Assembly (NCBI GenBank): GCA_017303455.1
Contig: JAFLBM010000004.1
Location: 173,899 to 237,898 of the forward strand
Reading direction: 5' to 3'
DNA: 64,000 nt
From: Chitinophagales bacterium
Lineage (GTDB): Bacteria; Bacteroidota; Bacteroidia; Chitinophagales; Chitinophagaceae
The notes beneath the pieces were generated by a model, which was not told the origin of the DNA, did no database searches, and worked only from the letters and a program-made list of their open reading frames with translations. Both the position numbers and the translations under genes were made by a program. Positions 1 to 64,000 of the stretch are shown piece by piece. Position 1 is the stretch's first letter. The number at the start of each line of letters is the position of its first letter.

Positions 1-765
1 AAAGAAATGAAAATGGAGCTGCCTTCTGTAATGGGCTTTGAAGCCATCACGGGTAAAGGAATATTTGGCATAATTGACAGAAAGAATATGATGGTAGTAA
101 GCCCAGGCTATCTGCAGGGAAAATTTACTTTCTTAACAAAAGAAGAAGTAGTAAAAGCTGAGGAGACACTTGTATTTGTATTAATTGATGATGATATTGC
201 CGGTTCAATTGCCCTGGCTGATGAAATAAGACCAGAATCAGCAGAAGCTATAAAGACCTTACATGAAAACAATATTAAGACCATATTGCTCACAGGCGAT
301 AATGCAACTGTGGCAAAAGGTGTATGTGAGCGGCTGGGCATGGACAGTTTTATTGCTGAAGTATTACCGCATCAGAAGTTAGAAAAAATTAAAGAACTGC
401 AAAGCCAGGGTGAATTTGTTGCTATGACAGGTGATGGTGTAAATGATGCACCTGCATTGGCACAGGCCAATGTAGGTATTGCAGTTGGTTCAGGTTCTGA
501 TATCGCCGCCGAAACAGCAGGGATAGTACTGGTAAACAGTAACCCGAAAGATGTTGTTTCACTCATTCAGTTTGGTAAAGCCACTTACAGAAAGATGATT
601 CAGAATTTGATTTGGGCAACCGGGTATAATGTAGTGGCTTTACCATTGGCGGCAGGTGTATTGTATAAAATGGGAATCTTGCTAAGTCCTGCTGCAGGAG
701 CTGTACTCATGAGTGTAAGCACAGTTGTTGTAGCCATTAATGCAAGTTTGTTGAAAGTAAAATAA
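1..765 (+). CDS. P1B-type metal-exporting ATPase, CopB-like (C-terminal part, cut by window edge)
   Basis: The visible 254 residues are the C-terminal end of a P-type ATPase. The reading frame is open to the left edge, so the first ATG at 7 is probably internal. Seen: the TGDGVNDAP hinge of the phosphorylation domain, the preceding LLTGDNA segment, and the last membrane segments with ATGYN and MSVSTVVVAINA. The last two motifs resemble the CopB (P1B-3) subgroup, which exports copper or silver, rather than the CopA form. The phosphorylated DKTG motif and the metal-binding N-terminus lie outside the window. The gene is followed by a His-rich lipoprotein and a TlpA-like protein, which fits a metal-handling cargo cluster. 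Family assignment is firm; metal specificity is inferred. Confidence 0.93.
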   Translation, partial: KEMKMELPSVMGFEAITGKGIFGIIDRKNMMVVSPGYLQGKFTFLTKEEVVKAEETLVFVLIDDDIAGSIALADEIRPESAEAIKTLHENNIKTILLTGDNATVAKGVCERLGMDSFIAEVLPHQKLEKIKELQSQGEFVAMTGDGVNDAPALAQANVGIAVGSGSDIAAETAGIVLVNSNPKDVVSLIQFGKATYRKMIQNLIWATGYNVVALPLAAGVLYKMGILLSPAAGAVLMSVSTVVVAINASLLKVK

Positions 766-828
766 AAAATTTTACCGTAACATATAATGCTATTGTATCA
801 AAAATAAACCAATCTTAAAACTAACAAC

Positions 829-1308
829 ATGAAAACAACATGCTTTTTACTTCTGACTATTATTTTGTTTAGTAGCTGTGGCAAAAATAGTTCATCAAAA
901 GAAACCATCGGGCAAGATGATGTTTCCGCTACCACCGGCATGACAAATGAGCAATTATCAATGCGTCAGGCAGTAACCAATCTTGCAGTGGCACAGAATT
1001 CAGGTCAGCGGCATCATTGGGACAGCATATACCACCATCATGATTCTTTATTCTGGCATCACCATAATAATTACCATCACAATACTTATACGCATGATGA
1101 CCATAGCCATCAGTGGGTGCCTTATGACCCTGCCATAAATCATTCGCACCACTACCACCATCCCTACCCCGGTCATCTCAATGATTCATTGATTACTGTA
1201 TTGAATAATCATCATCATACTAATTGCGAGCATCACCCTGGCCACCATATTTGTCATCACCACACAATGGATTCATTACATCATGTACATAACCTGCACC
1301 ATCCATAA
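829..1308 (+). CDS. His-rich lipoprotein, probable periplasmic metal-binding protein
   Basis: A 159-aa protein with a lipoprotein signal peptide: hydrophobic stretch, then lipobox LFSSC with lipidated Cys near residue 17. After a short linker, the C-terminal 100 residues contain more than 30 histidines, mostly as HH and HHH clusters separated by Asp, Asn, Pro and Tyr, with two cysteines near the end. Such composition is typical of metal buffers or sponges. It lies 63 bp after the CopB-like ATPase and 27 bp before a TlpA-like gene, so a role in binding copper, zinc or nickel outside the inner membrane is likely. No catalytic domain is visible. Function is inferred from composition and neighbours; no family name is recognised. 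Confidence 0.85.
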   Translation: MKTTCFLLLTIILFSSCGKNSSSKETIGQDDVSATTGMTNEQLSMRQAVTNLAVAQNSGQRHHWDSIYHHHDSLFWHHHNNYHHNTYTHDDHSHQWVPYDPAINHSHHYHHPYPGHLNDSLITVLNNHHHTNCEHHPGHHICHHHTMDSLHHVHNLHHP

Positions 1309-1335
1309 TTATCTATAACGAACAAGGATAAAACA

Positions 1336-1845
1336 ATGACCAGCATACAAAATATCGCCTGCATTATTTTACTTGGACTTATGAGCTGTAACAGTGTAAG
1401 TAAAACTAAACCTGTTGTTATTGCCAAACCTGCCCCGGAATTATTTAAAATAAAATTAACTGATTTAAAAGATGAAGCACTTGATTTAAACCAGTATGCA
1501 GGAAAGGTAATCTTTATTAACTTTTGGGCTACCTGGTGCAAACCTTGTCTTCAGGAAATGGCGTCAATTGAAAAAGCCCAAAATATATTGCGAAATGAAA
1601 ACATAGTATTCTTATTGGCTTCCGCCGAAACGGTTGACGAAATTGATGCATTCCGAAAACTACATTCTTACCCATTTAGTTATGTTCAAATACAAAACAG
1701 TGAAGAACTAAATATTGACGGCCTTCCAACAACATTTATCTTTAACAGGAATGGCAAGTTGGTCTTTTCCGAATCAGGCTACCGCAAGTGGGACGATAAG
1801 AGCAACATTGATACCATCCTTAAAATCATAAATACAAATGAATAA
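1336..1845 (+). CDS. TlpA-like thioredoxin-fold lipoprotein
   Basis: This 169-aa protein has a lipoprotein signal (lipobox LMSC, Cys about residue 18) and a thioredoxin fold of the TlpA/ResA type: FINFWATWCKPC contains the redox CxxC at Cys68 and Cys71, and GLPTTFIFN carries the usual cis-Pro segment. Family members reduce or exchange disulfides in the periplasm, often during maturation of cytochromes or copper-binding proteins. Its stop overlaps the start of the next lipoprotein gene by 8 bp, so the two are translationally coupled. The context (CopB-like ATPase, His-rich protein) suggests work on a metal-binding or Cys-containing partner, possibly the downstream propeller protein, which has a CDCC motif. 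That last link is inference. Confidence 0.92.
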   Translation: MTSIQNIACIILLGLMSCNSVSKTKPVVIAKPAPELFKIKLTDLKDEALDLNQYAGKVIFINFWATWCKPCLQEMASIEKAQNILRNENIVFLLASAETVDEIDAFRKLHSYPFSYVQIQNSEELNIDGLPTTFIFNRNGKLVFSESGYRKWDDKSNIDTILKIINTNE

Positions 1846-3064
1846 GTTATTAACTGCTTTATTATTTGCCCTGGCTATATCTTCCTGTAACAATGCTTCA
1901 AAAGATTCTGCAAAAGAAAAAGCTGAACCAATCCAAACTACGAATTTAAAAGAACTACAATCACCTGCTGATACAGCCAGCGCCGAACCTTACCTTTTTA
2001 CCGATAAGAATGGATTGGTGTATTTATCATGGATTGAGAAAAAAATGGGAACGAGTTTTTTGAAAGTTTCTACGTTCACTAATGAGCAATGGTCACAGCC
2101 AATGATAATCAGTTCAGGAGATAACTGGTTTGTTAATTGGGCAGACTATCCGCTTGTGGCTGCGGACGGGGCAAACAATTTAATAGCGCATTATTTGGAA
2201 AAAAGTGAACAGGGTAAATATACATACGATGTAAAAATTACCACCTCAGGTGACGCAGGTAAGACCTGGGGTATTGCTAAAGTTTTGCATAATGATGGCA
2301 AAAAAGCGGAGCATGGTTTTGTTTCGATGATACCATACGGAGATAACTATTTTGTTTCATGGCTGGATGGACGTAATTCAGTAATGGAAGAAGATGGAGG
2401 CCACAGCGAAGGCCATCATGGTCAAATGACAATTAGAGGTGCAGTAATAGATAAGCAAGGAAATAAATCAAACGAATGGGAACTTGATAACCGGGTATGC
2501 GATTGTTGCCAGACCGCCGCAGCTATTACCGAAAATGGGCCAGTGGTAGTTTACAGGGACAGGTCGGAACAGGAGATAAGAGATATGTCAATTGTAAGGC
2601 TTATTGATGGCAAATGGACAACCCCTAAACCAATCTTTGCCGATAACTGGAAAATTGAGGGATGCCCGGTAAACGGCCCCAGGATTGATGCCATTGGTAA
2701 TAGTATGGCAGTGGCATGGTTCACATCACCCGATAAGAATGCACAGGTAAATATTGTTTTTTCCAAAGATGGCGGTGCCACATTCAATAGCCCGTTACGC
2801 ATAGATGAAGGAAAAGGAATTGGCCGTGTAGATGTAGTGATGCTGGATGAAAATACTGCCGTTGTAAGCTGGATGGAGGGGTCTGTAATAAAAGCTGTAA
2901 AGGCATATAACAATGGCAAAAAAGAACCTTCATTTATAGTGGCCGCTTCAGCAGAATCGAGGTCAAGCGGTTTTCCGCAGATGACAAAATCGGGGACTAA
3001 TTTAATTTTTTCATGGACGGATGACAAAAGTAAATCAATTAAAGTAGCAAGCTTTTCACTATAA
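1838..3064 (+). CDS. Sialidase-like beta-propeller lipoprotein with CDCC motif
   Basis: A 408-aa lipoprotein (lipobox ISSC, Cys17). Asp-box repeats typical of sialidase-type six-bladed propellers are visible: SGDAGKTW near residues 137-144 and SKDGGATF in the C-terminal third; WLDGRN and VYRDRSEQEIRD also fit exo-sialidase-like folds. Unusual are a His-rich loop (GGHSEGHHGQM, about 187-197) and a tight Cys cluster CDCC at about 221-224, which could bind metal or be a substrate of the TlpA protein whose gene overlaps this one. A true sialidase needs an arginine triad that I cannot confirm, so the enzymatic label should be treated as a fold assignment. With the three genes before it, it forms a metal-associated cargo cluster. 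Confidence 0.8.
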   Translation: MNKLLTALLFALAISSCNNASKDSAKEKAEPIQTTNLKELQSPADTASAEPYLFTDKNGLVYLSWIEKKMGTSFLKVSTFTNEQWSQPMIISSGDNWFVNWADYPLVAADGANNLIAHYLEKSEQGKYTYDVKITTSGDAGKTWGIAKVLHNDGKKAEHGFVSMIPYGDNYFVSWLDGRNSVMEEDGGHSEGHHGQMTIRGAVIDKQGNKSNEWELDNRVCDCCQTAAAITENGPVVVYRDRSEQEIRDMSIVRLIDGKWTTPKPIFADNWKIEGCPVNGPRIDAIGNSMAVAWFTSPDKNAQVNIVFSKDGGATFNSPLRIDEGKGIGRVDVVMLDENTAVVSWMEGSVIKAVKAYNNGKKEPSFIVAASAESRSSGFPQMTKSGTNLIFSWTDDKSKSIKVASFSL

Positions 3065-3133
3065 TTGGGTTTGCCTTTACTACATACTAAGGGTGCAATA
3101 ACAACAATGGGTTTGAGAAACCTGGCGAGAGAT

Positions 3134-6100
3134 TTATATCCTCATCCCTTTACTTTTTTTCTCAACTGATTCTTTTTTTGGTAGAAGCGTTTTTTCAATT
3201 TTTATAACAGGGGTTTCTTTAACCCCTTCTTTAGGAGAGCTATGTTCCTCACCCGCTAATTGTTTTTTCTGAATTTTTATGGTGATTTCTCTTTCAAGGT
3301 TGGCTACTTCTTTTTTAAGCTGTGCCAATTCAGATTCTTTCTCAAAAGGCTTTGCCACTAATAGTTCAAGCATTGGAATATTATGTTCCAGTTCTTTACA
3401 ATTCTTTTCATACTTTTCTTTTAGCGCATCCACCCTGTCTATACAATTTAAAAAATGCCGGGCAGCCAATTTAGGATTATCAGTATTAAGATGTCCCTGG
3501 TTCCAGGTGTATTTTATACCGGTTGCCTGGCTTTCGGCGTAGAACGTATTTTGGTAGCGATATTCAAACATGCTGTTGTTTTCATAAGTTTCTTTCTGGC
3601 GACGTATCATGCAATCAAAACCATACAGGCTGCCGACTTTAAGGCTATCATCTTCACCGGGCTTAGGTTTCCAGTTAAGTGATAGTTGAATAAGATGGAT
3701 GCCGATGGCTTCTGCTGTTGTGGCAGGGCAATCTTTTATTTGCACCGGATTTGATTTAGTGCCGTCTTTTTCAAAGGCTAATACTTTATTATAAGCCGAT
3801 TCGTCTGTGGCTAATTTTGTGAGAGTTTGCATTGTTGTTTCTTTATCCCTTTGCATATTCTCCAACTGAAACCGTGACCGGATTACTTCTTTATGATGGG
3901 CATTGCGGAGACTTTCCAACACAGCTATCTTCTTTTCCATTTTTGATTTTTCCAGCAGTGTTGTATCACCGGATAAAATGGCGATGTATTCTGAAAAGTT
4001 CATCCCACTCTTTTCATCAATGCTGCCCTCGTCAATCGTCCGCACATTCAGTTCGCAGTTTTTCATCTGGCTGATAAAAGTTTGTTTATTCTTCAGCAAA
4101 TTGAATTTGTAATTATCTAATGATTGCTCAACTGCATAAATGAAGTTCTGCACTTTGTTATCGTAGTTTTCTTTTGCCAGCTTGTTTCCCTGCCTGGCAC
4201 CACGGCCGTTACGTTGTTCCAGCTCTGATGGCTTCCAGGGAATATCAAGGTGGTGCATTGCTACAACTTTTGCCTGTACATTTAAACCAGTACCTGCTTT
4301 CTCTGTACTGCCCAGCAAAATCCGTATTTCACCATTATTCATTTTCCGGAACAGTTCTGGCTTTTGCCTGTCTGTCCAGTCATGAATGAAAGTAATTTTG
4401 TTAGCAGGAATATCAAAATCTGTAACCAGTTTTTCTTTTAACGCATCATAAATATTAAACTCATTGGGCTTAGGTGTACCAATATCGCTAAACACAATTT
4501 GTGTTCCCCTGCTTTCAATACTTTCATTATAGACTTCAGCAATCTTTCTTGCACAAACATTTACTTTATGATTAGGATGGTCTTCATATAAAGAAGAATC
4601 TATCAGCCGCATATCAGCCGCCATTTTCTTTGCATAATTTGTAGCTATGAGCATTCGGCCTCTGTCTTCTTCATCTGTTAAAGGTGGCCTTCCAATTAAA
4701 GAGCCATCACCAGTTTTAGCAAACTGCATCAGTTTCTTAATAAATTCTCGCTGGTCTGGTGTGGGTGGAATATTGACTAATTGTTCAGCCAATTCAGGTT
4801 TATCCAAATTGATATGTTTGGCAGTTTTATAATCGGTGATTTCATTATAAAACAAAGCCAGTTCCGGCACTTTTATAAAATGACGGAAACGTTCCTTCGC
4901 AATGATTTCATTGGTAACAGAAAATTCAAAGTCAACAGTCTTCTTTGCGAATACTGCTGCCCAGCCATCAAAATTTTCAATACGTTGCCGTTCCATTTCA
5001 TTTGGCCGCAGGTATTTAAACAACAAATACATTTCTGTAAGGCTGTTGCTAATGGGTGTGCCGGATAAAAACGTTACACATAAATCACTCCTGAATTTTT
5101 CCTGCAAGGTTCTCACAGCAAAGAGCATATTCAAAGCCTTTTGGCTTCCCTGCTGGTTGCCCAATCCTGCTACACGGTCATGCCTTGTGGTAAAAGTGAG
5201 GTTCTTAAATTTATGTGCCTCATCAACAAACAAATGGTCAATACCTAATTCCTTGAAGTTGATACCGGCATCTTTCTTTTCGTCAATGGCTTTTCTTAAC
5301 TCTTGCAATTTTACTCCCAGGTTTGTTTTGCGTATCTCCAAACCTTTCAACATTCGCCGGGAAATTTCGCCACCCATATCTTTAATGGTGTACAAATCTC
5401 TTTCGATGTTATCTAATTCTGCCTGAAATATCTGCCGTTGTATTTCCGGGCTTTGAGGAATTTTTCCAAACTGGTCATGCGTAAGTAAAATACAATCCCA
5501 GTTGTTGTTTTTTATTTCATGAAAGAGCCGCAACCGTTTGGTTGGAGTAAAATCATTTTCACCCGGAGCCAGTATCCTTGCATTGGGATAAGCTTTGCGA
5601 TAGGTTTCTGCAATCTGGTTAACATTTGCCTTTAAAGCAAGTATCATCGGTTTATTGGCAACACCCAGCCGTTTCATTTCATAAGAAGCCACAACCATCG
5701 TCAATGTTTTTCCCAAACCAACTTCATGGTCAATCAATGCTCCACGATTTTGTATGATACGCCAAACCGAATTTTTCTGCGAACTGTATAAATCATCTAT
5801 ACCCAATCTTCTTTTATCCAAATTGGGAAACTGCAAATGGCTTCCATCATATTCTCTCAGTACATAACAATTAAAAGTATCATTGTACAGATTAACCAAT
5901 TCAGTCTTGTCTGCTTCGGGCAATTCCTTCAGCCATTCTACAAAATTGCTTCTGATGGTTTCTACTTTTTGATGCCCCAATTGAATGGCATCATTGTCAG
6001 GCACCCGGATAGTTTTATCGCCTACATCAACCTCATAAGAAAAGAAGGGAGTGGTATTTTCCAACGCATGTTCTAATAATTTATCGCCAAACATCCGTCT

Positions 6101-8623
6101 GCCATCTTTCGGCTGCACGGCATATTCCTGGTCAATCTTTGCATTGCTGGATGATACCTTTACTTTAAATGTATCGACAGAAGCGAAATAGGTTACCTCA
6201 GTATTTAACTCAAAAATGTGCGATGCAAAACGGTTGTAATAATCAAGCGGTATCCATCTTTCACCCAAGTTAAAATCCAGCAATTCAAAAGGTATTTTCT
6301 CTGGCTGTACTTTTTCTAATGCCTGCAGGCTTCTTAGTAATTGTGCATTCTCCGAATTTTTATTTACTACTTCAGTAGCTATACGCCATTTGCTTACCAC
6401 ATTACCACTTAATAACTGGTCGGCTGTTTCCCACTCATTGTTTAAAGGGTTTAAGTAGATATGATTGCCCAATGCTGTAATAGCTTCCTCTTCTGTAGAG
6501 TCAGTGGCGGCAGCAATAAATTCCATATCTACCTTGCCTTTATCATTCAGGCTTTTTGCCAATGCTTCCAGCGGATTAGCCGTGTGAAATGCTTCTTGCT
6601 TTTGTACTAATGACTGTGTGAGTATATCTGCTTTTACAAATTGTTCGCCTTCCTTTCTTTCTAAAGATGCCAGCATTGTCAAACCAAATGCCTCATCCTT
6701 TAATATGCGTTGCTTATTTGTGTTTGAATTTAACAACCCATGGCCCCTGGTTAAAGCATCATACGACTCATTCAATTCCTTTCTTAGCTTGGGGAACTCA
6801 ATCTTTTCAGTTAGTTCTTTATCTGCCAATAACAAATACCTGTCTCTTACCAATGTGTATTGCTGATAAAATGCTAAATCTTTTTTATCGTAAATGCTGG
6901 GGAGAAAAACAGGTTTATCTTTTTCACCAGTAAGAAATGAAACAAAACCAACCCGGTTTTTGTGTACAATTAAAGTGGCCTCTTTATGATAAGGGTTGAC
7001 ATCTTTTATAATGTCATCTTCTTCAGTCCCCAATGAGATATGAAAAACCGACTCACCTTCATTATAAAATTCGTGGCCATATTGTTTTAGTAAATTGGAA
7101 AGTGCTTTTAATTCATTTTGAAAAGCTGCCGCATTCATCCAGTTGGCTCCAAATTGTAGCTCATCGAAATTTGAATAAAGTTTGTAAGCATACTGCTTAA
7201 AGGCGATAGATTTGGCCGTGAGCATTACAATACCTTCATGCTCCGGGTTGTCTTTTGTTTTGATGATATTAAGGAGTCTTGCAGTTTTCTTATCTACCAC
7301 AGTAGCATCAAGAGGATTGATATAAGCCATTGCCCGATTTATGTTTGCTGCCGGAGCAATATCAAACAATCCTAACTGTACAGAATTGTTATCGGCAATA
7401 TTTTCAGGAATGGGCAAATAAGTTAACTGTTTGCCTGTAAGCTTTGGCTTTATGGTTAATTCCTGTTCAAACGATTTTTTATTGAACCGTTTTCTTAAAC
7501 CATCCACAATAGTTGCAGACAACTTACCCTCAATTCCATTGATATTACCTTTTTGCCAGATAGCTTCAGTAGCTCTGCCGTATTGATTTTTTCCTGGCTT
7601 AATTTCATTGGCGGCAATGATTTCGGGGTGCAGGACGATGTACTGGTTTACATGATATTCGCCAAATTCATTTTGCTGTTCAGTTGTCTGAATCAAGTTT
7701 TGTTCATGGGTTGTTATATCTTTTTTACCCGTTTGTTTTTGCACAATTAGCAGATGTGATGGTGCTTCTGTGTTACCAGTATCTTTCATCAGGTTATCCG
7801 GTAATACAGAAAGGCTGATAAAATTTGAATTGTGAAAAAGATATTCTCTGGCTGGTTTATTGGATGGACTGTTTAGGAACGCATCGGTCGTTACATAGGC
7901 AAGCAAGCCGCCTTCTTTAATTTTATCAAGTCCTTTTGCAAAAAAATAGTTATGTATTTTGCCAGAAATATTTTCATCCGGATATTTTTCATCAAGTACT
8001 TTGAAATTACCAAACGGGATATTGCTTACAATTAAATCACTGCTGCCATTTTCATCATTGCTGGTGTTTTCAAACCCTGTCACCTGCACGGTAACAGGAA
8101 CGGGTATCGAACTACTAAGTGCAGTCAATACCCGTCCCGTCAGTATATCTTTTTCTATGGCTGTAATATTTTGTAAGGATGGAAAAGTATTTACAGCCTG
8201 AGCACTAAAAACCCCGGCGCCGCTGCTGGGTTCATACAGGTTTTTGGGTTCAATACCCTGTTTCTTTAATTCAGTAAACAGAACTTTGGGAATAATCTCC
8301 GGAGTGTAAAATGCTGTAAGGATACTGTTACGTAACGAATCAATTGTATCCTTGTATTCCTTTTCGCTTAGATGCTGTTGCAACAAATGGTGCAACTCAA
8401 TAATATCAGCATACAATGCCAGGTCTGCTTTGGTTGCATTGAGTTTAACCCATTCATCTTTTGGCGCATTAGGAAACAGTATGGCTTTCAATCCGCCAAA
8501 ACCAGAATACTGCCGCAGAGATTGCACCTGTTCATCAGAAAGTTTTTGTCGCTGATTGTATTCAAGTGCAACCCTGATTGCAGCAATATTATCCTTCAGC
8601 TTTTGTTGGCTGTTGTAACTCAT
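3134..8623 (-). CDS. Giant N6-adenine methyltransferase / SNF2-type helicase fusion
   Basis: An 1829-aa fusion. The N-terminal part is a Class I DNA methyltransferase: the SAM-binding motif EPSSGAG lies near residues 131-137 and the catalytic NIPF (an NPPY variant) near 201-204. The middle and C-terminal parts are a superfamily 2 helicase: Walker A GLGKT near 965, DEAH near 1133, SGTPISNS, and motif [11 protein letters not shown] near 1473. A charged coiled-coil tail with Lys-rich end closes the protein. Proteins of this layout are common on Bacteroidota conjugative elements and resemble phage antirestriction factors of the DarB type. The role is probably modification or protection of transferred DNA. 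Its start overlaps the preceding 162-aa gene by 35 bp, so the two are co-transcribed. Confidence 0.92.
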
Positions 8624-9077
8624 TGCTCACATTTTCATTCTCGCTGTTACTCTTCAGGTACTCACTAATCATCCCCGTAATTGCATATTGTATAAACCGG
8701 TTATCCTCATTTTCTATAGAGAATTTTAAATCCTCAAATACAGGTTCACAATAACCAATCATATTTATGATTTCATGCTGAAGCAGCCCGGATTCGGTAA
8801 GAGAGTTATAGTTTGCTTCAAATTCCTGTTCCAGCAGGTTAAGAATATAATTATAGCGGGAAGGCCGGAACTCAACTGTTGCCTCCGTTAAGCATCTTTC
8901 AATAATTATATATTCGGGTTGCTTGCCTTTTTTTAATTGCTCAGATAATAGTTGAACACTTTCTGCTTTTTCATACAACCAAGCCCGTAGCTTATCTTCT
9001 GCTTCTAAAGCAAAAAGTAAATCAGGGTTATTGTCCCGTATATATTCCAATAATTTGCTTACCAAAACCTCTTGCAT
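8589..9077 (-). CDS. Hypothetical protein of the element's transfer block
   Basis: A 162-aa protein of unknown function. I chose the ATG at 9077 ([12 protein letters not shown]) because an upstream extension would run into the TraE gene. The protein is acidic, mostly helical by composition, with no signal peptide, membrane segment or recognised motif. It sits 11 bp after the TraE-like gene and overlaps the giant methyltransferase/helicase start by 35 bp, so it belongs to the same transcript and could be a partner or accessory factor for that enzyme. Nothing in the sequence proves this. Confidence 0.7.
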
Positions 9078-9088
9078 AAAAAATGATT

Positions 9089-9421
9089 TTATACGCCGAA
9101 GAATGAACGGATAACTGTAGCAACAATCACCAGGAACACACAACTGCCAAACCATGCAGCAGCTACTTTGCCAGTATCATGGTCGCCGCTATTCCATTTT
9201 TGATAAACTTTCACTGCACCTATTAAGCCAACTATGGCACCGACAGCATACATCAGGTTGGTGCCCGCAGCAAAATAACTTCTCACTTTAGTATTGGCCT
9301 CATTAATACCTGCGTTACCATCTTGTGCTGCGGCTATCAACGATACCGTCAGGGATAAAGAAATGGCGACCAGTTTGTGCCACTGTTTTTTGCATTGGTG
9401 AAATACTCTTACACTTTTCAT
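9089..9421 (-). CDS. traE: TraE-like conjugative transposon protein (DUF4134)
   Basis: A 110-aa small membrane protein. After a signal peptide ending near AAAQ it has the conserved segment AGINEANTKVRSYF and two hydrophobic helices separated by a short loop (VYQKWNSGDHD), the pattern of the DUF4134/TraE family of Bacteroidota conjugative transposons. TraE proteins are pilin-like or core components of the type IV secretion apparatus. The start is the ATG at 9421; a GTG two codons upstream is less likely. Striking is the isolation: none of the usual neighbours (TraG ATPase, TraJ, TraK, TraM, TraN) is present in the window. It may be a remnant, or a subunit supplied to a helper system. Confidence 0.88.
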   Translation of the reverse strand: MKSVRVFHQCKKQWHKLVAISLSLTVSLIAAAQDGNAGINEANTKVRSYFAAGTNLMYAVGAIVGLIGAVKVYQKWNSGDHDTGKVAAAWFGSCVFLVIVATVIRSFFGV

Positions 9422-9457
9422 ACACACTATGTTTTTAATAATTGATTTTGAAAAAAA

Positions 9458-9513
9458 GCTTCATTGTACCCTTCCCTATAATTACTAACCCATCCATCAC
9501 TGTACAATGAAGC
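9458..9513 (-). terminator. Long-stem terminator after the 156-aa gene
   Basis: A perfect 12-bp inverted repeat, GCTTCATTGTAC at 9458-9469 and GTACAATGAAGC at 9502-9513, with a 32-nt loop. On the minus strand it is followed by seven T residues, as in an intrinsic terminator. It lies just downstream of the minus-strand gene 9525-9995 and would separate it from traE. The large loop is unusual. Confidence 0.7.
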
Positions 9514-9524
9514 ATAAGTTTATG

Positions 9525-9995
9525 TTAAGTCCATATTGACAATAAATCAGCTTCCTTAATTAAACCGGGAAACTTCTCATTGACTTGAGTAAACACTATC
9601 GTTGAAATCTCACTTCTGCAATCAGCATTTTTCAGGGCCGGGTATTTGGAAACGATTAATTGCATTGAAAATAGCAGCTCCGGCTTTGGCATATTAGGCT
9701 CAGCACTGCTGGTAAATGCCTGAACTTCGTCGGCAAAAGCCTGCACCAAAGGAGAGATATCGGCTTCCAGTGTTGTTTTTGGAAGATAGTTTTCAGGCTT
9801 TTCAATAGGCTTGAAATGCTGAAGTCCCTCATCAGCTGGTATAAATATTTTTTCATTCTCAACCTTCCTGATTCCTATTAGACCTAATATTTCCCAGCGA
9901 TAATATTTAAAGCCAACAAAGCAATAATATAACAGCAGCAAAGTGATTAATCCGGCTATGTACTGATTCCATGAAATTGAACTAAGCATAAACAA
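9525..9995 (-). CDS. Hypothetical membrane-anchored protein
   Basis: A 156-aa protein with one hydrophobic segment near the N-terminus (about residues 10-30, rich in Leu and Tyr), so probably a single-pass inner-membrane protein with a cytoplasmic or periplasmic C-terminal domain of about 120 residues. The soluble part is acidic and Pro-rich in its middle. No family is recognised. Two in-frame ATGs (9995 and 9989) could start it. Its position next to traE and its own terminator suggest an accessory transfer protein of the element; this is inferred from location alone. Confidence 0.65.
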   Translation of the reverse strand: MFMLSSISWNQYIAGLITLLLLYYCFVGFKYYRWEILGLIGIRKVENEKIFIPADEGLQHFKPIEKPENYLPKTTLEADISPLVQAFADEVQAFTSSAEPNMPKPELLFSMQLIVSKYPALKNADCRSEISTIVFTQVNEKFPGLIKEADLLSIWT

Positions 9996-10091
9996 TATTT
10001 TATTCTGCTTAGGTAATTATCAAATACATGACCATAAATACCGGTAAAGTAGTAAGAGAGGTAGGACAAACGGATAATGACTTACCAAAAA

Positions 10092-10119
10092 GAAAGCCGA
10101 AGTAAAACTCCGGCTTTCA
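10092..10119 (-). terminator. Intrinsic terminator of the 49-aa gene
   Basis: An inverted repeat with arms GAAAGCCG and CGGCTTTC and a 12-nt loop. Read on the minus strand it is followed by a run of five T residues. It lies four bases after the stop of the minus-strand small gene 10124-10273 and supports that gene being expressed. Confidence 0.75.
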
Positions 10120-10123
10120 AGAA

Positions 10124-10273
10124 TCACTTTCCTTTCTTAGCTCCGTGGTTGGGGTTCATTTGCTTTCCCCGGTTACCCTGATTCTGGGCATGTTGTTTAT
10201 TTTGCCCTTGTGTTCCTTTGTTCGCATTCTGCTGATTGGAACTGTTATCAGCAGGTTTGATGTTGTTTGCCAT
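10124..10273 (-). CDS. Small Asn/Gln/Lys-rich protein, 49 aa
   Basis: A 49-residue reading frame from ATG at 10273 to TGA at 10124. It begins MANNIKPADNSSNQQN and ends in a basic tail, NPNHGAKKGK. Composition is extremely polar (Asn, Gln, Lys, Gly), with no hydrophobic core, so it is probably disordered. It starts 12 bp after the stop of the LytTR-like gene and is followed within four bases by a strong intrinsic terminator, which argues that it is a real gene at the end of an operon. Function unknown; the basic tail might bind nucleic acid. Confidence 0.6.
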   Translation of the reverse strand: MANNIKPADNSSNQQNANKGTQGQNKQHAQNQGNRGKQMNPNHGAKKGK

Positions 10274-10285
10274 TTTGAGATTATT

Positions 10286-10939
10286 TTATTTCTCAAAGCT
10301 GGTAATACTTTTTTTAATTTTAGCAAGGATGTCACGAAGTTGATTATTTTGTAACGAATTGATATTATCAAAAGCCTTCTTCTTTTCAATAAATTCATTC
10401 GCAGCCTTTTTGCTAATCTTAATATTACTGTAATCAACGGACGGAGTAATATCAATGCTGTTAGCAAATAGGAAATTGCTTTCTAAACCATAATGCTTTA
10501 CGTTGATTAATACGCCTCTTTTAACAAGACAAAATAAAAATTTGCTTTGGTTAATTACCTTTTGTAATTCCCCGAAATTTGTTTCTGTGTATAAAATATT
10601 GGTTTGGGTTGCTGAACCGCCAATGCCAGATATCGCTCTATCAAGCAATATTTGCTTTGTCCGGCCTTTTGAAAAAACACCAATAATATTGGCTGGTTTT
10701 ACTTCATAGAACGCTGCCTCATTTTTGAAAGAAGCTTTGATTTTAACCGGTAGTGGGTTAGTAAAAAGAGTGTACTGCTGAAGTAAAACTTCTAAATCAG
10801 AAAACAGTTTTAAGTGCCAGTTCGTTTCGTATTCATCAATCGTTACTTTTTGGTGGCGAATAACTGTTTGAAGTTGCCTGACTTTTGTTTTAAGCCTGCT
10901 ATTTTCTTTCTTTAGTCCCGATAGTATTTTATCTTTCAT
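10286..10939 (-). CDS. Putative LytTR-like DNA-binding protein with N-terminal coiled coil
   Basis: A 217-aa protein starting at the ATG at 10939 (a TTG two codons upstream is less likely). The first 40 residues are a charged heptad-like helix. The middle, with EVKPANIIGVFSKGR, a stretch of about 40 residues, then FLFCLVKRGVLINVKHYGL, resembles the beta-strand pattern of LytTR DNA-binding domains, where the second block corresponds to the conserved F.R.H.S.LVN region; the usual His is replaced. The last 40 residues are again helical and Lys-rich. If the assignment holds it is a transcription regulator of the element. It lies upstream of a 49-aa gene in the same direction. Moderate-to-low confidence. 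Confidence 0.5.
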   Translation of the reverse strand: MKDKILSGLKKENSRLKTKVRQLQTVIRHQKVTIDEYETNWHLKLFSDLEVLLQQYTLFTNPLPVKIKASFKNEAAFYEVKPANIIGVFSKGRTKQILLDRAISGIGGSATQTNILYTETNFGELQKVINQSKFLFCLVKRGVLINVKHYGLESNFLFANSIDITPSVDYSNIKISKKAANEFIEKKKAFDNINSLQNNQLRDILAKIKKSITSFEK

Positions 10940-10985
10940 ACTCAAATTTAATGAAGATAATTAGCTGAAACAACAGCCTCTAAAG

Positions 10986-12194
10986 TCATAATCGCCCAAT
11001 AATTGTCACCCACTTCTGCATTATTTCTTTCATCATGTTTAATGTGGCTTTATCAGGAGCATGATATTTAGTTTCTAAGCTTCCGAAAGAAATATCATCT
11101 TTTTGAAGTGTAGTAAATAATTTTGAAACAGTTTTCAGCATTGGTGCAATGGTACGATTGATAATGATTTTGTCAACCACCAGTAACCTGATAAGTACCG
11201 CCAGCTTAGCAACAGATAAAGATGTTTGTATTTTTAACTCCGGGTCTATCATTACGTCTTTATCGGAAGCCCTCTTGCTTTTTTGTTGGATGTGTTTTAT
11301 TTCCTCTGTTATATAATCTGTTATTTGTTTTTTCAGGTGTAGTTTTTTACTATCAAAGCCGGTAGTTGCTTTGGTTTTTACCTGAGAAATTAAACTAAAG
11401 TGCTGTTGCAGGAATGAAATATTTGCCGCATCTGTTTCAAAATGTTCTGCCTGCGCTTTTATCAAGTCAATTTCATACTCAATAAAACAATTTGAATTGA
11501 AATTATTGTAATAAAGTAAATTTCTGACAGCATTTTCTGTTATAGATGCGGAAGCTGCTTCAATTTCCTGAACGAGGTTTTGCAGATAAACTAATTGTCT
11601 GTAGCTAAGACCATATTCCGGTAAACTACATTGCTCTGTTACTGCCTGTTGAAATACCTTAAGAAGTTGGCTGTTATCCAGCTTTAACAGCAAATAGTCA
11701 ATTTTTATCTTTAAGCATTCTGATATTTCCCGGAATTGAAATTTTGCAATCCTGCTTTCAAAATCATAATATTCGTAAAAGAAATTTTGTATAAACCCGA
11801 GTGTTGTTTCAATCTGTGTACAAACTCCACTATGGCATTCTATATTTTCAAATACTTCATCACTGATATTTCTTAGCAATGCCTGAACTAATTTTATGTA
11901 CTGCCCCTTATCAAAGGCGAAGGCATTATCAATAAGCTCTTCCATCAGCAGCATGGGTATATATTCCACATCCGTCTGAAGGCTTTTAAGTAAATCGCTT
12001 TCTAACAATTCAGGAAAAACCTGTTTATTTCTGGTGGCGTTATCCATGCCATTACTAAGTATAAAATACCATTTACCAAGTGCCTGTTGAACCGACAATT
12101 TCGGGCCTGAAAATGAGGAGTCATCCTGAAGAAGCAGAGATTGGGTAATGTCAAAACTCTTTGCAATTCCGTTTGCTTTTACTACACTTTTCAT
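10986..12194 (-). CDS. Hypothetical 402-aa element protein (RteC-like tail possible)
   Basis: A 402-aa soluble, mainly helical protein with no signal peptide or catalytic motif that I can recognise. The C-terminal 80 residues (a hydrophobic helix around AKLAVLIRLLVVD followed by SFGSLETKYHAPDKATLN) are reminiscent of the C-terminal region of RteC-type regulators of Bacteroidota conjugative transposons, but the match is weak. The gene is transcribed away from two 11-bp direct repeats (12251-12283) located 57 bp upstream, so it may be regulated by the LuxR-type protein encoded next to it. Function is not established. Confidence 0.6.
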   Translation of the reverse strand: MKSVVKANGIAKSFDITQSLLLQDDSSFSGPKLSVQQALGKWYFILSNGMDNATRNKQVFPELLESDLLKSLQTDVEYIPMLLMEELIDNAFAFDKGQYIKLVQALLRNISDEVFENIECHSGVCTQIETTLGFIQNFFYEYYDFESRIAKFQFREISECLKIKIDYLLLKLDNSQLLKVFQQAVTEQCSLPEYGLSYRQLVYLQNLVQEIEAASASITENAVRNLLYYNNFNSNCFIEYEIDLIKAQAEHFETDAANISFLQQHFSLISQVKTKATTGFDSKKLHLKKQITDYITEEIKHIQQKSKRASDKDVMIDPELKIQTSLSVAKLAVLIRLLVVDKIIINRTIAPMLKTVSKLFTTLQKDDISFGSLETKYHAPDKATLNMMKEIMQKWVTIIGRL

Positions 12195-12250
12195 AACACA
12201 CTTTTGAGTAGTAAGATTGCAAACAGCAAACCAATAACATTACGTTAAGT

Positions 12251-12283
12251 AGCGTATTTTAGTAAGTAATTCAGCGTATTTTA
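12251..12283. promoter_or_regulatory. Tandem 11-bp direct repeats, candidate operator
   Basis: AGCGTATTTTA occurs at 12251-12261 and again at 12273-12283, exactly 22 bp apart, about two helical turns. The pair lies between the stop of the LuxR-type gene and the start of the 402-aa gene, where a regulator controlling the latter would bind. No function is proven. Confidence 0.5.
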
Positions 12284-12305
12284 AGGCTAAAACCAGCCAG
12301 ATTTG

Positions 12306-13295
12306 TTAATTTGTAGGCACCACACCCAATTTATTGAGCAGTTCCAACTTATTGGAAACTTTCACTTTGTCAAATATATTCTGTACATGCTTTGTTACCG
12401 TTCTTTCGGCTATAAACAGGCTGTCGGCAATTTGTTTATAGGAACTGCCCCTGCAAATTAAACTGGCTATCTCTCTTTCCCTGGCTGTTAGTTGATATTG
12501 TTTACAGCTTTCAAATATTCTTTCTTCAGCACTAAGCCGTTCTATTTCACGGGTTCTTTTATCCACTTCTTCCTGTAGTTTTTCGTTCCAGCGGGATAAT
12601 TTTTCTTCTGAGTCAATAAGGCGTTGATGTTCCGATTTTACCATTCTTATATGTTGCTTTAACTGTAGTGCAAGCAATAATAAAAATCCAGTGTTTGTAG
12701 TGGTTGCTTCAACAGCCTGTCCTAAATTATAAAAATCAATTACCGGCAAACTAACCCACGGCGTGAGGCTAATAAATGATACTGCCATTTCTTCTTTTGC
12801 CCCTTTTGTTTCAAAACTGTTTTTATATTTATGGCGTACTGCCTTTATTAATGTAATGATTACCCATAAGGCGTATGCGGTTGGAATGATTAGAAGATTT
12901 TTTGCAGCTTCAAGATTTCCTGATGATACAAACAAAATTACAAAGATGACATACGGAGCTATCAAAAAAATAAATACCCCTTTATAGGCATGAAACTTCA
13001 TTTTCTCTAAACGGAAGGCATGATAAACATAGTAAGGAAAATAACAGGGAGTTACAAACCCCGTGGCGTATGCAATACTTGTTTGAAGATAATAGGAACC
13101 CGGCAGGTTTTCATCAGGCAATAAGCCGCCGGTTACATTGTAAACTATAAGGAGAAAAATTAAAATGATATTAAGGTAAGCCGATTTATCATCTGGCCGG
13201 GCCAGGCGGTAAATAAGCAAGTAGGAAAGAATGACTATTTCTATACAGACGAATAGAAAAGTAACAAGGTGCATTTGGGTACCCGGTAACAGCAT
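12306..13295 (-). CDS. Membrane sensor with C-terminal LuxR-type HTH domain
   Basis: A 329-aa protein. The first 215 residues contain about seven hydrophobic segments, a membrane sensor module. A coiled-coil linker of about 45 residues (QRLIDSEEKLSRWNEKLQ) leads to a LuxR/FixJ helix-turn-helix at the C-terminus: LTAREREIASLICRG, then IADSLFIAERTVTKH and IFDKVKVSNK. Such one-component membrane regulators are frequent in Bacteroidota; the ligand is unknown. A second in-frame ATG at 13274 would shorten it by seven residues. It may act on the direct repeats just downstream or on the element's transfer genes. The HTH assignment is firm, the targets are inferred. Confidence 0.88.
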   Translation of the reverse strand: MLLPGTQMHLVTFLFVCIEIVILSYLLIYRLARPDDKSAYLNIILIFLLIVYNVTGGLLPDENLPGSYYLQTSIAYATGFVTPCYFPYYVYHAFRLEKMKFHAYKGVFIFLIAPYVIFVILFVSSGNLEAAKNLLIIPTAYALWVIITLIKAVRHKYKNSFETKGAKEEMAVSFISLTPWVSLPVIDFYNLGQAVEATTTNTGFLLLLALQLKQHIRMVKSEHQRLIDSEEKLSRWNEKLQEEVDKRTREIERLSAEERIFESCKQYQLTAREREIASLICRGSSYKQIADSLFIAERTVTKHVQNIFDKVKVSNKLELLNKLGVVPTN

Positions 13296-13314
13296 ATCGT
13301 TTTGCTTACGTTTT

Positions 13315-13884
13315 CTAAAGGCTTTTCATACAAAAAAGCTTGTATCCAAAATCAAGTTCCTTATATATCTTAAAACCATGTTTCAGGTACCACGGTAAAT
13401 TTCTTTCTGTTGAAGTTTCCAGAATTACAGGGCGGCCTTCAGTTTTGCTTTTCTCCAATATTTGTTTTAGCAAAACCGTTCCTGCTCCTTTGTTTTGTTC
13501 GGATGGGATTACGCCTATAAACCACAAGTATGTAAAAGGCTGATGTGGATGAATCTTTTTTATAGTAGCCTCCCGCTGTATGGCTTTTTTTGCATTGCTT
13601 AAACCGGTGCAACTTGTTATCAATTTAATATCGGCACCAATAGACCTGAAAGTTGTTTTTTTCTTATCAGGGTAAATAATCAGGGCGCAGGCCTTTTTGT
13701 CATCCGAAAGTAATACTTCACCAAACCAGTAGCAGTAATCAAATGAATACTCCATTAGTTTGCTTATCCGGTGCTTCCTTTTCTTATCCTGCTTTATAAT
13801 ATAGTTTACGCTTTTGTTGTCAGCAAAAGACGCTGTCAGAATAGAAACGACAGTTTTTCTATCAGAATAGGAAGCCTTGGTCAT
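13315..13884 (-). CDS. GNAT-family N-acetyltransferase
   Basis: A 189-aa protein with the GNAT fold. Motif A is seen in the second half (LWFIGVIPSEQNKGAGTVLL, with Q/N-K-G-x-G acetyl-CoA pyrophosphate loop) and motif B near the end (PWYLKHGFKIYKEL). Substrate unknown; small-molecule or protein N-acetylation is possible. It precedes the LuxR-type membrane regulator by 19 bp in the same direction, so the two may be co-transcribed. It looks like element cargo rather than a transfer gene. Confidence 0.88.
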   Translation of the reverse strand: MTKASYSDRKTVVSILTASFADNKSVNYIIKQDKKRKHRISKLMEYSFDYCYWFGEVLLSDDKKACALIIYPDKKKTTFRSIGADIKLITSCTGLSNAKKAIQREATIKKIHPHQPFTYLWFIGVIPSEQNKGAGTVLLKQILEKSKTEGRPVILETSTERNLPWYLKHGFKIYKELDFGYKLFCMKSL

Positions 13885-14090
13885 GGTTATTTTAATCGCT
13901 TAAGATATAACTATCAATTTCTATACCGATTAAAACTTAAATTTTTATTATTGCTATTATCCGGCTGATTTTGTTTTATTTACAGTTGTTCAAGACAGCT
14001 TTTTATTCAACAATTATGTAGATTTCACGGCAGTCTATAACAGGAATCAATCAGTGATTTACTAAGTGTTTATACTGATGTCCTTAATTA

Positions 14091-14243
14091 AAAGACCCGG
14101 CGCAATCCTTCCAGCGTTTATATAAATTATTACTCCTTCGTGTCAACTAAACGGCGGAACCATTGCGCCGGATAACGATATTTGGAATTGAGTTTGGCAT
14201 AACAAAGATTACCTGAATGTATTCCGCCAAACACAATTCCAGA
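14091..14243. repeat. Structured 153-bp repeat, copy 1
   Basis: First of two diverged copies of the same element in the same orientation (the other is 14874-15029). It contains two nested inverted repeats: CCGGCGCAAT (14097-14106) with ATTGCGCCGG (14162-14171), and GGAATTGAGTTTGGC (14184-14198) with GCCAAACACAATTCC (14226-14240). It occupies much of the 405-bp gap between the GNAT gene and the cyclotransferase-like gene; I see no gene in the rest of that gap. Confidence 0.85.
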
Positions 14244-14289
14244 CAACCAAAGAAGCTTTATATCTTTAGCGTATAAAGAAGTTAATCCA

Positions 14290-14793
14290 ATGATGATTTT
14301 TGCATACGGCTCAAATATGAATATTAACAGGCTCACTCAACGGGTGCCGTCAGCCACAAAATTTACCAATGTATTTCTTCCTGGCTATAAATTAGTTTGT
14401 AATAAAGTAAGCAAAGATGGCTCCGCTAAAGCAAACATTGTTAAGTCAGGCATCACCACTGATATAGTTTGGGGAGTATTATTTAAGATTGAAAAAAAAG
14501 AGAAACCCCTGCTTGATAAAGCCGAAGGATTAGGTAAGGGTTACAATGAAGATAGTTTGACCTTTTATGCTGAAAATAATTCACAGCATGTTGCACAGGT
14601 TTATATCGCTGATAGCAATTCAATCAATAATAGTTTAGTTGCCTATGATTGGTATAAAGAGTTTATTATAACAGGTGCTATTCAAAATCAATTACCTGCT
14701 GATTATATTTCGCAACTTCAATCTATTCCTTGTATCCCAGACCCTGATGAAAAACGTAGCGAAAAGAACTACTCTATTTTGCAGGGAGAATAA
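14290..14793 (+). CDS. Gamma-glutamylcyclotransferase-like (AIG2/GGCT fold) protein
   Basis: A 167-aa protein starting MMIFAYGSNMN, the signature FAYGSNM of the GGCT/AIG2 fold, with the conserved VWGVLFKI strand and a carboxylate in the KAEGLGKGY segment that matches the family's catalytic Glu position. Family members release 5-oxoproline from gamma-glutamyl compounds or from gamma-glutamylamines; some act in toxin modification. The gene stands alone on the plus strand and is flanked on both sides by copies of a 150-bp structured repeat, like a small inserted cassette. Fold assignment is good; substrate unknown. Confidence 0.85.
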   Translation: MMIFAYGSNMNINRLTQRVPSATKFTNVFLPGYKLVCNKVSKDGSAKANIVKSGITTDIVWGVLFKIEKKEKPLLDKAEGLGKGYNEDSLTFYAENNSQHVAQVYIADSNSINNSLVAYDWYKEFIITGAIQNQLPADYISQLQSIPCIPDPDEKRSEKNYSILQGE

Positions 14794-14873
14794 TATTTAT
14801 TGTTTGCCAGCATTTCGTTCAATGTGCATCTTCTGTTGCGACGCTCCGTTCAACTTTCTGTTCTTCTATCATC

Positions 14874-15029
14874 AAAGACCTGGCGCAATCCTTCCATCGT
14901 TTATATAAATCGTTACTCCTTCGTCGTAACGAAACGGCGGAACCATTGCGCCGGATAAGGATATTGGGAATTGAGATTGGCTTTTCTTCAAGATGCCAAT
15001 AAAGCTATCCTGCCAAACACAATTCCAGA
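14874..15029. repeat. Structured 156-bp repeat, copy 2
   Basis: Second copy of the element at 14091-14243, same orientation. Arms are conserved: TGGCGCAAT (14881-14889) with ATTGCGCCGG (14945-14954), and GGAATTGAGATTGGC (14967-14981) with GCCAAACACAATTCC (15012-15026). Sequence between the arms has diverged more than the arms, as expected if the stems are what is kept. Confidence 0.85.
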
Positions 15030-15113
15030 AATAGTAAAGCAGATTTTACAATGATGAAATTGTAATACTGCTCATTCAACTGACCCTGCCGCAAAATTAT
15101 TGTCCTGCTCTGT

Positions 15114-15245
15114 GCGGAACAAGGTCGTCGTCCCACATTATAAAGAGCCGTAAATCGCCACGGGTTTTCAAAAAAATCTCCACCAGAGTATTCGATACTA
15201 TTCCACATGGGGTAGTATTTTATTTGAAAAACCTTGTTTCTCCGC
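15114..15245. ncRNA. Candidate rod-like structured RNA or leader
   Basis: The 309 bp between repeat copy 2 and ssb hold no convincing gene but can fold as one long rod: GCGG-AACAA (15114-15122) pairs with TTGTT-CTCCGC (15234-15245), GGTTTTCAAA pairs with TTTGAAAAACC (15223-15233), and an apical hairpin has ATACTATTCC and GGGGTAGTAT around an ACAT loop (15196-15219). Strand and expression are unknown. It could be a small RNA, part of the ssb leader, or a DNA structure used in replication or transfer. Confidence 0.35.
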
Positions 15246-15338
15246 CGCAGTCCTAATGGCTGGTCGCTAAGGGTAAATGAATGAAGCGAAGCTGACTTCA
15301 TTTAATAATTATTTTTTAAACATTTAAAATTTCATGTT

Positions 15339-15737
15339 ATGGAAATCATCGGACGAGTAACAGCAGACGCAACCGTTAGCGAAACAAAAGCAGGGAAAAA
15401 AGTAGTGAACTTTTCTATTGCTATTTATGACACTTACAAAACAAAAGGCAGTACCGAGGTTCAGAAAATTGTAACCTATGTAAACTGCTCGTACTGGATT
15501 AACCCCGGTGTGGCTGCTTACCTTACTAAAGGCACATTAGTGGAATGTTCCGGCAGAGTTGGAGCAAATGCCTGGACAAACAAAGAAGGCGAAGTAAAAG
15601 CCAGCCTTACTTTCCATGTAAACAGCATCAAATTACATGGCCGTTCTACTGGTGGTAATGCAACACCTGCACCAGTAGTACCAATGGACACAGCACCTGC
15701 AGCCCTTTCAGCAGTTGCTGACGACTTACCATTTTAG
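15339..15737 (+). CDS. ssb: Single-stranded DNA-binding protein
   Basis: A 132-aa SSB. The OB fold covers residues 1-110 (MEIIGRVTADATV, VNFSIAIYD, AYLTKGTLVECSGRVG); a Pro/Ala-rich linker leads to the acidic tip DDLPF that recruits replication and repair proteins. Elements carry their own SSB to coat the single strand that enters the recipient. It is followed by DUF932 and RadC genes, the usual early-region set of Bacteroidota mobile elements. An intrinsic terminator follows nine bases after the stop. Confidence 0.96.
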   Translation: MEIIGRVTADATVSETKAGKKVVNFSIAIYDTYKTKGSTEVQKIVTYVNCSYWINPGVAAYLTKGTLVECSGRVGANAWTNKEGEVKASLTFHVNSIKLHGRSTGGNATPAPVVPMDTAPAALSAVADDLPF

Positions 15738-15745
15738 TTTTTATG

Positions 15746-15773
15746 GCATCCTGTCAAATGGCAGGATGCTTTT
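15746..15773 (+). terminator. Intrinsic terminator after ssb
   Basis: Arms GCATCCTG (15746-15753) and CAGGATGC (15762-15769) with an 8-nt loop, followed by TTTT. It separates ssb from the DUF932 gene, which starts 30 bp later. Confidence 0.8.
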
Positions 15774-15802
15774 CATTCTTAATCATTTCTAAATTTACGA
15801 TT

Positions 15803-16837
15803 ATGGCACACAATATTAATTTCAACGAGCAAACAGGTAAACACAGTTTTTTTTCAGTAAAAGAAAAAGCATGGCATGGTTTGGGGCAAATAGTAGAAGA
15901 TTATCCAAACAGCAAAGAAGCATTGCAATTTGCAGGGCTTGATTTTGAAGTTTGCAAAAGACCAAACATTCATAGACTGGATAATGGTAACGAGATTATT
16001 TCTACTAATTCATTCTACACTTACCGCCCAAATACCAACGCCATATTAGGCGACCGCTTAGGAAAAGATTATGAAGTGGTACAAAACATTGATGCTTTCA
16101 GTTTCTTTGATGCCATTGTAGATGGCGATGGCATCCAATACGAAACCGCAGGAGCATTAGGCAAAGGCGAAAAGATTTTCATTACCGCTAAATTACCGGG
16201 TTACATAAAAGTTGGTAGTGATGATATGATTGAAAAGTATTTGTTTCTTACTACTTCACATGATGGGTTTGGAAGCATCATGGCGGCGTTTACTCCCATT
16301 CGTATTGTTTGTAACAACACCCTCAATGCAGCTTTGAAAAACTGTAGTAATTCTATTAAAATCCGTCACACTGCCAATGCGAAAGAACGGCTGGAAGAAG
16401 CCTACAAAGTAATGGGAATATCTAATCAGCTTTCTGCACAGTTGGAAGGAATCTTTAACCAGTGGGCAAAAGTTCGCATTACAGATAAGGAAGTACAGAA
16501 ACTGATACAACTGGCAATGGTTCCCAACAAGGAAGTATTGCAGAATATTGAAAAAGGTGAGCTGGATGAACTAAGCACCTGCTTTAAAAATATGTGTGAT
16601 GATGTGTATGAATACAATATGACCAGCCCATCCCAACAATATGAAACAACAAAGGGAACGGTGTTCGGCACATACAACGCCATTACTGGCTATTTTCAAA
16701 ATGTAAGAAACTACAAAGACGAAGAAGCTAAGATGAAATCTTTATTGTACGGTGGAACTGCACAGTTAAGAACACAAAAGGCTTTTCAGCTATGTGAGAG
16801 TTTTGTAAAGTGTGAGTTTGCAGGTAACTGGAGTTAA
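15803..16837 (+). CDS. DUF932 family protein
   Basis: A 344-aa protein of the DUF932 (phage/plasmid-like) family: MAHNINFNEQTGKHSFFSVKEKAWHG begins with the typical segment ending in AWHGLG, followed by SHDGFGSIMAAFTPIRIVCNNTL near residues 150-175, the most conserved part of the family (the run given here is described by its ends: SHDG and CNNTL). I start it at the ATG at 15803 rather than 15743, since the extra 20 residues overlap the ssb terminator. Function of the family is unknown; it is almost always on plasmids and mobile elements next to ssb and RadC. A role in DNA metabolism after transfer is inferred. Confidence 0.92.
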   Translation: MAHNINFNEQTGKHSFFSVKEKAWHGLGQIVEDYPNSKEALQFAGLDFEVCKRPNIHRLDNGNEIISTNSFYTYRPNTNAILGDRLGKDYEVVQNIDAFSFFDAIVDGDGIQYETAGALGKGEKIFITAKLPGYIKVGSDDMIEKYLFLTTSHDGFGSIMAAFTPIRIVCNNTLNAALKNCSNSIKIRHTANAKERLEEAYKVMGISNQLSAQLEGIFNQWAKVRITDKEVQKLIQLAMVPNKEVLQNIEKGELDELSTCFKNMCDDVYEYNMTSPSQQYETTKGTVFGTYNAITGYFQNVRNYKDEEAKMKSLLYGGTAQLRTQKAFQLCESFVKCEFAGNWS

Positions 16838-16881
16838 TCATTTTTAAGGGGCATTGCAAAATGCCCCTTAAATTGATAAAA

Positions 16882-16931
16882 AAGCTGCCCCGCAACATAG
16901 TGACAGCGTTTGTAAAATGGCGGTGCAGCTT
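16882..16931. repeat. Hairpin upstream of the HNH gene
   Basis: AAGCTGC at 16882-16888 pairs with GCAGCTT at 16925-16931, with an inner CCGC/GCGG pair. A second hairpin, AAGGGGCAT with ATGCCCCTT, precedes it at 16846-16869 right after the DUF932 stop. On the plus strand the longer hairpin is followed by GGGTTTTT, so it may terminate transcription before the HNH gene. Confidence 0.5.
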
Positions 16932-16986
16932 GGGTTTTTAGTACCTTTAGATAATTTTTTTAGTTACAGTTCCGAAATAAATAAAA

Positions 16987-18036
16987 ATGTTTCGTTTAAA
17001 ATATACTGAAATACCTGGTAATCACTATAAGATAAACAGAGAGTTCATCGGTAATCCAATCAATGAGTTCGCAGAAATATATGAAAGATTTGTTGGCTTC
17101 TATGCAATTAAAACTCTGATAGCCGATGATGAATTACATAAACGGCCTTTAAAGCTCAAGAAGGATAGAACTTGCAGATTTTGTGGAGTATTGTTTAGTA
17201 AGGAAGAGAAGTTTAAATCAAAAGCACACTTGTTTCCTCAGTTAATCGGCAATAAATACCTTTTGTCAGATTTTGAGTGTGATAAATGCAATAGTCTATT
17301 TAGCAAATTTGAAAATGATTTAGCAAATTTTCTGGGTGCTACCAGAGCCTTCAGTATTTCTAATGCAAAAAAAGGGGGCCTTAAATTTAAGTCGCCTGAT
17401 AAAACATTTATTGTTCAAAAAGATTATGAGGCAGCTGATGATATTGCTAAACTTAGGATTGAATCACATGAAGAAGAAAATAATCACTTCACATTAGATG
17501 CCGAAAACAAAAAGGTTACTTTTCATACAACACGGGCATCTTATAATCCCCATAATGTTTATGGGGCATTCTTAAAAATGGGATTATCGGTTTTACCTGA
17601 CGAATTAGTTGATGATTATAAAATCGCTTTTGCCATACTTCAATCAACCAAAAAAAATGAAGAATCTGATAATCCACTTTTTAAACTAAATGTTTATCTA
17701 CATCCAGGTCCATCATTTCCATCGCCAATGCTGATTCTTTTTGAAAAAAAGAAAGAAACAGAACCTGTTCCGATGCATATAGTTTGCATCATGTTTCAGA
17801 ATTATACTTATCAATTAGTCTTGCCTTTATGCAAAAAAGATAAATGGATGTACGATGGTAAAAAAATTGTTACGGTGCCTAATATGCCCCCATTTATTGA
17901 TAAACATTTTGCAGAAAAGTTTGGAATTCCTATAGGGCATCGTCTAAATTTTAATTTTGACGAACTAAAACGAAATGAAAAGCATGAAGTAACATTTTCG
18001 TTTGAAAATTTCACAGATACTCGTTTAAATGAGTAA
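16987..18036 (+). CDS. HNH-family endonuclease-like protein
   Basis: A 349-aa protein. Residues about 55-115 have the zinc-binding HNH layout: CRFCG, then KAHLFPQLIGNKY with the catalytic-type His, then CDKCNSLFSKFEND, matching the HNH_5-like pattern C..C...H...C..CN. The remaining 230 residues are not recognised; they could be a sensor or specificity domain. Single-gene HNH proteins of this kind are frequent in defence islands, where they cut foreign DNA. Here it sits between DUF932 and RadC, near a GmrSD-like gene and the Argonaute operon. Nuclease activity is inferred from the motif; target unknown. Confidence 0.78.
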   Translation: MFRLKYTEIPGNHYKINREFIGNPINEFAEIYERFVGFYAIKTLIADDELHKRPLKLKKDRTCRFCGVLFSKEEKFKSKAHLFPQLIGNKYLLSDFECDKCNSLFSKFENDLANFLGATRAFSISNAKKGGLKFKSPDKTFIVQKDYEAADDIAKLRIESHEEENNHFTLDAENKKVTFHTTRASYNPHNVYGAFLKMGLSVLPDELVDDYKIAFAILQSTKKNEESDNPLFKLNVYLHPGPSFPSPMLILFEKKKETEPVPMHIVCIMFQNYTYQLVLPLCKKDKWMYDGKKIVTVPNMPPFIDKHFAEKFGIPIGHRLNFNFDELKRNEKHEVTFSFENFTDTRLNE

Positions 18037-18125
18037 CTTCTAAATAAAGCAATCTTTTTTTGGATTACTATTCTAAAGTAAAGGTTTAGTGTCAATTTTT
18101 CTTCATTAATTCCCCCACAAAGTTC

Positions 18126-18235
18126 GCCTTTTGGCTGCTGAAGCGGCCATGAAATTCCGGCATAAAGAAAACTGCTCCCACACTTTTTAAGATACTATTT
18201 ATTCCGTTGCTTCATTGCCTTTATTGCCAAAAGGC
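18126..18235. repeat. Spaced inverted repeat in the RadC leader
   Basis: GCCTTTTGGC (18126-18135) and its exact reverse complement GCCAAAAGGC (18226-18235) stand 90 bp apart in the 246-bp gap before radC. They could close a large leader structure; I see no gene in the gap. Confidence 0.4.
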
Positions 18236-18282
18236 AGTGACAGTTCTGTAATTAATTTTTAAAACAATTAAAAAGTTAAGTT

Positions 18283-18756
18283 ATGGAACAGTTAACAATG
18301 AAATTTCCGGAATGGACAAGAGTAGCTGAGGTGGAATTGGTTTACAAAACAAACGTAAAGCCGTCAGAAAGACCAAAGATTGGCAGTGTACAGGATTGTT
18401 ACAAACTGTTGAAGGAATTATGGAATGAAAACACCATTGAGATGCAGGAAGAATTTAAAGTAATGTTATTGAACAGAGGCAACAAAGTGATAGGTGTTTA
18501 TGAAGCATCTGCCGGTGGACTTACAGGAACTGTGGCAGACCCAAGATTGATACTGGCGGCTGCCATTAAATCATTGGCTGTAAGTATAGTGCTTTCTCAC
18601 AATCATCCGTCAGGCAATCTAAAACCAAGCAGAGCTGATGAAGAATTAACCCAAAAAATAAAGTGTGCCGCTGCTTACCATGATATAAGAGTAATAGACC
18701 ACATTATTATTACCAGCGAAGGGTATTATAGCTTTGCAAATGAGGGGCTGCTTTAA
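18283..18756 (+). CDS. radC: RadC-family JAB/MPN domain protein
   Basis: A 157-aa protein, shorter than chromosomal RadC because it lacks the N-terminal helix-hairpin-helix part. The metal site of the JAMM type is complete: LSHNHPSGNLKPSRAD, with HxH, the SG pair and the downstream Asp, followed by IIITSEGYYSFANEG. RadC proteins of mobile elements are thought to act on DNA or on ubiquitin-like targets; their biochemical role is unresolved. It belongs to the ssb-DUF932-RadC block typical of Bacteroidota conjugative elements. The stop overlaps a weak terminator. Confidence 0.92.
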   Translation: MEQLTMKFPEWTRVAEVELVYKTNVKPSERPKIGSVQDCYKLLKELWNENTIEMQEEFKVMLLNRGNKVIGVYEASAGGLTGTVADPRLILAAAIKSLAVSIVLSHNHPSGNLKPSRADEELTQKIKCAAAYHDIRVIDHIIITSEGYYSFANEGLL

Positions 18757-18767
18757 CCCCTTTTTTT
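18743..18767 (+). terminator. Weak terminator at the end of radC
   Basis: AGGGG and CCCCT form a short stem around the stop codon and are followed by a run of T residues. The stem is only five base pairs, so termination may be partial. Confidence 0.45.
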
Positions 18768-18865
18768 AAATTTAGCAATGGGCTTAAGATATGTAAATTG
18801 AAGGCGATGAACTATATTTACGCTTATAAAAAACCAGACTCACTTATTCCCAAAACCAACTAACT

Positions 18866-20704
18866 ATGGATGTTCAACCTCAAAATCAAAACATAGATAA
18901 ACTCTTTTCAAACACTACATTTTACATTGATTTTTATCAAAGACAATACAAATGGAATGATGAACCGGTGAAACGTTTACTTGATGATATTTTTTACAAA
19001 TTTAATGAGGAGTACAAAAAATTTCGGGAGCTAAGCCTTCCTCTGGACCAGACTGCAAGTAAGTATAGCTGGTATTATTTGAATACTTATGTAACTAATA
19101 ATGTTGATGGCAAATTATACATTGTGGACGGTCAGCAAAGACTAACCACTCTTACACTTTTGCTTATTAAACTAAGGCACCTTGCAAAAGATTTAAACTC
19201 TAAATTAGAAGGATGGATAAGCAGTAAAATTGTTGGTTTATCTGGCTATAAAACTGATTTTTGGATGAATCATGAAGCACATAAATCAGCAATGCAATCA
19301 CTTTATGATGGAATAGCAGAGGAAAATATTGATATTTCAACAGGTTTGACTGCACAAAATATGGTAAGTAATTACGGACTGATTGCTTCAAGGCTTGATT
19401 ATGAATTAACGGACTTACACAGGCTTGAGAGTTTTGTTTTCTATTATATGCACCGATTGGTATTGATAAACCTCAATGTTGAACAAACTGATGTTCCAAT
19501 GGTTTTCGAGGTGATAAATGACAGAGGTGTAAAACTTAAACCTTACGAAATCATCAAAGGGAAATTATTAGGTCAGATTTCAAAAGAAGAGTTAGATGGA
19601 TTGGCTTTAAATGAACTTTGGGAACAACAAGTTGGTTCAATAAACTCATTTAAAGAGGACGAAATTGACCAGTTTTTTACTTATTATCTCAAAGCAAAGT
19701 TAGCAGATACTATTGGCGAGGGCAGAAAGTATGACAGAGATTATCACCGTGTTATTTTCTCTGAAAACAAACTTAAATTAGACCATAATCCCACACAGGT
19801 AAAACATTTTCTGCTCAACGATTTCAAGTATTACACCAACCTTTACGCAAAAATTTATGCGTATTATAAAGATGCCGATTCAAACACAGGTTTTGAAAGT
19901 GTCTATTATAATAGTTTGACAGAGATGGATAATCAATTTCTACTAATCCTTTCTGCCTGTTCAATTAATGACCCACAAGAGGATGATAAAATAAAAGCAG
20001 TAGCATATGAATTAGACAGGTTATTTTGCCTTTTACAAATACAAAGAAGCTACGGAAGCAATGCCTTAGCAGTAGCTATTTATAAAATCAGCATAGAAAT
20101 CAGAAATAAAGATGTATCTCAAATCAGAGGAGCTTTTGATAAAACTCTAATGGAATTATTAACAGAGGCAAGAGGTGTAGAAGCCACCGCACCTCTGTCA
20201 TATGGTTTTTTTAAAGAAACAGGTATTGAGTTAGATAAAAGATTTAAGAGGTATTTCTTTGCAAGAATTGAGAAATTTATTGCAGATAATACCAAAATGA
20301 ATGTAAAGCATTCGCTTTACGATTTAGTTCAAAATACAGGGTCGGTAAATGGCTTTCATATCGAACACATCCTTGCTGATAATCAAGAAAACTTAGATTT
20401 ATTTGGCGGTGATGAAGATAAGTTCAAAAGCGAAAGAAACCGACTTGGCGGTTTATTGTTGTTAAAAGGGAAAGATAATATTTCCAGCAATAATGAGACG
20501 TATAAAAAGAAATTAAAAACCTACGCCAATACCCTTTATTGGAACGAAACTCTCCGTGAAGATACTTACACAAAAAAGCTGGATTTCTCAAATATGATGA
20601 CCACTTATAAATTGAACTTTAAACCGGTTGCAGATTTCGGGCAATCAGAATTGGAAGAACGGCACAAATTATTATTTGATATGGCTTCTTTTATCTGGAA
20701 ATAG
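18866..20704 (+). CDS. GmrSD-like DUF262/DUF1524 defence protein
   Basis: A 612-aa fusion. The N-terminal DUF262 domain has the ParB-like motif VDGQQRLTTL (DGQQR at residues 88-92) and FEVINDRGVKLKPYEIIKG, which in GmrS hydrolyses nucleotide. The C-terminal DUF1524 domain has an HNH-type site: FHIEHILADN with His498 and His501, then NRLGGLLLL and SSNNETYKKK. Fused GmrSD proteins are type IV restriction enzymes that cut DNA carrying modified bases such as glucosylated hydroxymethylcytosine. It stands alone, without a partner methyltransferase, as expected for this class. Target modification here is unknown. Confidence 0.9.
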   Translation: MDVQPQNQNIDKLFSNTTFYIDFYQRQYKWNDEPVKRLLDDIFYKFNEEYKKFRELSLPLDQTASKYSWYYLNTYVTNNVDGKLYIVDGQQRLTTLTLLLIKLRHLAKDLNSKLEGWISSKIVGLSGYKTDFWMNHEAHKSAMQSLYDGIAEENIDISTGLTAQNMVSNYGLIASRLDYELTDLHRLESFVFYYMHRLVLINLNVEQTDVPMVFEVINDRGVKLKPYEIIKGKLLGQISKEELDGLALNELWEQQVGSINSFKEDEIDQFFTYYLKAKLADTIGEGRKYDRDYHRVIFSENKLKLDHNPTQVKHFLLNDFKYYTNLYAKIYAYYKDADSNTGFESVYYNSLTEMDNQFLLILSACSINDPQEDDKIKAVAYELDRLFCLLQIQRSYGSNALAVAIYKISIEIRNKDVSQIRGAFDKTLMELLTEARGVEATAPLSYGFFKETGIELDKRFKRYFFARIEKFIADNTKMNVKHSLYDLVQNTGSVNGFHIEHILADNQENLDLFGGDEDKFKSERNRLGGLLLLKGKDNISSNNETYKKKLKTYANTLYWNETLREDTYTKKLDFSNMMTTYKLNFKPVADFGQSELEERHKLLFDMASFIWK

Positions 20705-20789
20705 GTTTAACTAAACTTCAATTATTTTCTACTCAGCAATTCTGATTTTATCTGATGAGCATAGCCGGTATTTGCAATTTGAACACATT

Positions 20790-21176
20790 TTAATCTTTAT
20801 CAATTCCAAATTTCAAAGCCAGTAAAACGGATGTATTTACTCCTTTATTCATATCAGGTACATCATACCAGTTACCCTCATTAGTCTTGTATAATTTGTA
20901 AACTTCTCCTGTTGAATTTGTAATTGAATATTCGCCCAAAACTGCTACCGCAGCACCCAGAATATTTGTTATTTCCACCTGCTTTACTGTGTAATAAAAT
21001 CGCCTATTATCTGTCAAAACAATTTCCTTAATTTCTTCAGTTTGTACTTCAATTCCATGTAGTAAAAATAATCGTTCTATTGCAAACGAAAATTTATCTA
21101 TCGCCTGGCTAAATATTAGCCATGCAAACCTCAATACTGGTACAGATTTTACACCTGAGTTGTTATGCGTTTGCAA
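20790..21176 (-). CDS. Hypothetical protein, 128 aa
   Basis: A 128-aa reading frame on the minus strand between the GmrSD-like gene and the mobilization region. It has regular alternation of charged and hydrophobic residues (for example RFYYTVKQVEITNILG) compatible with a small folded alpha/beta protein, and no signal peptide or known motif. It ends 85 bp from the GmrSD-like stop and its start lies 150 bp from the mob gene, on the other side of the oriT-like repeats, so it could be divergently controlled with the mob genes. Function unknown. Confidence 0.55.
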   Translation of the reverse strand: MQTHNNSGVKSVPVLRFAWLIFSQAIDKFSFAIERLFLLHGIEVQTEEIKEIVLTDNRRFYYTVKQVEITNILGAAVAVLGEYSITNSTGEVYKLYKTNEGNWYDVPDMNKGVNTSVLLALKFGIDKD

Positions 21177-21228
21177 GTAGTAGTAAAATTCTCAACAAAT
21201 AAATTTTACAAGGGCTTAATGTGCCCGG

Positions 21229-21308
21229 TCTTGCACATGGCAAGATGTACAAACGTTATACGTTTGGGGCATCTTGCCCTTCACTCCGAAGTCGTTTCGG
21301 GGTAGTGA
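21229..21308. other. oriT-like cluster of nested inverted repeats
   Basis: Directly upstream of the mobilization genes. Seen: GGCAAGATG (21239-21247) with CATCTTGCC (21270-21278); inside it CAAACGT (21250-21256) with ACGTTTG (21260-21266); TCTTGC (21229-21234) with GCAAGA (21240-21245), which competes with the first pair; and a bulged stem TTCACT-CCGAA (21280-21290) with TTCGG-AGTGAA (21296-21308). Location and geometry fit an origin of transfer nicked by the adjacent relaxase; the nick site is not identifiable by eye. Confidence 0.6.
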
Positions 21309-21326
21309 AACAGAAAACTTAAAAAT

Positions 21327-21722
21327 ATGAAGAAGGTAGAAAGTGAAGTGAGGAGCAAAATGGTGGTTGTAAGGATGAATGAAACTGAAATAAATCAACT
21401 TACAAAGCTGAAAGGAAAAACTACCGAAAAAGATACCAGTGCTTACCTGAGGAAAGTAGCATTACAAAAGCCTGTTACTGTTAAGTACAGAAACGAAAGT
21501 GCCGATGATTTTTTGTTAGACATGCTGAACCTGAAAAAAGAACTCAATGCCATCGGCAACAATTTTAACCAGGCAGTACACAAATTGCACTTGCTTGATA
21601 AGATACCGGAGTTCAGGATTTGGGTACAGCAATATGATGGCTTGCAAAAGATGCTAATCAGCAAAGTGGAAGAAATAAAATTACGGATGAATCAACTGTA
21701 TGAGCAATGGTTGCAAAAATAA
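21327..21722 (+). CDS. MobC-like relaxosome accessory protein
   Basis: A 131-aa basic protein. The N-terminal 60 residues (KMVVVRMNETEINQLTKLKG, then SAYLRKVALQKP) have the ribbon-helix-helix pattern of MobC/MbeC accessory factors, and the C-terminal half is helical with the conserved ELNAIGNNFNQAVHKLH segment of this family. Such proteins bind oriT and help the relaxase open the DNA. It lies just downstream of the oriT-like repeats and overlaps the relaxase start by 16 bp, so both are made from the same message. Confidence 0.9.
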   Translation: MKKVESEVRSKMVVVRMNETEINQLTKLKGKTTEKDTSAYLRKVALQKPVTVKYRNESADDFLLDMLNLKKELNAIGNNFNQAVHKLHLLDKIPEFRIWVQQYDGLQKMLISKVEEIKLRMNQLYEQWLQK

Positions 21723-22978
21723 CCACACCGAAAAGTATTGAAGCAGCTTTGAACTATAATGAAAAGAAAGTTCAAAAGAGCAAAGCAGTTTGCTTACATG
21801 CCGCCAATTATCTCAAAGATGCAAAAGACATGAACTTTTATCAGAAACTGGCAGGTTTTGAAAGGCTGAATAGTTTGAATGAAAGAGCAACAACAAAAAC
21901 CCTGCATGTATCACTCAACTTTGACCCATCAGAAAAGCTGGCTGAAAGTAAGTTATTACAAATTGCATCTGCCTATATGGAAATGATTGGGTTTGGACAG
22001 CAGCCTTACCTCGTTTACAAACATGAAGATGCCGGGCATCCACACATTCACATTGTAAGCACTACTATTAAAGCAGATGGTAGCCGTATCAATACCCACA
22101 ACATCGGCAGAAACCAATCTGAAAAGGCAAGAAAGGAAATTGAGCAATTGTATGGCTTAGTAAAAGCAGAAAGGCAGCAGCAACTACCAAAGCCTGGCAT
22201 CAAACCGGTTGATGTTGAAAAAACCGTTTATGGAAAGTCGGAAACTAAACGCAGTATCTCAAATATTGTTGGAGCAGTTTACAGTCAGTACAAGTTTACT
22301 TCCTTACCTGAATTTAATGCGGCTTTAAAACAATTCAATGTAGTTGCGGACAGAGGTAAAGAAGAAGGCAGGATTTTTAAAAACCGTGGATTGGTTTATC
22401 GCATATTGGATTCAGCCGGAAATAAAGTAGGTGTACCTATCAAAGCAAGTTCTATCGGTTGCAAACCAATTTTAGCTAATCTTGAAAAGAAATTTACTGC
22501 TAATGAAACGGCAAAAGAATTTCTTAAATCATTTGTAAAAATCAAACTGGATGACTGCCTTTCACAATCGCCTTCTACAGTGAAAGAATTAACGGAGCAA
22601 TTGAAACAGAAAAATATTTACACTGTGCTTCGTCAAAATGCTGAAGGCAGGTTATACGGAATCACTTTTGTTGATAATCAAAACAAGGTTGTCTTTAATG
22701 GCAGTGATTTAGGTAAAGGTTACAGTGCTGCGGCCTTGCAAAGCAAGTTAGCTTCTGGAACTGAAAAATCACTTAGCAACGATGAAACGAAAGGTGGCCG
22801 TTCCAGTGGTTCTATTCAAAAAGAAATGTCCCAGCAAAAACAACATGCTAAAACAATGCCTCTCACAACAAAAACTGAAAGCCCATTAGATGTGTTGCTA
22901 TCTACCAAAGAGCAATACGATAACATACCCAACAGCCTGCTAAAAAAGAAACGAAAAAAGAAGAAACCAAATTTGTAA
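21707..22978 (+). CDS. Relaxase / mobilization nuclease (MOBP-type)
   Basis: A 423-aa relaxase. The N-terminal domain has the family features: KTLHVSLNFDPSEKL, then YKHEDAGHPHIHIVST with the metal-binding HxHxH-like triad (residues about 118-124), and a candidate catalytic Tyr near the N-terminus (ALNYNEKKV). It nicks one strand at oriT, stays covalently attached and is led to the secretion channel. The C-terminal 180 residues are Lys/Gln-rich and end in a very basic KKKRKKKK-type tail that may contact DNA or the coupling protein. It is 16 bp upstream of the coupling protein gene. Strong assignment. Confidence 0.93.
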   Translation: MVAKITTPKSIEAALNYNEKKVQKSKAVCLHAANYLKDAKDMNFYQKLAGFERLNSLNERATTKTLHVSLNFDPSEKLAESKLLQIASAYMEMIGFGQQPYLVYKHEDAGHPHIHIVSTTIKADGSRINTHNIGRNQSEKARKEIEQLYGLVKAERQQQLPKPGIKPVDVEKTVYGKSETKRSISNIVGAVYSQYKFTSLPEFNAALKQFNVVADRGKEEGRIFKNRGLVYRILDSAGNKVGVPIKASSIGCKPILANLEKKFTANETAKEFLKSFVKIKLDDCLSQSPSTVKELTEQLKQKNIYTVLRQNAEGRLYGITFVDNQNKVVFNGSDLGKGYSAAALQSKLASGTEKSLSNDETKGGRSSGSIQKEMSQQKQHAKTMPLTTKTESPLDVLLSTKEQYDNIPNSLLKKKRKKKKPNL

Positions 22979-22994
22979 AATGTAAACTGATGTT

Positions 22995-24956
22995 ATGTCA
23001 CACACAGGAGAAAATGAACAGGGGTTGCGGAAGATAGTTGACCTGACAAGATTTGCCAGCATCTTTATTTTGATGCTGCATTTTTATTATTACTGTTACG
23101 TTGCTTTTGAGCAGTGGGAAATTACAAGCACCATCACCGACAGGTTGATGAAAAATATTTCCAATACTGGTTTATTTCATAATCAGCTTACATCAAAACT
23201 TATGGCATTGGGGCTGCTGGTCATTTCATTATTTGGTGCACAGGGCAAAAAAGATGAAAAAATAAATTGGAGAAGTATTACTGCTTATTTGCTAATTGGC
23301 TTGCTGCTCTATTTTTCAAGCCAGCTTTATTTTAAACTACAGTACGATATACAAACAGTCGCCATAGTTTACATCACATCCACTGGCATTGGCTTTTTAC
23401 TTATACTTGCAGGTGGTAATTTACTCAGCCGTCTAATCCGTTACAATTTAGGTGACGATGTTTTCAATTCACTCAACGAAACCTTTCCGCAGGAAGAACG
23501 GTTAATCTCCAATGAATACTCCATAAATCTGCCTGCCCGGTATAACCTAAAAGGCAAGATTAGAAAAAGCTGGATAAATATCATCAACCCTTTTCGGGGC
23601 TTGTTGGTAATTGGCAGCCCCGGTGCCGGTAAGAGTTGGTTTGTTATTCAGCATGTCGTTAAACAGCATATTGAAAAAGGCTTTGCCATGTTTGTGTATG
23701 ATTTTAAGTATGATGATTTGAGCCGCATTGTTTACAACTGGCTGCAGCAAAATAAACACAACTATTCAGTAAAGCCATCTTTCTACGTTATCAATTTCGA
23801 TAACCTTTCTGTGTCTCACCGATGCAATCCGCTTGACCCAAACAGTATGAACGATATTACGGATGCCACCGAAAGTGCCAGAACAATTTTGTTGGGATTG
23901 AACAGGGAATGGATTAACAAGCAGGGAGATTTCTTTGTAGAATCACCCATCAATTTTGTTACTGCTGTTATCTGGTTCCTGCGAAAATATGCCGATGGAA
24001 AATATTGCACCCTGCCACATGTAATAGAACTGATGCAGGCAGAGTATGATGAACTTTTTCCGGTACTTAACACACAACCGGAAATTGAAGTGCTGGTAAA
24101 TCCATTCATCACTGCTTATCAAAATGATGCGATGGAACAATTAGAAGGTCAGGTAGCCTCTGCAAAAATTGGCATGGCAAGATTAGCAGCGCCGCAACTC
24201 TATTGGGTTTTATCAGGCAATGATTTTACATTAGACATTAACAATCCCAAGCATCCCAAAATAGTTTGTGTCGGTAACAATCCGGAGAAGCAACAAATCT
24301 ATGGGGCAGTTTTATCACTTTATGTTTCAAGATTAGTACGGCAGGTAAACAAAAAAGGAATGCAAAAATGCAGTTTGGTGTTTGATGAATTTCCTACCAT
24401 TTATTTCAACAATATTGACAGCCTGATTGCTACAGCGAGAAGCAACAAAGTTGCCACTACATTAGCCATGCAGGATTTTAGTCAGCTTAAAAAAGATTAT
24501 GGCCGTGAACAAGCGGATGTGATTGTAAACATTACAGGCAACATCATCAGCGGCCAGGTTATGGGAGAAACCAGTAAGCTGCTTAGTGAACGTTTCGGAA
24601 AAATAATGCAGGACAGGCAGAGTGTTTCTATTAACCGTACTGATACTTCTATCAGTCATAGTAAACAATTGGATGCTGCCATACCCTCCAGTAAAATTGC
24701 TGCCCTTTCTTCCGGTGAGTTTGTTGGTATGGTTGCCGACGACCCGTTAGAGAAAATAAAACTTAAAATGTTTCATTCGGAAATTATTAACGACCATGAA
24801 AAGCTGAATGCAGAAGTGAGCAACTACAGGGATATTCCTGCGGTATCAAATGTTACCCAACAGCAAGTGCTGGATAATTACTACCAGGTGAAGATGGATA
24901 TTAAGAGGCTGATTGGGGAGGAAGTGGGGAGGTTGAAGGCGGAGAAAGAAACTTGA
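22995..24956 (+). CDS. Type IV coupling protein (VirD4/TraG family)
   Basis: A 653-aa membrane ATPase. Four hydrophobic segments in the first 160 residues anchor it; the ATPase domain has Walker A GSPGAGKS near residue 213 and Walker B LVFDEFPTIYF near 460, followed by the typical ATARSNKVATTLAMQDFSQL segment (given here by its ends ATARSN and DFSQL). It links the relaxosome to a type IV secretion channel and pumps DNA. It is the MobC/TraG-like coupling protein usual in Bacteroidota elements, encoded right after the relaxase. No secretion channel genes other than an orphan traE are in this window. Confidence 0.93.
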   Translation: MSHTGENEQGLRKIVDLTRFASIFILMLHFYYYCYVAFEQWEITSTITDRLMKNISNTGLFHNQLTSKLMALGLLVISLFGAQGKKDEKINWRSITAYLLIGLLLYFSSQLYFKLQYDIQTVAIVYITSTGIGFLLILAGGNLLSRLIRYNLGDDVFNSLNETFPQEERLISNEYSINLPARYNLKGKIRKSWINIINPFRGLLVIGSPGAGKSWFVIQHVVKQHIEKGFAMFVYDFKYDDLSRIVYNWLQQNKHNYSVKPSFYVINFDNLSVSHRCNPLDPNSMNDITDATESARTILLGLNREWINKQGDFFVESPINFVTAVIWFLRKYADGKYCTLPHVIELMQAEYDELFPVLNTQPEIEVLVNPFITAYQNDAMEQLEGQVASAKIGMARLAAPQLYWVLSGNDFTLDINNPKHPKIVCVGNNPEKQQIYGAVLSLYVSRLVRQVNKKGMQKCSLVFDEFPTIYFNNIDSLIATARSNKVATTLAMQDFSQLKKDYGREQADVIVNITGNIISGQVMGETSKLLSERFGKIMQDRQSVSINRTDTSISHSKQLDAAIPSSKIAALSSGEFVGMVADDPLEKIKLKMFHSEIINDHEKLNAEVSNYRDIPAVSNVTQQQVLDNYYQVKMDIKRLIGEEVGRLKAEKET

Positions 24957-25024
24957 CTAATAGGGTAATACCTTTAATCCCATTGGATATTGGAGTTGCA
25001 ATATGTGATTTACCAATTGTAGTT

Positions 25025-25032
25025 TAAATTTG
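25025..25032 (+). promoter_or_regulatory. -7 box upstream of the Pif1-like helicase
   Basis: TAAATTTG matches the Bacteroidota -7 consensus TAnnTTTG and lies 60 bp before the helicase start. No clear TTG box is found 19-21 bp upstream, so the promoter is probably weak or activated. Confidence 0.45.
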
Positions 25033-25092
25033 CTAAATTGTATAATAGTAACTTCAAAAATGCCTGTTGGCTAATAATTGCTGTAAACCCCT

Positions 25093-26841
25093 ATGGATAT
25101 TATTAAACTTACTCTCAATTTTATTTCCACAACAGATAAGTCGCTTTTTCTTACTGGCAAAGCTGGTACCGGCAAAACAACATTTCTAAACGCACTTCGT
25201 CAAAATATCTATAAAAAATGTATAGTTGTTGCACCCACCGGCATTGCAGCTATCAATGCAAATGGAGTTACCATTCACTCGTTTTTTAACCTGCCACTTG
25301 GCCCTTTTCTGCCAGGAAAAAGCCAACTGGGAACCTCTATAGACAGTAATAAAAAGAAGCTAATTAAAGAACTTGAATTACTGATTATTGATGAAGTATC
25401 AATGTTGAGAGCAGATACATTAGATGCTATTGATTATATTTTAAGGACAACGAGAAAAAAGGAAGATGTGCCATTTGGCGATGTTCAGGTTCTGTTTGTG
25501 GGAGACCTTTGTCAACTTTCACCAATCATAGCAGATGAAGAATGGAGACAGATAAAACAATATTACAGGGGAATTAATTTCTTAAACGCCCTATCAATCA
25601 AAATAGCACCACCCGTATATCTCGAACTTACACAAGTTTATCGCCAGACAGACGATAATTTTATTCAATTACTTAATCAAGTCCGTACGGGTAATTGTTC
25701 CCAAAGAGAAGTTGATTTAATAAACACTTGTTACAAGCCCGATGTTGTAAATGAGAAAAGTCCCGTTATTCTTACAACTCATAATGCCAAAGTTGACTCA
25801 ATAAATGAAAATGGGCTTAGAATTTTAGCAACTCAGGAGGAATTTCTATGGGCGGAGGTTGATGGTGACTTTGATGAAGTATCTTTTCCTACTGAAAACT
25901 GTTTAAAATTAAAAATTGGGGCAAGAATAATGTTGTTGCGTAATGACAAAGGAAAAGATAAAAAATATTACAACGGAAAGACAGGCCTGGTAAAAGCTAT
26001 TGTGCCTGAAGAATTATCTATATTGCTTGATGATGGTGCCACAATACAAATTCAAAAAGAAGTTTGGTCAAAAATAAAATATGTATTTAACGAATCAACA
26101 AATTCTGTAAACCCTGAAGTCGTAGGTACGTTCAGGCAGTTCCCTGTTAGGTTAGCCTGGGCAATTACCATTCATAAGAGCCAGGGATTAACGTTTGAAA
26201 ATGCAGTTTTGGATTTAGAAGATGTTTTTGTTCCGGGACAGGCTTATGTTGCTTTAAGCCGATTAAAATCTTTACAGGGACTATCTTTAAGTTCTAAGGT
26301 TAATCTTCAAATTATGAATAACTCAGCTTTTGCTGCCGGTGCTTTGCCAGATTCATTATCGGAGGATAAACTGATTGAAATTCTTTCAAATGAACAGGCA
26401 TTATTTGCAGAACGAAAACTATGTGATTATTTTAGCTGGGTAGAGTTATCTGCATTTTTTTCTCAAAATGGTAGTTTGCTAAATAACTATGCTGAAATTG
26501 CGGACACACTCGGGAGAATTAGCCACTGTACTACCACATCGCTTAAATTTACAGAAGAAATAAGCAGCATCTGCAAACTTAACCAAGAGGGTAAATACCA
26601 ACTACTCGAAGCAAGAATTTCAGCAGCATCCTCCTATTATCTGGAAGAAATTGACAATAGGATTATGCCAGTAGTAAGAGCAGAGTATTCTAAAACAAAA
26701 GGCAGTATTAATTTTAAGTTGTTATTCAGGTTTAATGCTGAATTAAAGAAGCTGCTTGAGCAAAAGCTAAGTGATTTTCTTGCTGCTGAAAAATTTGCCA
26801 GAGATTTTCTTTCCAATATTATTGGCAACCATGAGGCATAG
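25093..26841 (+). CDS. Pif1-like SF1B DNA helicase
   Basis: A 582-aa helicase. Seen: Walker A GKAGTGKTT (residues 22-30), PTGIAA motif Ia, Walker B LIIDEVSML near 100, GDLCQLSP, VYRQ, and the C-terminal motifs TIHKSQGLTFENA and YVALSRLKSLQGL. This is the Pif1/RecD2 5'-3' helicase set. The last 150 residues form a helical C-terminal extension of the kind seen in Bacteroidota Pif1-like proteins. It lies directly upstream of the Argonaute operon in the same direction, but has its own possible promoter and a 150-bp gap with the XRE promoter after it, so functional linkage is only suggested. No nuclease domain is fused to it. Confidence 0.93.
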   Translation: MDIIKLTLNFISTTDKSLFLTGKAGTGKTTFLNALRQNIYKKCIVVAPTGIAAINANGVTIHSFFNLPLGPFLPGKSQLGTSIDSNKKKLIKELELLIIDEVSMLRADTLDAIDYILRTTRKKEDVPFGDVQVLFVGDLCQLSPIIADEEWRQIKQYYRGINFLNALSIKIAPPVYLELTQVYRQTDDNFIQLLNQVRTGNCSQREVDLINTCYKPDVVNEKSPVILTTHNAKVDSINENGLRILATQEEFLWAEVDGDFDEVSFPTENCLKLKIGARIMLLRNDKGKDKKYYNGKTGLVKAIVPEELSILLDDGATIQIQKEVWSKIKYVFNESTNSVNPEVVGTFRQFPVRLAWAITIHKSQGLTFENAVLDLEDVFVPGQAYVALSRLKSLQGLSLSSKVNLQIMNNSAFAAGALPDSLSEDKLIEILSNEQALFAERKLCDYFSWVELSAFFSQNGSLLNNYAEIADTLGRISHCTTTSLKFTEEISSICKLNQEGKYQLLEARISAASSYYLEEIDNRIMPVVRAEYSKTKGSINFKLLFRFNAELKKLLEQKLSDFLAAEKFARDFLSNIIGNHEA

Positions 26842-26924
26842 CTTTCCTAAAATAATTACAATCAGTTAATTATCAATTATTTAAGTCGAACAGAGTAGGA
26901 AAATCAGTAAGCGCTTAAAAATAA

Positions 26925-26943
26925 TGCTTGCAATATCAAGCAA
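26925..26943 (+). promoter_or_regulatory. Operator-like repeat 1 of the Argonaute operon
   Basis: TGCTTGCAATATCAAGCAA, a near-palindrome (GCTTG...CAAGC) overlapping the -33 TTG of the operon promoter. A second copy lies 32 bp downstream. Likely binding site of the XRE regulator encoded next. Confidence 0.7.
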
Positions 26944-26958
26944 CAATCTGTATATTTG
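26928..26958 (+). promoter_or_regulatory. Promoter of the XRE-Cas4-Argonaute operon
   Basis: TTG at 26928-26930, 20 bp, then TATATTTG at 26951-26958: both boxes of the Bacteroidota primary sigma factor at the right spacing. Transcription should begin near 26964, giving a leader of about 30 nt before the ATG at 26995. This supports 26995 over an upstream TTG at 26956 as the true start of the regulator gene. Confidence 0.75.
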
Positions 26959-26975
26959 CTTGCAATATTTAGCAA
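26957..26975 (+). promoter_or_regulatory. Operator-like repeat 2 of the Argonaute operon
   Basis: TGCTTGCAATATTTAGCAA, identical to repeat 1 in 17 of 19 positions. It covers the end of the -7 box and the expected start site. The centre-to-centre distance of 32 bp is three helical turns, so two dimers would sit on the same DNA face. Confidence 0.7.
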
Positions 26976-26994
26976 ACCGATAAATTTAAATTGT

Positions 26995-27339
26995 ATGCAA
27001 AATTATGGCGACTACTTCAGGGCTTTGAGGGAAGCAAAAAATATGACCCTGAGAGAAGTAGAGAAACAGGCCGATGTTTCGAATGCTTATTTAAGTCAAC
27101 TCGAATCAGGAAAAGTAAAACAGCCTTCTCCGTTAACGCTTCACAAGCTTTCTGAAATATATGGTGTAAGCTATGATTTGCTTATGGAGAAAGTAGGCTA
27201 TCCAGTTACCGAACGTAAAGAAAAGGTGAAAAGTGAATCCGGTAAAATATCTATCGCTTACAGGGTGGGTGATATTTCAGATGATGAAGAGTTGGAATTA
27301 CTTAATTATTTAAAGTTTATCAGAAATCGGAAAAAATGA
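26995..27339 (+). CDS. XRE-family HTH regulator of the Argonaute operon
   Basis: A 114-aa protein with an N-terminal Cro/C1-type helix-turn-helix: YFRALREAKNMTLREVEKQ, then VSNAYLSQLESGKVK and LTLHKLSEIYGV. The C-terminal 45 residues are a short acidic tail with a helical end (ELELLNYLKFIRNRKK), as in small repressors paired with ImmA-type proteases. I start at the ATG at 26995, after the promoter. The gene is preceded by two operator-like repeats over its own promoter, which suggests autorepression. It overlaps the Cas4-like gene by four bases (ATGA), so regulator and nuclease are translationally coupled. Confidence 0.93.
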   Translation: MQNYGDYFRALREAKNMTLREVEKQADVSNAYLSQLESGKVKQPSPLTLHKLSEIYGVSYDLLMEKVGYPVTERKEKVKSESGKISIAYRVGDISDDEELELLNYLKFIRNRKK

Positions 27340-28328
27340 TTTCAGTTACCGGATATAAGCAATTTGTTCAGTGTGAAAGGCTGTGGTTCTACAAGAATAT
27401 TGTAGCGGATAGCCGTGTGAAGAATGATTTGTTTCGACGGGAAGTAACACTTCTTTCAAAGTTGCAGACAGTTCATGCCTGGCGGGGTACAATAGTGGAT
27501 AACATACTGAGTAAATTTCTCGTACTTGCAATCAACAATAGATATCCTGTAAAAAAAGATTACTTTATTGAGCAGGCAATGGCCATGTTTGATACACAAT
27601 TAGAGTATGCTACTTCTCAAAAGTATCGGGAGCCGGATGCTGTACTTACAAATAATCCAGCTTTTAATGCTTTTATTGAATGTGAACTTGGTGAGGGCAT
27701 TTCTGACGAGGAAATCAATCATGCAAAAGATGATATTGTTACTGCCCTTACAAATATTCTTGATGATAAAGACTTTATTGATTACCTGAAATCTTCCAAA
27801 TATGTAATTAGCCAGCGGCCATTGATTTATAATTTTGACCGGTTTAGTGTAAAAGCGATTCCCGATTTTATTGCTTTTTTTGATGATAGTCCACCACATA
27901 TTTTTGACTGGAAAGTACATACATACGGAACGGCTTCATACGATGAACAATTAATTGCCTATGCAGTGGCTCTTTATAAAGTAGCTACCATAAAGCCTCA
28001 TGCAGATTTTCTTCCCAATGTTTCCAAATGGAAAATCCATGATTATAAACTGACCGAATATCAATTGCTTCATAAAGACCGAATAAAACGGGATTATGAT
28101 GTAACAGATGAAAAAATAGAAGCTTTTGGAGAGAATATGTCTTCTGCAATTATCAGGATGCATATGGCTGGTGCTAACAAAAAGTACAATCAATTGAAAG
28201 CAGACGATTTTTCTACAACAAATTATATTGAACATTGTCAAAAATGTTCATTTCAGAAAATATGTAAAACAAATAGTTATGAAACAACCAGTAAATACAC
28301 AGTACGAGACGAACATTTTCAAAATTGA
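27336..28328 (+). CDS. Cas4-like PD-(D/E)XK nuclease with predicted Fe-S cluster
   Basis: A 330-aa protein of the RecB/Cas4 nuclease superfamily. Seen in order: Cys13 (FVQCERLWFY), His47 in HAWRG, Asp177 (AIPDFIAFF), the core Asp191-Trp-Lys193 (FDWKV), and the QLxxYA motif at Gln205. Three cysteines close to the C-terminus (CQKCSFQKIC, Cys301, 304, 310) together with Cys13 make the four-Cys arrangement that holds an iron-sulfur cluster in Cas4 and AddB. Family enzymes are exonucleases or nick DNA ends. Its 3' end overlaps the Argonaute start by about 50 bases. It could make guides, trim ends or act as the effector cutting DNA; no cas1/cas2 or CRISPR array is present. Confidence 0.9.
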   Translation: MISVTGYKQFVQCERLWFYKNIVADSRVKNDLFRREVTLLSKLQTVHAWRGTIVDNILSKFLVLAINNRYPVKKDYFIEQAMAMFDTQLEYATSQKYREPDAVLTNNPAFNAFIECELGEGISDEEINHAKDDIVTALTNILDDKDFIDYLKSSKYVISQRPLIYNFDRFSVKAIPDFIAFFDDSPPHIFDWKVHTYGTASYDEQLIAYAVALYKVATIKPHADFLPNVSKWKIHDYKLTEYQLLHKDRIKRDYDVTDEKIEAFGENMSSAIIRMHMAGANKKYNQLKADDFSTTNYIEHCQKCSFQKICKTNSYETTSKYTVRDEHFQN

Positions 28329-30726
28329 AAATTGCAGTCAACTATCTGCTGATTATTTTTTGTATGAAATAATTGGATTGAAAGAGTCAAAAGCTGATGA
28401 TGATGCTAATGACGATTTTGACATTAATATTCAATACATAATCAAAAGCCTGGCTTATAAGCTCAGGCATCCGGTTACTGTTGTTACTCAAGATAAAAAG
28501 CCTTACCTCGTTATAAGGGCCGATGAAGATATTACAAACAGAGTACCCGATGAATACACTGTAAAACACGGTGATGTTGTCTATTTTAAAAAGACTGACA
28601 GTCCTATAAAGCTGGATTTTGTCAATTATGATGAGGAAACTAAAAAAGTAATTCTAAGGTTTTTGCAATTCGATAGTCAATCGGAACTCACAAAGAATGA
28701 AGGTCTTTGGCAACCCGGCTCCGGCGATGGATTTTTCAATGTAATTGCCAAAGAGCAAAGAAATCCGGTAGGTATATACACCGGTTTTTATTCAAGGGTA
28801 ACTGAATTACCAACTAAAGGATTTGGTTTTGAGATTGACATTACAAAGAAATATATATCGCTTTATCCCGTTAATGCCCGTTTGTCCAGAAACGAGTTCA
28901 AATCGCAAAGAGTAAGTAAATCACATTATATGTATCAGTACGGCGTTACCAGATACGAAATACGCCCAATAGAGCTTAGTGACTTAACAGTTTCTACCTA
29001 TAAGTTTACACGGCAAACTGACGGCAAAGTGGTAACACTGCTACAGGATATTCAGGACAAATTTGGTCCATCTATGCCGCCAGAGGTAGCAAACTTACCA
29101 GATAATGCATCAGTGTTGTTATACAGAACAAATGATGGACAGGAAAGAGCAGCAGTGGCAGCACTTTGCTATAAGGTATATGATACTGAAGATGCCGTAG
29201 TGCAAAAAATACATCACAAATCTATTATTAATCCTTTTCCAAGAAGAAGACTGATTCGAATAATTCATAATAATTTTTTCAGAAGGCTGATGTATGGTAA
29301 AATCAAATTGCAGGTAGGCACTCAACCAATAACTGTTGAAAAGAAGAAATTTCAGACTCCTGACTTTTTATTTGGAAATGATGTGTCATTATCGGTACGG
29401 AATTCTGAAAACTCGATTCATACATTTCTGGAAGACCTTGGTAAAAGACGAAAGGGATTGTTATTTGATGATAGCGCAGGTTTTTATACAAACGCAATAT
29501 TTGAAACACAGTATTACCTTGTCCCCCAGACTGTTTACAACATGTTTGGTAATGAGAAACATTTTCTTGGTCATTTAAGGTCGCAGGTAAATAAAACTCA
29601 TCCTACCGAAGATGGATGGAATCCCATTGTAATTACTTATGACAACCGCAATAAGAGGAATGCTGTGGCAATTGGATTTGAAATTTTACAGAAGATGGAA
29701 GAAACCATTAAGAAGAATAGCTGCGGGTATGCCCTCATTATGCTTCCATCAGGAGTAGAAAAAGAACATCGCCAGCATGATGATTTAGCCGCATTAGTAG
29801 TATCGGAGTGCCTCGAAGAATATAACATTACGGCAAGCATCATGCACAGTGATACTTTGGAAGAATGTTTCTTATATACCGAAAACAATGGGCAGAAGGG
29901 CTACGTTATCAGGAGAGAGTTGAAAGGCAAATACGATGGCTATGTTAAAGGTGTTGCAATTAATCAGGTGCTTCTTAACAATGAAAGATGGCCTTATGTT
30001 TTAAACACCCCGTTACATGCAGATTTGACCATTGGCATTGACGTAAAAAAACACATCGCTGGGTTTACCTTTATTGACAAGTATTCTAAGAATATACTTA
30101 CCAAATTCGATAAGTCAAAAAATAAGGAGCGTTTATCTGAGGGACAGATTATTAAAATGCTTGTCAGATACATTACTGTCCAGAAGAATAATACAACAAA
30201 CCTGTTAAAAAAGATAGTTATCCATCGGGATGGGAAGCTATTTTCAGTTGAACGGAATGGAATATTTAAAGCTATTCAATTGTTGAAAGAAAAAGGCATA
30301 CTCCCGGACGATGTATCTGTAAATATTGTTGAGCTACCTAAACATTCAATACTTCAATTAAGACTTTTTGAAGTGCTTAAAGAATATGATGTATTGTATA
30401 ATGAAGAAGACGATGGCTATGTGTTAAATCCAGAGATTGGCTCTTGGATAAAGATAAATAATCGGGAAGCTTTTCTTTGTACAACAGGCAGAGAGTTCAA
30501 ACATAACGGAAGCTCTAATCCATTGTATATTAAATACCCAATTGGGAATATGGATATAGAGCATATTATAGAAGACATTTATTACCTGTCATGCCTGGCT
30601 TATACAAAACCAGATGATTGCTCCAGATACCCATTAACTATTAAGATAACCGACCGAAGAATTAATATACTGGGCAGTGATTTTGATTTGGAAGCACTTG
30701 ATGTTCTTAAAACCATTCATTCATAA
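28279..30726 (+). CDS. Long prokaryotic Argonaute, catalytic tetrad apparently intact
   Basis: An 815-aa protein counted from ATG 28279 (MKQPVNTQYETN); an upstream ATG at 28228 would add 17 residues but lies deeper in the Cas4-like gene. The layout fits N, PAZ (about 240-345), L2 with TPDFLFGND, MID (about 430-560) and PIWI (about 580-815). The PIWI tetrad reads Asp588 (IGIDV), Glu621 as glutamate finger (RLSEGQ), Asp651 (HRDGK) and Asp792 (ITDRR); the first three spacings match known Argonautes (33 and 30 residues). So guided target cleavage is expected. In MID, the usual Y..K..Q pocket for a 5'-phosphate guide is not evident. It is co-transcribed with XRE, Cas4-like and protease genes. Clade and guide type cannot be decided here. 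Confidence 0.93.
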   Translation: MKQPVNTQYETNIFKIENCSQLSADYFLYEIIGLKESKADDDANDDFDINIQYIIKSLAYKLRHPVTVVTQDKKPYLVIRADEDITNRVPDEYTVKHGDVVYFKKTDSPIKLDFVNYDEETKKVILRFLQFDSQSELTKNEGLWQPGSGDGFFNVIAKEQRNPVGIYTGFYSRVTELPTKGFGFEIDITKKYISLYPVNARLSRNEFKSQRVSKSHYMYQYGVTRYEIRPIELSDLTVSTYKFTRQTDGKVVTLLQDIQDKFGPSMPPEVANLPDNASVLLYRTNDGQERAAVAALCYKVYDTEDAVVQKIHHKSIINPFPRRRLIRIIHNNFFRRLMYGKIKLQVGTQPITVEKKKFQTPDFLFGNDVSLSVRNSENSIHTFLEDLGKRRKGLLFDDSAGFYTNAIFETQYYLVPQTVYNMFGNEKHFLGHLRSQVNKTHPTEDGWNPIVITYDNRNKRNAVAIGFEILQKMEETIKKNSCGYALIMLPSGVEKEHRQHDDLAALVVSECLEEYNITASIMHSDTLEECFLYTENNGQKGYVIRRELKGKYDGYVKGVAINQVLLNNERWPYVLNTPLHADLTIGIDVKKHIAGFTFIDKYSKNILTKFDKSKNKERLSEGQIIKMLVRYITVQKNNTTNLLKKIVIHRDGKLFSVERNGIFKAIQLLKEKGILPDDVSVNIVELPKHSILQLRLFEVLKEYDVLYNEEDDGYVLNPEIGSWIKINNREAFLCTTGREFKHNGSSNPLYIKYPIGNMDIEHIIEDIYYLSCLAYTKPDDCSRYPLTIKITDRRINILGSDFDLEALDVLKTIHS

Positions 30727-30742
30727 CGCTAAACATACAACT

Positions 30743-31108
30743 ATGAGCAATATTGGTATAAATACAAATACTTTTCGCCTTACCAGTAAATACCTGGATA
30801 TACTAAATGATTTTATTGTGAAGGCCAAAATACATCCGGAAATTACAGATGCACGGCAGGAGCAACTAATTGATTTTGTGTCTAAACTTACTGATGTAAA
30901 TAATGCTGAACCTCAGTTTCAAATGTTGTCAAGTATAATTGAACGGGAACTACGAAATTTCAACAAAAAACCTGATGTTTTCTTAAACACATTAATTCAG
31001 GATATTAAGAACAAAGACACAGAAACTGTTATACCTAAAATTGAATTAATTACAGAAGCCTTAGATGTTGAAAACAGTGAAGTTTTAGCAAAGATAATTG
31101 GCGATTAA
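30743..31108 (+). CDS. Small helical protein of the Argonaute operon
   Basis: A 121-aa acidic protein starting at ATG 30743, 16 bp after the Argonaute stop; an upstream ATG at 30677 lies inside the Argonaute gene and is unlikely. Sequence is almost wholly helical by composition (KYLDILNDFIVKAKIHPE; ARQEQLIDFVSKLTD; IPKIELITEALDVEN), with no membrane segment and no catalytic motif. It lies four bases before the metalloprotease start, so it may be a partner, inhibitor or substrate of one of these proteins. No family recognised. Confidence 0.75.
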   Translation: MSNIGINTNTFRLTSKYLDILNDFIVKAKIHPEITDARQEQLIDFVSKLTDVNNAEPQFQMLSSIIERELRNFNKKPDVFLNTLIQDIKNKDTETVIPKIELITEALDVENSEVLAKIIGD

Positions 31109-31112
31109 AACT

Positions 31113-32246
31113 ATGAGAAGTTATATTAACGGAGCAATCAAAGAAGCGATAGCTAAGGGCTGGGTATTAATGTCAAAAATACCCGGTGCAAGAGAACTTG
31201 GAGTATATTTCCCATCGTTAGCAACAATAGCAAATAGGGAGATAGAGCGAATAATAGCTGAACTTGATTATTTGTATAATGATGATGATTATAACGACCC
31301 AAAGAGTATAAGACAAAAGTTTTCGAAATTTAAGCAGCTTTCTGGCCGGTTGTCTGATATTGAAAATGTGGTAATAGCCGCCATGAGCAGGAAAGCTGCT
31401 GACGATGAGTTTGTAAATAAACTTGTATATCAAATTTGTCAGGAAATCAATTATCCGTTACAAACACCAGTAGCGTCATGCTTGTCTCAGAAGTATTATC
31501 ACATTTATCCGGACTACAATCTTATTTGCATACCTCTTTTGGAATCAGAATTTGTTCTGCATATCCCTGATATATATCATGAATTGGGTCATCCGTTGTT
31601 ATATTTAGAAAACCCAAAGCTGGATGCAATGCAGAATAATCTGGGTTTGTTCAATGTTGAAGTAAGAAAGTATTTTGATGATGAAATAAAAAGACGGGAA
31701 CTTAATAAAACAAACCAGTCAGAATTTGATTCTATTCATGTCTGGAAAGAATCATGGCTTGAAAAGTGGTCAGTTGAACTGTTCTGTGATTTATTTGCAA
31801 CTTTTACTTTAGGCCCTGCATTTATATGGTCAAACATTCATATGTGCACCAAAATGTCCTGGGAAGTGTATAAAATTCCAACATTTCAAAAATCATCGCA
31901 TCCGCCTGGAGAAGCAAGAATGAAAGCAATTTTGCATGGTTTGGAATTAGTGGGTTTTAAAGAAGTTAAAAAAGAAATTCAGGCTAAATGGGAGGAATTT
32001 AAAGTAATCGTTGACCATAAAAAGCCCACTGGATTTTCAGTAGCTGTGCCTGACAAATTACTTAAATTAGCAGCAGAATTTTGCCTTGTTGGTACAAAAC
32101 AAATTGGCTGTGACATTATTTCTCCTGAATCAAAAGGTAAGGTATGTGAGCTTTTAAATAATTCATGGAAACAATTCTGGATAGACCCTGAAAATTTCTA
32201 TGAATGGGAAAAGGAGACAGTTGCACAATTCAAGGCAACGTTGTAA
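31113..32246 (+). CDS. Zinc metalloprotease (HELGH) of the Argonaute operon
   Basis: A 377-aa protein starting at ATG 31113; a TTG at 31098 overlaps the upstream gene and is less likely. The gluzincin-like site is complete: HELGHP at residues 156-161, a second Glu in VELFCDLFAT (Glu222, Asp226) and a later SSHPPGEARM (His263, Arg269), the His-Pro...Arg element seen in M48-like proteases. There is no signal peptide, so it acts in the cytoplasm. N-terminal 100 residues are helical; C-terminal 80 residues unrecognised. In an operon with an XRE repressor it could be an ImmA-like antirepressor, or an effector that cuts host proteins when the Argonaute recognises invaders. Both are inference. Confidence 0.85.
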   Translation: MRSYINGAIKEAIAKGWVLMSKIPGARELGVYFPSLATIANREIERIIAELDYLYNDDDYNDPKSIRQKFSKFKQLSGRLSDIENVVIAAMSRKAADDEFVNKLVYQICQEINYPLQTPVASCLSQKYYHIYPDYNLICIPLLESEFVLHIPDIYHELGHPLLYLENPKLDAMQNNLGLFNVEVRKYFDDEIKRRELNKTNQSEFDSIHVWKESWLEKWSVELFCDLFATFTLGPAFIWSNIHMCTKMSWEVYKIPTFQKSSHPPGEARMKAILHGLELVGFKEVKKEIQAKWEEFKVIVDHKKPTGFSVAVPDKLLKLAAEFCLVGTKQIGCDIISPESKGKVCELLNNSWKQFWIDPENFYEWEKETVAQFKATL

Positions 32247-32309
32247 AGAAATGAAGCTTTGCATTGAAAAGTAAACTTGAGTATTTTTTGATTAATAAAT
32301 TTTGACTTT

Positions 32310-32582
32310 ATGTCTGATAAAATAAATGCGGCAAAAGAAGTGATAACCGCTTTTTTTGATAATGCAGAAGGCGATTATTGGAAAACTCTTGATGAGATAT
32401 CATCACAAACAAAAATTGACCCCAATATAGTTGTAAATGTAATAACCAACTCCGGGGAGTTTGTTAGGTCTTCTTATAGAAAAAAAGCAGGTGAGCCATT
32501 ATTTACGTCGAGGCGTTTGTTTAGAAGTAAAGCTCCAATAATGGATAAGATAATTGGAACATTTAAGAACCGAATAGATTAA
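32310..32582 (+). CDS. Small winged-helix-like protein
   Basis: A 90-aa protein with a helix-rich first half (EVITAFFDNAEG, TLDEISSQTKIDPNIVVNVI) and a basic beta-hairpin-like second half (VRSSYRKKAGEPLFTSRRLFRSK), a pattern compatible with a winged helix that binds DNA. It is 63 bp after the protease gene and 5 bp before a small membrane protein gene. It may be a continuation of the Argonaute operon or a separate two-gene module. Function unproven. Confidence 0.65.
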   Translation: MSDKINAAKEVITAFFDNAEGDYWKTLDEISSQTKIDPNIVVNVITNSGEFVRSSYRKKAGEPLFTSRRLFRSKAPIMDKIIGTFKNRID

Positions 32583-32587
32583 TTACT

Positions 32588-32896
32588 ATGTCAATACCAG
32601 AACCAGTTTTTATTTCCGGGCTTGGGGGTGCTGCTGTTCAAATTCTTTATTTAATTGATGGTATGAATGCACCAAAAGACAGACGTCCTGATTTTAAATC
32701 AGCTCTGTATTATTTAGCCATTATCTTCAACATTGCATTGAGTGTAATTTTAGGGTACGTTTATTTTGACGATGCCCAGAAGCTTAACAAGATTGTTTAT
32801 TTTCATATTGGTCTATCAGCGCCTTTAATATTACGGACTTTGGCCACTACACTCCCTGAAGTCATAAGGGCTTCTAATTCCAATAAAGAGGAATAG
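32588..32896 (+). CDS. Small multi-pass membrane protein
   Basis: A 102-aa protein with three hydrophobic stretches: near residues 8-25, YYLAIIFNIALSVILGYVYF in the middle, and IGLSAPLILRTLATTLP toward the end, followed by a charged tail (RASNSNKEE). It has no signal peptide and is too small for a known transporter. Co-transcribed with the winged-helix-like protein 5 bp upstream. A membrane protein as the last gene of a defence operon often disrupts the membrane when activated; here that is only a hypothesis. Its stop is 5 bp from the oppositely oriented DUF1016 gene. Confidence 0.65.
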   Translation: MSIPEPVFISGLGGAAVQILYLIDGMNAPKDRRPDFKSALYYLAIIFNIALSVILGYVYFDDAQKLNKIVYFHIGLSAPLILRTLATTLPEVIRASNSNKEE

Positions 32897-32900
32897 GTAA

Positions 32901-34001
32901 TTATTTAATAAGATTAGCGATGGCATTTGGGTTAGGTAATAAATTTTTTATACTTTCTGGAGTTTGCTTCGAGGTTTTATAGGTAGCTACACCCATTGCC
33001 TTATCATAGCTTTTAATTGCAAACTCAACAACTGTATTGTTTTTCTCTTTGCAAAGCACAATACCAATGCTGCTATTTTCCTGCTGCAGTTTTACTTTTT
33101 CATCCAGTACATTCAGGTAAAAATTTAGTTGCCCGGCATCGGCTGGTTTAAATTTACCTTTCTTTAATTCAAAAGCCACCAGGCATTGCAGGTGCCGGTT
33201 AAAAAAGAGCAGGTCAATAAAAAATTCATCACCATCCACCTCAAGCCGGTATTGGTTACCTATAAAACAAAAGCCTTTACCCATTTGCAAAATAAAGTTG
33301 CGGATGTTTAATACCACCTGTTGTTCAATATGGCGTTCATCATCCAGTTCATCACCGGCAATAAAATCCAGCAGGTATTCATCTTTAAAAACTTTCAGGG
33401 CAGAGGGCTTCAAGCTTTCATTCAAAGTGCCATCAAAATTGTTGGGTAGCTTACCTTCCTTTCCAAACAGGTTATTCTCAATATGATGCTCCAGCACCGT
33501 CAGCGACCAAAAATTGACAGCCGCAGACTGGATATAGAAAATCCGGGCTTCCCAAGCCTTTATTTTGGTGATAATTGTAAAATGATGAGAGAAGCTGATA
33601 CCTGTAAATGCCTCGTAAAATGCTTTATTTTCAATCAGGTTCGACAATGTCGAACTAATTGAAAAACCGTCTCTGATACCAGCCAGCCTAATTTGGTTCG
33701 ACGCTGTCGAACCAATTACCAAATGGGGAGCATAAGCCTCAGCAAACAGCCTTATTTTTTTGAGATTACCCGCCGAAAATCCTTTTAGCCCCGGCAGCTC
33801 TTTTTGCAGGTCTGCCGAAATTTGGTCAAGTACTTTGGCACCCCATTTCTGAGCCTTTATCTTCTCCGAAATCATCAACCCGGTATTAAAGTATAACATC
33901 AGTTGCTCCCGGTTGGCCAGCCTGGCCGCCACATACCGGCTTTGTACAATTTGCCTTTTTATAGACTGTATAAATACAATATAGCTTTTATCAATTTTCA
34001 T
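32901..34001 (-). CDS. DUF1016 / YhcG-type PD-(D/E)XK nuclease protein
   Basis: A 366-aa protein; start chosen at ATG 34001 (MKIDKSYIVF). The N-terminal half has the YhcG/DUF1016 pattern (LMLYFNTGLMISEKIK, QISADLQKELPGLKGFS), the C-terminal half is a PD-(D/E)XK nuclease: FFIDLLFF supplies the Asp and AFELKKG the Glu-x-Lys, followed by QLNFYLNVLD. These proteins are widespread in mobile elements; they are structurally related to the Rpn recombination nucleases, but function is poorly known. It is unusual in carrying two palindromes inside its coding sequence (33639-33655 and 33693-33715). It is convergent with the Argonaute operon. Confidence 0.9.
   Translation of the reverse strand: MKIDKSYIVFIQSIKRQIVQSRYVAARLANREQLMLYFNTGLMISEKIKAQKWGAKVLDQISADLQKELPGLKGFSAGNLKKIRLFAEAYAPHLVIGSTASNQIRLAGIRDGFSISSTLSNLIENKAFYEAFTGISFSHHFTIITKIKAWEARIFYIQSAAVNFWSLTVLEHHIENNLFGKEGKLPNNFDGTLNESLKPSALKVFKDEYLLDFIAGDELDDERHIEQQVVLNIRNFILQMGKGFCFIGNQYRLEVDGDEFFIDLLFFNRHLQCLVAFELKKGKFKPADAGQLNFYLNVLDEKVKLQQENSSIGIVLCKEKNNTVVEFAIKSYDKAMGVATYKTSKQTPESIKNLLPNPNAIANLIK
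33639..33655. repeat. Coding palindrome 1 in the DUF1016 gene
   Basis: GTTCGACA-A-TGTCGAAC, a perfect 17-bp odd palindrome within the reading frame. A second related one lies 54 bp away. Both encode Ser-Thr-x-Ser-Asn stretches, so the DNA symmetry may be what is selected or what was inserted. Confidence 0.8.
33693..33715. repeat. Coding palindrome 2 in the DUF1016 gene
   Basis: TTGGTTCGAC-GCT-GTCGAACCAA, 10-bp arms around a 3-bp centre, sharing the core GTTCGAC/GTCGAAC with palindrome 1. Confidence 0.8.
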
Positions 34002-34052
34002 ACTTTTCAAGTTTATAATTTTAAACTGCCCAAAATCACACAAGAAAAGAGA

Positions 34053-34547
34053 CTACATCTTTAACCCCTTTCCGCTTCCGTTTCTTAGCTTGGGCAACAA
34101 TGTATCATCAGAAACAGCCTTTAATTTCTTGTTGTATTGAATAGCTGTTTTATTCAAATTCTTTTCACTGTTGCCTAAATGCGCTGATTTTTCCTTTTGG
34201 TTGAATTCGTTTTTTGCTAAAACTTGCTGTTTTGAATGGACATAGTTCAAAACCTTTCGGATAACGAAACGGGCATTTTCAATACTTTTCCGTACAAATC
34301 TTTCAATTCTATTTGGGAAAGCTATTTTTTCGAGGTGGCGAATTTCTGCCTGTAAAATCTTGCGGGCTATTTTCTCTTCGTGATTTTCTGGCATTTTGTA
34401 TTTGGCTTTAATCTGCTTAAAACATTCCAGTTTAGCCCGAATGACATAACCGTAATCGGCCACATGATTGCCAAATACCCCCTGCAAATTTTTGAGGTTG
34501 TCATTCCAGGCAGTGATTTCATTCAAAATCCGGTTGTTATTTTCCAT
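34053..34547 (-). CDS. Hypothetical basic coiled-coil protein
   Basis: A 164-aa protein starting at ATG 34547 (MENNNRILNE); a TTG two codons upstream is less likely. It is strongly basic and helical (EEKIARKILQAEIRHLEKIAF, described by its ends EEKIAR and KIAF), with a Lys/Asn-rich tail ending in GKGLKM. No domain recognised. Located 51 bp upstream of the DUF1016 gene on the same strand, at the presumed right end of the element. DNA binding is plausible from charge but not demonstrated. Confidence 0.6.
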   Translation of the reverse strand: MENNNRILNEITAWNDNLKNLQGVFGNHVADYGYVIRAKLECFKQIKAKYKMPENHEEKIARKILQAEIRHLEKIAFPNRIERFVRKSIENARFVIRKVLNYVHSKQQVLAKNEFNQKEKSAHLGNSEKNLNKTAIQYNKKLKAVSDDTLLPKLRNGSGKGLKM

Positions 34548-34582
34548 TTTCAAGATGTGTTTTATTACACTTTGCTTTTTCG

Positions 34583-34793
34583 AGTCTGGTTAACTATCCA
34601 GACTGGTTTATTTGTTAGCCCATCAACTGGTTTCCACTAATACCCCTTGAAAGGCCCCAAAAGCAAAAGACTTACAACCTCTTATGCAATCATAAGATTC
34701 GCAAGTCTTGTCAAATCTGGTATAAAATGGTTCGAGAATTGTACAGTTGGGGGCACTTATTCAAAAGCCTTGCAGGTATCGCAAGGCTTTTGA
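34583..34793. repeat. Cluster of inverted repeats near the element boundary
   Basis: The 271-bp gap between the last AT-rich gene and the first chromosomal gene holds three hairpin structures: AGTCTGG (34583-34589) with CCAGACT (34598-34604); a two-tier hairpin AAGACTT (34667-34673) and CTTATG (34681-34686) with CATAAG (34691-34696) and AAGTCTT (34703-34709); and TCAAAAGCCTTGC (34761-34773) with GCAAGGCTTTTGA (34781-34793). The first two may mark an attachment site; the third is the terminator of the lipoprotein gene. Confidence 0.55.
34761..34793 (-). terminator. Strong terminator after the lipoprotein gene
   Basis: Perfect 13-bp arms TCAAAAGCCTTGC and GCAAGGCTTTTGA around a 7-nt loop, 25 bp after the stop of the minus-strand lipoprotein gene 34819-35769. 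The A/T-rich ends make it bidirectional in principle. Confidence 0.75.
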
Positions 34794-34818
34794 ATTTTCA
34801 ATTGCTTATCAAAATATA

Positions 34819-35769
34819 TTAAGTCTTGGAAGGCAGTTTCTCTTTGGGTTTACTGTCTGGTAACCGTTTAGGTGGAGTAGCCCCTTTGTTGATTCTGATC
34901 ACCACTTTCACAATATCAAGCACAGGACCACCGATACCGAGTCGTTGTGCATTGGAGTTGGCGGGAACAGTCTGTAAACCGGTGGGGTCAAAAACTAAAT
35001 ACTCACCATTGATTTTCCCGGTAGAATCTGTTATTCCTGCAGGTACATACACCTGTATTCTTACTTTCTGGTAACTGACCGGGAAATGCCTTACATAAAA
35101 ATTCTGCTCCTGTTTATACCATTGATCGTTTTTGAAACCCGCCCTTTTGATCTTTGCCGGTTCCCGCAACACGGCTATTTTCTCATACGCATCGTAAGAA
35201 GATGTGCCCACTTCAAACAATCTTCGTATACCGTTACTGCCACCAATTACACCAGTTGGAACTGTGTTCGAAACCTTTTTCACCACTCCCATTACACCAC
35301 CCTGCAATTCGAATATTTGTTTGGAACTTAGTAATTGCCTTGCATCTGACTGGACTACAGAAGGAAGTTTATCAAAATCAGATTTACTGACCACCGCCCA
35401 TAACAACAACTGCACATTCCGTTGCGGAATTCCCGGCTTGCTGCGGGAATTGTATAAGATCGTTTCCACGATCTCTTTGCGGTAACCACTCATGGGTGCC
35501 TGTAAATACGCATCATTGGGAGCAGGATCAGGTGTGCCGGGCTGAAGGCAATAGGTCTTAAACTCGGCTTCATAAAACCCGGGAACAAGTACAAAAGCCC
35601 CATCTTCAGTTCGTGGCAGATTTATCAATGAATCCGGCTTCAAATCGGCAGGAATATCCGGTTGTGATATTTTTGTCTCATCAATAATTGGTTGACTGTT
35701 ACGGGAAGTAGAGGCACAAGCACCCAGAAGAATAGTCAGCCACGCAGTAGTAAGTAGATTTTTAAACAT
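34819..35769 (-). CDS. Hypothetical lipoprotein
   Basis: A 316-aa lipoprotein: signal peptide with lipobox LLGAC (Cys18). The mature part includes AYLQAPMSGYRKEIV, VQLLLWAVVSKSDF and a long C-terminal region rich in Val and Ile with beta-strand character, ending in a Lys/Pro-rich tail. No domain recognised. It is the first gene with chromosome-like codon use to the right of the AT-rich element and stands alone with its own terminator. An envelope function is inferred from the signal only. Confidence 0.7.
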   Translation of the reverse strand: MFKNLLTTAWLTILLGACASTSRNSQPIIDETKISQPDIPADLKPDSLINLPRTEDGAFVLVPGFYEAEFKTYCLQPGTPDPAPNDAYLQAPMSGYRKEIVETILYNSRSKPGIPQRNVQLLLWAVVSKSDFDKLPSVVQSDARQLLSSKQIFELQGGVMGVVKKVSNTVPTGVIGGSNGIRRLFEVGTSSYDAYEKIAVLREPAKIKRAGFKNDQWYKQEQNFYVRHFPVSYQKVRIQVYVPAGITDSTGKINGEYLVFDPTGLQTVPANSNAQRLGIGGPVLDIVKVVIRINKGATPPKRLPDSKPKEKLPSKT

Positions 35770-35985
35770 AGGGTTGTTTTTAGGAGACGGATCGTGAACT
35801 GCTTACACAAAATCTAAAACTATCTGCATATTCAAAAGCAGGCGGCTACCAAAGTATTGTTAAGATAAATCGTTTTATAACGACCTGGATCCCTGTGTTA
35901 TTGCTCCCAAAGGCAATAAATCCGGCTATTGGTATTTGCCGGAACCCAAAACCGGGTTGTTTAATTAGAGGTCGCTTTTTTGCTT

Positions 35986-35993
35986 TAGATTTG
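35986..35993 (+). promoter_or_regulatory. -7 box of the DUF2130 gene
   Basis: TAGATTTG fits TAnnTTTG and lies 20 bp before the ATG at 36013, giving a leader of only a dozen bases. The -33 box is not clear. The 243-bp gap before it holds no gene. Confidence 0.5.
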
Positions 35994-36012
35994 ACGCAAA
36001 CATCAAACAGTA

Positions 36013-37206
36013 ATGGCAACAGAAATAAAATGTCCGAATTGTGGTCACCAGTTTGAACCCAGTGACGCCATCCGCGAAGAAGTGGAGAAAGAATTGCGGA
36101 GCAAAGCGGCTGACTGGCAGAAAAAAAAGAATGACGAATTCCTCGTAAAACTGGAAGAGGAAAAGAAAAAGATACAACTATCCCTGGAAGAAAATCTCCG
36201 GAAAAATATTGCCGCCGATTTCGAGAATAAATTGAAAATGCTGGAGCTAAACAATAAAGACAATGAAGAGAAATTAAAACTGGCCCGGCAGCAACAGCTT
36301 GAGTTTCTAAAAAAAGAACAGGAGTTGGTCAATAAAGAAGCTGAACTGGAATTATCCGTGCAGAAAAAATTGCAGGAAGAAAGAGAGAAATTATCTGTTG
36401 AAATAAGAAAACTGGAAGAACAGCGGAATGCAGCGAAAGAAACAGAATTCCAGTTGCGTTTAAAAGAAATGGAAGAAAAACTGGAAGCACAGAAAAAACT
36501 GGCAGAAGAAATGAAGCGAAAGGCTGAACAGGGTTCCATGCAAAGCCAGGGCGAAGTACAGGAGTTGCTACTGGAAGAAATGCTGCGGACAGCTTTTCCC
36601 TTTGATGTGATCACGGAAGTAGGTAAAGGTGTCAGGGGTGCAGATTGTATACAAACTGTCCGCAATAGTTTAGGCCAGGAATGCGGCAAGATCATCTTTG
36701 AAAGTAAACGGACCAAGGATTTTGCCAATGACTGGATCGAAAAACTGAAAGCAGATATGCGCAACCAGGGGGCTGATGTAGCGGTAATCGTTACACAGGC
36801 CCTGCCTAAAGACATGAGCAGTTTTGGAGAGAAAGATGGAGTCTGGATATGTTCTTTCAGCGAAGCAAAAGCAGTAGTGCATATGCTGCGGGATGGTATT
36901 ATCAAAATATCAATGGCGCTAAAGAAGCAGGATAATAAAGGCGACAAGATGCATATGCTTTATGATTATCTCACCAGTTCTGAATTTGCTGAGCAATGGA
37001 AAGCAATAAGAGAAGGCTTTTTGAGTATGAAGCTTTCTATTCAACGGGAAAGAGATGCCATGGAAAAGCTCTGGAAGCAACGGGAAAAACAATTAGAAAA
37101 AGTATTACTGAATGCTGCACATGTCAGAGGATCTATTGAAGGTATTGCGGGTATGGAAGCGATTGACCTGAACCTGCTGGAATCGGGTGCGGGAGATGAA
37201 GAATAA
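36013..37206 (+). CDS. DUF2130 coiled-coil protein
   Basis: A 397-aa protein. Residues 7-12 (CPNCGH) form half of an N-terminal zinc-ribbon-like motif; residues about 20-190 are a long charged coiled coil; the C-terminal DUF2130 domain has GADCIQTVRNS, GKIIFESKRTK, and ADVAVIVTQALPKDM. The ESKR segment resembles a nuclease-fold core (E-x-K), and the family has been proposed to be nuclease-like, but activity is unproven. It stands alone between a lipoprotein and a phosphopantetheinyl transferase gene. Confidence 0.9.
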   Translation: MATEIKCPNCGHQFEPSDAIREEVEKELRSKAADWQKKKNDEFLVKLEEEKKKIQLSLEENLRKNIAADFENKLKMLELNNKDNEEKLKLARQQQLEFLKKEQELVNKEAELELSVQKKLQEEREKLSVEIRKLEEQRNAAKETEFQLRLKEMEEKLEAQKKLAEEMKRKAEQGSMQSQGEVQELLLEEMLRTAFPFDVITEVGKGVRGADCIQTVRNSLGQECGKIIFESKRTKDFANDWIEKLKADMRNQGADVAVIVTQALPKDMSSFGEKDGVWICSFSEAKAVVHMLRDGIIKISMALKKQDNKGDKMHMLYDYLTSSEFAEQWKAIREGFLSMKLSIQRERDAMEKLWKQREKQLEKVLLNAAHVRGSIEGIAGMEAIDLNLLESGAGDEE

Positions 37207-37210
37207 ATAA

Positions 37211-37828
37211 TCAATCAAAAACCCAGGCCAGTACAAGATGATCAAATTGCTGGTAATGGATATGCAGTTGCTGATGGGTCTTGTGAAAGAAACAATCAAT
37301 TACTGATTGTCCTTCGTGCATATGAATGAGTTGAATATGGCGCCGAAAATCCACCTCTCCATTCCCGTACCATTTGAAAACAGCTTCCTTGCTGCTCCAG
37401 AGAAGAGTGGTAGCTGAATAGTCAGCCGTATCCCCGTCAGTAAGGAAAGACTGCTTTTCTTCAACTGATAAGAATTTATCTTGTATTCGGATGATCTTTT
37501 GCACGGGAATTTCAATATCAATACCTACCCTGCTCTCCCGGCTGACAATAGCGGCCGCATAATCGCCACAATGTGAAATAGAGAAATGATATTGTTCACC
37601 GGGTAAAAAAGGCTTCCGGGTATCAGCGATTTGTATGAGTTCATACGGAAAATCCGGGAACAGGAATTGCAGCAGGAACCGTCCGGCCAGGTGCTGTAAC
37701 CGTTTGTGCGGATGTGTTACATCGCGGTGCTGGGGCACATTGCCTTTGAAGAATGCTTCGGTTTCCTCAATTTTCCAGATACCCAACCTGGTGTTTTCGT
37801 TGATTTGATGTTGAAAAAAAATTGGCAT
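37211..37828 (-). CDS. 4'-phosphopantetheinyl transferase (Sfp-type)
   Basis: A 205-aa enzyme of the Sfp/AcpT superfamily, transferring the phosphopantetheine arm of CoA to acyl-carrier or peptidyl-carrier proteins. Seen: HFSISHCGDYAAA, GIDIEIPVQK with the metal-binding Asp and Glu, and WSSKEAVFKWYG with the second Glu and Lys. It is convergent with the DUF2130 gene (4 bp between stops). Whether it serves fatty acid synthesis or a secondary-metabolite carrier cannot be decided from the window, as no synthase is near. Confidence 0.93.
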   Translation of the reverse strand: MPIFFQHQINENTRLGIWKIEETEAFFKGNVPQHRDVTHPHKRLQHLAGRFLLQFLFPDFPYELIQIADTRKPFLPGEQYHFSISHCGDYAAAIVSRESRVGIDIEIPVQKIIRIQDKFLSVEEKQSFLTDGDTADYSATTLLWSSKEAVFKWYGNGEVDFRRHIQLIHMHEGQSVIDCFFHKTHQQLHIHYQQFDHLVLAWVFD

Positions 37829-37944
37829 CCGTTGTTGATTCGTACTTACTTTGCTGCACTGAATTGCTGAATAAAGATAGGCCGTACAAGAGTGCGACGC
37901 AAGGAACGATGATAAGAATTACTGAAGCTGGTAAATAACATACT

Positions 37945-38481
37945 ATGATTTTATCTGACAAACGGATACTGGAAGAAATAGAGAGAGGAACGATCAAACT
38001 GGCACCTTATGACCGGGAATGCCTGGGGAGCAACTCCTATGATGTGCATTTAGGAAAATGGCTGGCCACCTATAAAGAACATATCCTGGATGCAAAAAAA
38101 CATAACGAAATTGAATACTTCGAGATACCGGAAGACGGTTTTGTTTTATACCCGCATATCTTTTATCTGGGCGTTACATTAGAATACACGGAAACACATG
38201 CCCATGTACCTTTCCTGGAAGGAAAATCATCTACAGGGCGTTTAGGTATTGACATCCATGCAACCGCCGGCAAAGGTGATGTTGGCTTTTGCGGCCACTG
38301 GACTTTAGAGATCTCTGTGAAGCAACCGGTGAAAGTATATAAAGGCATGCCGATCGGCCAGCTCATCTACTTCCCGGTAGATGGAGAGATTGAGGTAAAG
38401 TATAACCAGAAGAAAAATGCCAAGTACAGCGGCCAGCCTGATAAGCCCATTGAAAGTATGATGTGGAAGAATAAATTCTGA
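37945..38481 (+). CDS. dcd: dCTP deaminase
   Basis: A 178-aa enzyme converting dCTP to dUTP for thymidylate synthesis. Seen: SDKRILEEIERGTIKLAPYD at the start, GSNSYDVHLG, and the trimer-fold active-site segment EGKSSTGRLGIDIHATAGKG (given by its ends EGKSSTGR and HATAGKG; the Arg and Glu of the deaminase site are present), GHWTLEI and PIGQLIYF. Start at 37945 agrees with the family N-terminus. A terminator follows within six bases. Confidence 0.95.
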   Translation: MILSDKRILEEIERGTIKLAPYDRECLGSNSYDVHLGKWLATYKEHILDAKKHNEIEYFEIPEDGFVLYPHIFYLGVTLEYTETHAHVPFLEGKSSTGRLGIDIHATAGKGDVGFCGHWTLEISVKQPVKVYKGMPIGQLIYFPVDGEIEVKYNQKKNAKYSGQPDKPIESMMWKNKF

Positions 38482-38486
38482 GGTGG

Positions 38487-38510
38487 GCCGGTCAAAGACC
38501 GGCTCTTTTT
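38487..38510 (+). terminator. Intrinsic terminator of dcd
   Basis: GCCGGTC and GACCGGC with a 3-nt loop, followed by TCTTTTT. It abuts the stop of the convergent TspO gene. Confidence 0.85.
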
Positions 38511-38982
38511 ATTTATTCAGTTGCCAGATGGTATAATTAAGAAAAGCAGCAAAGCTGACCCAGCTTATATAGGGAACCAGCAACCAGGCAGCCAATTTGC
38601 TGATCCGGGCAAATGCAAAAATGGTGAGTACTATGAGCAACCACATCACAACGATTTCAGCAAAAGCAGCTCCGACCAGGTGCTGATCAAAGAATATAAA
38701 GGACCAGAAAAAATTAAGGACTAATTGTATAGCGAACAATACGATCGCCTTCCTTTTAGTGCCTACATCCGTTCCTGATTTCCATACTAAAAAAAGCGAT
38801 ATCCCCATTAAAACATACAGCGTTGTCCATACCGGTCCAAATATGTAATCAGGGGGATTCCAGGATGGCTTATTGATCGTTTGATACCAGCTACCCACTC
38901 CCGTTACAGTGAAAAATGCACTTGTTGACCCAATCAATAATGGAATAGCAAAAGCGATTATCAGTTTGAGTGTATTGTTCAT
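38509..38982 (-). CDS. TspO/MBR family membrane protein
   Basis: A 157-aa protein with five hydrophobic helices. Conserved features of the TspO/peripheral benzodiazepine receptor family are seen: NKPSWNPPDYIFGPVWTTLY between helices 1 and 2 (W..P....FGPVWT), and NFFWSFIFFDQH in the middle. Bacterial TspO binds porphyrins and sterols and takes part in stress and pigment regulation. It is convergent with dcd. Strong family assignment; ligand here unknown. Confidence 0.95.
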   Translation of the reverse strand: MNNTLKLIIAFAIPLLIGSTSAFFTVTGVGSWYQTINKPSWNPPDYIFGPVWTTLYVLMGISLFLVWKSGTDVGTKRKAIVLFAIQLVLNFFWSFIFFDQHLVGAAFAEIVVMWLLIVLTIFAFARISKLAAWLLVPYISWVSFAAFLNYTIWQLNK

Positions 38983-39015
38983 ATTATTAATTAAACATAC
39001 AGAACTGACATTTGT

Positions 39016-40128
39016 TTATAACGCTTCCTTTCCAAACTTCTTATAGTAAGCGATGAGCCAGGCCACTACTTCATTATAGGTCTGTTTACCACCTGGCTGG
39101 TTATTGGCTTTCAGGTAATGCCCGTAGGCCCACATTATGAGTGGCTCCACCGGGTTTTTATACTGCTTGTAAAAATCCCGGAATTCTTTCCTGTCTTTGA
39201 TGACCTGCGGGTGTAACCGTTGCTGAAAATTCTTTGCCAGCACCGTATCCCGCCTGTATACTTCACCTATTGCATAATTGTACATGTCAAAGTACATGGA
39301 GTATCTCATTACCCGTGATGGAGATTGACGGCAGGCCAGGAAGGCAACAAAATTGGCTTCATTTTCTTTGGCATAACCCAACTGGTGAGCTATCTCATGG
39401 GTAGTAACAAAAGGCTCGAGTGCTTTGGGTATGGTGGTGTTCACCTGTGCCTCGCCGGAGAACGGATTATAATAACCCTGGAAGCCGAGATAATTACCAA
39501 GATAGCTGAACAGGGATGGTTTTACAGAAGGATGCTCATATTTCAGGAACGAAAATTTAGCCGCAGCAAAATCATACGCCTCACTGCTTTCATGAAACAG
39601 CCTTTTCTTCCTGTTAAATGAATCCCGTTGGGCAGGGCTTACAAAAACCGCATATTCATTTAATCGCTTTTGAAGGATGCCTGTAACAGAATCAAGGTCG
39701 GCCAGCGAATAGGGTTTTACATCCAGTTCCAGTTGACGGGCAATACCTACCCGGTTATAATTTAGTCCCCACAGCAGGTTAAAAAAAACGTAGACGAACA
39801 GGAAAAAGAAGATCGCCTGCTGCAGTCCTGTAGAAAAATACTGGCGGGTTAGTTTTTTCTGAAAAAGGTATTTGAAGAATTTGCCGGTACGGAACAGGAT
39901 AACCAATATCAAAAAGGCATAAAACAGGTCGCCGGTACTAAAAGGAATCCAACCGAAAAGCATACGCTGGAGCTTCACGATCAGCGGATAAAGCCCAAAT
40001 GTATAATTCGCCTCCACCCATTCCGGGTACAAAGAGACCCATTTGATGGCAATGGTCAGAATGATCAGTAAAACCCAGCTCCAGCTTTTCATCAGCCGGG
40101 CAAAGAGCCGGGACAGGAACTCTTGCAA
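39016..40128 (-). CDS. DUF3810 membrane metalloprotease-like protein
   Basis: A 370-aa protein with three N-terminal membrane helices (about residues 15-35, 60-80 and 100-120) and a C-terminal domain carrying HEIAHQLGY at about residues 245-253 and ENEANFVAFLAC, the HExxH and downstream Glu of a zinc metalloprotease. This is the DUF3810 family of Bacteroidota. Substrate unknown; the active domain probably faces the periplasm. It stands 33 bp from TspO on the same strand. Confidence 0.9.
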   Translation of the reverse strand: MQEFLSRLFARLMKSWSWVLLIILTIAIKWVSLYPEWVEANYTFGLYPLIVKLQRMLFGWIPFSTGDLFYAFLILVILFRTGKFFKYLFQKKLTRQYFSTGLQQAIFFFLFVYVFFNLLWGLNYNRVGIARQLELDVKPYSLADLDSVTGILQKRLNEYAVFVSPAQRDSFNRKKRLFHESSEAYDFAAAKFSFLKYEHPSVKPSLFSYLGNYLGFQGYYNPFSGEAQVNTTIPKALEPFVTTHEIAHQLGYAKENEANFVAFLACRQSPSRVMRYSMYFDMYNYAIGEVYRRDTVLAKNFQQRLHPQVIKDRKEFRDFYKQYKNPVEPLIMWAYGHYLKANNQPGGKQTYNEVVAWLIAYYKKFGKEAL

Positions 40129-40226
40129 ACCTTTAAATTTTAATTGTGTTCAGAACCAGGGCCTTGAGCCGGTCACAAAGGCCGAAAATAATCCAAAAAG
40201 CCCGATAAATTTTCGTTGAATTCCCC

Positions 40227-40234
40227 TACCTTTG
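40227..40234 (+). promoter_or_regulatory. -7 box upstream of the YceD-like gene
   Basis: TACCTTTG, the commonest form of the Bacteroidota -7 box, 23 bp before the ATG at 40258. Its position rules out the upstream TTG at 40216 as a start and supports 40258. Confidence 0.65.
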
Positions 40235-40257
40235 CCAACTCTTTAAAAAGTTCATTC

Positions 40258-40809
40258 ATGGGGCATCGCCGGGACTTTGAGATAGCATTTGTGGGATTGA
40301 AGCCGGGCATTCATGAGTATAACTATGAAATAAAGGATAAGTTCTTTGAGGCATTCCAGCAGCAGGACTTTCGCCACTGCAAAGCCAACGTAAAACTGAC
40401 GCTTGATAAAAAAAGCAGTTTTATGCTGATGAAATTTGAGATCGGTGGCACTCTGGAAGTAACCTGCGACCGTTGCAACAGCAACCTGCCATTAGAATTA
40501 TGGGATGAATTCAACATCACCGTAAAAATGGTGGAAGAACCGGAACTGATGAATGACCAGGAAGAAGATCCCGATGTGTATTATATCGGCCGTGGCGAAA
40601 GCCACCTGGATGTGGCCAACTGGATCTATGAATTCATCAACCTCAGCATCCCGATGCTGAAATCCTGTGGTTTTGAGAATATGGAAGGACCTCATTGCAA
40701 CAAAGCGGCGCTGGATGTTTTAAAAAAAATGGAGCCCGAAGAAAAGACCGAAAACGAAGAGAACCCGATCTGGAAAGGATTGGAGAAGTTTAAGAACTTA
40801 GGTAAATAG
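40258..40809 (+). CDS. DUF177 / YceD-family protein
   Basis: A 183-aa protein with the central DUF177 pattern: EVTCDRCNSNLPLEL with CxxC near residue 80, and a second pair, CGF...CN, near the C-terminus, which may bind metal or hold the fold. The gene lies directly before rpmF (L32) and plsX, the arrangement conserved across bacteria, where YceD is linked to 23S rRNA processing or to rRNA accumulation. The start follows the promoter at 40227. Confidence 0.88.
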   Translation: MGHRRDFEIAFVGLKPGIHEYNYEIKDKFFEAFQQQDFRHCKANVKLTLDKKSSFMLMKFEIGGTLEVTCDRCNSNLPLELWDEFNITVKMVEEPELMNDQEEDPDVYYIGRGESHLDVANWIYEFINLSIPMLKSCGFENMEGPHCNKAALDVLKKMEPEEKTENEENPIWKGLEKFKNLGK

Positions 40810-40847
40810 TATATAAAAGATATTTTCTGATTATTAATAGTTGAGTT

Positions 40848-41039
40848 ATGCCAAATCCGAAACGCAGACACAGTCAGCAAAGAAGTGCAAAACGCAGAAC
40901 GCATTATAAAGCGACTTCTGCCACATTAACAACTGACAGCACTACCGGCGAAACACATGTACGCCACCGTGCCCATGTGAGTGAAGGAAAGCTTTACTAC
41001 AAAGGAAAAGTAGTAGCTGAGAAATCACCCGTTAAGTAA
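40848..41039 (+). CDS. rpmF: 50S ribosomal protein L32
   Basis: A 63-aa basic protein starting MPNPKRRHSQQRSAKRR, the standard L32 N-terminus. The zinc-binding cysteines of the C+ form are absent, so this is a C-minus form. It lies 38 bp after the YceD-like gene and before plsX in the conserved yceD-rpmF-plsX order. Confidence 0.97.
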   Translation: MPNPKRRHSQQRSAKRRTHYKATSATLTTDSTTGETHVRHRAHVSEGKLYYKGKVVAEKSPVK

Positions 41040-41148
41040 TAAGGGACAGTTCCCGCATAGGTAATTTGCTAATTCCAAATCCATTTGACAGAAATGTCAC
41101 GATGGAATTTGGAATTTGTCGTTTTGTAATTTGTACATTGTGCCTGCA

Positions 41149-42084
41149 ATGAATATCGGACTTGATATGATGGGCGGCGATTTCGCCCCGCTGGAAGCTG
41201 TAAAAGGCGTGCAACAGTACCTTGCTGAAAGTACCACAGCAACCCTCTTTCTCATTGGCAATAAAGAACAAATCAATCCGCTGCTCCGGGAGTATAAAGT
41301 TCCAACAGACCGTATTAACGTCATCCATGCTGACCAGGTGATCGGTATGCATGAACATCCCACTAAGGCGTTAAAAGAAAAACAACAATCCTCTATCGCC
41401 ATAGGTTTTCATTTGCTGGCCTCCGGAAAAACAGATGCATTTATCAGTGCCGGTAATACAGGGGCGATGCTGGTGGGGGCATTATTCAGTATCAAAGCCG
41501 TGGAAGGAGTATTGAGGCCCACAATTTCCACGATCATCCCCAAGGAAAATGGCGGAGCAGGCATTTTACTGGATGTGGGGTTAAATGCTGATTGTAAGCC
41601 CGAACAACTAAACCAGTTCGCCGTGATGGGCTCAGTCTATGCCCAGCTTATATTAGGCATTGACAACCCGAGAGTAGGCCTGATGAATGTAGGCGAAGAA
41701 GAAGGAAAAGGCAATTTACTGGCACAGGCTACCTATCCCCTGCTAAAAGAAAATAAACAGATCAACTTCGTTGGTAATATAGAAGGGCGGGATGTACTGG
41801 TGGATAAAGCAGACGTAATGGTCTGTGAAGGTTTTACCGGCAACATCATCCTCAAGCTGGCCGAAACATTATACGAGATCAGTCATCGCAGGCAATTAAA
41901 AGATGAATATTTCGATCGCTTCAATTTTGAAAATTATGGTGGCACCCCGGTGCTGGGTGTGGCCAAACCGGTGATCATTGGTCATGGCATTTCCGGTGCA
42001 AAAGCGTTTAATAACATGATCAAAGTAGCAGAAAAAATGATCGAAAAAGATGTATTGGGCAAAATGAAAGACGCCCTGCAGTAA
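41149..42084 (+). CDS. plsX: Phosphate acyltransferase PlsX
   Basis: A 311-aa enzyme that makes acyl-phosphate from acyl-ACP, the first step of glycerolipid synthesis with PlsY. Seen: NIGLDMMGGDFAP at the start, AFISAGNTGAMLVGA, and CEGFTGNIILKLAE, all PlsX signatures; GHGISGAKAFNNMI near the end. I start it at ATG 41149; a TTG at 41116 would add 11 atypical residues. It follows L32, as in many genomes. Confidence 0.96.
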   Translation: MNIGLDMMGGDFAPLEAVKGVQQYLAESTTATLFLIGNKEQINPLLREYKVPTDRINVIHADQVIGMHEHPTKALKEKQQSSIAIGFHLLASGKTDAFISAGNTGAMLVGALFSIKAVEGVLRPTISTIIPKENGGAGILLDVGLNADCKPEQLNQFAVMGSVYAQLILGIDNPRVGLMNVGEEEGKGNLLAQATYPLLKENKQINFVGNIEGRDVLVDKADVMVCEGFTGNIILKLAETLYEISHRRQLKDEYFDRFNFENYGGTPVLGVAKPVIIGHGISGAKAFNNMIKVAEKMIEKDVLGKMKDALQ

Positions 42085-42195
42085 ACCTGTCTGCACTGTC
42101 CAGGATAAAAATTCCTCATTTCATCCCTCTTTTGTGCTATACCCTCGTCATGGTATTGCAACGGCAATACAAATACTGTAATTTTCGCTTTAGAA

Positions 42196-43326
42196 ATGAT
42201 AAAGTCGTACCAAAAAATACTGCTGTTTTTACTGCTCCCGCTGAGCACACTTGTTTTAAACGGGCAGACCAGCATTTCCCTGCTGGCGTCAAAAAGATAT
42301 GCTCCCAGGACAACAACCTATTTTACCAGGATTGGTGAAAGTTCTGTTGCTATCAAAGTAATGCAGTATGGCGAATCAAAAAAACCGGTTTACATCAACG
42401 TTCATGCAGATGAATTCACTTCACTGGTAGCAGCCCAGCGGCTATTGCAGCAGGAAGGCGGCTTACTGATAAAAATTGAGAATAATAATAAACGGAATAT
42501 CCGTTTCCGGCTCCGTGGCCGGTATTATACATTTGACCCCAACCGGATGTTCTCTGCTGAAGGTGCGGCACAAACGTTGAAACAACTGGGCCGCAGCAGT
42601 GATGCAGCCATTGAAGAAGTAGTAAAATTCGGTAAACGTATTCTTCAGCTGATCCCCGAAAACCCTGTTTGTATTATCGCCTTGCATAATAATACGGAAG
42701 GCAAATTTGGTGTCAATTCTTTCCTGCCGGGTGCTGAAAGAGAAACCGATGCCCGGAAAGTATATGCTGATACTTTACAGGATCCGGACGATATTTTCCT
42801 GACCACGGACAGTATTCTTTATCACCGGCTGGCAGCAGAAAAATATAATATCATCTGGCAGGATAATATAAATGTCAGAAAAGACGGTTCTTTAAGCGTT
42901 TACTGCGGCGAAAGGAATATCACCTACCTGAACTGCGAAACACAGCATGGTAAAACAGAACAATACCTGAATATGCTGCTATCCGCCACTGAGCATATCG
43001 GCAGGCTGAATGAAGCCGGGATCAGCTATAATTATACAGTGCAACTGAACAACCCAACAGTTATTAATACTGCAATAGAAGTTTTCTTTGGAGATAAAAG
43101 AATAGGCCAGGTAAGATCAGTGAACATGACTGATTCAACAACCCTATCCGGTCTTTTAGAGATCAATAAAGATTTCAAACTGTATTCCAATATGGATCTC
43201 TTTCTGCTGAAAAATCCCGCCGGCAACACAAGAATAGACCTTCGGATTGACCCTACCCGGCCCCGGGAACTGCTGAATCCTGCAACTTCCGTAATTTCAA
43301 TTGCTGCCAGGTTAACAGCGGAATAA
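42196..43326 (+). CDS. Secreted M14-like zinc carboxypeptidase fold protein
   Basis: A 376-aa protein with a signal peptide (LLPLSTLVLNGQ). It looks like a divergent M14 peptidase: His70-x-x-Glu73 (HADE), Asn116-Arg117 in DPNRMF, a third ligand His164 (ALHNN) and a catalytic-type Glu248 (NCETQHG). The order and spacing (H..E, about 95 residues, H, about 85 residues, E, plus the NR pair) match metallocarboxypeptidases, although the identity outside these motifs is low. The C-terminal 110 residues are likely a beta domain. Substrate unknown; peptidoglycan peptides or dietary peptides are possible. Confidence 0.7.
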   Translation: MIKSYQKILLFLLLPLSTLVLNGQTSISLLASKRYAPRTTTYFTRIGESSVAIKVMQYGESKKPVYINVHADEFTSLVAAQRLLQQEGGLLIKIENNNKRNIRFRLRGRYYTFDPNRMFSAEGAAQTLKQLGRSSDAAIEEVVKFGKRILQLIPENPVCIIALHNNTEGKFGVNSFLPGAERETDARKVYADTLQDPDDIFLTTDSILYHRLAAEKYNIIWQDNINVRKDGSLSVYCGERNITYLNCETQHGKTEQYLNMLLSATEHIGRLNEAGISYNYTVQLNNPTVINTAIEVFFGDKRIGQVRSVNMTDSTTLSGLLEINKDFKLYSNMDLFLLKNPAGNTRIDLRIDPTRPRELLNPATSVISIAARLTAE

Positions 43327-43327
43327 G

Positions 43328-43521
43328 ATGAAACTATTTATGTTCTTTATCAACAGCATTTACTGGCTGTGGGCTTTTGCCGTTCCGGTTATTGTTTTAG
43401 GATTACAGCCTGGTTCTTCTATGAAAAAACACACAAAAACCTGCCTTATTCAATTTTGCTGTTAATTGCCGGTATTATTTCAGGTGTCATCATTGCGGAA
43501 GCGATCAGGAGAAAATATTAG
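43328..43521 (+). pseudogene. Frameshifted small membrane protein gene
   Basis: The frame from ATG 43328 (MKLFMFFINSIYWLWAFAVP, 45 aa) runs into a stop at 43463, but the next frame continues without interruption as ITAWFFYEKTHKN, then PYSILLLIAGIISG and AEAIRRKY, ending at 43519-43521. Joining the frames with one extra base near 43402 gives a single 64-aa two-helix membrane protein, a layout I recognise from other Bacteroidota genomes. The gene is therefore broken by a 1-bp deletion, or the base is missing from the assembly. It lies 1 bp after the M14-like gene. Confidence 0.6.
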
Positions 43522-43576
43522 CTCGTTCAGTTTTTCAGCCGGCTATCCGCAACTCCGGACCTGGATGAAAAAGAAG

Positions 43577-43602
43577 AAACCCCTGAAAAATCAGAGGTTT
43601 CT
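43577..43602 (-). terminator. Terminator after tRNA-Lys
   Basis: Arms AAACCCCTGA and TCAGAGGTTT (one mismatch) around AAAA. On the minus strand it is followed by a T/C-rich tract, placing it just downstream of the tRNA. Confidence 0.6.
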
Positions 43603-43605
43603 TAG

Positions 43606-43679
43606 TGATCCCGCTGGGACTCGAACCCAGGGCCCATACATTAAAAGTGTATTGCTCTACCAACTGAGCTACGAGATCA
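43606..43679 (-). tRNA. tRNA-Lys, anticodon TTT
   Basis: A 74-nt cloverleaf on the minus strand. The acceptor stem TGATCTC pairs with GGGATCA (one G-T pair); the D arm is AGCTCAGTTGGTAGAGC; the anticodon stem ATACA/TGTAT encloses CTTTTAA, anticodon TTT; the T arm is CTGGG-TTCGAGT-CCCAG. CCA is not encoded. It lies among housekeeping genes with no sign of an integration at its 3' end. Confidence 0.96.
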
Positions 43680-43842
43680 ACCTGTTCCTTCTTCCTTTCG
43701 GATTTGGGAGTGCAAAAATACAGTCTCGCTGCTTTCAGTCCAAAAATATTTCAGCCGGTTTTCAACATTATTTCAACTGATTTTCAAGCCAAAATAAAGA
43801 ATCCGGGGCCTTCAAAAAATATATTGTTGCGCATTTTTAAAG

Positions 43843-43850
43843 TAGGTTTG
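43843..43850 (+). promoter_or_regulatory. -7 box of the SDR gene
   Basis: TAGGTTTG fits TAnnTTTG, 20 bp before the ATG at 43871. A TTG at 43824-43826 is a little too close (16 bp) to be an ideal -33 box. Confidence 0.5.
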
Positions 43851-43870
43851 CGTCATAACCCAGTTACAGC

Positions 43871-44680
43871 ATGTCAAATTACTTTACAGACAAGGTAGTG
43901 GTCGTTACCGGTGGCACTGATGGTATTGGTAAAGCCCTGGTGGAAACCTTACTGGATATGGGTGCCAAAGTGGCTACCTGTGGCCGTAATCATGATAAAC
44001 TATACCAGTTACAATCGCAACATCCTTCTGCCGCCCTGCATACGATGGTAGCCGATGTGAGCAGTGAAAACGATTGCCGTCGTTTTATGGAAACAACCAT
44101 TAAAGTCTATGGCGGTGTGGATATCCTGATCAATAATGCTGGTATTTCCATGCGGGCCATTCTGAAAGATGTTTCCCTGGATGCCATCCGGAAAGTGATG
44201 GATATAAATTTTTTTGGCACTGTTTATTGCACTAAGTATGCCCTCGAATCTATTATTGAACGAAAAGGGACCATCGTTGGTGTTTCTTCCATTGCCGGTT
44301 ACCGGGGCCTGCCGGGAAGAAGTGGCTATTCTGCCAGTAAATATGCTTTACAGGGATGGCTGGAAGCTGTCAAAACAGAACTATTACATGATGGAGTGCA
44401 TGTGATGTGGGTATGTCCCGGCTTCACTACTTCCAATATCCGGAATGCCGCATTGAATAAAGATTCGGAATCACACGGAGAAACGCCGATGGATGAAGGC
44501 AGTATGATGAGTGCAGAAGAATGTGCAGGCCATATCCTGAAAGCAATACGAAAGAAAAAAAGAACATTGGTACTTACGTTCACCGGCAAGAGAACTGTTT
44601 TCCTCAATAAATTCTTTCCGGGCCTGGCTGATAAATTAGTGTACAAATTTTTCTTTAAGGACGGCCAACTCGTTAAGTAG
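43871..44680 (+). CDS. Short-chain dehydrogenase/reductase
   Basis: A 269-aa SDR. The cofactor loop TGGTDGIG (residues 13-20), NNAGIS near 90, the catalytic Ser (VSSIAGYRG) and YSASK (Tyr and Lys) are all present. The arrangement resembles membrane-associated lipid or sugar reductases of the DHRS7 kind. Substrate unknown; NADP(H) preference is likely but not shown. It stands alone with its own promoter. Confidence 0.93.
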   Translation: MSNYFTDKVVVVTGGTDGIGKALVETLLDMGAKVATCGRNHDKLYQLQSQHPSAALHTMVADVSSENDCRRFMETTIKVYGGVDILINNAGISMRAILKDVSLDAIRKVMDINFFGTVYCTKYALESIIERKGTIVGVSSIAGYRGLPGRSGYSASKYALQGWLEAVKTELLHDGVHVMWVCPGFTTSNIRNAALNKDSESHGETPMDEGSMMSAEECAGHILKAIRKKKRTLVLTFTGKRTVFLNKFFPGLADKLVYKFFFKDGQLVK

Positions 44681-44718
44681 ATATGCAACCGGCATTTCAC
44701 CAAAACGGATAGTGCTTT

Positions 44719-44726
44719 TACTTTTG
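44719..44726 (+). promoter_or_regulatory. -7 box of the SAM hydrolase gene
   Basis: TACTTTTG, 24 bp before the ATG at 44751, fits the Bacteroidota consensus. Confidence 0.5.
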
Positions 44727-44750
44727 CATTTTTACTTCTAACTTCATCGC

Positions 44751-45578
44751 ATGCCTTTACTAACCCTTACCTCTGATATTGGCAGCCAGGATTACCTGGT
44801 CAGCGCAGTAAAGGCACAACTTTTACAAACCAACCCTGATTTTAATATCATTGATATTTCACACAGTATCCCTCCCTTCAATTATCCCCAGGCAGCTTAT
44901 GTCTGCCGGAGTGCAGTGAAGAATTTCCCGGAGTTTACTTACCATATCATCCTTGTCAACCTGTTTGAGAAGAAGCCGGAACACCTGCTGCTCGCCTTTC
45001 ACAACAACCAGTATTTTCTCTGTGCCGACAATGGCTTGCTGACCATGATCCTCGAAGGAAAACCTGAATTGGTGATTGGTATCCCGCTGGATAAAACAGC
45101 TATAAAAAATACGATCTACTGTACCGAAGTGATGGGCAAAGTGGTGAACCAGTTGGTAAACGGGGAATCCATAAAGGATATCGGCATTCCTGATATGGGC
45201 TATATTGAAAAATTGCATTTACGTCCGCTGCTGGATAATCAATGGATAGAAGGCCAGATCATTTTCATTGATAATTTCGAGAATGTGATCGTCAATATCA
45301 CCCGGGAGCAATTTGAAGAACAACGGAAAGGCCGGAGTTTCCGTATCGTATTTAAAAGAGATGAAGTAATCGACCGCATCAGTGAATCCTATGCAGATGT
45401 AACGGAAGGCGAAAAACTGGCCATCTTCAACAGCGCCGGTTATTTAGAGATCGCTATCAATAAGGGTAATGCGGCAGGATTGTTTGGGTTAAAAGGGTTT
45501 TCTGAAAAATCAAAGCAATCCTCCCAACTCATGCAAAGCCAGTTATCGTACCAGACGGTGCGGGTTTATTTTGAATAA
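44751..45578 (+). CDS. SAM hydroxide adenosyltransferase (DUF62 family)
   Basis: A 275-aa protein of the DUF62/fluorinase-like fold. Seen: LTLTSDIGSQDYLVSAVKA at the start with the catalytic-type Asp, IIDISHSIPPFN, and ADNGLLTMIL; the C-terminal domain has IIFIDNFENVIVNI. Most members hydrolyse S-adenosylmethionine to adenosine and methionine by activating water or hydroxide. It is followed 20 bp later by a deoxyribonucleotidase gene, which fits nucleotide salvage, though the link is only positional. Confidence 0.9.
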   Translation: MPLLTLTSDIGSQDYLVSAVKAQLLQTNPDFNIIDISHSIPPFNYPQAAYVCRSAVKNFPEFTYHIILVNLFEKKPEHLLLAFHNNQYFLCADNGLLTMILEGKPELVIGIPLDKTAIKNTIYCTEVMGKVVNQLVNGESIKDIGIPDMGYIEKLHLRPLLDNQWIEGQIIFIDNFENVIVNITREQFEEQRKGRSFRIVFKRDEVIDRISESYADVTEGEKLAIFNSAGYLEIAINKGNAAGLFGLKGFSEKSKQSSQLMQSQLSYQTVRVYFE

Positions 45579-45597
45579 AGAAAAGAGATGGAACAAC

Positions 45598-46116
45598 ATG
45601 AAAAGAATTGCAATCGACATGGATGGAGTAATGGCAGATGTAGTGGAGTTGTTGCTGGATTATCATGAAAGAGATTTTGGTCACCGTAAGCCGATAGAAG
45701 AAATTAAAGGTCTCTCCGAACGGGAAGCTTTCCCAAAAGCAAAAGAATATGTTCATTCAAAAGGGTTTTTCCGCAATGCACCCGTTATGGAAGGAAGCCG
45801 GGAAGTGATCGAACGCCTTCAGCAGCAATACGAGATCTTTATTGTTTCTGCCGCCACTGAATTCCCGCAAAGCCTGCAGGAAAAACAGGAATGGCTGAAT
45901 GAACATTTTCCCTTTATCAGCTGGCAGCAAATGGTCTTTTGCGGCCTGAAGACCATTATTACCGCCGATATCATGATCGATGACCGTTTCAGAAATTTGG
46001 ACCCCTTCAAAGGCGATACCATCTTATTCTCCCAGCACCATAACCTGCTCAAGGAGCCGGGCCGTCACCGGCGGGTGCATTCATGGGCAGAAATTGGCCG
46101 GATTCTTTTGCCCTAA
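45598..46116 (+). CDS. 5'(3')-deoxyribonucleotidase (NT5C-type HAD phosphatase)
   Basis: A 172-aa HAD hydrolase starting MKRIAIDMDGVMADVVELL. Motif I DMDGVMAD carries the nucleophilic Asp and the acid/base Asp two residues later; motif II is IVSAATEFP and motif III/IV DIMIDDRFRNLD. This is the NT5C/DUF-like 5'-deoxyribonucleotidase pattern, removing phosphate from dUMP or dTMP. The ATG at 45598 is preferred over the TTG at 45571, which overlaps the upstream gene. Confidence 0.9.
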   Translation: MKRIAIDMDGVMADVVELLLDYHERDFGHRKPIEEIKGLSEREAFPKAKEYVHSKGFFRNAPVMEGSREVIERLQQQYEIFIVSAATEFPQSLQEKQEWLNEHFPFISWQQMVFCGLKTIITADIMIDDRFRNLDPFKGDTILFSQHHNLLKEPGRHRRVHSWAEIGRILLP

Positions 46117-46162
46117 ATCCTTAAATATGAATAGCGGAATAGCAAATATTGGGCTGCTTCCC

Positions 46163-46170
46163 TATTTTTG
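46163..46170 (+). promoter_or_regulatory. -7 box of the DUF2723 gene
   Basis: TATTTTTG fits TAnnTTTG, 58 bp before the start at 46229. No well-spaced -33 box is visible. Confidence 0.45.
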
Positions 46171-46228
46171 CTTTCCTTCAATCCTTAGACGTACAAGGGA
46201 TTAAAGGGAATAAAATTTATAGTCTATT

Positions 46229-49200
46229 ATGAACTTCAGAAAACTCAATAACCTTACCGGCTGGGCCGTGTTTTTTATTGCCTTTGCCACTTATTTTCTG
46301 ACCCGTGAGGCAAGAGGAAGCCTGTGGGATTGCGGTGAGTTTGTAGCCAGTGCTGACAAGATGCAGCTACCCCACCCTCCCGGTGCCCCGCTATTCGTTT
46401 TGCTGGGCCGTTTCTTTATCATTCTGTTTGGTGATAACGGGCAAACGGCAGCTAATGCGGTCAATTTTATGAGTGCACTGGCCAGTGCCGCCACGATCTT
46501 ATTCCTTTTCTGGAGTATCACCCACTTTGCCCGGAAGATGTTTGTCACTACGGGTGAAGAACTGACCGGCTCCCAATCATTCACTGTGATGGCTGCCGGC
46601 GTGGTCGGTGGTTTAGCGTATACGTTTTCGGATTCTTTCTGGTTCAGCGCTGTTGAAGGGGAGGTATATGCTCTATCTTCTTTCTTCACCGCCCTGGTAT
46701 TCTGGGCCATGCTGAAATGGGAACATGCCGATGAGCATGCCGGCAATGATCCCGGTGCAAGAGCAAGGTCAGACCGCTGGATCATTTTCCTTTTCTTCAT
46801 GATGGGCCTCTCTATCGGTGTTCACTTACTGAACCTGTTGAGTATCCCTGCTGTAGTAATGATTTATTATTACCGGCGTTACCAGGTAAGTACCAAAGGT
46901 GCCATTATCGCTTTTATCATGGGTTGTATCATCACCGGGTTAGTGCAGGTTGGCGTTATACAATATTCCATGAAAGCTGCCGGGCAATTTGATGTGTTCT
47001 TTGTGAATTCTTTCAAACTGCCTTTCTTCAGTGGTTTTACCATTTACTTCCTCGCATTGGCCGCATTGATCGTTTGGGCTCTTCGATTTACAGAGAAAAC
47101 CATTTCGCAAACAAAACTTATCATCTGGTTCACCCTTTTTCTTGGTCTTTCCTTACTGCCGTTTATTGTCAGTACGGGTTCAGACGCCGCTAAAGTGCTT
47201 AAATTTTTATTAGTAGCCGGGGTGGCTGCGCTGATCGGTTATTTCCTGAAAGCGTCGGCACTGAGAGTTTTGAAACTGACACTCTGGTGTTATGCCTTCA
47301 TGATGCTGGGATACTTTATGTATTTCACTACGCTGATCCGTTCCAATGCCGATCCGGCCATTGATATGAATAATGTTGACAATCCTATCACCCTTGTTTA
47401 CTATCTCAGCCGCGAACAATATGGTGAAGCCCCGTTATTATACGGGCCACATTATTCTGCCGATTATAAATATGGGGAAGATGGCTATCCTGAATTCAAG
47501 GATGGTGAAATGAAATATGTAAAAGGAAAAGACAGCTATATCCCGATCGGTAAGCAACGTGATGTGCAGTATGAAAGTGCCGATATGCAATTGTTCCCGC
47601 GGATATGGGACCCCAGCAACGACCAGGGACATGCCGATTTCTATGCTGCCTGGCTGAATCTCGGGCAAGAGCCAAGCCCCATTACCGGGAGAACAAGAAA
47701 CAGTCCTCCTACCATGGGTGATAATATAAAGTGGTTCTTTACTTACCAGAATGGTTTTATGTACTGGCGTTACTTTATGTGGAATTTTGCCGGTAAACAA
47801 AATGATGTGCAGGGATTTGGCAACCGGAGAGATGGTAACTGGATCAGTGGTATCCCGATCATTGATAACAGCCGTCTCGGTGACCAGGATATGCTGCCCG
47901 ACAGCCTGAAAGAAAACAAAGCCCATAATAAATTATACCTGATACCTTTTATACTCGGTATACTCGGTTGTGTGTACCAGTTCGTAAGAAATAAAAAGGA
48001 CTGGGTGGTTAGCTTCCTGTTGTTCTTCTTTACGGGTATTGCTGTGGTATTGTACCTGAACCAACCCGGTAACCAGCCCCGTGAAAGGGATTATGCTTAT
48101 GTAGGATCGTTCTATGCGTTTGCCATCTGGATCGGTCTTTCTGTAGTTGCTTTTGTAAGGCTGGCCCGTGAAAAAGCAGATCAGCTCACTTTCACCAATA
48201 CATTGACCTATGGCGCTGCACTTACTTTCCTGATCATGCTGATGAGTACGGCCAGCGAAACACCGGGTGGTATGTTCATGTCAGCTATTGCTTCATCAGT
48301 GATCTATGTGGCAGCCGTAACCGTTATTACCTACCTTGTAAGAGCCATTTCATCTGCCGGGCAAAATGCGGGATTACTGAATATTGCCACCACCGTTATT
48401 TGCCTTGCAGCACCCTTATTAATGGCGCAGCAGGAATGGGACGACCATAACCGCAGCAAGAAAACACTGGCACCCGATATAGCAAAAAATTATCTCGAAA
48501 GCTGTGCACCGAATGCGATCATCTTCACTTTTGGTGATAACGACACTTACCCGCTGTGGTATGCACAGGAAGTGGAAGGTGTCCGCCCGGATATCCGTAT
48601 CATCAATAACAGTTTGTTGGGCATTGACTGGTATATTAACCAGCTCCGCAGAAAGATCAACCAAGCTGATCCTGTGGATGTGATCTGGAGCGAAGAACAG
48701 GTGGAAGGCCATAACAGGGAGTTTCTCCGTTACCGTGCACAAGGTTCTAAAGAAACTTTCTATGACCTCTATGATGCCATGAAGAATGTGATTGGCAAAC
48801 CTTATATCGATCCTAAAACAGGAAGAGATGTTGGAACAAGTTATTTTCCCGTTGCCCGTTTCAAAGTCCCTGTTGATACGATGCTCGTCAGGAAAAATGG
48901 GACTGCTAATGCTACAGATATCGTTTATCCTGAGATCAGGTTCGAGATACCGGAAAATAAATTACAGGAAGGACTAGTAAGAAGCGACCTTATAATTCTC
49001 AATATCATTGCGGCCAACCAATGGAAGCGGCCTATTTATTTCACAGCGCCGTATGGTTCACTGGGCTTTGGCGGTTTCCTGCGTAAAGATGGTCTCGCCT
49101 ATCGCCTGGTTCCGGTTCAAACCCAAAACCGTTCTGCCAACTGGCTGATCAATATGGGAAGAACAGATGATAACCTTGATTTTATGGCCAGCAACATGCT

Positions 49201-49735
49201 GAATAAATTTGTTTTTGAAAGTCAGCGGGGAGTTTATTTTGATGAAGAGAACAGGCGTCATGCCCTCAACCTGCGCAGTACGTATGGTGAGATTGCTGGT
49301 AATATGGCGGATGCAGGTAATAAAGCAGAAGCGTTGAAATTGCTTGAAAAAGCAGAGAAACTGGTCAACAAATATGATCTGCCTTATGCCATGACCAGCC
49401 GTGATAATGGCCATAATATCCAAAATATGTCTTACCTCGAAGCTTGTTATAAAGCAGGTAATACGCAACTGGCAAAAGAAATAAGTGCCGCATTGAAAAA
49501 AGATATGCAGCAGCAAAAAGCTTATTTCGATTACCTGCGAACAGAAAAAGAAGAAATGTTTGGCCTCTTTGACGGCCGTAACGGAGAAGCGGCCCAGAAT
49601 GAATATTTCCTCCAGTTGCTGGATGCACTCGAACAGAAATACGGTGCGGCACCAGTAGCTCCTGTTACCCCGGGAACCGAAGGAAATAAAACCATCGTAA
49701 CACCACCGGCAAGAGACAGCGGTACTCCTAAATAA
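46229..49735 (+). CDS. DUF2723 multi-pass membrane protein, glycosyltransferase-like
   Basis: A 1168-aa protein. The N-terminal half has about a dozen hydrophobic helices, with the family signature LWDCGEFVASADKMQLPHPP near residues 32-51, including the Asp and Glu that resemble the first-loop acidic residues of GT-C enzymes such as protein O-mannosyltransferases. A large soluble C-terminal domain (about 470 residues) follows, with FGDNDTYPLWYAQEVEGVRP, common in this family. It probably glycosylates exported proteins or lipids; activity is not shown. A strong terminator follows. Confidence 0.93.
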   Translation: MNFRKLNNLTGWAVFFIAFATYFLTREARGSLWDCGEFVASADKMQLPHPPGAPLFVLLGRFFIILFGDNGQTAANAVNFMSALASAATILFLFWSITHFARKMFVTTGEELTGSQSFTVMAAGVVGGLAYTFSDSFWFSAVEGEVYALSSFFTALVFWAMLKWEHADEHAGNDPGARARSDRWIIFLFFMMGLSIGVHLLNLLSIPAVVMIYYYRRYQVSTKGAIIAFIMGCIITGLVQVGVIQYSMKAAGQFDVFFVNSFKLPFFSGFTIYFLALAALIVWALRFTEKTISQTKLIIWFTLFLGLSLLPFIVSTGSDAAKVLKFLLVAGVAALIGYFLKASALRVLKLTLWCYAFMMLGYFMYFTTLIRSNADPAIDMNNVDNPITLVYYLSREQYGEAPLLYGPHYSADYKYGEDGYPEFKDGEMKYVKGKDSYIPIGKQRDVQYESADMQLFPRIWDPSNDQGHADFYAAWLNLGQEPSPITGRTRNSPPTMGDNIKWFFTYQNGFMYWRYFMWNFAGKQNDVQGFGNRRDGNWISGIPIIDNSRLGDQDMLPDSLKENKAHNKLYLIPFILGILGCVYQFVRNKKDWVVSFLLFFFTGIAVVLYLNQPGNQPRERDYAYVGSFYAFAIWIGLSVVAFVRLAREKADQLTFTNTLTYGAALTFLIMLMSTASETPGGMFMSAIASSVIYVAAVTVITYLVRAISSAGQNAGLLNIATTVICLAAPLLMAQQEWDDHNRSKKTLAPDIAKNYLESCAPNAIIFTFGDNDTYPLWYAQEVEGVRPDIRIINNSLLGIDWYINQLRRKINQADPVDVIWSEEQVEGHNREFLRYRAQGSKETFYDLYDAMKNVIGKPYIDPKTGRDVGTSYFPVARFKVPVDTMLVRKNGTANATDIVYPEIRFEIPENKLQEGLVRSDLIILNIIAANQWKRPIYFTAPYGSLGFGGFLRKDGLAYRLVPVQTQNRSANWLINMGRTDDNLDFMASNMLNKFVFESQRGVYFDEENRRHALNLRSTYGEIAGNMADAGNKAEALKLLEKAEKLVNKYDLPYAMTSRDNGHNIQNMSYLEACYKAGNTQLAKEISAALKKDMQQQKAYFDYLRTEKEEMFGLFDGRNGEAAQNEYFLQLLDALEQKYGAAPVAPVTPGTEGNKTIVTPPARDSGTPK

Positions 49736-49756
49736 TATTTATTCCTGATATCTTTC

Positions 49757-49783
49757 AAAACCCCGGATTTACCGGGGTTTTTT
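49757..49783 (+). terminator. Strong terminator after the DUF2723 gene
   Basis: AAAACCCCGG and CCGGGGTTTT with a 5-nt loop, followed by TTT. Confidence 0.85.
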
Positions 49784-49858
49784 CGTACCGAACCTCTTCC
49801 CCGTTTGGTTGTTGTTATGCTGTGCTGCATAACTGGTATTTGTCGTAAATTGTAATAC

Positions 49859-50956
49859 ATGAGAGGTTTCCATTTTACAAAATTTGATGCGGATGCAGAG
49901 GGGAAAGGCCGTTTTGAACAACTCCTGGACCTTTTCATGCAATTACTCACTTACACCAGCGGTGATGTAAGTGAAGCCATGCAATGGCTGAATGAGCTTG
50001 ATAAAAAATACCAGCTCACCGATGATGAGTATGGTATGGGCGATTTTATTGATGAACTGAAAGAAAAAGGATATATCACCGGTGATAATGAACCAGGTGA
50101 AATAAAAATCACCCCAAAAACTGAACAGGGCATTCGTAAAAAGAGCCTGGAAGAGATATTCGGTAAACTAAAGAAAACGAAACAGGGAGATCATCACAGT
50201 TTCAAACCCGGGCAGGGAGATGAATTGAACCCGGAGACCCGGAATTACCGTTTCGGTGATATGCTGGAGCAGATCGATTTTACTGAAAGCATCCGGAATG
50301 CACAGATCAATCATGGTATTGAGAGTTTCAATATGCAGGAAGATGACCTGAGTATAAGGGAAACGGATTTTAAAGCGCAAACTTCTACAGTACTGATGAT
50401 CGACATCTCTCATTCCATGATTTTATATGGGGAAGACAGGATCACACCGGCCAAAAAAGTGGCGATGGCATTAAGCGAACTGATCAAAACAAAGTACCCG
50501 AAGGATACATTGGATATCGTGGTGTTTGGCAATGATGCCTGGCCGATTGAAGTCAAAGATCTTCCTTATTTGCAGGTGGGGCCATATCATACCAATACGG
50601 TAGCCGGGTTAGAATTAGCAATGGATCTATTACGCCGCAGGAAAAACCCCAACAAACAGATCTTTATGATAACAGATGGGAAACCAACCTGCTTAAAGAT
50701 CGGGAAGCGGTATTATAAGAACAGTTTTGGATTAGACCGCAAAGTGGTGAACCGTTGTATGAACCTGGCGGCACAGTGTAAGAAACTGAAAATACCGATC
50801 ACCACCTTCATGATCGCAACCGATCCTTACCTGCAACGGTTTGTCCAGGAATTTACAGAGACCAATAATGGGAAAGCATTCTTTGCATCCCTGGATAAGC
50901 TGGGGGCTTTTATATTCAAGGATTTTGAAAGCGGAAAAAGAAAGACAGTTTATTAG
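49859..50956 (+). CDS. VWA-domain protein, partner of the AAA+ ATPase
   Basis: A 365-aa protein. The N-terminal 160 residues are helical and acidic; the C-terminal part is a von Willebrand A domain with the metal site DISHSM (a variant of DxSxS), followed by FMITDGKPT and the third motif region. Proteins of this kind pair with MoxR- or ChlI-type AAA+ ATPases as chaperones for enzyme maturation or metal insertion. The next gene, 73 bp downstream, encodes such an ATPase, so the pair is functional together. Confidence 0.9.
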   Translation: MRGFHFTKFDADAEGKGRFEQLLDLFMQLLTYTSGDVSEAMQWLNELDKKYQLTDDEYGMGDFIDELKEKGYITGDNEPGEIKITPKTEQGIRKKSLEEIFGKLKKTKQGDHHSFKPGQGDELNPETRNYRFGDMLEQIDFTESIRNAQINHGIESFNMQEDDLSIRETDFKAQTSTVLMIDISHSMILYGEDRITPAKKVAMALSELIKTKYPKDTLDIVVFGNDAWPIEVKDLPYLQVGPYHTNTVAGLELAMDLLRRRKNPNKQIFMITDGKPTCLKIGKRYYKNSFGLDRKVVNRCMNLAAQCKKLKIPITTFMIATDPYLQRFVQEFTETNNGKAFFASLDKLGAFIFKDFESGKRKTVY

Positions 50957-51029
50957 CTCCTTCCCTTTAAAGTCTGCCAGCCAGCACAAAAGAAGATGAT
51001 CAGAATTATAAAAAGCTGAAAAATAAATT

Positions 51030-52562
51030 ATGGATATAAAGAAAATTAAGACGCTGGGTGAATTGAAGAAAAGTGGCTACCAACCGAAAAGCATCAAAGA
51101 GGAAATCCGCCAAAACCTGATCGCCAAACTAAAAAAAGGAGATACTACCTTCTCCGGCATTGTCGGCTATGAGGATACTGTGATACCTGATGTGGAAAGA
51201 GCATTACTCAGCAAACACAATATCTTATTCCTTGGTTTACGGGGACAGGCCAAAACAAGAATGGCCCGGCAAATGGTGGAACTGCTGGATGAATATATTC
51301 CCTGCGTGGCAGGCAGTGATATCAATGACGATCCTATCAACCCTGTTTCAAGATTTGCAGAAGAGGAAATCGCCACCCATGCTGATGAAACACCGATCCA
51401 CTGGATCCACCGCAACGAACGCTATGGCGAAAAACTGGCCACACCGGATGTAAGTGTGGCAGACCTGATCGGCGATATTGACCCGATCAAAGCCGCAAAC
51501 CTCAAACTGAGTTTTGCGGATGAACGGGTATTACATTATGGTATCATCCCCCGAAGTAACCGGGGTATTTTTGTGATCAACGAATTGCCCGACCTGCAGG
51601 CAAGGATACAGGTGGCCCTGTTTAATATCCTCGAAGAAGGTGATGTGCAGATAAGAGGTTTTAAATTGAGATTACCGCTGGATATTTTATTTGTCTTCAC
51701 GGCTAACCCGGAGGATTATACCAACCGCGGTTCTATTGTTACTCCACTTAAAGACCGTATCGAAAGCCAGATATTAACCCACTATCCCAAATCCCTGGAA
51801 AATGCGCTGGAGATCACGGAACAGGAAGCAGTGATCAGCGAAGAACAAAAAGGCAAAGTCAATGTCAGCGATTTGGTAAAGCGACTGATAGAGCAAGTTG
51901 CTTTTGAAGCAAGAAGCAGTGAATTTGTAGATAAGAAAAGTGGTGTGAGTGCCAGGCTGACCATTTCTGCTTTTGAAAATGCCGTGAGTGCTGCCGAAAG
52001 AAGGGCCATCATCAACAAGGAAAAACAAACACAGGTATGGATCGGCGATCTTGCCGGTATCATTCCTTCCATTACCGGTAAAGTGGAATTAGTGTACGAA
52101 GGCGAGCAGGAAGGTCCTTACCAGGTAGCCATGAACCTGGTGGAAAAAGCGATCCGCTCACAGTTTGTTCAATATTTCCCCAACCCTGATACCTTAAAGA
52201 AAAGAAGAAATACCGGCAAGCCTTCGCAACAGGAGAAAGAAGAAGAAAACCCTTACAAACCTATTACCAGTTGGTTTGATAAAGGCAACAGCCTGAACCT
52301 CTCCTTCAACACTGCTGACAAAGACAAGATATTGCAGTTATATAAAGTGGAGGGATTACAGCCACTGGTAAAAAAATATTTTCCGAAGTCCAACGAAGAA
52401 CAAGCGGCTTTACTCATGGAGTTTGTGCTGCATGGGCTTGCTTCTTATTCGCTCATCAGTAAAAAAATATTCGAGAGTAAGATCGAGTTCAAGGATCTTA
52501 TCGGGAGCATGATGAATTTGGGGGGAAAAGATTTTGAAGAAGAATTTGATGAAGAAGCTTAA
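51030..52562 (+). CDS. MoxR/ChlI-like AAA+ ATPase
   Basis: A 510-aa protein. The AAA+ core shows a Walker A variant LGLRGQAKTRMARQ near residues 68-81, Walker B GIFVINELPDL with Asn-Glu, and sensor 1 FVFTANPEDY. The C-terminal 150 residues include a Lys-rich stretch and an acidic end (DFEEEFDEEA). It resembles magnesium-chelatase I-type ATPases paired with VWA proteins and probably remodels a client protein with the VWA partner encoded upstream. Client unknown. Confidence 0.9.
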   Translation: MDIKKIKTLGELKKSGYQPKSIKEEIRQNLIAKLKKGDTTFSGIVGYEDTVIPDVERALLSKHNILFLGLRGQAKTRMARQMVELLDEYIPCVAGSDINDDPINPVSRFAEEEIATHADETPIHWIHRNERYGEKLATPDVSVADLIGDIDPIKAANLKLSFADERVLHYGIIPRSNRGIFVINELPDLQARIQVALFNILEEGDVQIRGFKLRLPLDILFVFTANPEDYTNRGSIVTPLKDRIESQILTHYPKSLENALEITEQEAVISEEQKGKVNVSDLVKRLIEQVAFEARSSEFVDKKSGVSARLTISAFENAVSAAERRAIINKEKQTQVWIGDLAGIIPSITGKVELVYEGEQEGPYQVAMNLVEKAIRSQFVQYFPNPDTLKKRRNTGKPSQQEKEEENPYKPITSWFDKGNSLNLSFNTADKDKILQLYKVEGLQPLVKKYFPKSNEEQAALLMEFVLHGLASYSLISKKIFESKIEFKDLIGSMMNLGGKDFEEEFDEEA

Positions 52563-52582
52563 TGGATCAATACACATCAATA

Positions 52583-52608
52583 ATAAAGCCCGGTGATCCG
52601 GGCTTTAT
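52583..52608 (+). terminator. Terminator after the AAA+ ATPase gene
   Basis: ATAAAGCCCGG and CCGGGCTTTAT with a TGAT loop; the arms are A/T-rich at the base, so it can act on both strands, including for the outer-membrane protein gene on the minus strand. Confidence 0.75.
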
Positions 52609-52633
52609 CATGTATATATTCACTCTCTTGCAA

Positions 52634-53107
52634 TTATTTTCCACCACCGAATTTATATCCAAAGGAAACACCCCCGTAATACGGGAAGAATCCAAAGCTC
52701 CCGAAAACCGGGGTTATAAAAGCTCGGAAAGTAAATCCTCCTCTGCTGGGTTGCATCCTGTAACCAAAATTTAAATACCCAAACGTGGAAGTAAAATTAT
52801 CTTCTGTTGCAGACCCCGAATAGATAACCGGTGTTACACCTCCCCCCAGTTCAAAATAATTCTTTTGGTCTTTCCCCATCAAATAGTTCACCCCCACAGG
52901 AATAAATACAAGACTTTCCCCGTCAATACTAAAACCGCCAACCCCGATCCTTCCGCCTAACCCATCTTCTCTGTTTCCGAAACGGGTATCAAAGTTGAAT
53001 GAAGCAAGGCCCGGTCCACCCAACTCAAAATAAAGAGACTTGGCTGCCTGTGCATTCACAGAAACAGCTGATGTAAAAACGATAATAATTAATACAATTC
53101 TTTTCAT
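52634..53107 (-). CDS. Outer-membrane beta-barrel-like protein
   Basis: A 157-aa protein with a signal peptide (FTSAVSVNAQA) and alternating aromatic/glycine strands typical of small beta-barrels: YFELGGPGLASFNFD, FGYLNFGYRM, GGVSFGYKFGGGK at the C-terminus. Such proteins are common in Bacteroidota; no ligand is known. It stands alone, convergent with the AAA+ gene and sharing its terminator region. Confidence 0.85.
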   Translation of the reverse strand: MKRIVLIIIVFTSAVSVNAQAAKSLYFELGGPGLASFNFDTRFGNREDGLGGRIGVGGFSIDGESLVFIPVGVNYLMGKDQKNYFELGGGVTPVIYSGSATEDNFTSTFGYLNFGYRMQPSRGGFTFRAFITPVFGSFGFFPYYGGVSFGYKFGGGK

Positions 53108-53164
53108 AAAAATGGTTTTGTTTATAGAGCCAAGATATAATAAATAGTATCCTGGTACAATCCG

Positions 53165-54166
53165 TTAAAAAATATTAACTTCTTTTTCGAGCTCAACCGC
53201 AAACTTATCCTTTACACTCTGTATAATTTCGTCACTTAATTGACAAATGTCAATTCCTTTGGCATTACCATAGTTCACTAATACCAATGCCTGCTTCGCA
53301 TGACAACCGGCGTCACCTCTCCTGAATCCCTTCCAGCCGCATTGTTCGATCAGCCAGCCCGCTGCAATCTTCATACTGCCATCAGGGTTACGATAACCAA
53401 CTATTCCTTCAAAACGTTGCTTCAGTTCCAGAAATTTCCTGTCCGTTACGGAGGGGTTCTTAAAAAAACTGCCGGCATTACCCATCAGTTTTGGGTCGGG
53501 GAGTTTGGAGGAACGGATATTGATCACCGCATCGGAGATGGCTTTAATGCTTAAAGCCTTTACACCCATTCTTTCCAGTTCCTGTTCAATAGCGCCATAG
53601 CTGGTATGAAAGATGGGAGTCTTATACAAACGGTAGGTGACCGAGGTGATAATGAACTGGTTTTTATATTTTCTTTTAAAAACACTTTCCCGGTAACCAA
53701 ACTCACAATCAGACCTTGTGAAATTAACCAGTTTTCTTTCCTGCACATGCCAGGCTTCGAGATTCCAGAATACATTTTCCAGTTCCACCCCATAAGCTCC
53801 GATATTCTGCATGGGTGATGCCCCCACACTGCCGGGTATCAGTGATAAATTTTCGATACCCGCCCAGTTACGATCGATGCAATACAATACAAACCGGTGC
53901 CAGTTCTCCCCTGCCCCGGCTTTTACATAAACATATTCTTCGTCCTCATGCAATTCCCGGATGCCGGTTATTTCATTTTTCAGCACCATTCCATCCACAT
54001 CTTTAGTGAAAAGAATATTACTGCCGCCACCGAGTACAATAGTGCCGGGTTTAATGTTGATGGATTCAAGGTCATTTAAAGATGTAAAGGTCGCCAATTG
54101 CCTGGCCTTTACATCGATCCCAAATGTATTGAAGGGTTTCAGTGAAATGTTGTCCAAGAGTTGCAT
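53165..54166 (-). CDS. murB: UDP-N-acetylenolpyruvoylglucosamine reductase
   Basis: A 333-aa MurB that reduces enolpyruvyl-UDP-GlcNAc to UDP-MurNAc in peptidoglycan synthesis. FAD-binding signatures are seen: VLGGGSNILF, LIPGSVGASPMQNIGAYG, and FGYRESVFK with Arg; GNAGSFFKNP carries the catalytic Ser. Near the C-terminus AGWLIEQCGWKG matches type I MurB enzymes. The start at 54166 (MQLLDNISLKPFNTFGID) fits the family N-terminus. Confidence 0.96.
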   Translation of the reverse strand: MQLLDNISLKPFNTFGIDVKARQLATFTSLNDLESINIKPGTIVLGGGSNILFTKDVDGMVLKNEITGIRELHEDEEYVYVKAGAGENWHRFVLYCIDRNWAGIENLSLIPGSVGASPMQNIGAYGVELENVFWNLEAWHVQERKLVNFTRSDCEFGYRESVFKRKYKNQFIITSVTYRLYKTPIFHTSYGAIEQELERMGVKALSIKAISDAVINIRSSKLPDPKLMGNAGSFFKNPSVTDRKFLELKQRFEGIVGYRNPDGSMKIAAGWLIEQCGWKGFRRGDAGCHAKQALVLVNYGNAKGIDICQLSDEIIQSVKDKFAVELEKEVNIF

Positions 54167-54257
54167 ACTGCAAAAGTCCTGATTTTTTCTTTCTGAACGA
54201 AAGAACTAATTTTCAGTTTGTTTTATCCGCTAATAGCATCATCTTAAAAAGTCCATT

Positions 54258-55631
54258 ATGAAAAAAGTGTTTTTCTTCCTGCTGATCCCCATTCTTATTT
54301 TTTCCTGCAAATCCAAAGAGCAAAAACCGGTTGTTACCGATACCGTTCAAACAGCTGCGCATCCCGAATGGATCATGCAGGGCAATATCTATGAAGTGAA
54401 TACCCGTCAATATACACCTGAAGGTACTTTTAATGCCTTTGCCAAACATTTGGACCGTTTAAAAGAAATGGGAGTACAAACACTTTGGTTCATGCCCATC
54501 AACCCCATCAGTAAAGTGGACCGCAAAGGCAGTTTGGGGAGTTATTATGCCGTGTCTGACTATACCGCTGTTAACCCGGAATATGGCACGTTAGAAGACT
54601 GGAACCAGTTAGTAAAAGCAATACATGATAAAGGAATGAAAGTAATGATCGACTGGGTACCCAATCATACGGGTGCTGATCATCCCTGGCTGACAAGTCA
54701 TCCCGGCTTTTTTGTGAAAGACAGTACAGGAAAAGCAGCCACCATGTTCGACTGGACCGATACCCGCATTCTTGATTTTAAGAACACTGAAATGCAGGAC
54801 AGCATGATCGCTGCCATGAAATACTGGGTCACCAATACCGGTATTGATGGTTACCGGGTGGATGTAGCCTGGAATGTGCCCGGCGAATTCTGGAAAAAAT
54901 GTATCCCGCAATTAAAAGAACTGAATAAAGGGCTGTTCTTTTTAGCCGAAGGCGATAAGCCCTATTTAATGACCAGTGGCTTTGATGCTTATTATCCCTG
55001 GGAGATGTTTCATATGATGGTAAAAGTAGCAGCAGGGCAAAGACCGGCTTTTGCATTAGACAGTATTAAAAACAAGTTCGATACACTGTATCCAAAGGAA
55101 GCTATCCCACTTTACTTTACCAGCAATCATGATGAGAACAGCTGGAATAAATCCGACTACGGAACTTTCCCCGGGGCAGTGCATGCACCGTTTGCCGTCT
55201 TCACCCAGACCATGGCCGGCAGTGTTCCCTTAGTCTATAGCGGCCAGGAAGAACCCTTGCTGCGGCCTCTGCAGTTCTTTGAAAGTGATTCGATCGTTTT
55301 TGGAAAATTCGAAAGAGCGAAGTTTTATAAAACATTATTAAATCTCCGTACAAACAATGTGGCATTGGCGGCTGATGCCGCTTTCCGGAAAGTGAAAGCA
55401 GGAGATGATAAAGCAGTATATGCGTACGTAAGAGAAAAAGCAGGTAAAAAAATATTGGTGGTCCTGAATCTTTCCAGGAAAGAACAAAGCATTACTATCA
55501 CCGATAAAGACTTACAGGGTAACCCCTACAATGTATTCATGGGTACAAATGAACCGCTGACAGAAAAAGAATGGAAGATCGAACCCTGGGGATATGTGGT
55601 GTATGAATACACCCCTGTTGATACGAAATAA
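54258..55631 (+). CDS. Alpha-amylase family (GH13) lipoprotein
   Basis: A 457-aa secreted lipoprotein (lipobox LIFSC). GH13 motifs are seen in order: DWVPNHTG (region I), DGYRVDVAWN with the nucleophile Asp (II), FLAEGD with the acid/base Glu (III), and FTSNHDENSW with the third carboxylate (IV). It hydrolyses alpha-1,4 glucans or maltodextrins at the cell surface. It lies 92 bp from murB, divergently oriented, and is probably part of general starch use rather than a dedicated locus; no SusC/SusD pair is near. Confidence 0.95.
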   Translation: MKKVFFFLLIPILIFSCKSKEQKPVVTDTVQTAAHPEWIMQGNIYEVNTRQYTPEGTFNAFAKHLDRLKEMGVQTLWFMPINPISKVDRKGSLGSYYAVSDYTAVNPEYGTLEDWNQLVKAIHDKGMKVMIDWVPNHTGADHPWLTSHPGFFVKDSTGKAATMFDWTDTRILDFKNTEMQDSMIAAMKYWVTNTGIDGYRVDVAWNVPGEFWKKCIPQLKELNKGLFFLAEGDKPYLMTSGFDAYYPWEMFHMMVKVAAGQRPAFALDSIKNKFDTLYPKEAIPLYFTSNHDENSWNKSDYGTFPGAVHAPFAVFTQTMAGSVPLVYSGQEEPLLRPLQFFESDSIVFGKFERAKFYKTLLNLRTNNVALAADAAFRKVKAGDDKAVYAYVREKAGKKILVVLNLSRKEQSITITDKDLQGNPYNVFMGTNEPLTEKEWKIEPWGYVVYEYTPVDTK

Positions 55632-55757
55632 GCTAAGTAGGCTAAATTCTGATCATTAATCCATGTGTTCGATTGCGCAGATGATGCTATCTGGTAAAAT
55701 ATTAATCACATAGACACAATAGAAACATATAGTAGCACATAGTTCAACCCACCCTTT

Positions 55758-56408
55758 ATGACCGCAACAATAGCCGGCTCAACAGGTTTAATTGGCAGTT
55801 ATCTTGTAGAAGAATTACTGAAAGATGATTATTTCGATACGGTGCGGATACTGACCCGGCGGCCATTGGATATCTCTCACCCCAAGCTGGAAAAGAAACT
55901 GGTTGATTTTGAAGATGCGGACTCCTTGCTGGTGGCTTTAGCCAATACCGATGTCCTGTTTTGTACTGTCGGTACGACACAGAAAAAAGTAAAAGGCGAT
56001 AAAATTGCTTACCGGAAAGTAGATTATGATATCCCGGTCAACCTGGCCCGTTATTGCAAAATAGTGGGTTGTAAAAAATTCATACTGGTATCCTCCGTTG
56101 GTGCCAACAGTAAAAGCAATAATTTTTACCTGCGCCTGAAAGGCGAAACGGAAGAGGCAGTGAAAGCAGTTGGATTGCAATCCCTGCATATCATGCATCC
56201 CTCCATGCTACTGGGCAATCGCAAAGAAGCAAGACCGGGTGAAAGGATCGGGCAGGTACTGATGAAAGCTGTTTCCTTTTTATTACCGGCAAAATATAAG
56301 CCGGTGCAGGGCAGGGATGTGGCGAAGGCGATGATTGCTGCTTCAAAAAATAACAAAACAGGTGCAATCATTTGTAGCTATAATGAAATAATGACCTTAA
56401 TCTTATAG
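55758..56408 (+). CDS. NAD(P)-binding atypical SDR protein
   Basis: A 216-aa protein with an N-terminal dinucleotide loop, ATIAGSTGLIGSYLVEELL (GxxGxxG type), and FILVSSVGANSKS before an HMHPSMLLGNRKE-like end typical of atypical SDR, HTATIP2-like proteins. The catalytic Tyr-x-x-x-Lys is present only loosely (YLRLKGE). These proteins are often binding proteins rather than dehydrogenases. Function unknown. Confidence 0.85.
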   Translation: MTATIAGSTGLIGSYLVEELLKDDYFDTVRILTRRPLDISHPKLEKKLVDFEDADSLLVALANTDVLFCTVGTTQKKVKGDKIAYRKVDYDIPVNLARYCKIVGCKKFILVSSVGANSKSNNFYLRLKGETEEAVKAVGLQSLHIMHPSMLLGNRKEARPGERIGQVLMKAVSFLLPAKYKPVQGRDVAKAMIAASKNNKTGAIICSYNEIMTLIL

Positions 56409-56443
56409 GACCAGGGAACAATATTGATTACACGGCTTCGTTT

Positions 56444-56451
56444 TATTTTTG
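56444..56451 (+). promoter_or_regulatory. -7 box of the outer-membrane protein gene
   Basis: TATTTTTG fits TAnnTTTG. It makes the ATG at 56457 too close to the start of transcription and favours the ATG at 56505. Confidence 0.55.
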
Positions 56452-56504
56452 TTTAAATGTATTGCAGCTTTCCCAGTGAAACCAACTATCTTAAAACTGC
56501 CAGC

Positions 56505-57047
56505 ATGAAAAAAATACCAGCATTACTAATAGCCAGCCTTTTATTACTCAATCACCTGCATGCACAAACCGAAAATAAGACCAGGTTTGGATTAAAAGGG
56601 GGATTAAACCACACCGTCATAAATGGTTATGAAACAGATGGCGACAAGACTGGCTTTATTGGCACTTCCATTTACGGTGCGTTTTTCACCGATTTCAGAA
56701 TCGGCGCCACCACATTCTTTAATACTGAGTTATTGTTCTCCTGGACGAACGACTGGCATTTTATTGAAATTCCTTTACACCTTCAACAAATGATAAACCC
56801 CCGGTTAGGGATATTCATAGGGCCAAAATTTGACTTTTCGGCCAACAAAATTGACAAACAGAAACAAGATAAATCCGGGGTTCTGGGTTTGTCTGTGGAG
56901 ACCGGGGCTCAATATAATTTTAGCAGACGGCTATTTGCCGAAGGACGGTATTCTATTGGTTTATCAAGACAATTCCGGGACGAGCTATTTGACATCAATG
57001 AAGGGAGAAGAAATAATCTTCGATTCGGTATTGGGTTCAGATTCTAA
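56505..57047 (+). CDS. PorT-like outer-membrane beta-barrel protein
   Basis: A 180-aa protein from ATG 56505: MKKIPALLIASLLLLNHLHAQ is the signal peptide (21 residues; given by its ends MKKIPALL and HLHAQ). The mature part has alternating strands (FGLKGGLNHTV, FGIGFRF at the end), the PorT/outer-membrane beta-barrel pattern. It is followed by 6 bp and the oppositely oriented priA. Function unknown; envelope or type IX-related role is possible but not shown. Confidence 0.85.
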   Translation: MKKIPALLIASLLLLNHLHAQTENKTRFGLKGGLNHTVINGYETDGDKTGFIGTSIYGAFFTDFRIGATTFFNTELLFSWTNDWHFIEIPLHLQQMINPRLGIFIGPKFDFSANKIDKQKQDKSGVLGLSVETGAQYNFSRRLFAEGRYSIGLSRQFRDELFDINEGRRNNLRFGIGFRF

Positions 57048-57053
57048 ATTTCA

Positions 57054-59561
57054 CTAAACTCCATCCACATCCGGCACAATCGTCACTGCTGCAAATCTCT
57101 TTTCCTGGTGCAGGATGGCCACCTGGTCAAGTATATCTGCTTTGCATTGCAAAATGGTTTTGGTATCTCTTGGCAGTTTGATCAGCAGCTCCATGAGGTA
57201 CTGGTTGCGGATACGGCTGATGATAGGTTCTGCCGGGCCAATGATATAGTCTCCGTATTTATTCTTTAAAGAGTCAGCAAACTGCTGGGCAGCCCGTTCC
57301 ACCACTTCCCTGAATTTATGCTTGAATGTCAGTTGTATCGTCCTGGAAAAAGGCGGGTAGGCAAAATGTTTTCGTTTATCGATCTCATCTGCAAACATTT
57401 TTTTATAATCATGCTGCTTCACATATTGCAACACCGGGTGAGAAGGTTGTGTTGTTTGCACGACCACTTTCCCGGTAGCCTGTTTCCTGCCGGCACGGCC
57501 ACTCACCTGCTCCATCAGTTGAAAAGCCCTTTCATTCACCCGGAAATCGGCGAAATGCAATAATCCATCCGCATCTAAAATTCCGACCAGGTCCACGTTG
57601 TCAAAATCCAGCCCCTTCACCACCATCTGGGTACCCACCAGTATATCAATTCTTTTCTGTTCAAATTGCTGGATCAAAACATCATGGGCATTCTTTCCTT
57701 TTACCGTATCAATATCCATCCTGGCCACTTTGGCTTCCGGGAATGTTTCCTGTAATTGCTCCTCAATTTTCTCTGTACCAAAATTCCGTTGCACAAATTG
57801 ATGGCTGCCGCAGGCCATACAGATATGCACGGGGGGATAAGTGGTACCGCAGTAATGACAGAGCAATTTATTAGTGATCTTATGATAGGTCAGCGACACA
57901 TCACAATACTTGCATTGAGGAATCCAGCCGCAAACACTGCAAACCTGGTAAGGATCGTACCCTCTTCTGTTTTGAAAGAGTATCACCTGCCGGTTTCTTT
58001 CCAGCACTTCTTTGATGGCCTGCTGTAATTGGGGGGACAGCATCACTTTTGACCGGTCTTTCTGTTCCACTTTCTTAGTATCAATTATCTCAATAGGAGG
58101 TAATTGAAAATCGCCATAGCGTTGCGCCAGCTCCACTAAACCGTATTTTCCATTGACCGCATTATAATAACTCTCAATAGAAGGAGTGGCACTGCCGAGT
58201 ACTACTTTTGCTTTGAACAAAGATGCAAAATAGATCGCAGCATCACGGCCATTGTAGCGGGGAGCAGGTTCCTGTTGTTTGAAAGAAGTATCATGTTCCT
58301 CATCGCAGATGACCAGGCCAAGGTCCTGGTAAGGAAGAAACACAGATGACCGGGCACCAAGGATCACTTTCAGTTCACCCGTTTTGACTTTATGCCATAT
58401 CTCCACTCTTTCATTCTGGGAAAACTTAGAATGATAAATACCAATATAACCGCCGAAATGCTTTTGCAAACGCCGGATAACCTGGGAGGTCAAAGCGATC
58501 TCCGGCAACATATACAAGACCTGTTTCCCTTTCCTCACCAGTTCTTCGATCAGTTTGATATAGATCTGTGTTTTACCGCTGGAAGTAACCCCATGCAGTA
58601 AACAAACGGATTTTGCTTTCAGTTGTTCCTGTACCTGTACCAATGCCTGTTGCTGATCAGCCGATAATTCAAAATCAATTTTTACATCTTTGGGCAAATA
58701 CTGAAGCCTGTCCACCACTCTCTTTTCTGTCCAAAGTATTTTTTTATCCACCAACCCTTTCAATTGAGCATCCGTTGCCCCGGATTTTTTCAATAGGTTA
58801 GGCTTTGTTACTTCTCCTTCTGTTTTGGTTAAATGCAGGTAACTGAGCAGAAGTTCCATTTGCTTTTCTGCCCGTTGCAGTTTTTTATCCTCGTTCAGTA
58901 ATTTCTCCAGCTCTTCCTCATTATCATATTGCGGATTCAGTAAAACATAGGTCTCTTTTTTTGCGGTATAGGTTTGCTTTAATGCTTCCCATACAAAACA
59001 CACTTTTTTATTGATCAGCGAGTTGATGACCGGGTATACATGTGATGAATCCAGCAACTGCTGCACTTCCGTCAGCTTCAGTTCTTTTTTTATTAATAAA
59101 GCCTCGCCAACCAGGTATTCATCATGATCCAGTGCTGAAAAATCATCACCGTACTCTTCATTATATACAAGAATTGTTTCGCTGGATAGTTTGAAATGAG
59201 CAGGCAAGGCAGCCGCCATCACCTCCCCTTCGCTGCACATATAGTACCCGGCGATCCACTCCCATAACCTCAGTTGTTCTTCGTAAACAACCGGCTCCAC
59301 ATCCAGCACATTCAGGATATCTTTTGTTTCAAAGAAATCAGGTTTATCCGTATGCAGCCTTTTAATGATACCGGCATAGCGTTTATTCTTTCCCAGGTTT
59401 ACTTCCACCCTGCAGCCCACCCTTGCTGTTTCCTGTAATGATGCAGGAACAGACCATGTGTAGTTTTTGGGCAATGCCAATGGTATGATGATCTCAGCAA
59501 ACAGCACTGCTATTCCGGGAGAAATGCTGCTGTTTTCACTATTGTAATTTTTTCCTTGCAT
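57054..59561 (-). CDS. priA: Primosomal protein N' (replication restart helicase)
   Basis: An 835-aa PriA counted from ATG 59561; a TTG at 59570 is less likely. Seen: the helicase Walker A HGVTSSGKTQIY, DEEHD, GSATPSIES and a zinc-binding Cys array (CSVCGWIPQCKYC, CHYC, CMAC) typical of PriA, then GRAGRKQATG. It reloads the replicative helicase at collapsed forks. The length is slightly greater than in Escherichia coli. Convergent with the outer-membrane protein gene. Confidence 0.96.
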   Translation of the reverse strand: MQGKNYNSENSSISPGIAVLFAEIIIPLALPKNYTWSVPASLQETARVGCRVEVNLGKNKRYAGIIKRLHTDKPDFFETKDILNVLDVEPVVYEEQLRLWEWIAGYYMCSEGEVMAAALPAHFKLSSETILVYNEEYGDDFSALDHDEYLVGEALLIKKELKLTEVQQLLDSSHVYPVINSLINKKVCFVWEALKQTYTAKKETYVLLNPQYDNEEELEKLLNEDKKLQRAEKQMELLLSYLHLTKTEGEVTKPNLLKKSGATDAQLKGLVDKKILWTEKRVVDRLQYLPKDVKIDFELSADQQQALVQVQEQLKAKSVCLLHGVTSSGKTQIYIKLIEELVRKGKQVLYMLPEIALTSQVIRRLQKHFGGYIGIYHSKFSQNERVEIWHKVKTGELKVILGARSSVFLPYQDLGLVICDEEHDTSFKQQEPAPRYNGRDAAIYFASLFKAKVVLGSATPSIESYYNAVNGKYGLVELAQRYGDFQLPPIEIIDTKKVEQKDRSKVMLSPQLQQAIKEVLERNRQVILFQNRRGYDPYQVCSVCGWIPQCKYCDVSLTYHKITNKLLCHYCGTTYPPVHICMACGSHQFVQRNFGTEKIEEQLQETFPEAKVARMDIDTVKGKNAHDVLIQQFEQKRIDILVGTQMVVKGLDFDNVDLVGILDADGLLHFADFRVNERAFQLMEQVSGRAGRKQATGKVVVQTTQPSHPVLQYVKQHDYKKMFADEIDKRKHFAYPPFSRTIQLTFKHKFREVVERAAQQFADSLKNKYGDYIIGPAEPIISRIRNQYLMELLIKLPRDTKTILQCKADILDQVAILHQEKRFAAVTIVPDVDGV

Positions 59562-59591
59562 TAAAAGCAAAGCTAACTATCTGGGGGTAAA

Positions 59592-59630
59592 GTCTCCCTT
59601 TTAGGGGAGACCTGCCTGGCGGCGGGCAGG
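59592..59630. repeat. Double-hairpin element after plsC
   Basis: GTCTCCC (59592-59598) with GGGAGAC (59605-59611), directly followed by CCTGCC (59611-59616) with GGGCAGG (59624-59630). It resembles small dispersed palindromic elements frequent between genes in Chitinophagaceae. It may act as terminator for the minus-strand plsC. Confidence 0.6.
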
Positions 59631-59631
59631 T

Positions 59632-60399
59632 TTAGAGGGGGGCCTTTCTCCAGCCTCCGTGATACTCTTTCATTTTCCGGCGCATCAATGTAAAAACCTT
59701 TTCCTTCAATAAACCAATATCACCGGTTGTATATCCATCCACAGGTATTTCCTCCAGGTACAGCACCCTGCTGCGGCCGGGATTCATATGAAACAGGCTT
59801 TCATAAGGCATCCGGTAATAGGCGTCCAAAAAAAGAACAGGCTTAACAGGAGTTTGCGTTTCAATGGCCACGCGGAAAGCCCCATCATACAATTCTTTGA
59901 TGGGCTCCGTGGTCATATTGAATGTTCCTTCCGGGAAAACCATCACCGAAATTCCTTTACTGATCAGTGATTTTAATACCCTTACGCTGTTGGCCCGGTT
60001 GGCTGCACTGCTGCGGTCCACGGTCACGATCGCATTGCGGTAAATAAACCCGAATACCGGCACTTTGCTCATTTCTACCTTCCCCAGCGGCCGGAATGGT
60101 TTTCTTAGTGCTTTGACAAGAATAGCTGCATCCAGGTAGGAAATATGGTTGCTGACAAAAATATAAGGCTTTGTATGATCATGCGGTGCCTCGAATATTT
60201 TTTGATGCCGGATAAAGATCAGCAAGAACCAGATATCGGCCCAGAGCATACAAAGCCGGATGACCATATTGCCTCCCTTAATACGGCCAAAAAAACTGGC
60301 GATGATCACAAATGGAAAGATGAGCAGCATGACGGCTACAAAAGTGATGAAGGCATAGATGCTGTATATCCATTGCAAAGGCCGCCTTAATAACTTCAT
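59632..60399 (-). CDS. plsC: 1-acyl-sn-glycerol-3-phosphate acyltransferase (PlsC-type)
   Basis: A 255-aa membrane enzyme with the acyltransferase blocks NHISYLD (HxxxxD, catalytic) near residue 80 and VMVFPEGTFN (glycerophosphate binding) near 155. An N-terminal membrane helix (FVAVMLLIFPFVIIASF) anchors it. It converts lysophosphatidate to phosphatidate. Its start overlaps the DUF4258 stop by one base, so they share a message. Confidence 0.93.
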   Translation of the reverse strand: MKLLRRPLQWIYSIYAFITFVAVMLLIFPFVIIASFFGRIKGGNMVIRLCMLWADIWFLLIFIRHQKIFEAPHDHTKPYIFVSNHISYLDAAILVKALRKPFRPLGKVEMSKVPVFGFIYRNAIVTVDRSSAANRANSVRVLKSLISKGISVMVFPEGTFNMTTEPIKELYDGAFRVAIETQTPVKPVLFLDAYYRMPYESLFHMNPGRSRVLYLEEIPVDGYTTGDIGLLKEKVFTLMRRKMKEYHGGWRKAPL

Positions 60400-60875
60400 C
60401 AGTTGCGGTTTTTGTATTTATCATCATCGCCGGGACAGTCGCAGGTCCAGTCTGTATCCAGATCAATCACTGTAACCACGGTTGTTGCCTCATTGCATTG
60501 TGCATATACGATCCTCACCCGCTGGTCATCGTTGGTAATACCCTCCACCGCATACCGGGGGCATCTTGCATTCTTCAGGTCGCTTTTGTTATAATTGATT
60601 TTCCCTTCCTGCATGATCTCTTCCACCTCTGCCTGTGAAATGCGGCGGCATTGCATCCTGCATTTTGCATGGTTACTGTATTCCAGGTAGGATATGCGCC
60701 GGTCAAAGCCTTTGTCACGGTTTGTGGGGTTACTGGCGGGGTCTTTAGGCTTTGTGGTAGTCGTTTTGGGCTTAGGAGTTGGTTCCTTACCCCCCTGGTA
60801 CTGCTTTATAACGATCACGGCAACTGCCAGTATAATGATCAGAACATATGGTAACCACTTCTTATTCACTGCCAA
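60399..60875 (-). CDS. DUF4258 domain protein with N-terminal anchor
   Basis: A 158-aa protein. Residues about 8-24 form one membrane helix; a Lys/Thr/Pro-rich linker follows (PTPKPKTTTTKPKDP); the C-terminal 100 residues are a DUF4258 domain: SNHAKCRMQCRRISQAEVEE, GKINYNKSDLKN, and VRIVYAQCNEATTVVTVIDL, with several Cys (also CDC near the end). The DUF4258 fold is related to small RelE-like or nuclease-like domains, but a role is unknown. It is co-transcribed with plsC. Confidence 0.85.
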   Translation of the reverse strand: MAVNKKWLPYVLIIILAVAVIVIKQYQGGKEPTPKPKTTTTKPKDPASNPTNRDKGFDRRISYLEYSNHAKCRMQCRRISQAEVEEIMQEGKINYNKSDLKNARCPRYAVEGITNDDQRVRIVYAQCNEATTVVTVIDLDTDWTCDCPGDDDKYKNRN

Positions 60876-60961
60876 TAATTTCTACAAATTAAAAGTAAAT
60901 CCATGATTACCACCTGCCTGCTGCAGAAAACCTTCAAATATCCAAAATCCTGGCACATGCT

Positions 60962-60969
60962 TATCTTTG
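60962..60969 (+). promoter_or_regulatory. -7 box of mtaB
   Basis: TATCTTTG fits TAnnTTTG and ends only eight bases before the ATG at 60978, implying a very short leader or leaderless message. It supports 60978 over ATG 60903. Confidence 0.55.
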
Positions 60970-60977
60970 CGGCCGCT

Positions 60978-62270
60978 ATGGCAGTATCCAAAACAGTAGC
61001 TTTTCACACCCTTGGCTGTAAGCTCAATTTCTCAGAAACTTCCTCCATTTCCCGCTTACTGGAAAAAGAAGGATTTGAGAAAAAAGAGTTTGACGACCAG
61101 GCAGACGTGTATGTGATCAATACCTGTTCGGTTACCGATAATGCAGATAAAGAATGCCGCCAGTTGGTGCGCCGTATTCAACGAAGATCCCCGGAAAGTT
61201 TTGTGGTCATCACGGGCTGCTATGCGCAATTGAAACCCAACGAAATCTCATCTATTCCGGGTGTTGACCTGGTGCTGGGAGCAGCCGAGAAATTCAATAT
61301 TGCCCAACATATCCGGGAACTTTCCAAAGGTGATGCCACTAAAATATGCAGTTGTGATATTGGTGAAGTATCCGGTTTCCATTCTTCCTGGTCGGTGAAT
61401 GACCGTACCCGGACTTTTTTAAAAGTACAGGATGGCTGTGATTATAACTGTTCTTTTTGCACCATCCCGATGGCAAGGGGGAAAAGCCGTAGTGATAGTA
61501 TTACCAATGTGGTAAAAAATGCAGAAGAACTGGCCGCCAACGGGGTAAAAGAAATTGTATTAACGGGTGTAAATCTCGGTGATTTTGGAAAAGGGCCGGA
61601 TGGTGCCGGTAATACCATCAGCATCAGCGGACGGGAAGAGAATTTTTTCGAACTGGTGAAAGCACTGGACAAAGTAAATGGTATTGAACGCTACCGTATC
61701 TCCTCTATTGAACCTAACCTGCTGACCAACGGGATCATTGAATTTGTGGCGAACAGCGACAAGTTCATGCCGCATTTTCATATTCCTTTACAAAGCGGCA
61801 GCAATACGGTATTGGCTGCCATGCGGAGAAGATACAAGAGAGAATTATATGCCGATCGGGTAAAACTGATCAAAACGCTGATGCCGCACTGTGCTATCGG
61901 GGTGGATGTGATCGTTGGTTTCCCGGGAGAAACAGAGGAATACTTTAAAGAGACATTTGATTTCCTTCACTCACTTGATATTTCTTACCTGCATGTGTTC
62001 ACCTATTCTGAAAGAGATAATACACATGCCTTAACGCTCGACCCTGTCGTTCCGATGAATACCCGTCATGAAAGAAACAAGACGTTGCGCAACCTTTCTT
62101 ACATGAAGATGCAATACTTCACCGAACAACATGCCGGGCAGACCCGCAAGGTGTTGTTTGAGCACCGGGACAAGAACGGTATGATGGAAGGTTATACGGA
62201 CAACTATATCCGCATCAGCACCCCGTACCGGGAAGAATGGGAGAATAAGATTGTGGAATGGACCTTATAA
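60978..62270 (+). CDS. mtaB: tRNA t6A37 methylthiotransferase MtaB
   Basis: A 430-aa radical-SAM enzyme that adds a methylthio group to t6A37 of tRNA. I start at ATG 60978, since MAVSKTVAFHTLGCKLNFSE (the family N-terminus) follows directly. Three Cys of the auxiliary cluster are seen (GCKLN, NTCSV, GCYAQ), then the radical-SAM triad CDYNCSFCTIP. The C-terminal TRAM-like domain is short. Upstream ATG 60903 would add 25 atypical residues before this N-terminus. Strong assignment. Confidence 0.95.
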   Translation: MAVSKTVAFHTLGCKLNFSETSSISRLLEKEGFEKKEFDDQADVYVINTCSVTDNADKECRQLVRRIQRRSPESFVVITGCYAQLKPNEISSIPGVDLVLGAAEKFNIAQHIRELSKGDATKICSCDIGEVSGFHSSWSVNDRTRTFLKVQDGCDYNCSFCTIPMARGKSRSDSITNVVKNAEELAANGVKEIVLTGVNLGDFGKGPDGAGNTISISGREENFFELVKALDKVNGIERYRISSIEPNLLTNGIIEFVANSDKFMPHFHIPLQSGSNTVLAAMRRRYKRELYADRVKLIKTLMPHCAIGVDVIVGFPGETEEYFKETFDFLHSLDISYLHVFTYSERDNTHALTLDPVVPMNTRHERNKTLRNLSYMKMQYFTEQHAGQTRKVLFEHRDKNGMMEGYTDNYIRISTPYREEWENKIVEWTL

Positions 62271-62294
62271 ACACCAGGAAGATCAACTTTACTT

Positions 62295-63275
62295 TTATTG
62301 TTTTCTTTTTTGTTTCTCCAGCTTCCTGAAATAACCCCTCAGCAGGAAATTATGTTTTAATGCCTCCATGTTCTGGTTAAATCCATCAGTCCCTTTCTCA
62401 ATATTGGATAAACTGTTATTAAGCTTTATCAGCAGCGCAGAATCTTTCAACAGAGCATGGGCCGTTCCGTTGCCACTATTAATATCATCTTTAATCCCTG
62501 CTGTTAGCTTCGACAGTTCAACCACCAGTCCCGTAGCATGGTCACCCACCTGCTGAATTTTCAGCAAAGCCTCGTCCAGGTTCCGGGCAATGGATGTATC
62601 CGTCAGTATCGCACCCAATGAGCCTTTCCCGCTTTTTACATCGGCGATAATGCTGTGAAGATCTTTCACCATTTCATCTGCCCGCCCGGTGGCATGGCGG
62701 ATACTCAGCACTGATGCCCGCAGGTTATCCGGAAGCTCCGTTTCATTCAGCAATTTCCAGATAGCTGCGCTGTTATTGATACGCAACACGGTTGACTTCA
62801 ATTCTTCTGAGATCACAGCTATATTCCTGTTGGTCTTATCAAGCGTCTCCAGCATATCTTCCGTGCTGATATTTTTTTTCGTCGCCAGCAGGTCCCCGTC
62901 TTCTGCCAGCGGGGAACCGTCTTTGGAAGCTGTGATATTCAATATCCGGTTTCCCATTAATCCATCCGTACTCATACTGACGATATCCCCTTTGTGAATA
63001 TATTTTTTCATCTTCACATCAATCAGCATCGCCACTTCGATCAGCGTATCGCTGAGTATCCTGATCTTCTTCACCGTTCCCACCTGGATACCGGCATAGC
63101 GTACATTGTTTCCCACTGTTAAGCCCTGTACATTCTCAAACCTTGCTGTTAGCTTGTAATTTTTCCCAAAGAGATTATTATCCCTGCCAATCATATACAG
63201 TGAAAAGATCAGCAGCAACAGGCCCGCCAGGACAAAAATCCCCAGTTTCAGGTTATTGATCGGTCTCTTTGTCAT
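62295..63275 (-). CDS. MCE-family lipid transport protein (MlaD-like)
   Basis: A 326-aa protein. One N-terminal membrane helix (LGIFVLAGLLLLIFSLYMI, residues about 10-28) precedes the MCE domain: FENVQGLTVGNNVRYAGIQVG and IVSMSTDGLMGNRILNI. A long helical C-terminus follows, longer than E. coli MlaD. It captures phospholipids and works with the ABC ATPase encoded four bases upstream (starts/stops overlap). A permease gene is expected to the right of the window. Confidence 0.92.
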   Translation of the reverse strand: MTKRPINNLKLGIFVLAGLLLLIFSLYMIGRDNNLFGKNYKLTARFENVQGLTVGNNVRYAGIQVGTVKKIRILSDTLIEVAMLIDVKMKKYIHKGDIVSMSTDGLMGNRILNITASKDGSPLAEDGDLLATKKNISTEDMLETLDKTNRNIAVISEELKSTVLRINNSAAIWKLLNETELPDNLRASVLSIRHATGRADEMVKDLHSIIADVKSGKGSLGAILTDTSIARNLDEALLKIQQVGDHATGLVVELSKLTAGIKDDINSGNGTAHALLKDSALLIKLNNSLSNIEKGTDGFNQNMEALKHNFLLRGYFRKLEKQKRKQ

Positions 63276-63994
63276 TATTCAAAAAATTGTTTGACATTAG
63301 GATCGTTATTTAGTTTTAGTTCCTCATAGGTACCCTGCGCATAACAGGTGCCACCAATCAGCATAATAATGCGGTCGGCTGTCATCCGGATACAATTCAT
63401 ATCATGCGAGATGATAAGAGCAGAAGTATTGTATTTTTCACCCATTTCTTTAATGAGTTTACTGATCCCTTTCCCGGTAATAGGGTCAAGCCCTGTGGTA
63501 GGTTCATCATACAATACAATTTCCGGGTCAAGTATCAATGTCCTTGCCAGTGCAATTCTCTTCCGCATACCACCCGATAATTCTGCCGGCATCATATCCA
63601 CGGCATGGGCAAGACCGACATTATTCAACACTTCCAATACTTTGGCATCCTGCTCCGCTGCTGTCATTTTTATCCAGTGCCGCCGAAGCGGGAACTCCAG
63701 GTTTTCCCGCACCGTCATGGAATCATACAGTGCATTGCTCTGAAATAAGAATCCCACTCTTGACCTGATCTTATCCAATTCCTGGTGATCAAGGTTCTCT
63801 ATATCCTGCCCCAACAGCCGGATACTTCCTTTGTCAGGCCGCATCAAACCAATGATGCATTTGATAAGTACGGATTTCCCGGACCCCGACTTCCCTAATA
63901 CCGCCACATTTTCTCCATTACCAAGAGTAAGACTGAAATCAGCCAATACAGTATTATCTCCGAATGATTTGTACAAATGTTCAATTGTTATCAC
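63275..63994 (-). CDS. ABC transporter ATP-binding protein (MlaF-like)
   Basis: A 239-aa ATPase. Walker A GKSGSGKSV (about residues 34-42), Q-loop LFQSNAL, signature LSGGMRKRIALAR, Walker B IVLYDEPTTGLD and an H-loop SHD are all seen. The sequence SGGMRKR is typical of the MCE/Mla class. It overlaps the MCE gene by one base (ATGA-type) and starts six bases from the right edge, so the permease gene that should lie upstream is outside the window. Confidence 0.95.
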   Translation of the reverse strand: MITIEHLYKSFGDNTVLADFSLTLGNGENVAVLGKSGSGKSVLIKCIIGLMRPDKGSIRLLGQDIENLDHQELDKIRSRVGFLFQSNALYDSMTVRENLEFPLRRHWIKMTAAEQDAKVLEVLNNVGLAHAVDMMPAELSGGMRKRIALARTLILDPEIVLYDEPTTGLDPITGKGISKLIKEMGEKYNTSALIISHDMNCIRMTADRIIMLIGGTCYAQGTYEELKLNNDPNVKQFFE

Positions 63995-64000
63995 CGCTGC

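Follow-up and report, generated by a model that had tools for sequence, protein, structure and literature searches.

A small protein and a predicted metalloprotease recur with a Cas4-like nuclease and a long Argonaute in a compact bacterial operon

The operon and its gene products

The window, a 64,000-nt stretch of contig JAFLBM010000004.1 from a Chitinophagales bacterium, carries seven co-directional genes at 26995-32896 on the forward strand (Table 1). As the preliminary description had claimed, the first two junctions are overlaps of 4 nt and 50 nt, those that follow are gaps of 16, 4, 63, and 5 nt, and the active-site motifs named, the DEDD of the Argonaute, the DWK and four Cys of the nuclease, and the HELGH of the protease, are all present. 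Its title placed the protease ahead of the small helical gene, whereas the order in the sequence is the reverse. Also borne out is the placement of this compact unit in a mobilizable neighborhood, with relaxase, NikA/MobC-like, and VirD4/TraG-like genes in the window. The Pif1-like helicase gene upstream and the pair of palindromes at 26924-26975 were absent from that description.

Table 1. Features of the operon and its upstream region, in window positions
Feature	Position	Strand	Details
Pif1-like helicase, possibly associated neighbor	25093..26841	+	582 aa; Pfam PIF1 E 2e-31
Predicted operator copy 1, palindrome ATGCTTGCAATATCAAGCAA upstream of the XRE gene	26924..26943	+	
Bacteroidota-type -7 element TATATTTGC	26951..26959	+	overlaps start of operator copy 2
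Predicted operator copy 2 TTGCTTGCAATATTTAGCAA	26956..26975	+	32 bp after copy 1
XRE-family regulator	26995..27339	+	114 aa; Pfam HTH_3 E 4e-14
Cas4-like PD-(D/E)XK nuclease	27336..28328	+	330 aa; PADLOC Aga_Cas4-like_Nuc E 1.9e-115; PDDEXK_1 E 3e-9
Long Argonaute, PliAgo group by sequence	28279..30726	+	815 aa; PADLOC pAgo_II 1018 bits
SML, small five-helix protein	30743..31108	+	121 aa
PROT, predicted HELGH metalloprotease, M48-like motif layout	31113..32246	+	377 aa
WHTH, accessory cassette, not core	32310..32582	+	90 aa
MEM, small membrane protein, WHTH partner, accessory	32588..32896	+	102 aa; hydrophobic stretches

The window Argonaute matches the PliAgo structures (E 6e-105) and, judging from its sequence, belongs to the published PliAgo group. 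Its tetrad is D588/E617/D651/D792, and DEDD is kept in all 66 Argonaute rows. H523 and Y555 align with the MID pocket residues H498 and Y530 of PliAgo, which the text of PMC9360449 calls absolutely conserved in the group; that claim covers the His and Tyr only, and PliAgo Arg467 and Ser501 align with G492 and T526 of the window protein. Both the His and the Tyr are found in all 48 Argonautes from loci with an XRE regulator (XRE-type), while the His is found in none of the 16 from the sigma-type loci described below. A further trait of the PliAgo group, shared by the window operon, is the Cas4-like PD-(D/E)XK nuclease and HTH regulator that precede the Argonaute. Given that pAgos of this group use DNA guides to cut RNA, between target positions 9' and 10', according to the text of PMC9360449, the window Argonaute is predicted to be a DNA-guided RNA cutter as well.

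The nuclease carries D177, D191-W-K193, and the cysteines C13, C301, C304, and C310. D177, D191, K193, and the four Cys are kept in 61-62 of 63 rows, and by analogy the cysteines may be Fe-S ligands. Since the protein scores 16.8 bits against the NCBIfam cas4 equivalog TIGR00372, for which the cut-off is 65, we call it Cas4-like only.

SML lies between the Argonaute or the regulator and PROT in 70 of 73 locus clusters (see below); its structure model has a pLDDT of 91, and searches of Pfam, NCBIfam, and PADLOC gave no convincing family. In PROT, the motif H156-E157-x-x-H160 is accompanied by E222. With the second half of a split locus (L034) excluded from this and the other residue counts, the HExxH is kept in 71 of 71 sequences and E222 in 70 of 70, so PROT appears to have been kept as an enzyme. 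Its order of HExxH, downstream E, and HP...R is that of the M48 layout, an HExxH, an ExxxD about 65 residues on, and then HP-x4-R. No Pfam family at E 0.1, NCBIfam M48 family, or PDB sequence was matched, and in a fold comparison the match to ZMPSTE24 was no higher than background. The CapP and ImmA/IrrE family models of Pfam and PADLOC likewise gave no match.

Recurrence of five core genes

Loci were chosen by PROT, through a genome scan with one nine-residue PROT pattern; the 84 PROT sequences found fell into 73 clusters at 95% identity, and relatives without the pattern were missed because a single pattern was used. All five of the XRE, Cas4-like nuclease, Argonaute, SML, and PROT genes recur, in this order, in 42 of the 73 clusters (40 whose flanks are complete and 2 close to the end of a contig). 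In 16 more a sigma factor and an HTH protein replace XRE with the rest of the core present. The five genes thus recur together more than expected by chance. SML and PROT, which the preliminary description had joined to the Argonaute, co-occur with it in other genomes. Argonaute adjoins PROT in 66 of the 73 dereplicated loci and, from the Argonaute side, all 15 long Argonautes found by Argonaute-query searches within Bacteroidota have an adjacent PROT. None of the PROT-positive genomes is among those with only short PIWI matches (403-507 aa frames, E 2.5e-4 to 8.5e-4). By record titles, PROT and its partner lie beside these Argonautes in at least 10 phyla, and PROT relatives are present on 5 plasmid records.

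The place of PROT behind Argonaute is near-constant in each of the three main clades of the PROT tree, which omits the short PROTs of L033 and L096. Computed over the 40 XRE-type loci that have the complete set of five proteins, the partial tree-distance correlations of PROT are 0.64 with Argonaute, 0.29 with XRE, and 0.14 with SML; long, well-resolved proteins favor a high Argonaute-PROT value. Of the 73 clusters, 21 have a PIF1 match within 7 kb of PROT on one strand or the other, two of the 21 being doubtful, and the Pif1-like helicase is a frequent neighbor in Bacteroidota loci.

The last two of the seven genes do not share this pattern. The WHTH/MEM pair is next to PROT in 7 of 73 clusters (the window, L043, L044, L047-L049, and L101). 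WHTH gave no family match, the winged-helix label being that of the preliminary description. It is also found in 8 genomes of the same order in which the search found no PROT; MEM follows WHTH in the same loci near PROT and stands beside it in 6 of these 8. All seven genes may form one system, with WHTH and MEM as regulator and membrane effector: the pair is on the same strand as the core after gaps of 63 nt and 5 nt, and loci of the XRE type as well as the sigma type have it after PROT, with two changes on the PROT tree. However, no such pair was found in 66 clusters, it occurs in genomes without a PROT found, and its slot is taken elsewhere by a subtilase in L045, an HD hydrolase in L050, and an ApeA-HEPN protein in L103, making a seven-gene system very unlikely. 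The recurring unit is five genes, and the WHTH/MEM pair is a separable accessory cassette.

Regulators, candidate operators, and loci without Argonaute

XRE matches two PADLOC models, HTH_VI (E 3.5e-11) and capH (E 6e-10 over residues 5-112); HTH_VI scores better, and the capH match may reflect generic HTH similarity. Of 50 loci, which span many phyla, 44 have a TGCT-N7..12-AGCA palindrome upstream of XRE, against a mean of 0.52 and a maximum of 3 in base shuffles; the N10 form is likewise present in 44. The motif patterns were written after viewing the sequences, and base shuffles ignore the kinship of the loci. Outside the third clade, 4 of 48 regions ahead of XRE lack the relaxed palindrome (L057, L064, L085, and L095); the third-clade loci L040 and L118 carry a different palindrome, GAGTTGACTAACAACTC. 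The 18 loci of Bacteroidota and kin that have two copies all space them by 32 bp. TAnnTTTG is the Bacteroidota-type -7 consensus. Of the 21 loci that we assigned to Bacteroidota and kin, 20 have TAnnTTTGCT ahead of XRE, against a mean of 0.11 and a maximum of 2 in shuffled sequences. The palindrome overlies TAnnTTTG in 20 of these 21 loci and TTGACA-N14..18-TAnnnT in 17 of the 27 others. In its own genome TTGCTTGNNANNNTTAGCAA has one exact match, at operator copy 2 of the operon, so the regulator looks local; two mismatches allow 16 further sites, compared to 11 in a reversed control. Within the window, 4 operator-like sites turn up when as many as two mismatches are allowed, a number that does not exceed chance, as 8 of 100 shuffles reach 4.

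In the sigma-type architecture, the sigma factor and an HTH-bearing protein stand in for XRE. The HTH of the sigma-partner protein is XRE-like (hhalign probability 82, E 1e-5), and a GTAACC...GCA-like motif lies upstream in 17 of 17 loci. Five loci have no Argonaute (L055, L081, L086, L096, and L041) and keep the regulator, cis motif, SML, and PROT. Four of these are flanked on both sides, while the contig of L096 ends in PROT. The preliminary description contained neither this sister architecture nor the palindromes nor the Argonaute-free loci.

By their gene content, the Argonaute-free loci would fit a circuit of regulator and protease that carries Cas4-Argonaute as payload. Few and mostly metagenome-assembled, they could also be decaying remnants. 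As XRE, SML, and PROT occur by themselves in L081 and in L055, the latter with a 49-bp direct repeat on either side of the genes, PROT and SML might instead act under XRE as a toxin-antitoxin-like or addiction pair that stabilizes a mobile element, with Cas4-Argonaute as separate cargo. The plasmid-borne PROT relatives and the mobilizable neighborhood of the window operon are consistent with such a role, but the near-constant place behind Argonaute in the three main clades and the correlated tree distances exceed what is expected of cargo, and we regard an addiction pair as improbable. Still less likely is that PROT matures or recycles proteins of the system, for example by trimming the Argonaute or the Cas4-like nuclease with SML as adaptor. 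The constancy of co-occurrence and gene order would suit that role; however, PROT outlives the loss of Argonaute, and RslAgo, PliAgo, PnyAgo, and HpeAgo were active when produced from their cloned genes and purified from E. coli, according to the text of PMC9360449.

A proposed circuit and its relation to known systems

Our preferred reading, held tentatively, is that PROT cuts the operon's own regulator, switching on the nuclease and Argonaute against an invader. Under this scenario, XRE would bind the palindromes and hold the operon off until PROT, helped by SML, is activated by some signal, possibly the single-stranded DNA that triggers PprI and CapP. PROT would then cleave XRE or, in sigma-type loci, the HTH partner of the sigma factor, and operon expression would rise. 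The nuclease, a presumed guide maker, would supply DNA guides with which the Argonaute slices invader transcripts, the whole circuit presumably serving in defense against phages or plasmids. The proposed parallel is derepression by repressor cutting in PprI/IrrE-DdrO and CapP-CapH, which per the text of PMC10904395 pair a metalloprotease with a transcription repressor and respond to single-stranded DNA. Unlike those proteases, PROT is encoded four genes downstream, behind the Argonaute, with its cleavage of the regulator inferred. As PROT has no Pfam match to ImmA/IrrE or any other family, the parallel with CapP-CapH would be functional rather than genealogical.

A rather unlikely but substantial alternative is that the Argonaute gates an effector protease: guide-loaded Argonaute meeting invader RNA would activate SML-PROT, which would cleave proteins of the host or the invader, or else the sigma-partner, so as to halt growth or send a signal. 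Argonaute adjoins PROT nearly throughout (66 of 73 clusters, and 15 of 15 Bacteroidota long Argonautes), and their partial correlation of 0.64, the strongest of the three, suits this Craspase-like alternative better than the regulator model. Craspase (type III-E CRISPR gRAMP/TPR-CHAT, Csx30, RpoE) also unites a sequence-guided RNA cutter, a protease, and a sigma factor in one locus, a triad repeated by the sigma-type loci; its protease cuts RpoE-bound Csx30 upon binding of non-self RNA, according to the text of PMC9729208. Craspase, however, consists of a CRISPR effector and a caspase-like protease, rather than a DNA-guided Argonaute and a metalloprotease, and no gRAMP effector or TPR-CHAT protease family was found among the seven window proteins. 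Nor does Argonaute gating predict that L055, L081, L086, and L041, along with L096 as far as its contig extends, retain the regulator, SML, and PROT while lacking Argonaute. The system may possibly be an independently evolved Argonaute counterpart of Craspase, an idea we consider doubtful, in which a DNA-guided, RNA-sensing Argonaute controls a zinc protease via an SML adaptor and the alarm passes to an in-operon repressor or sigma factor.

The Argonaute class of the window and the genes beside it, for a nuclease and a regulator, have already been published (PMC9360449). The PliAgo group (PliAgo, RslAgo) described there shares with our loci the Argonaute group, DEDD, MID His and Tyr, an upstream nuclease distantly related to Cas4, and an HTH regulator. 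The text of PMC9360449 names neither SML nor a protease, and neither an operator nor a variant that lacks the Argonaute. In Runella slithyformis, plasmid pRUNSL03 carries what is presumably the RslAgo locus, in which a PROT of 51% identity and a small gene also come after the long gene that follows the nuclease. The PnyAgo group (PnyAgo, HpeAgo) has the sigma-factor architecture, and its loci in our survey share the nuclease-Argonaute-SML-PROT tail, but its regulator is a sigma-70-like factor with an HTH-bearing protein of ~200 aa, and its upstream motif is different. With the M48 (Ste24/HtpX) and minigluzincin zinc proteases, PROT has a motif layout in common without a sequence match in Pfam or PDB searches. 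The text of PMC9360449 leaves open the natural role of pAgos that cut RNA with DNA guides. A conserved protease, partner, and promoter switch would make the biology of these pAgos a testable circuit, raising the questions of what senses the invader, what PROT targets, and whether RNA recognition is coupled to proteolysis in an Argonaute system as it is in type III-E CRISPR.

A recurring Argonaute and protease operon

The operon of the window holds seven genes, and the genes and junctions given in the preliminary description agree with ours. Only the gene order in its title has to be corrected, as the gene for SML, a 121-aa small helical protein, precedes that for PROT, the predicted HELGH protease. 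Neither SML nor PROT has a usable family match in Pfam, NCBIfam or PADLOC. The neighbourhood of the operon is defence-rich.

An alignment of PROT relatives was turned into one peptide pattern, which picked out 67 loci in a scan with a single genome for each species. Further searches for Argonaute and PROT covered two overlapping genome sets, 396 from the order and 395 from the phylum. Neighbourhoods were called with iterated profiles on six-frame translations of 84 sequences, including the window, and merging loci at a PROT identity of at least 95% left 73 clusters. Of these, 66 have a co-directional Argonaute no more than 2 kb away. XRE regulator, Cas4-like nuclease, Argonaute, SML and PROT occur together in 42 clusters (two near a contig end), and in 16 a sigma factor and an HTH protein replace XRE alongside the other four genes; the remaining eight are truncated or have one match missing. 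One locus, L105, was counted incomplete only because the script picked the nearest, opposite-strand XRE match; its own XRE is present. The recurring unit is five genes. SML was recognized in 70 of the 73 clusters, and its position is taken by an unrecognized 149-aa gene in L040 and L118, a third clade that combines XRE and a Cas4-like nuclease with a diverged Argonaute and PROT. Viewed from the Argonaute side, PROT adjoins all 15 long Argonautes found in the order and phylum searches. From the PROT side, an Argonaute is present in 10 of 11 PROT-positive genomes of the order set and 7 of 9 of the phylum set, the exceptions being G130 and, in the phylum set, also G410, whose match is weak and spans 61 residues.

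The winged-helix-like gene (WHTH) and membrane gene (MEM) follow PROT in seven of the 73 clusters, with both architectures represented. WHTH relatives occur in eight other genomes of the order, none PROT-positive in the order-wide PROT search, and MEM adjoins WHTH in six of them; we regard WHTH and MEM as an accessory cassette. A Pif1-like helicase lies at most 7 kb from PROT in 21 of the 73 clusters, two of these doubtful. On two plasmids (Runella, Spirosoma; L119 and L121), one of the HTH type and one of the sigma type, multiubiquitin, ThiF and DUF6527 genes are close to the Argonaute operon.

Features of the window and of loci with PROT relatives
Sequence	Coordinates (strand)	Feature
Window	15743-20704	Upstream of operon: DUF932 protein, HNH nuclease, GmrSD-type restriction protein
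Window	21327-24956	Mobilization genes: NikA/MobC-like, MobA/VirD2-type relaxase, VirD4/TraG-type coupling protein
Window	25093-26841	Pif1-like helicase
Window	26924-26943	Palindrome, first copy
Window	26956-26975	Palindrome, second copy
Window	26995-32896 (+)	Seven-gene operon
Window		Second gene: PADLOC Aga_Cas4-like_Nuc, E 1.9e-115
Window		Third gene: PADLOC pAgo_II, 1018 bits
Window	32901-34043 (-)	Directly downstream: YhcG/DUF1016 PD-(D/E)XK nuclease
L041	6824-7234	136-aa protein in place of Cas4 and Argonaute; GIY-YIG-like by eye, no Pfam match
L045	10171-11382	Variable slot behind PROT: subtilase-type protease (Pfam)
L046	10161-11357	Same slot: subtilase-type protease, judged by first residues only
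L050	10788-12245	Same slot: HD hydrolase
L055	7987-10513	Argonaute-free XRE-SML-PROT flanked on each side by an exact 49-bp direct repeat
L074	5242-8627	Argonaute reading frame split into two pieces
L092	419-2764	PROT fused to about 400 extra residues; second HExxH-like motif by eye, no Pfam match
L103	10037-11374	Slot behind PROT: ApeA-HEPN protein
L119	9450-11629	Multiubiquitin, ThiF, DUF6527 genes
L121	1-2410	Multiubiquitin, ThiF, DUF6527 genes

Class of the Argonaute and novelty of its partners

The window Argonaute is a member of an already known class. Its nearest solved relatives, 7r8f to 7r8k (E 6e-105), come from the paper on PliAgo (PMC9360449). Excerpts of that paper report that PliAgo, RslAgo, PnyAgo and HpeAgo cut RNA with DNA guides, that a nuclease distantly related to Cas4 precedes the Argonaute in both the PliAgo and PnyAgo groups, and that the regulator partner is an HTH protein in the former and a sigma-70-type factor in the latter. 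From its sequence, we infer that the window Argonaute would likewise cut RNA. Its G492 and T526 align with PliAgo MID Arg467 and Ser501, and a MID His is found in 48 of 48 XRE-type and none of 16 sigma-type Argonautes. On plasmid pRUNSL03 of Runella slithyformis, the source species of RslAgo according to the same excerpts, genes for an HTH protein and a PD-(D/E)XK nuclease are followed by a long gene of Argonaute size, a small gene and PROT (51% identical), all three of which are labelled hypothetical; given the shared species, the long gene is likely RslAgo.

As operon composition is described in those excerpts as uniform within each group, the figure of PMC9360449 may draw the SML and PROT genes unnamed. 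The word "protease" is absent from its main text, as are "protease" and "peptidase" from that of the survey PMC6299218, and a link between Argonaute and a protease was not found among the open-access papers searched, judged by titles and abstract openings. The Argonaute class is known; the conserved protease, its small partner and the promoter switch appear to be undescribed.

Promoter palindromes

A palindrome, TGCT-N7..12-AGCA, lies 5' of XRE in 44 of 50 loci (44 also with the N10 form alone), compared to a mean of 0.52 and a maximum of 3 in base-shuffled regions, with all such patterns composed after the sequences had been viewed and the shuffles disregarding kinship of the loci. Among loci that we grouped as Bacteroidota and kin, copies are spaced 32 bp apart in all 18 two-copy loci, and a promoter element merges into the palindrome as TAnnTTTGCT in 20 of 21 (shuffles: mean 0.11, maximum 2). 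In 17 of the 27 other loci, TTGACA and, at promoter distance from it, TAnnnT fall within the site (0 in 300 shuffles); two copies spaced by 18-20 bp occur in four loci of other phyla. The second window copy is the sole exact match in its genome, where two-mismatch sites number 16 further versus 11 in the control. Given this palindrome over the promoter upstream of XRE, the sequences suggest that XRE may repress its own operon, which seems to carry its own switch. A GTAACC...GCA-like motif precedes 17 of 17 sigma-type loci (shuffles: mean 0.08, maximum 2), the second gene of which contains an XRE-like HTH (hhalign probability 82, E 1e-5). Both members of the third clade have a different, identical palindrome, GAGTTGACTAACAACTC, before XRE.

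Loci without Argonaute and comparison with known protease systems

Every Argonaute-free locus retains regulator, SML and PROT. The order is XRE-SML-PROT in L055 and L081, in L086/L087 with an additional 109-aa Cas4 fragment and in L096 at a contig end; L041 (G130) encodes sigma factor, HTH protein, a 136-aa protein, SML and PROT. The cis motif is kept in all five, with L086 representing its pair. L092 is also without a visible Argonaute, its contig beginning just upstream of SML. Since the Argonaute-free label requires five changes on the PROT tree, L092 included, the losses look independent. The repeat flanking the L055 genes is drawn from the upstream gene, close to its 3' end, as if the three had inserted as one unit. 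On the short L092 contig, the fused PROT adjoins an apparent integrase start.

Mainly because the Argonaute-free loci each retain regulator, SML and PROT, we prefer a reading in which regulator and PROT would form a circuit with Cas4-Argonaute as its payload. The parallel would be PprI-DdrO and CapP-CapH, in which, according to excerpts of PMC10904395, a metalloprotease triggered by ssDNA cleaves a repressor. However, PROT lies outside the protease family of PprI and CapP, which counts against such a circuit, and the highest partial correlation of tree distances is that of Argonaute with PROT (0.64), followed by XRE-SML (0.45), Cas4-Argonaute (0.43), XRE-PROT (0.29) and SML-PROT (0.14). Gating of PROT by the Argonaute, in the manner of Craspase (PMC9729208, in excerpt), therefore remains a serious rival to the regulator-protease circuit.
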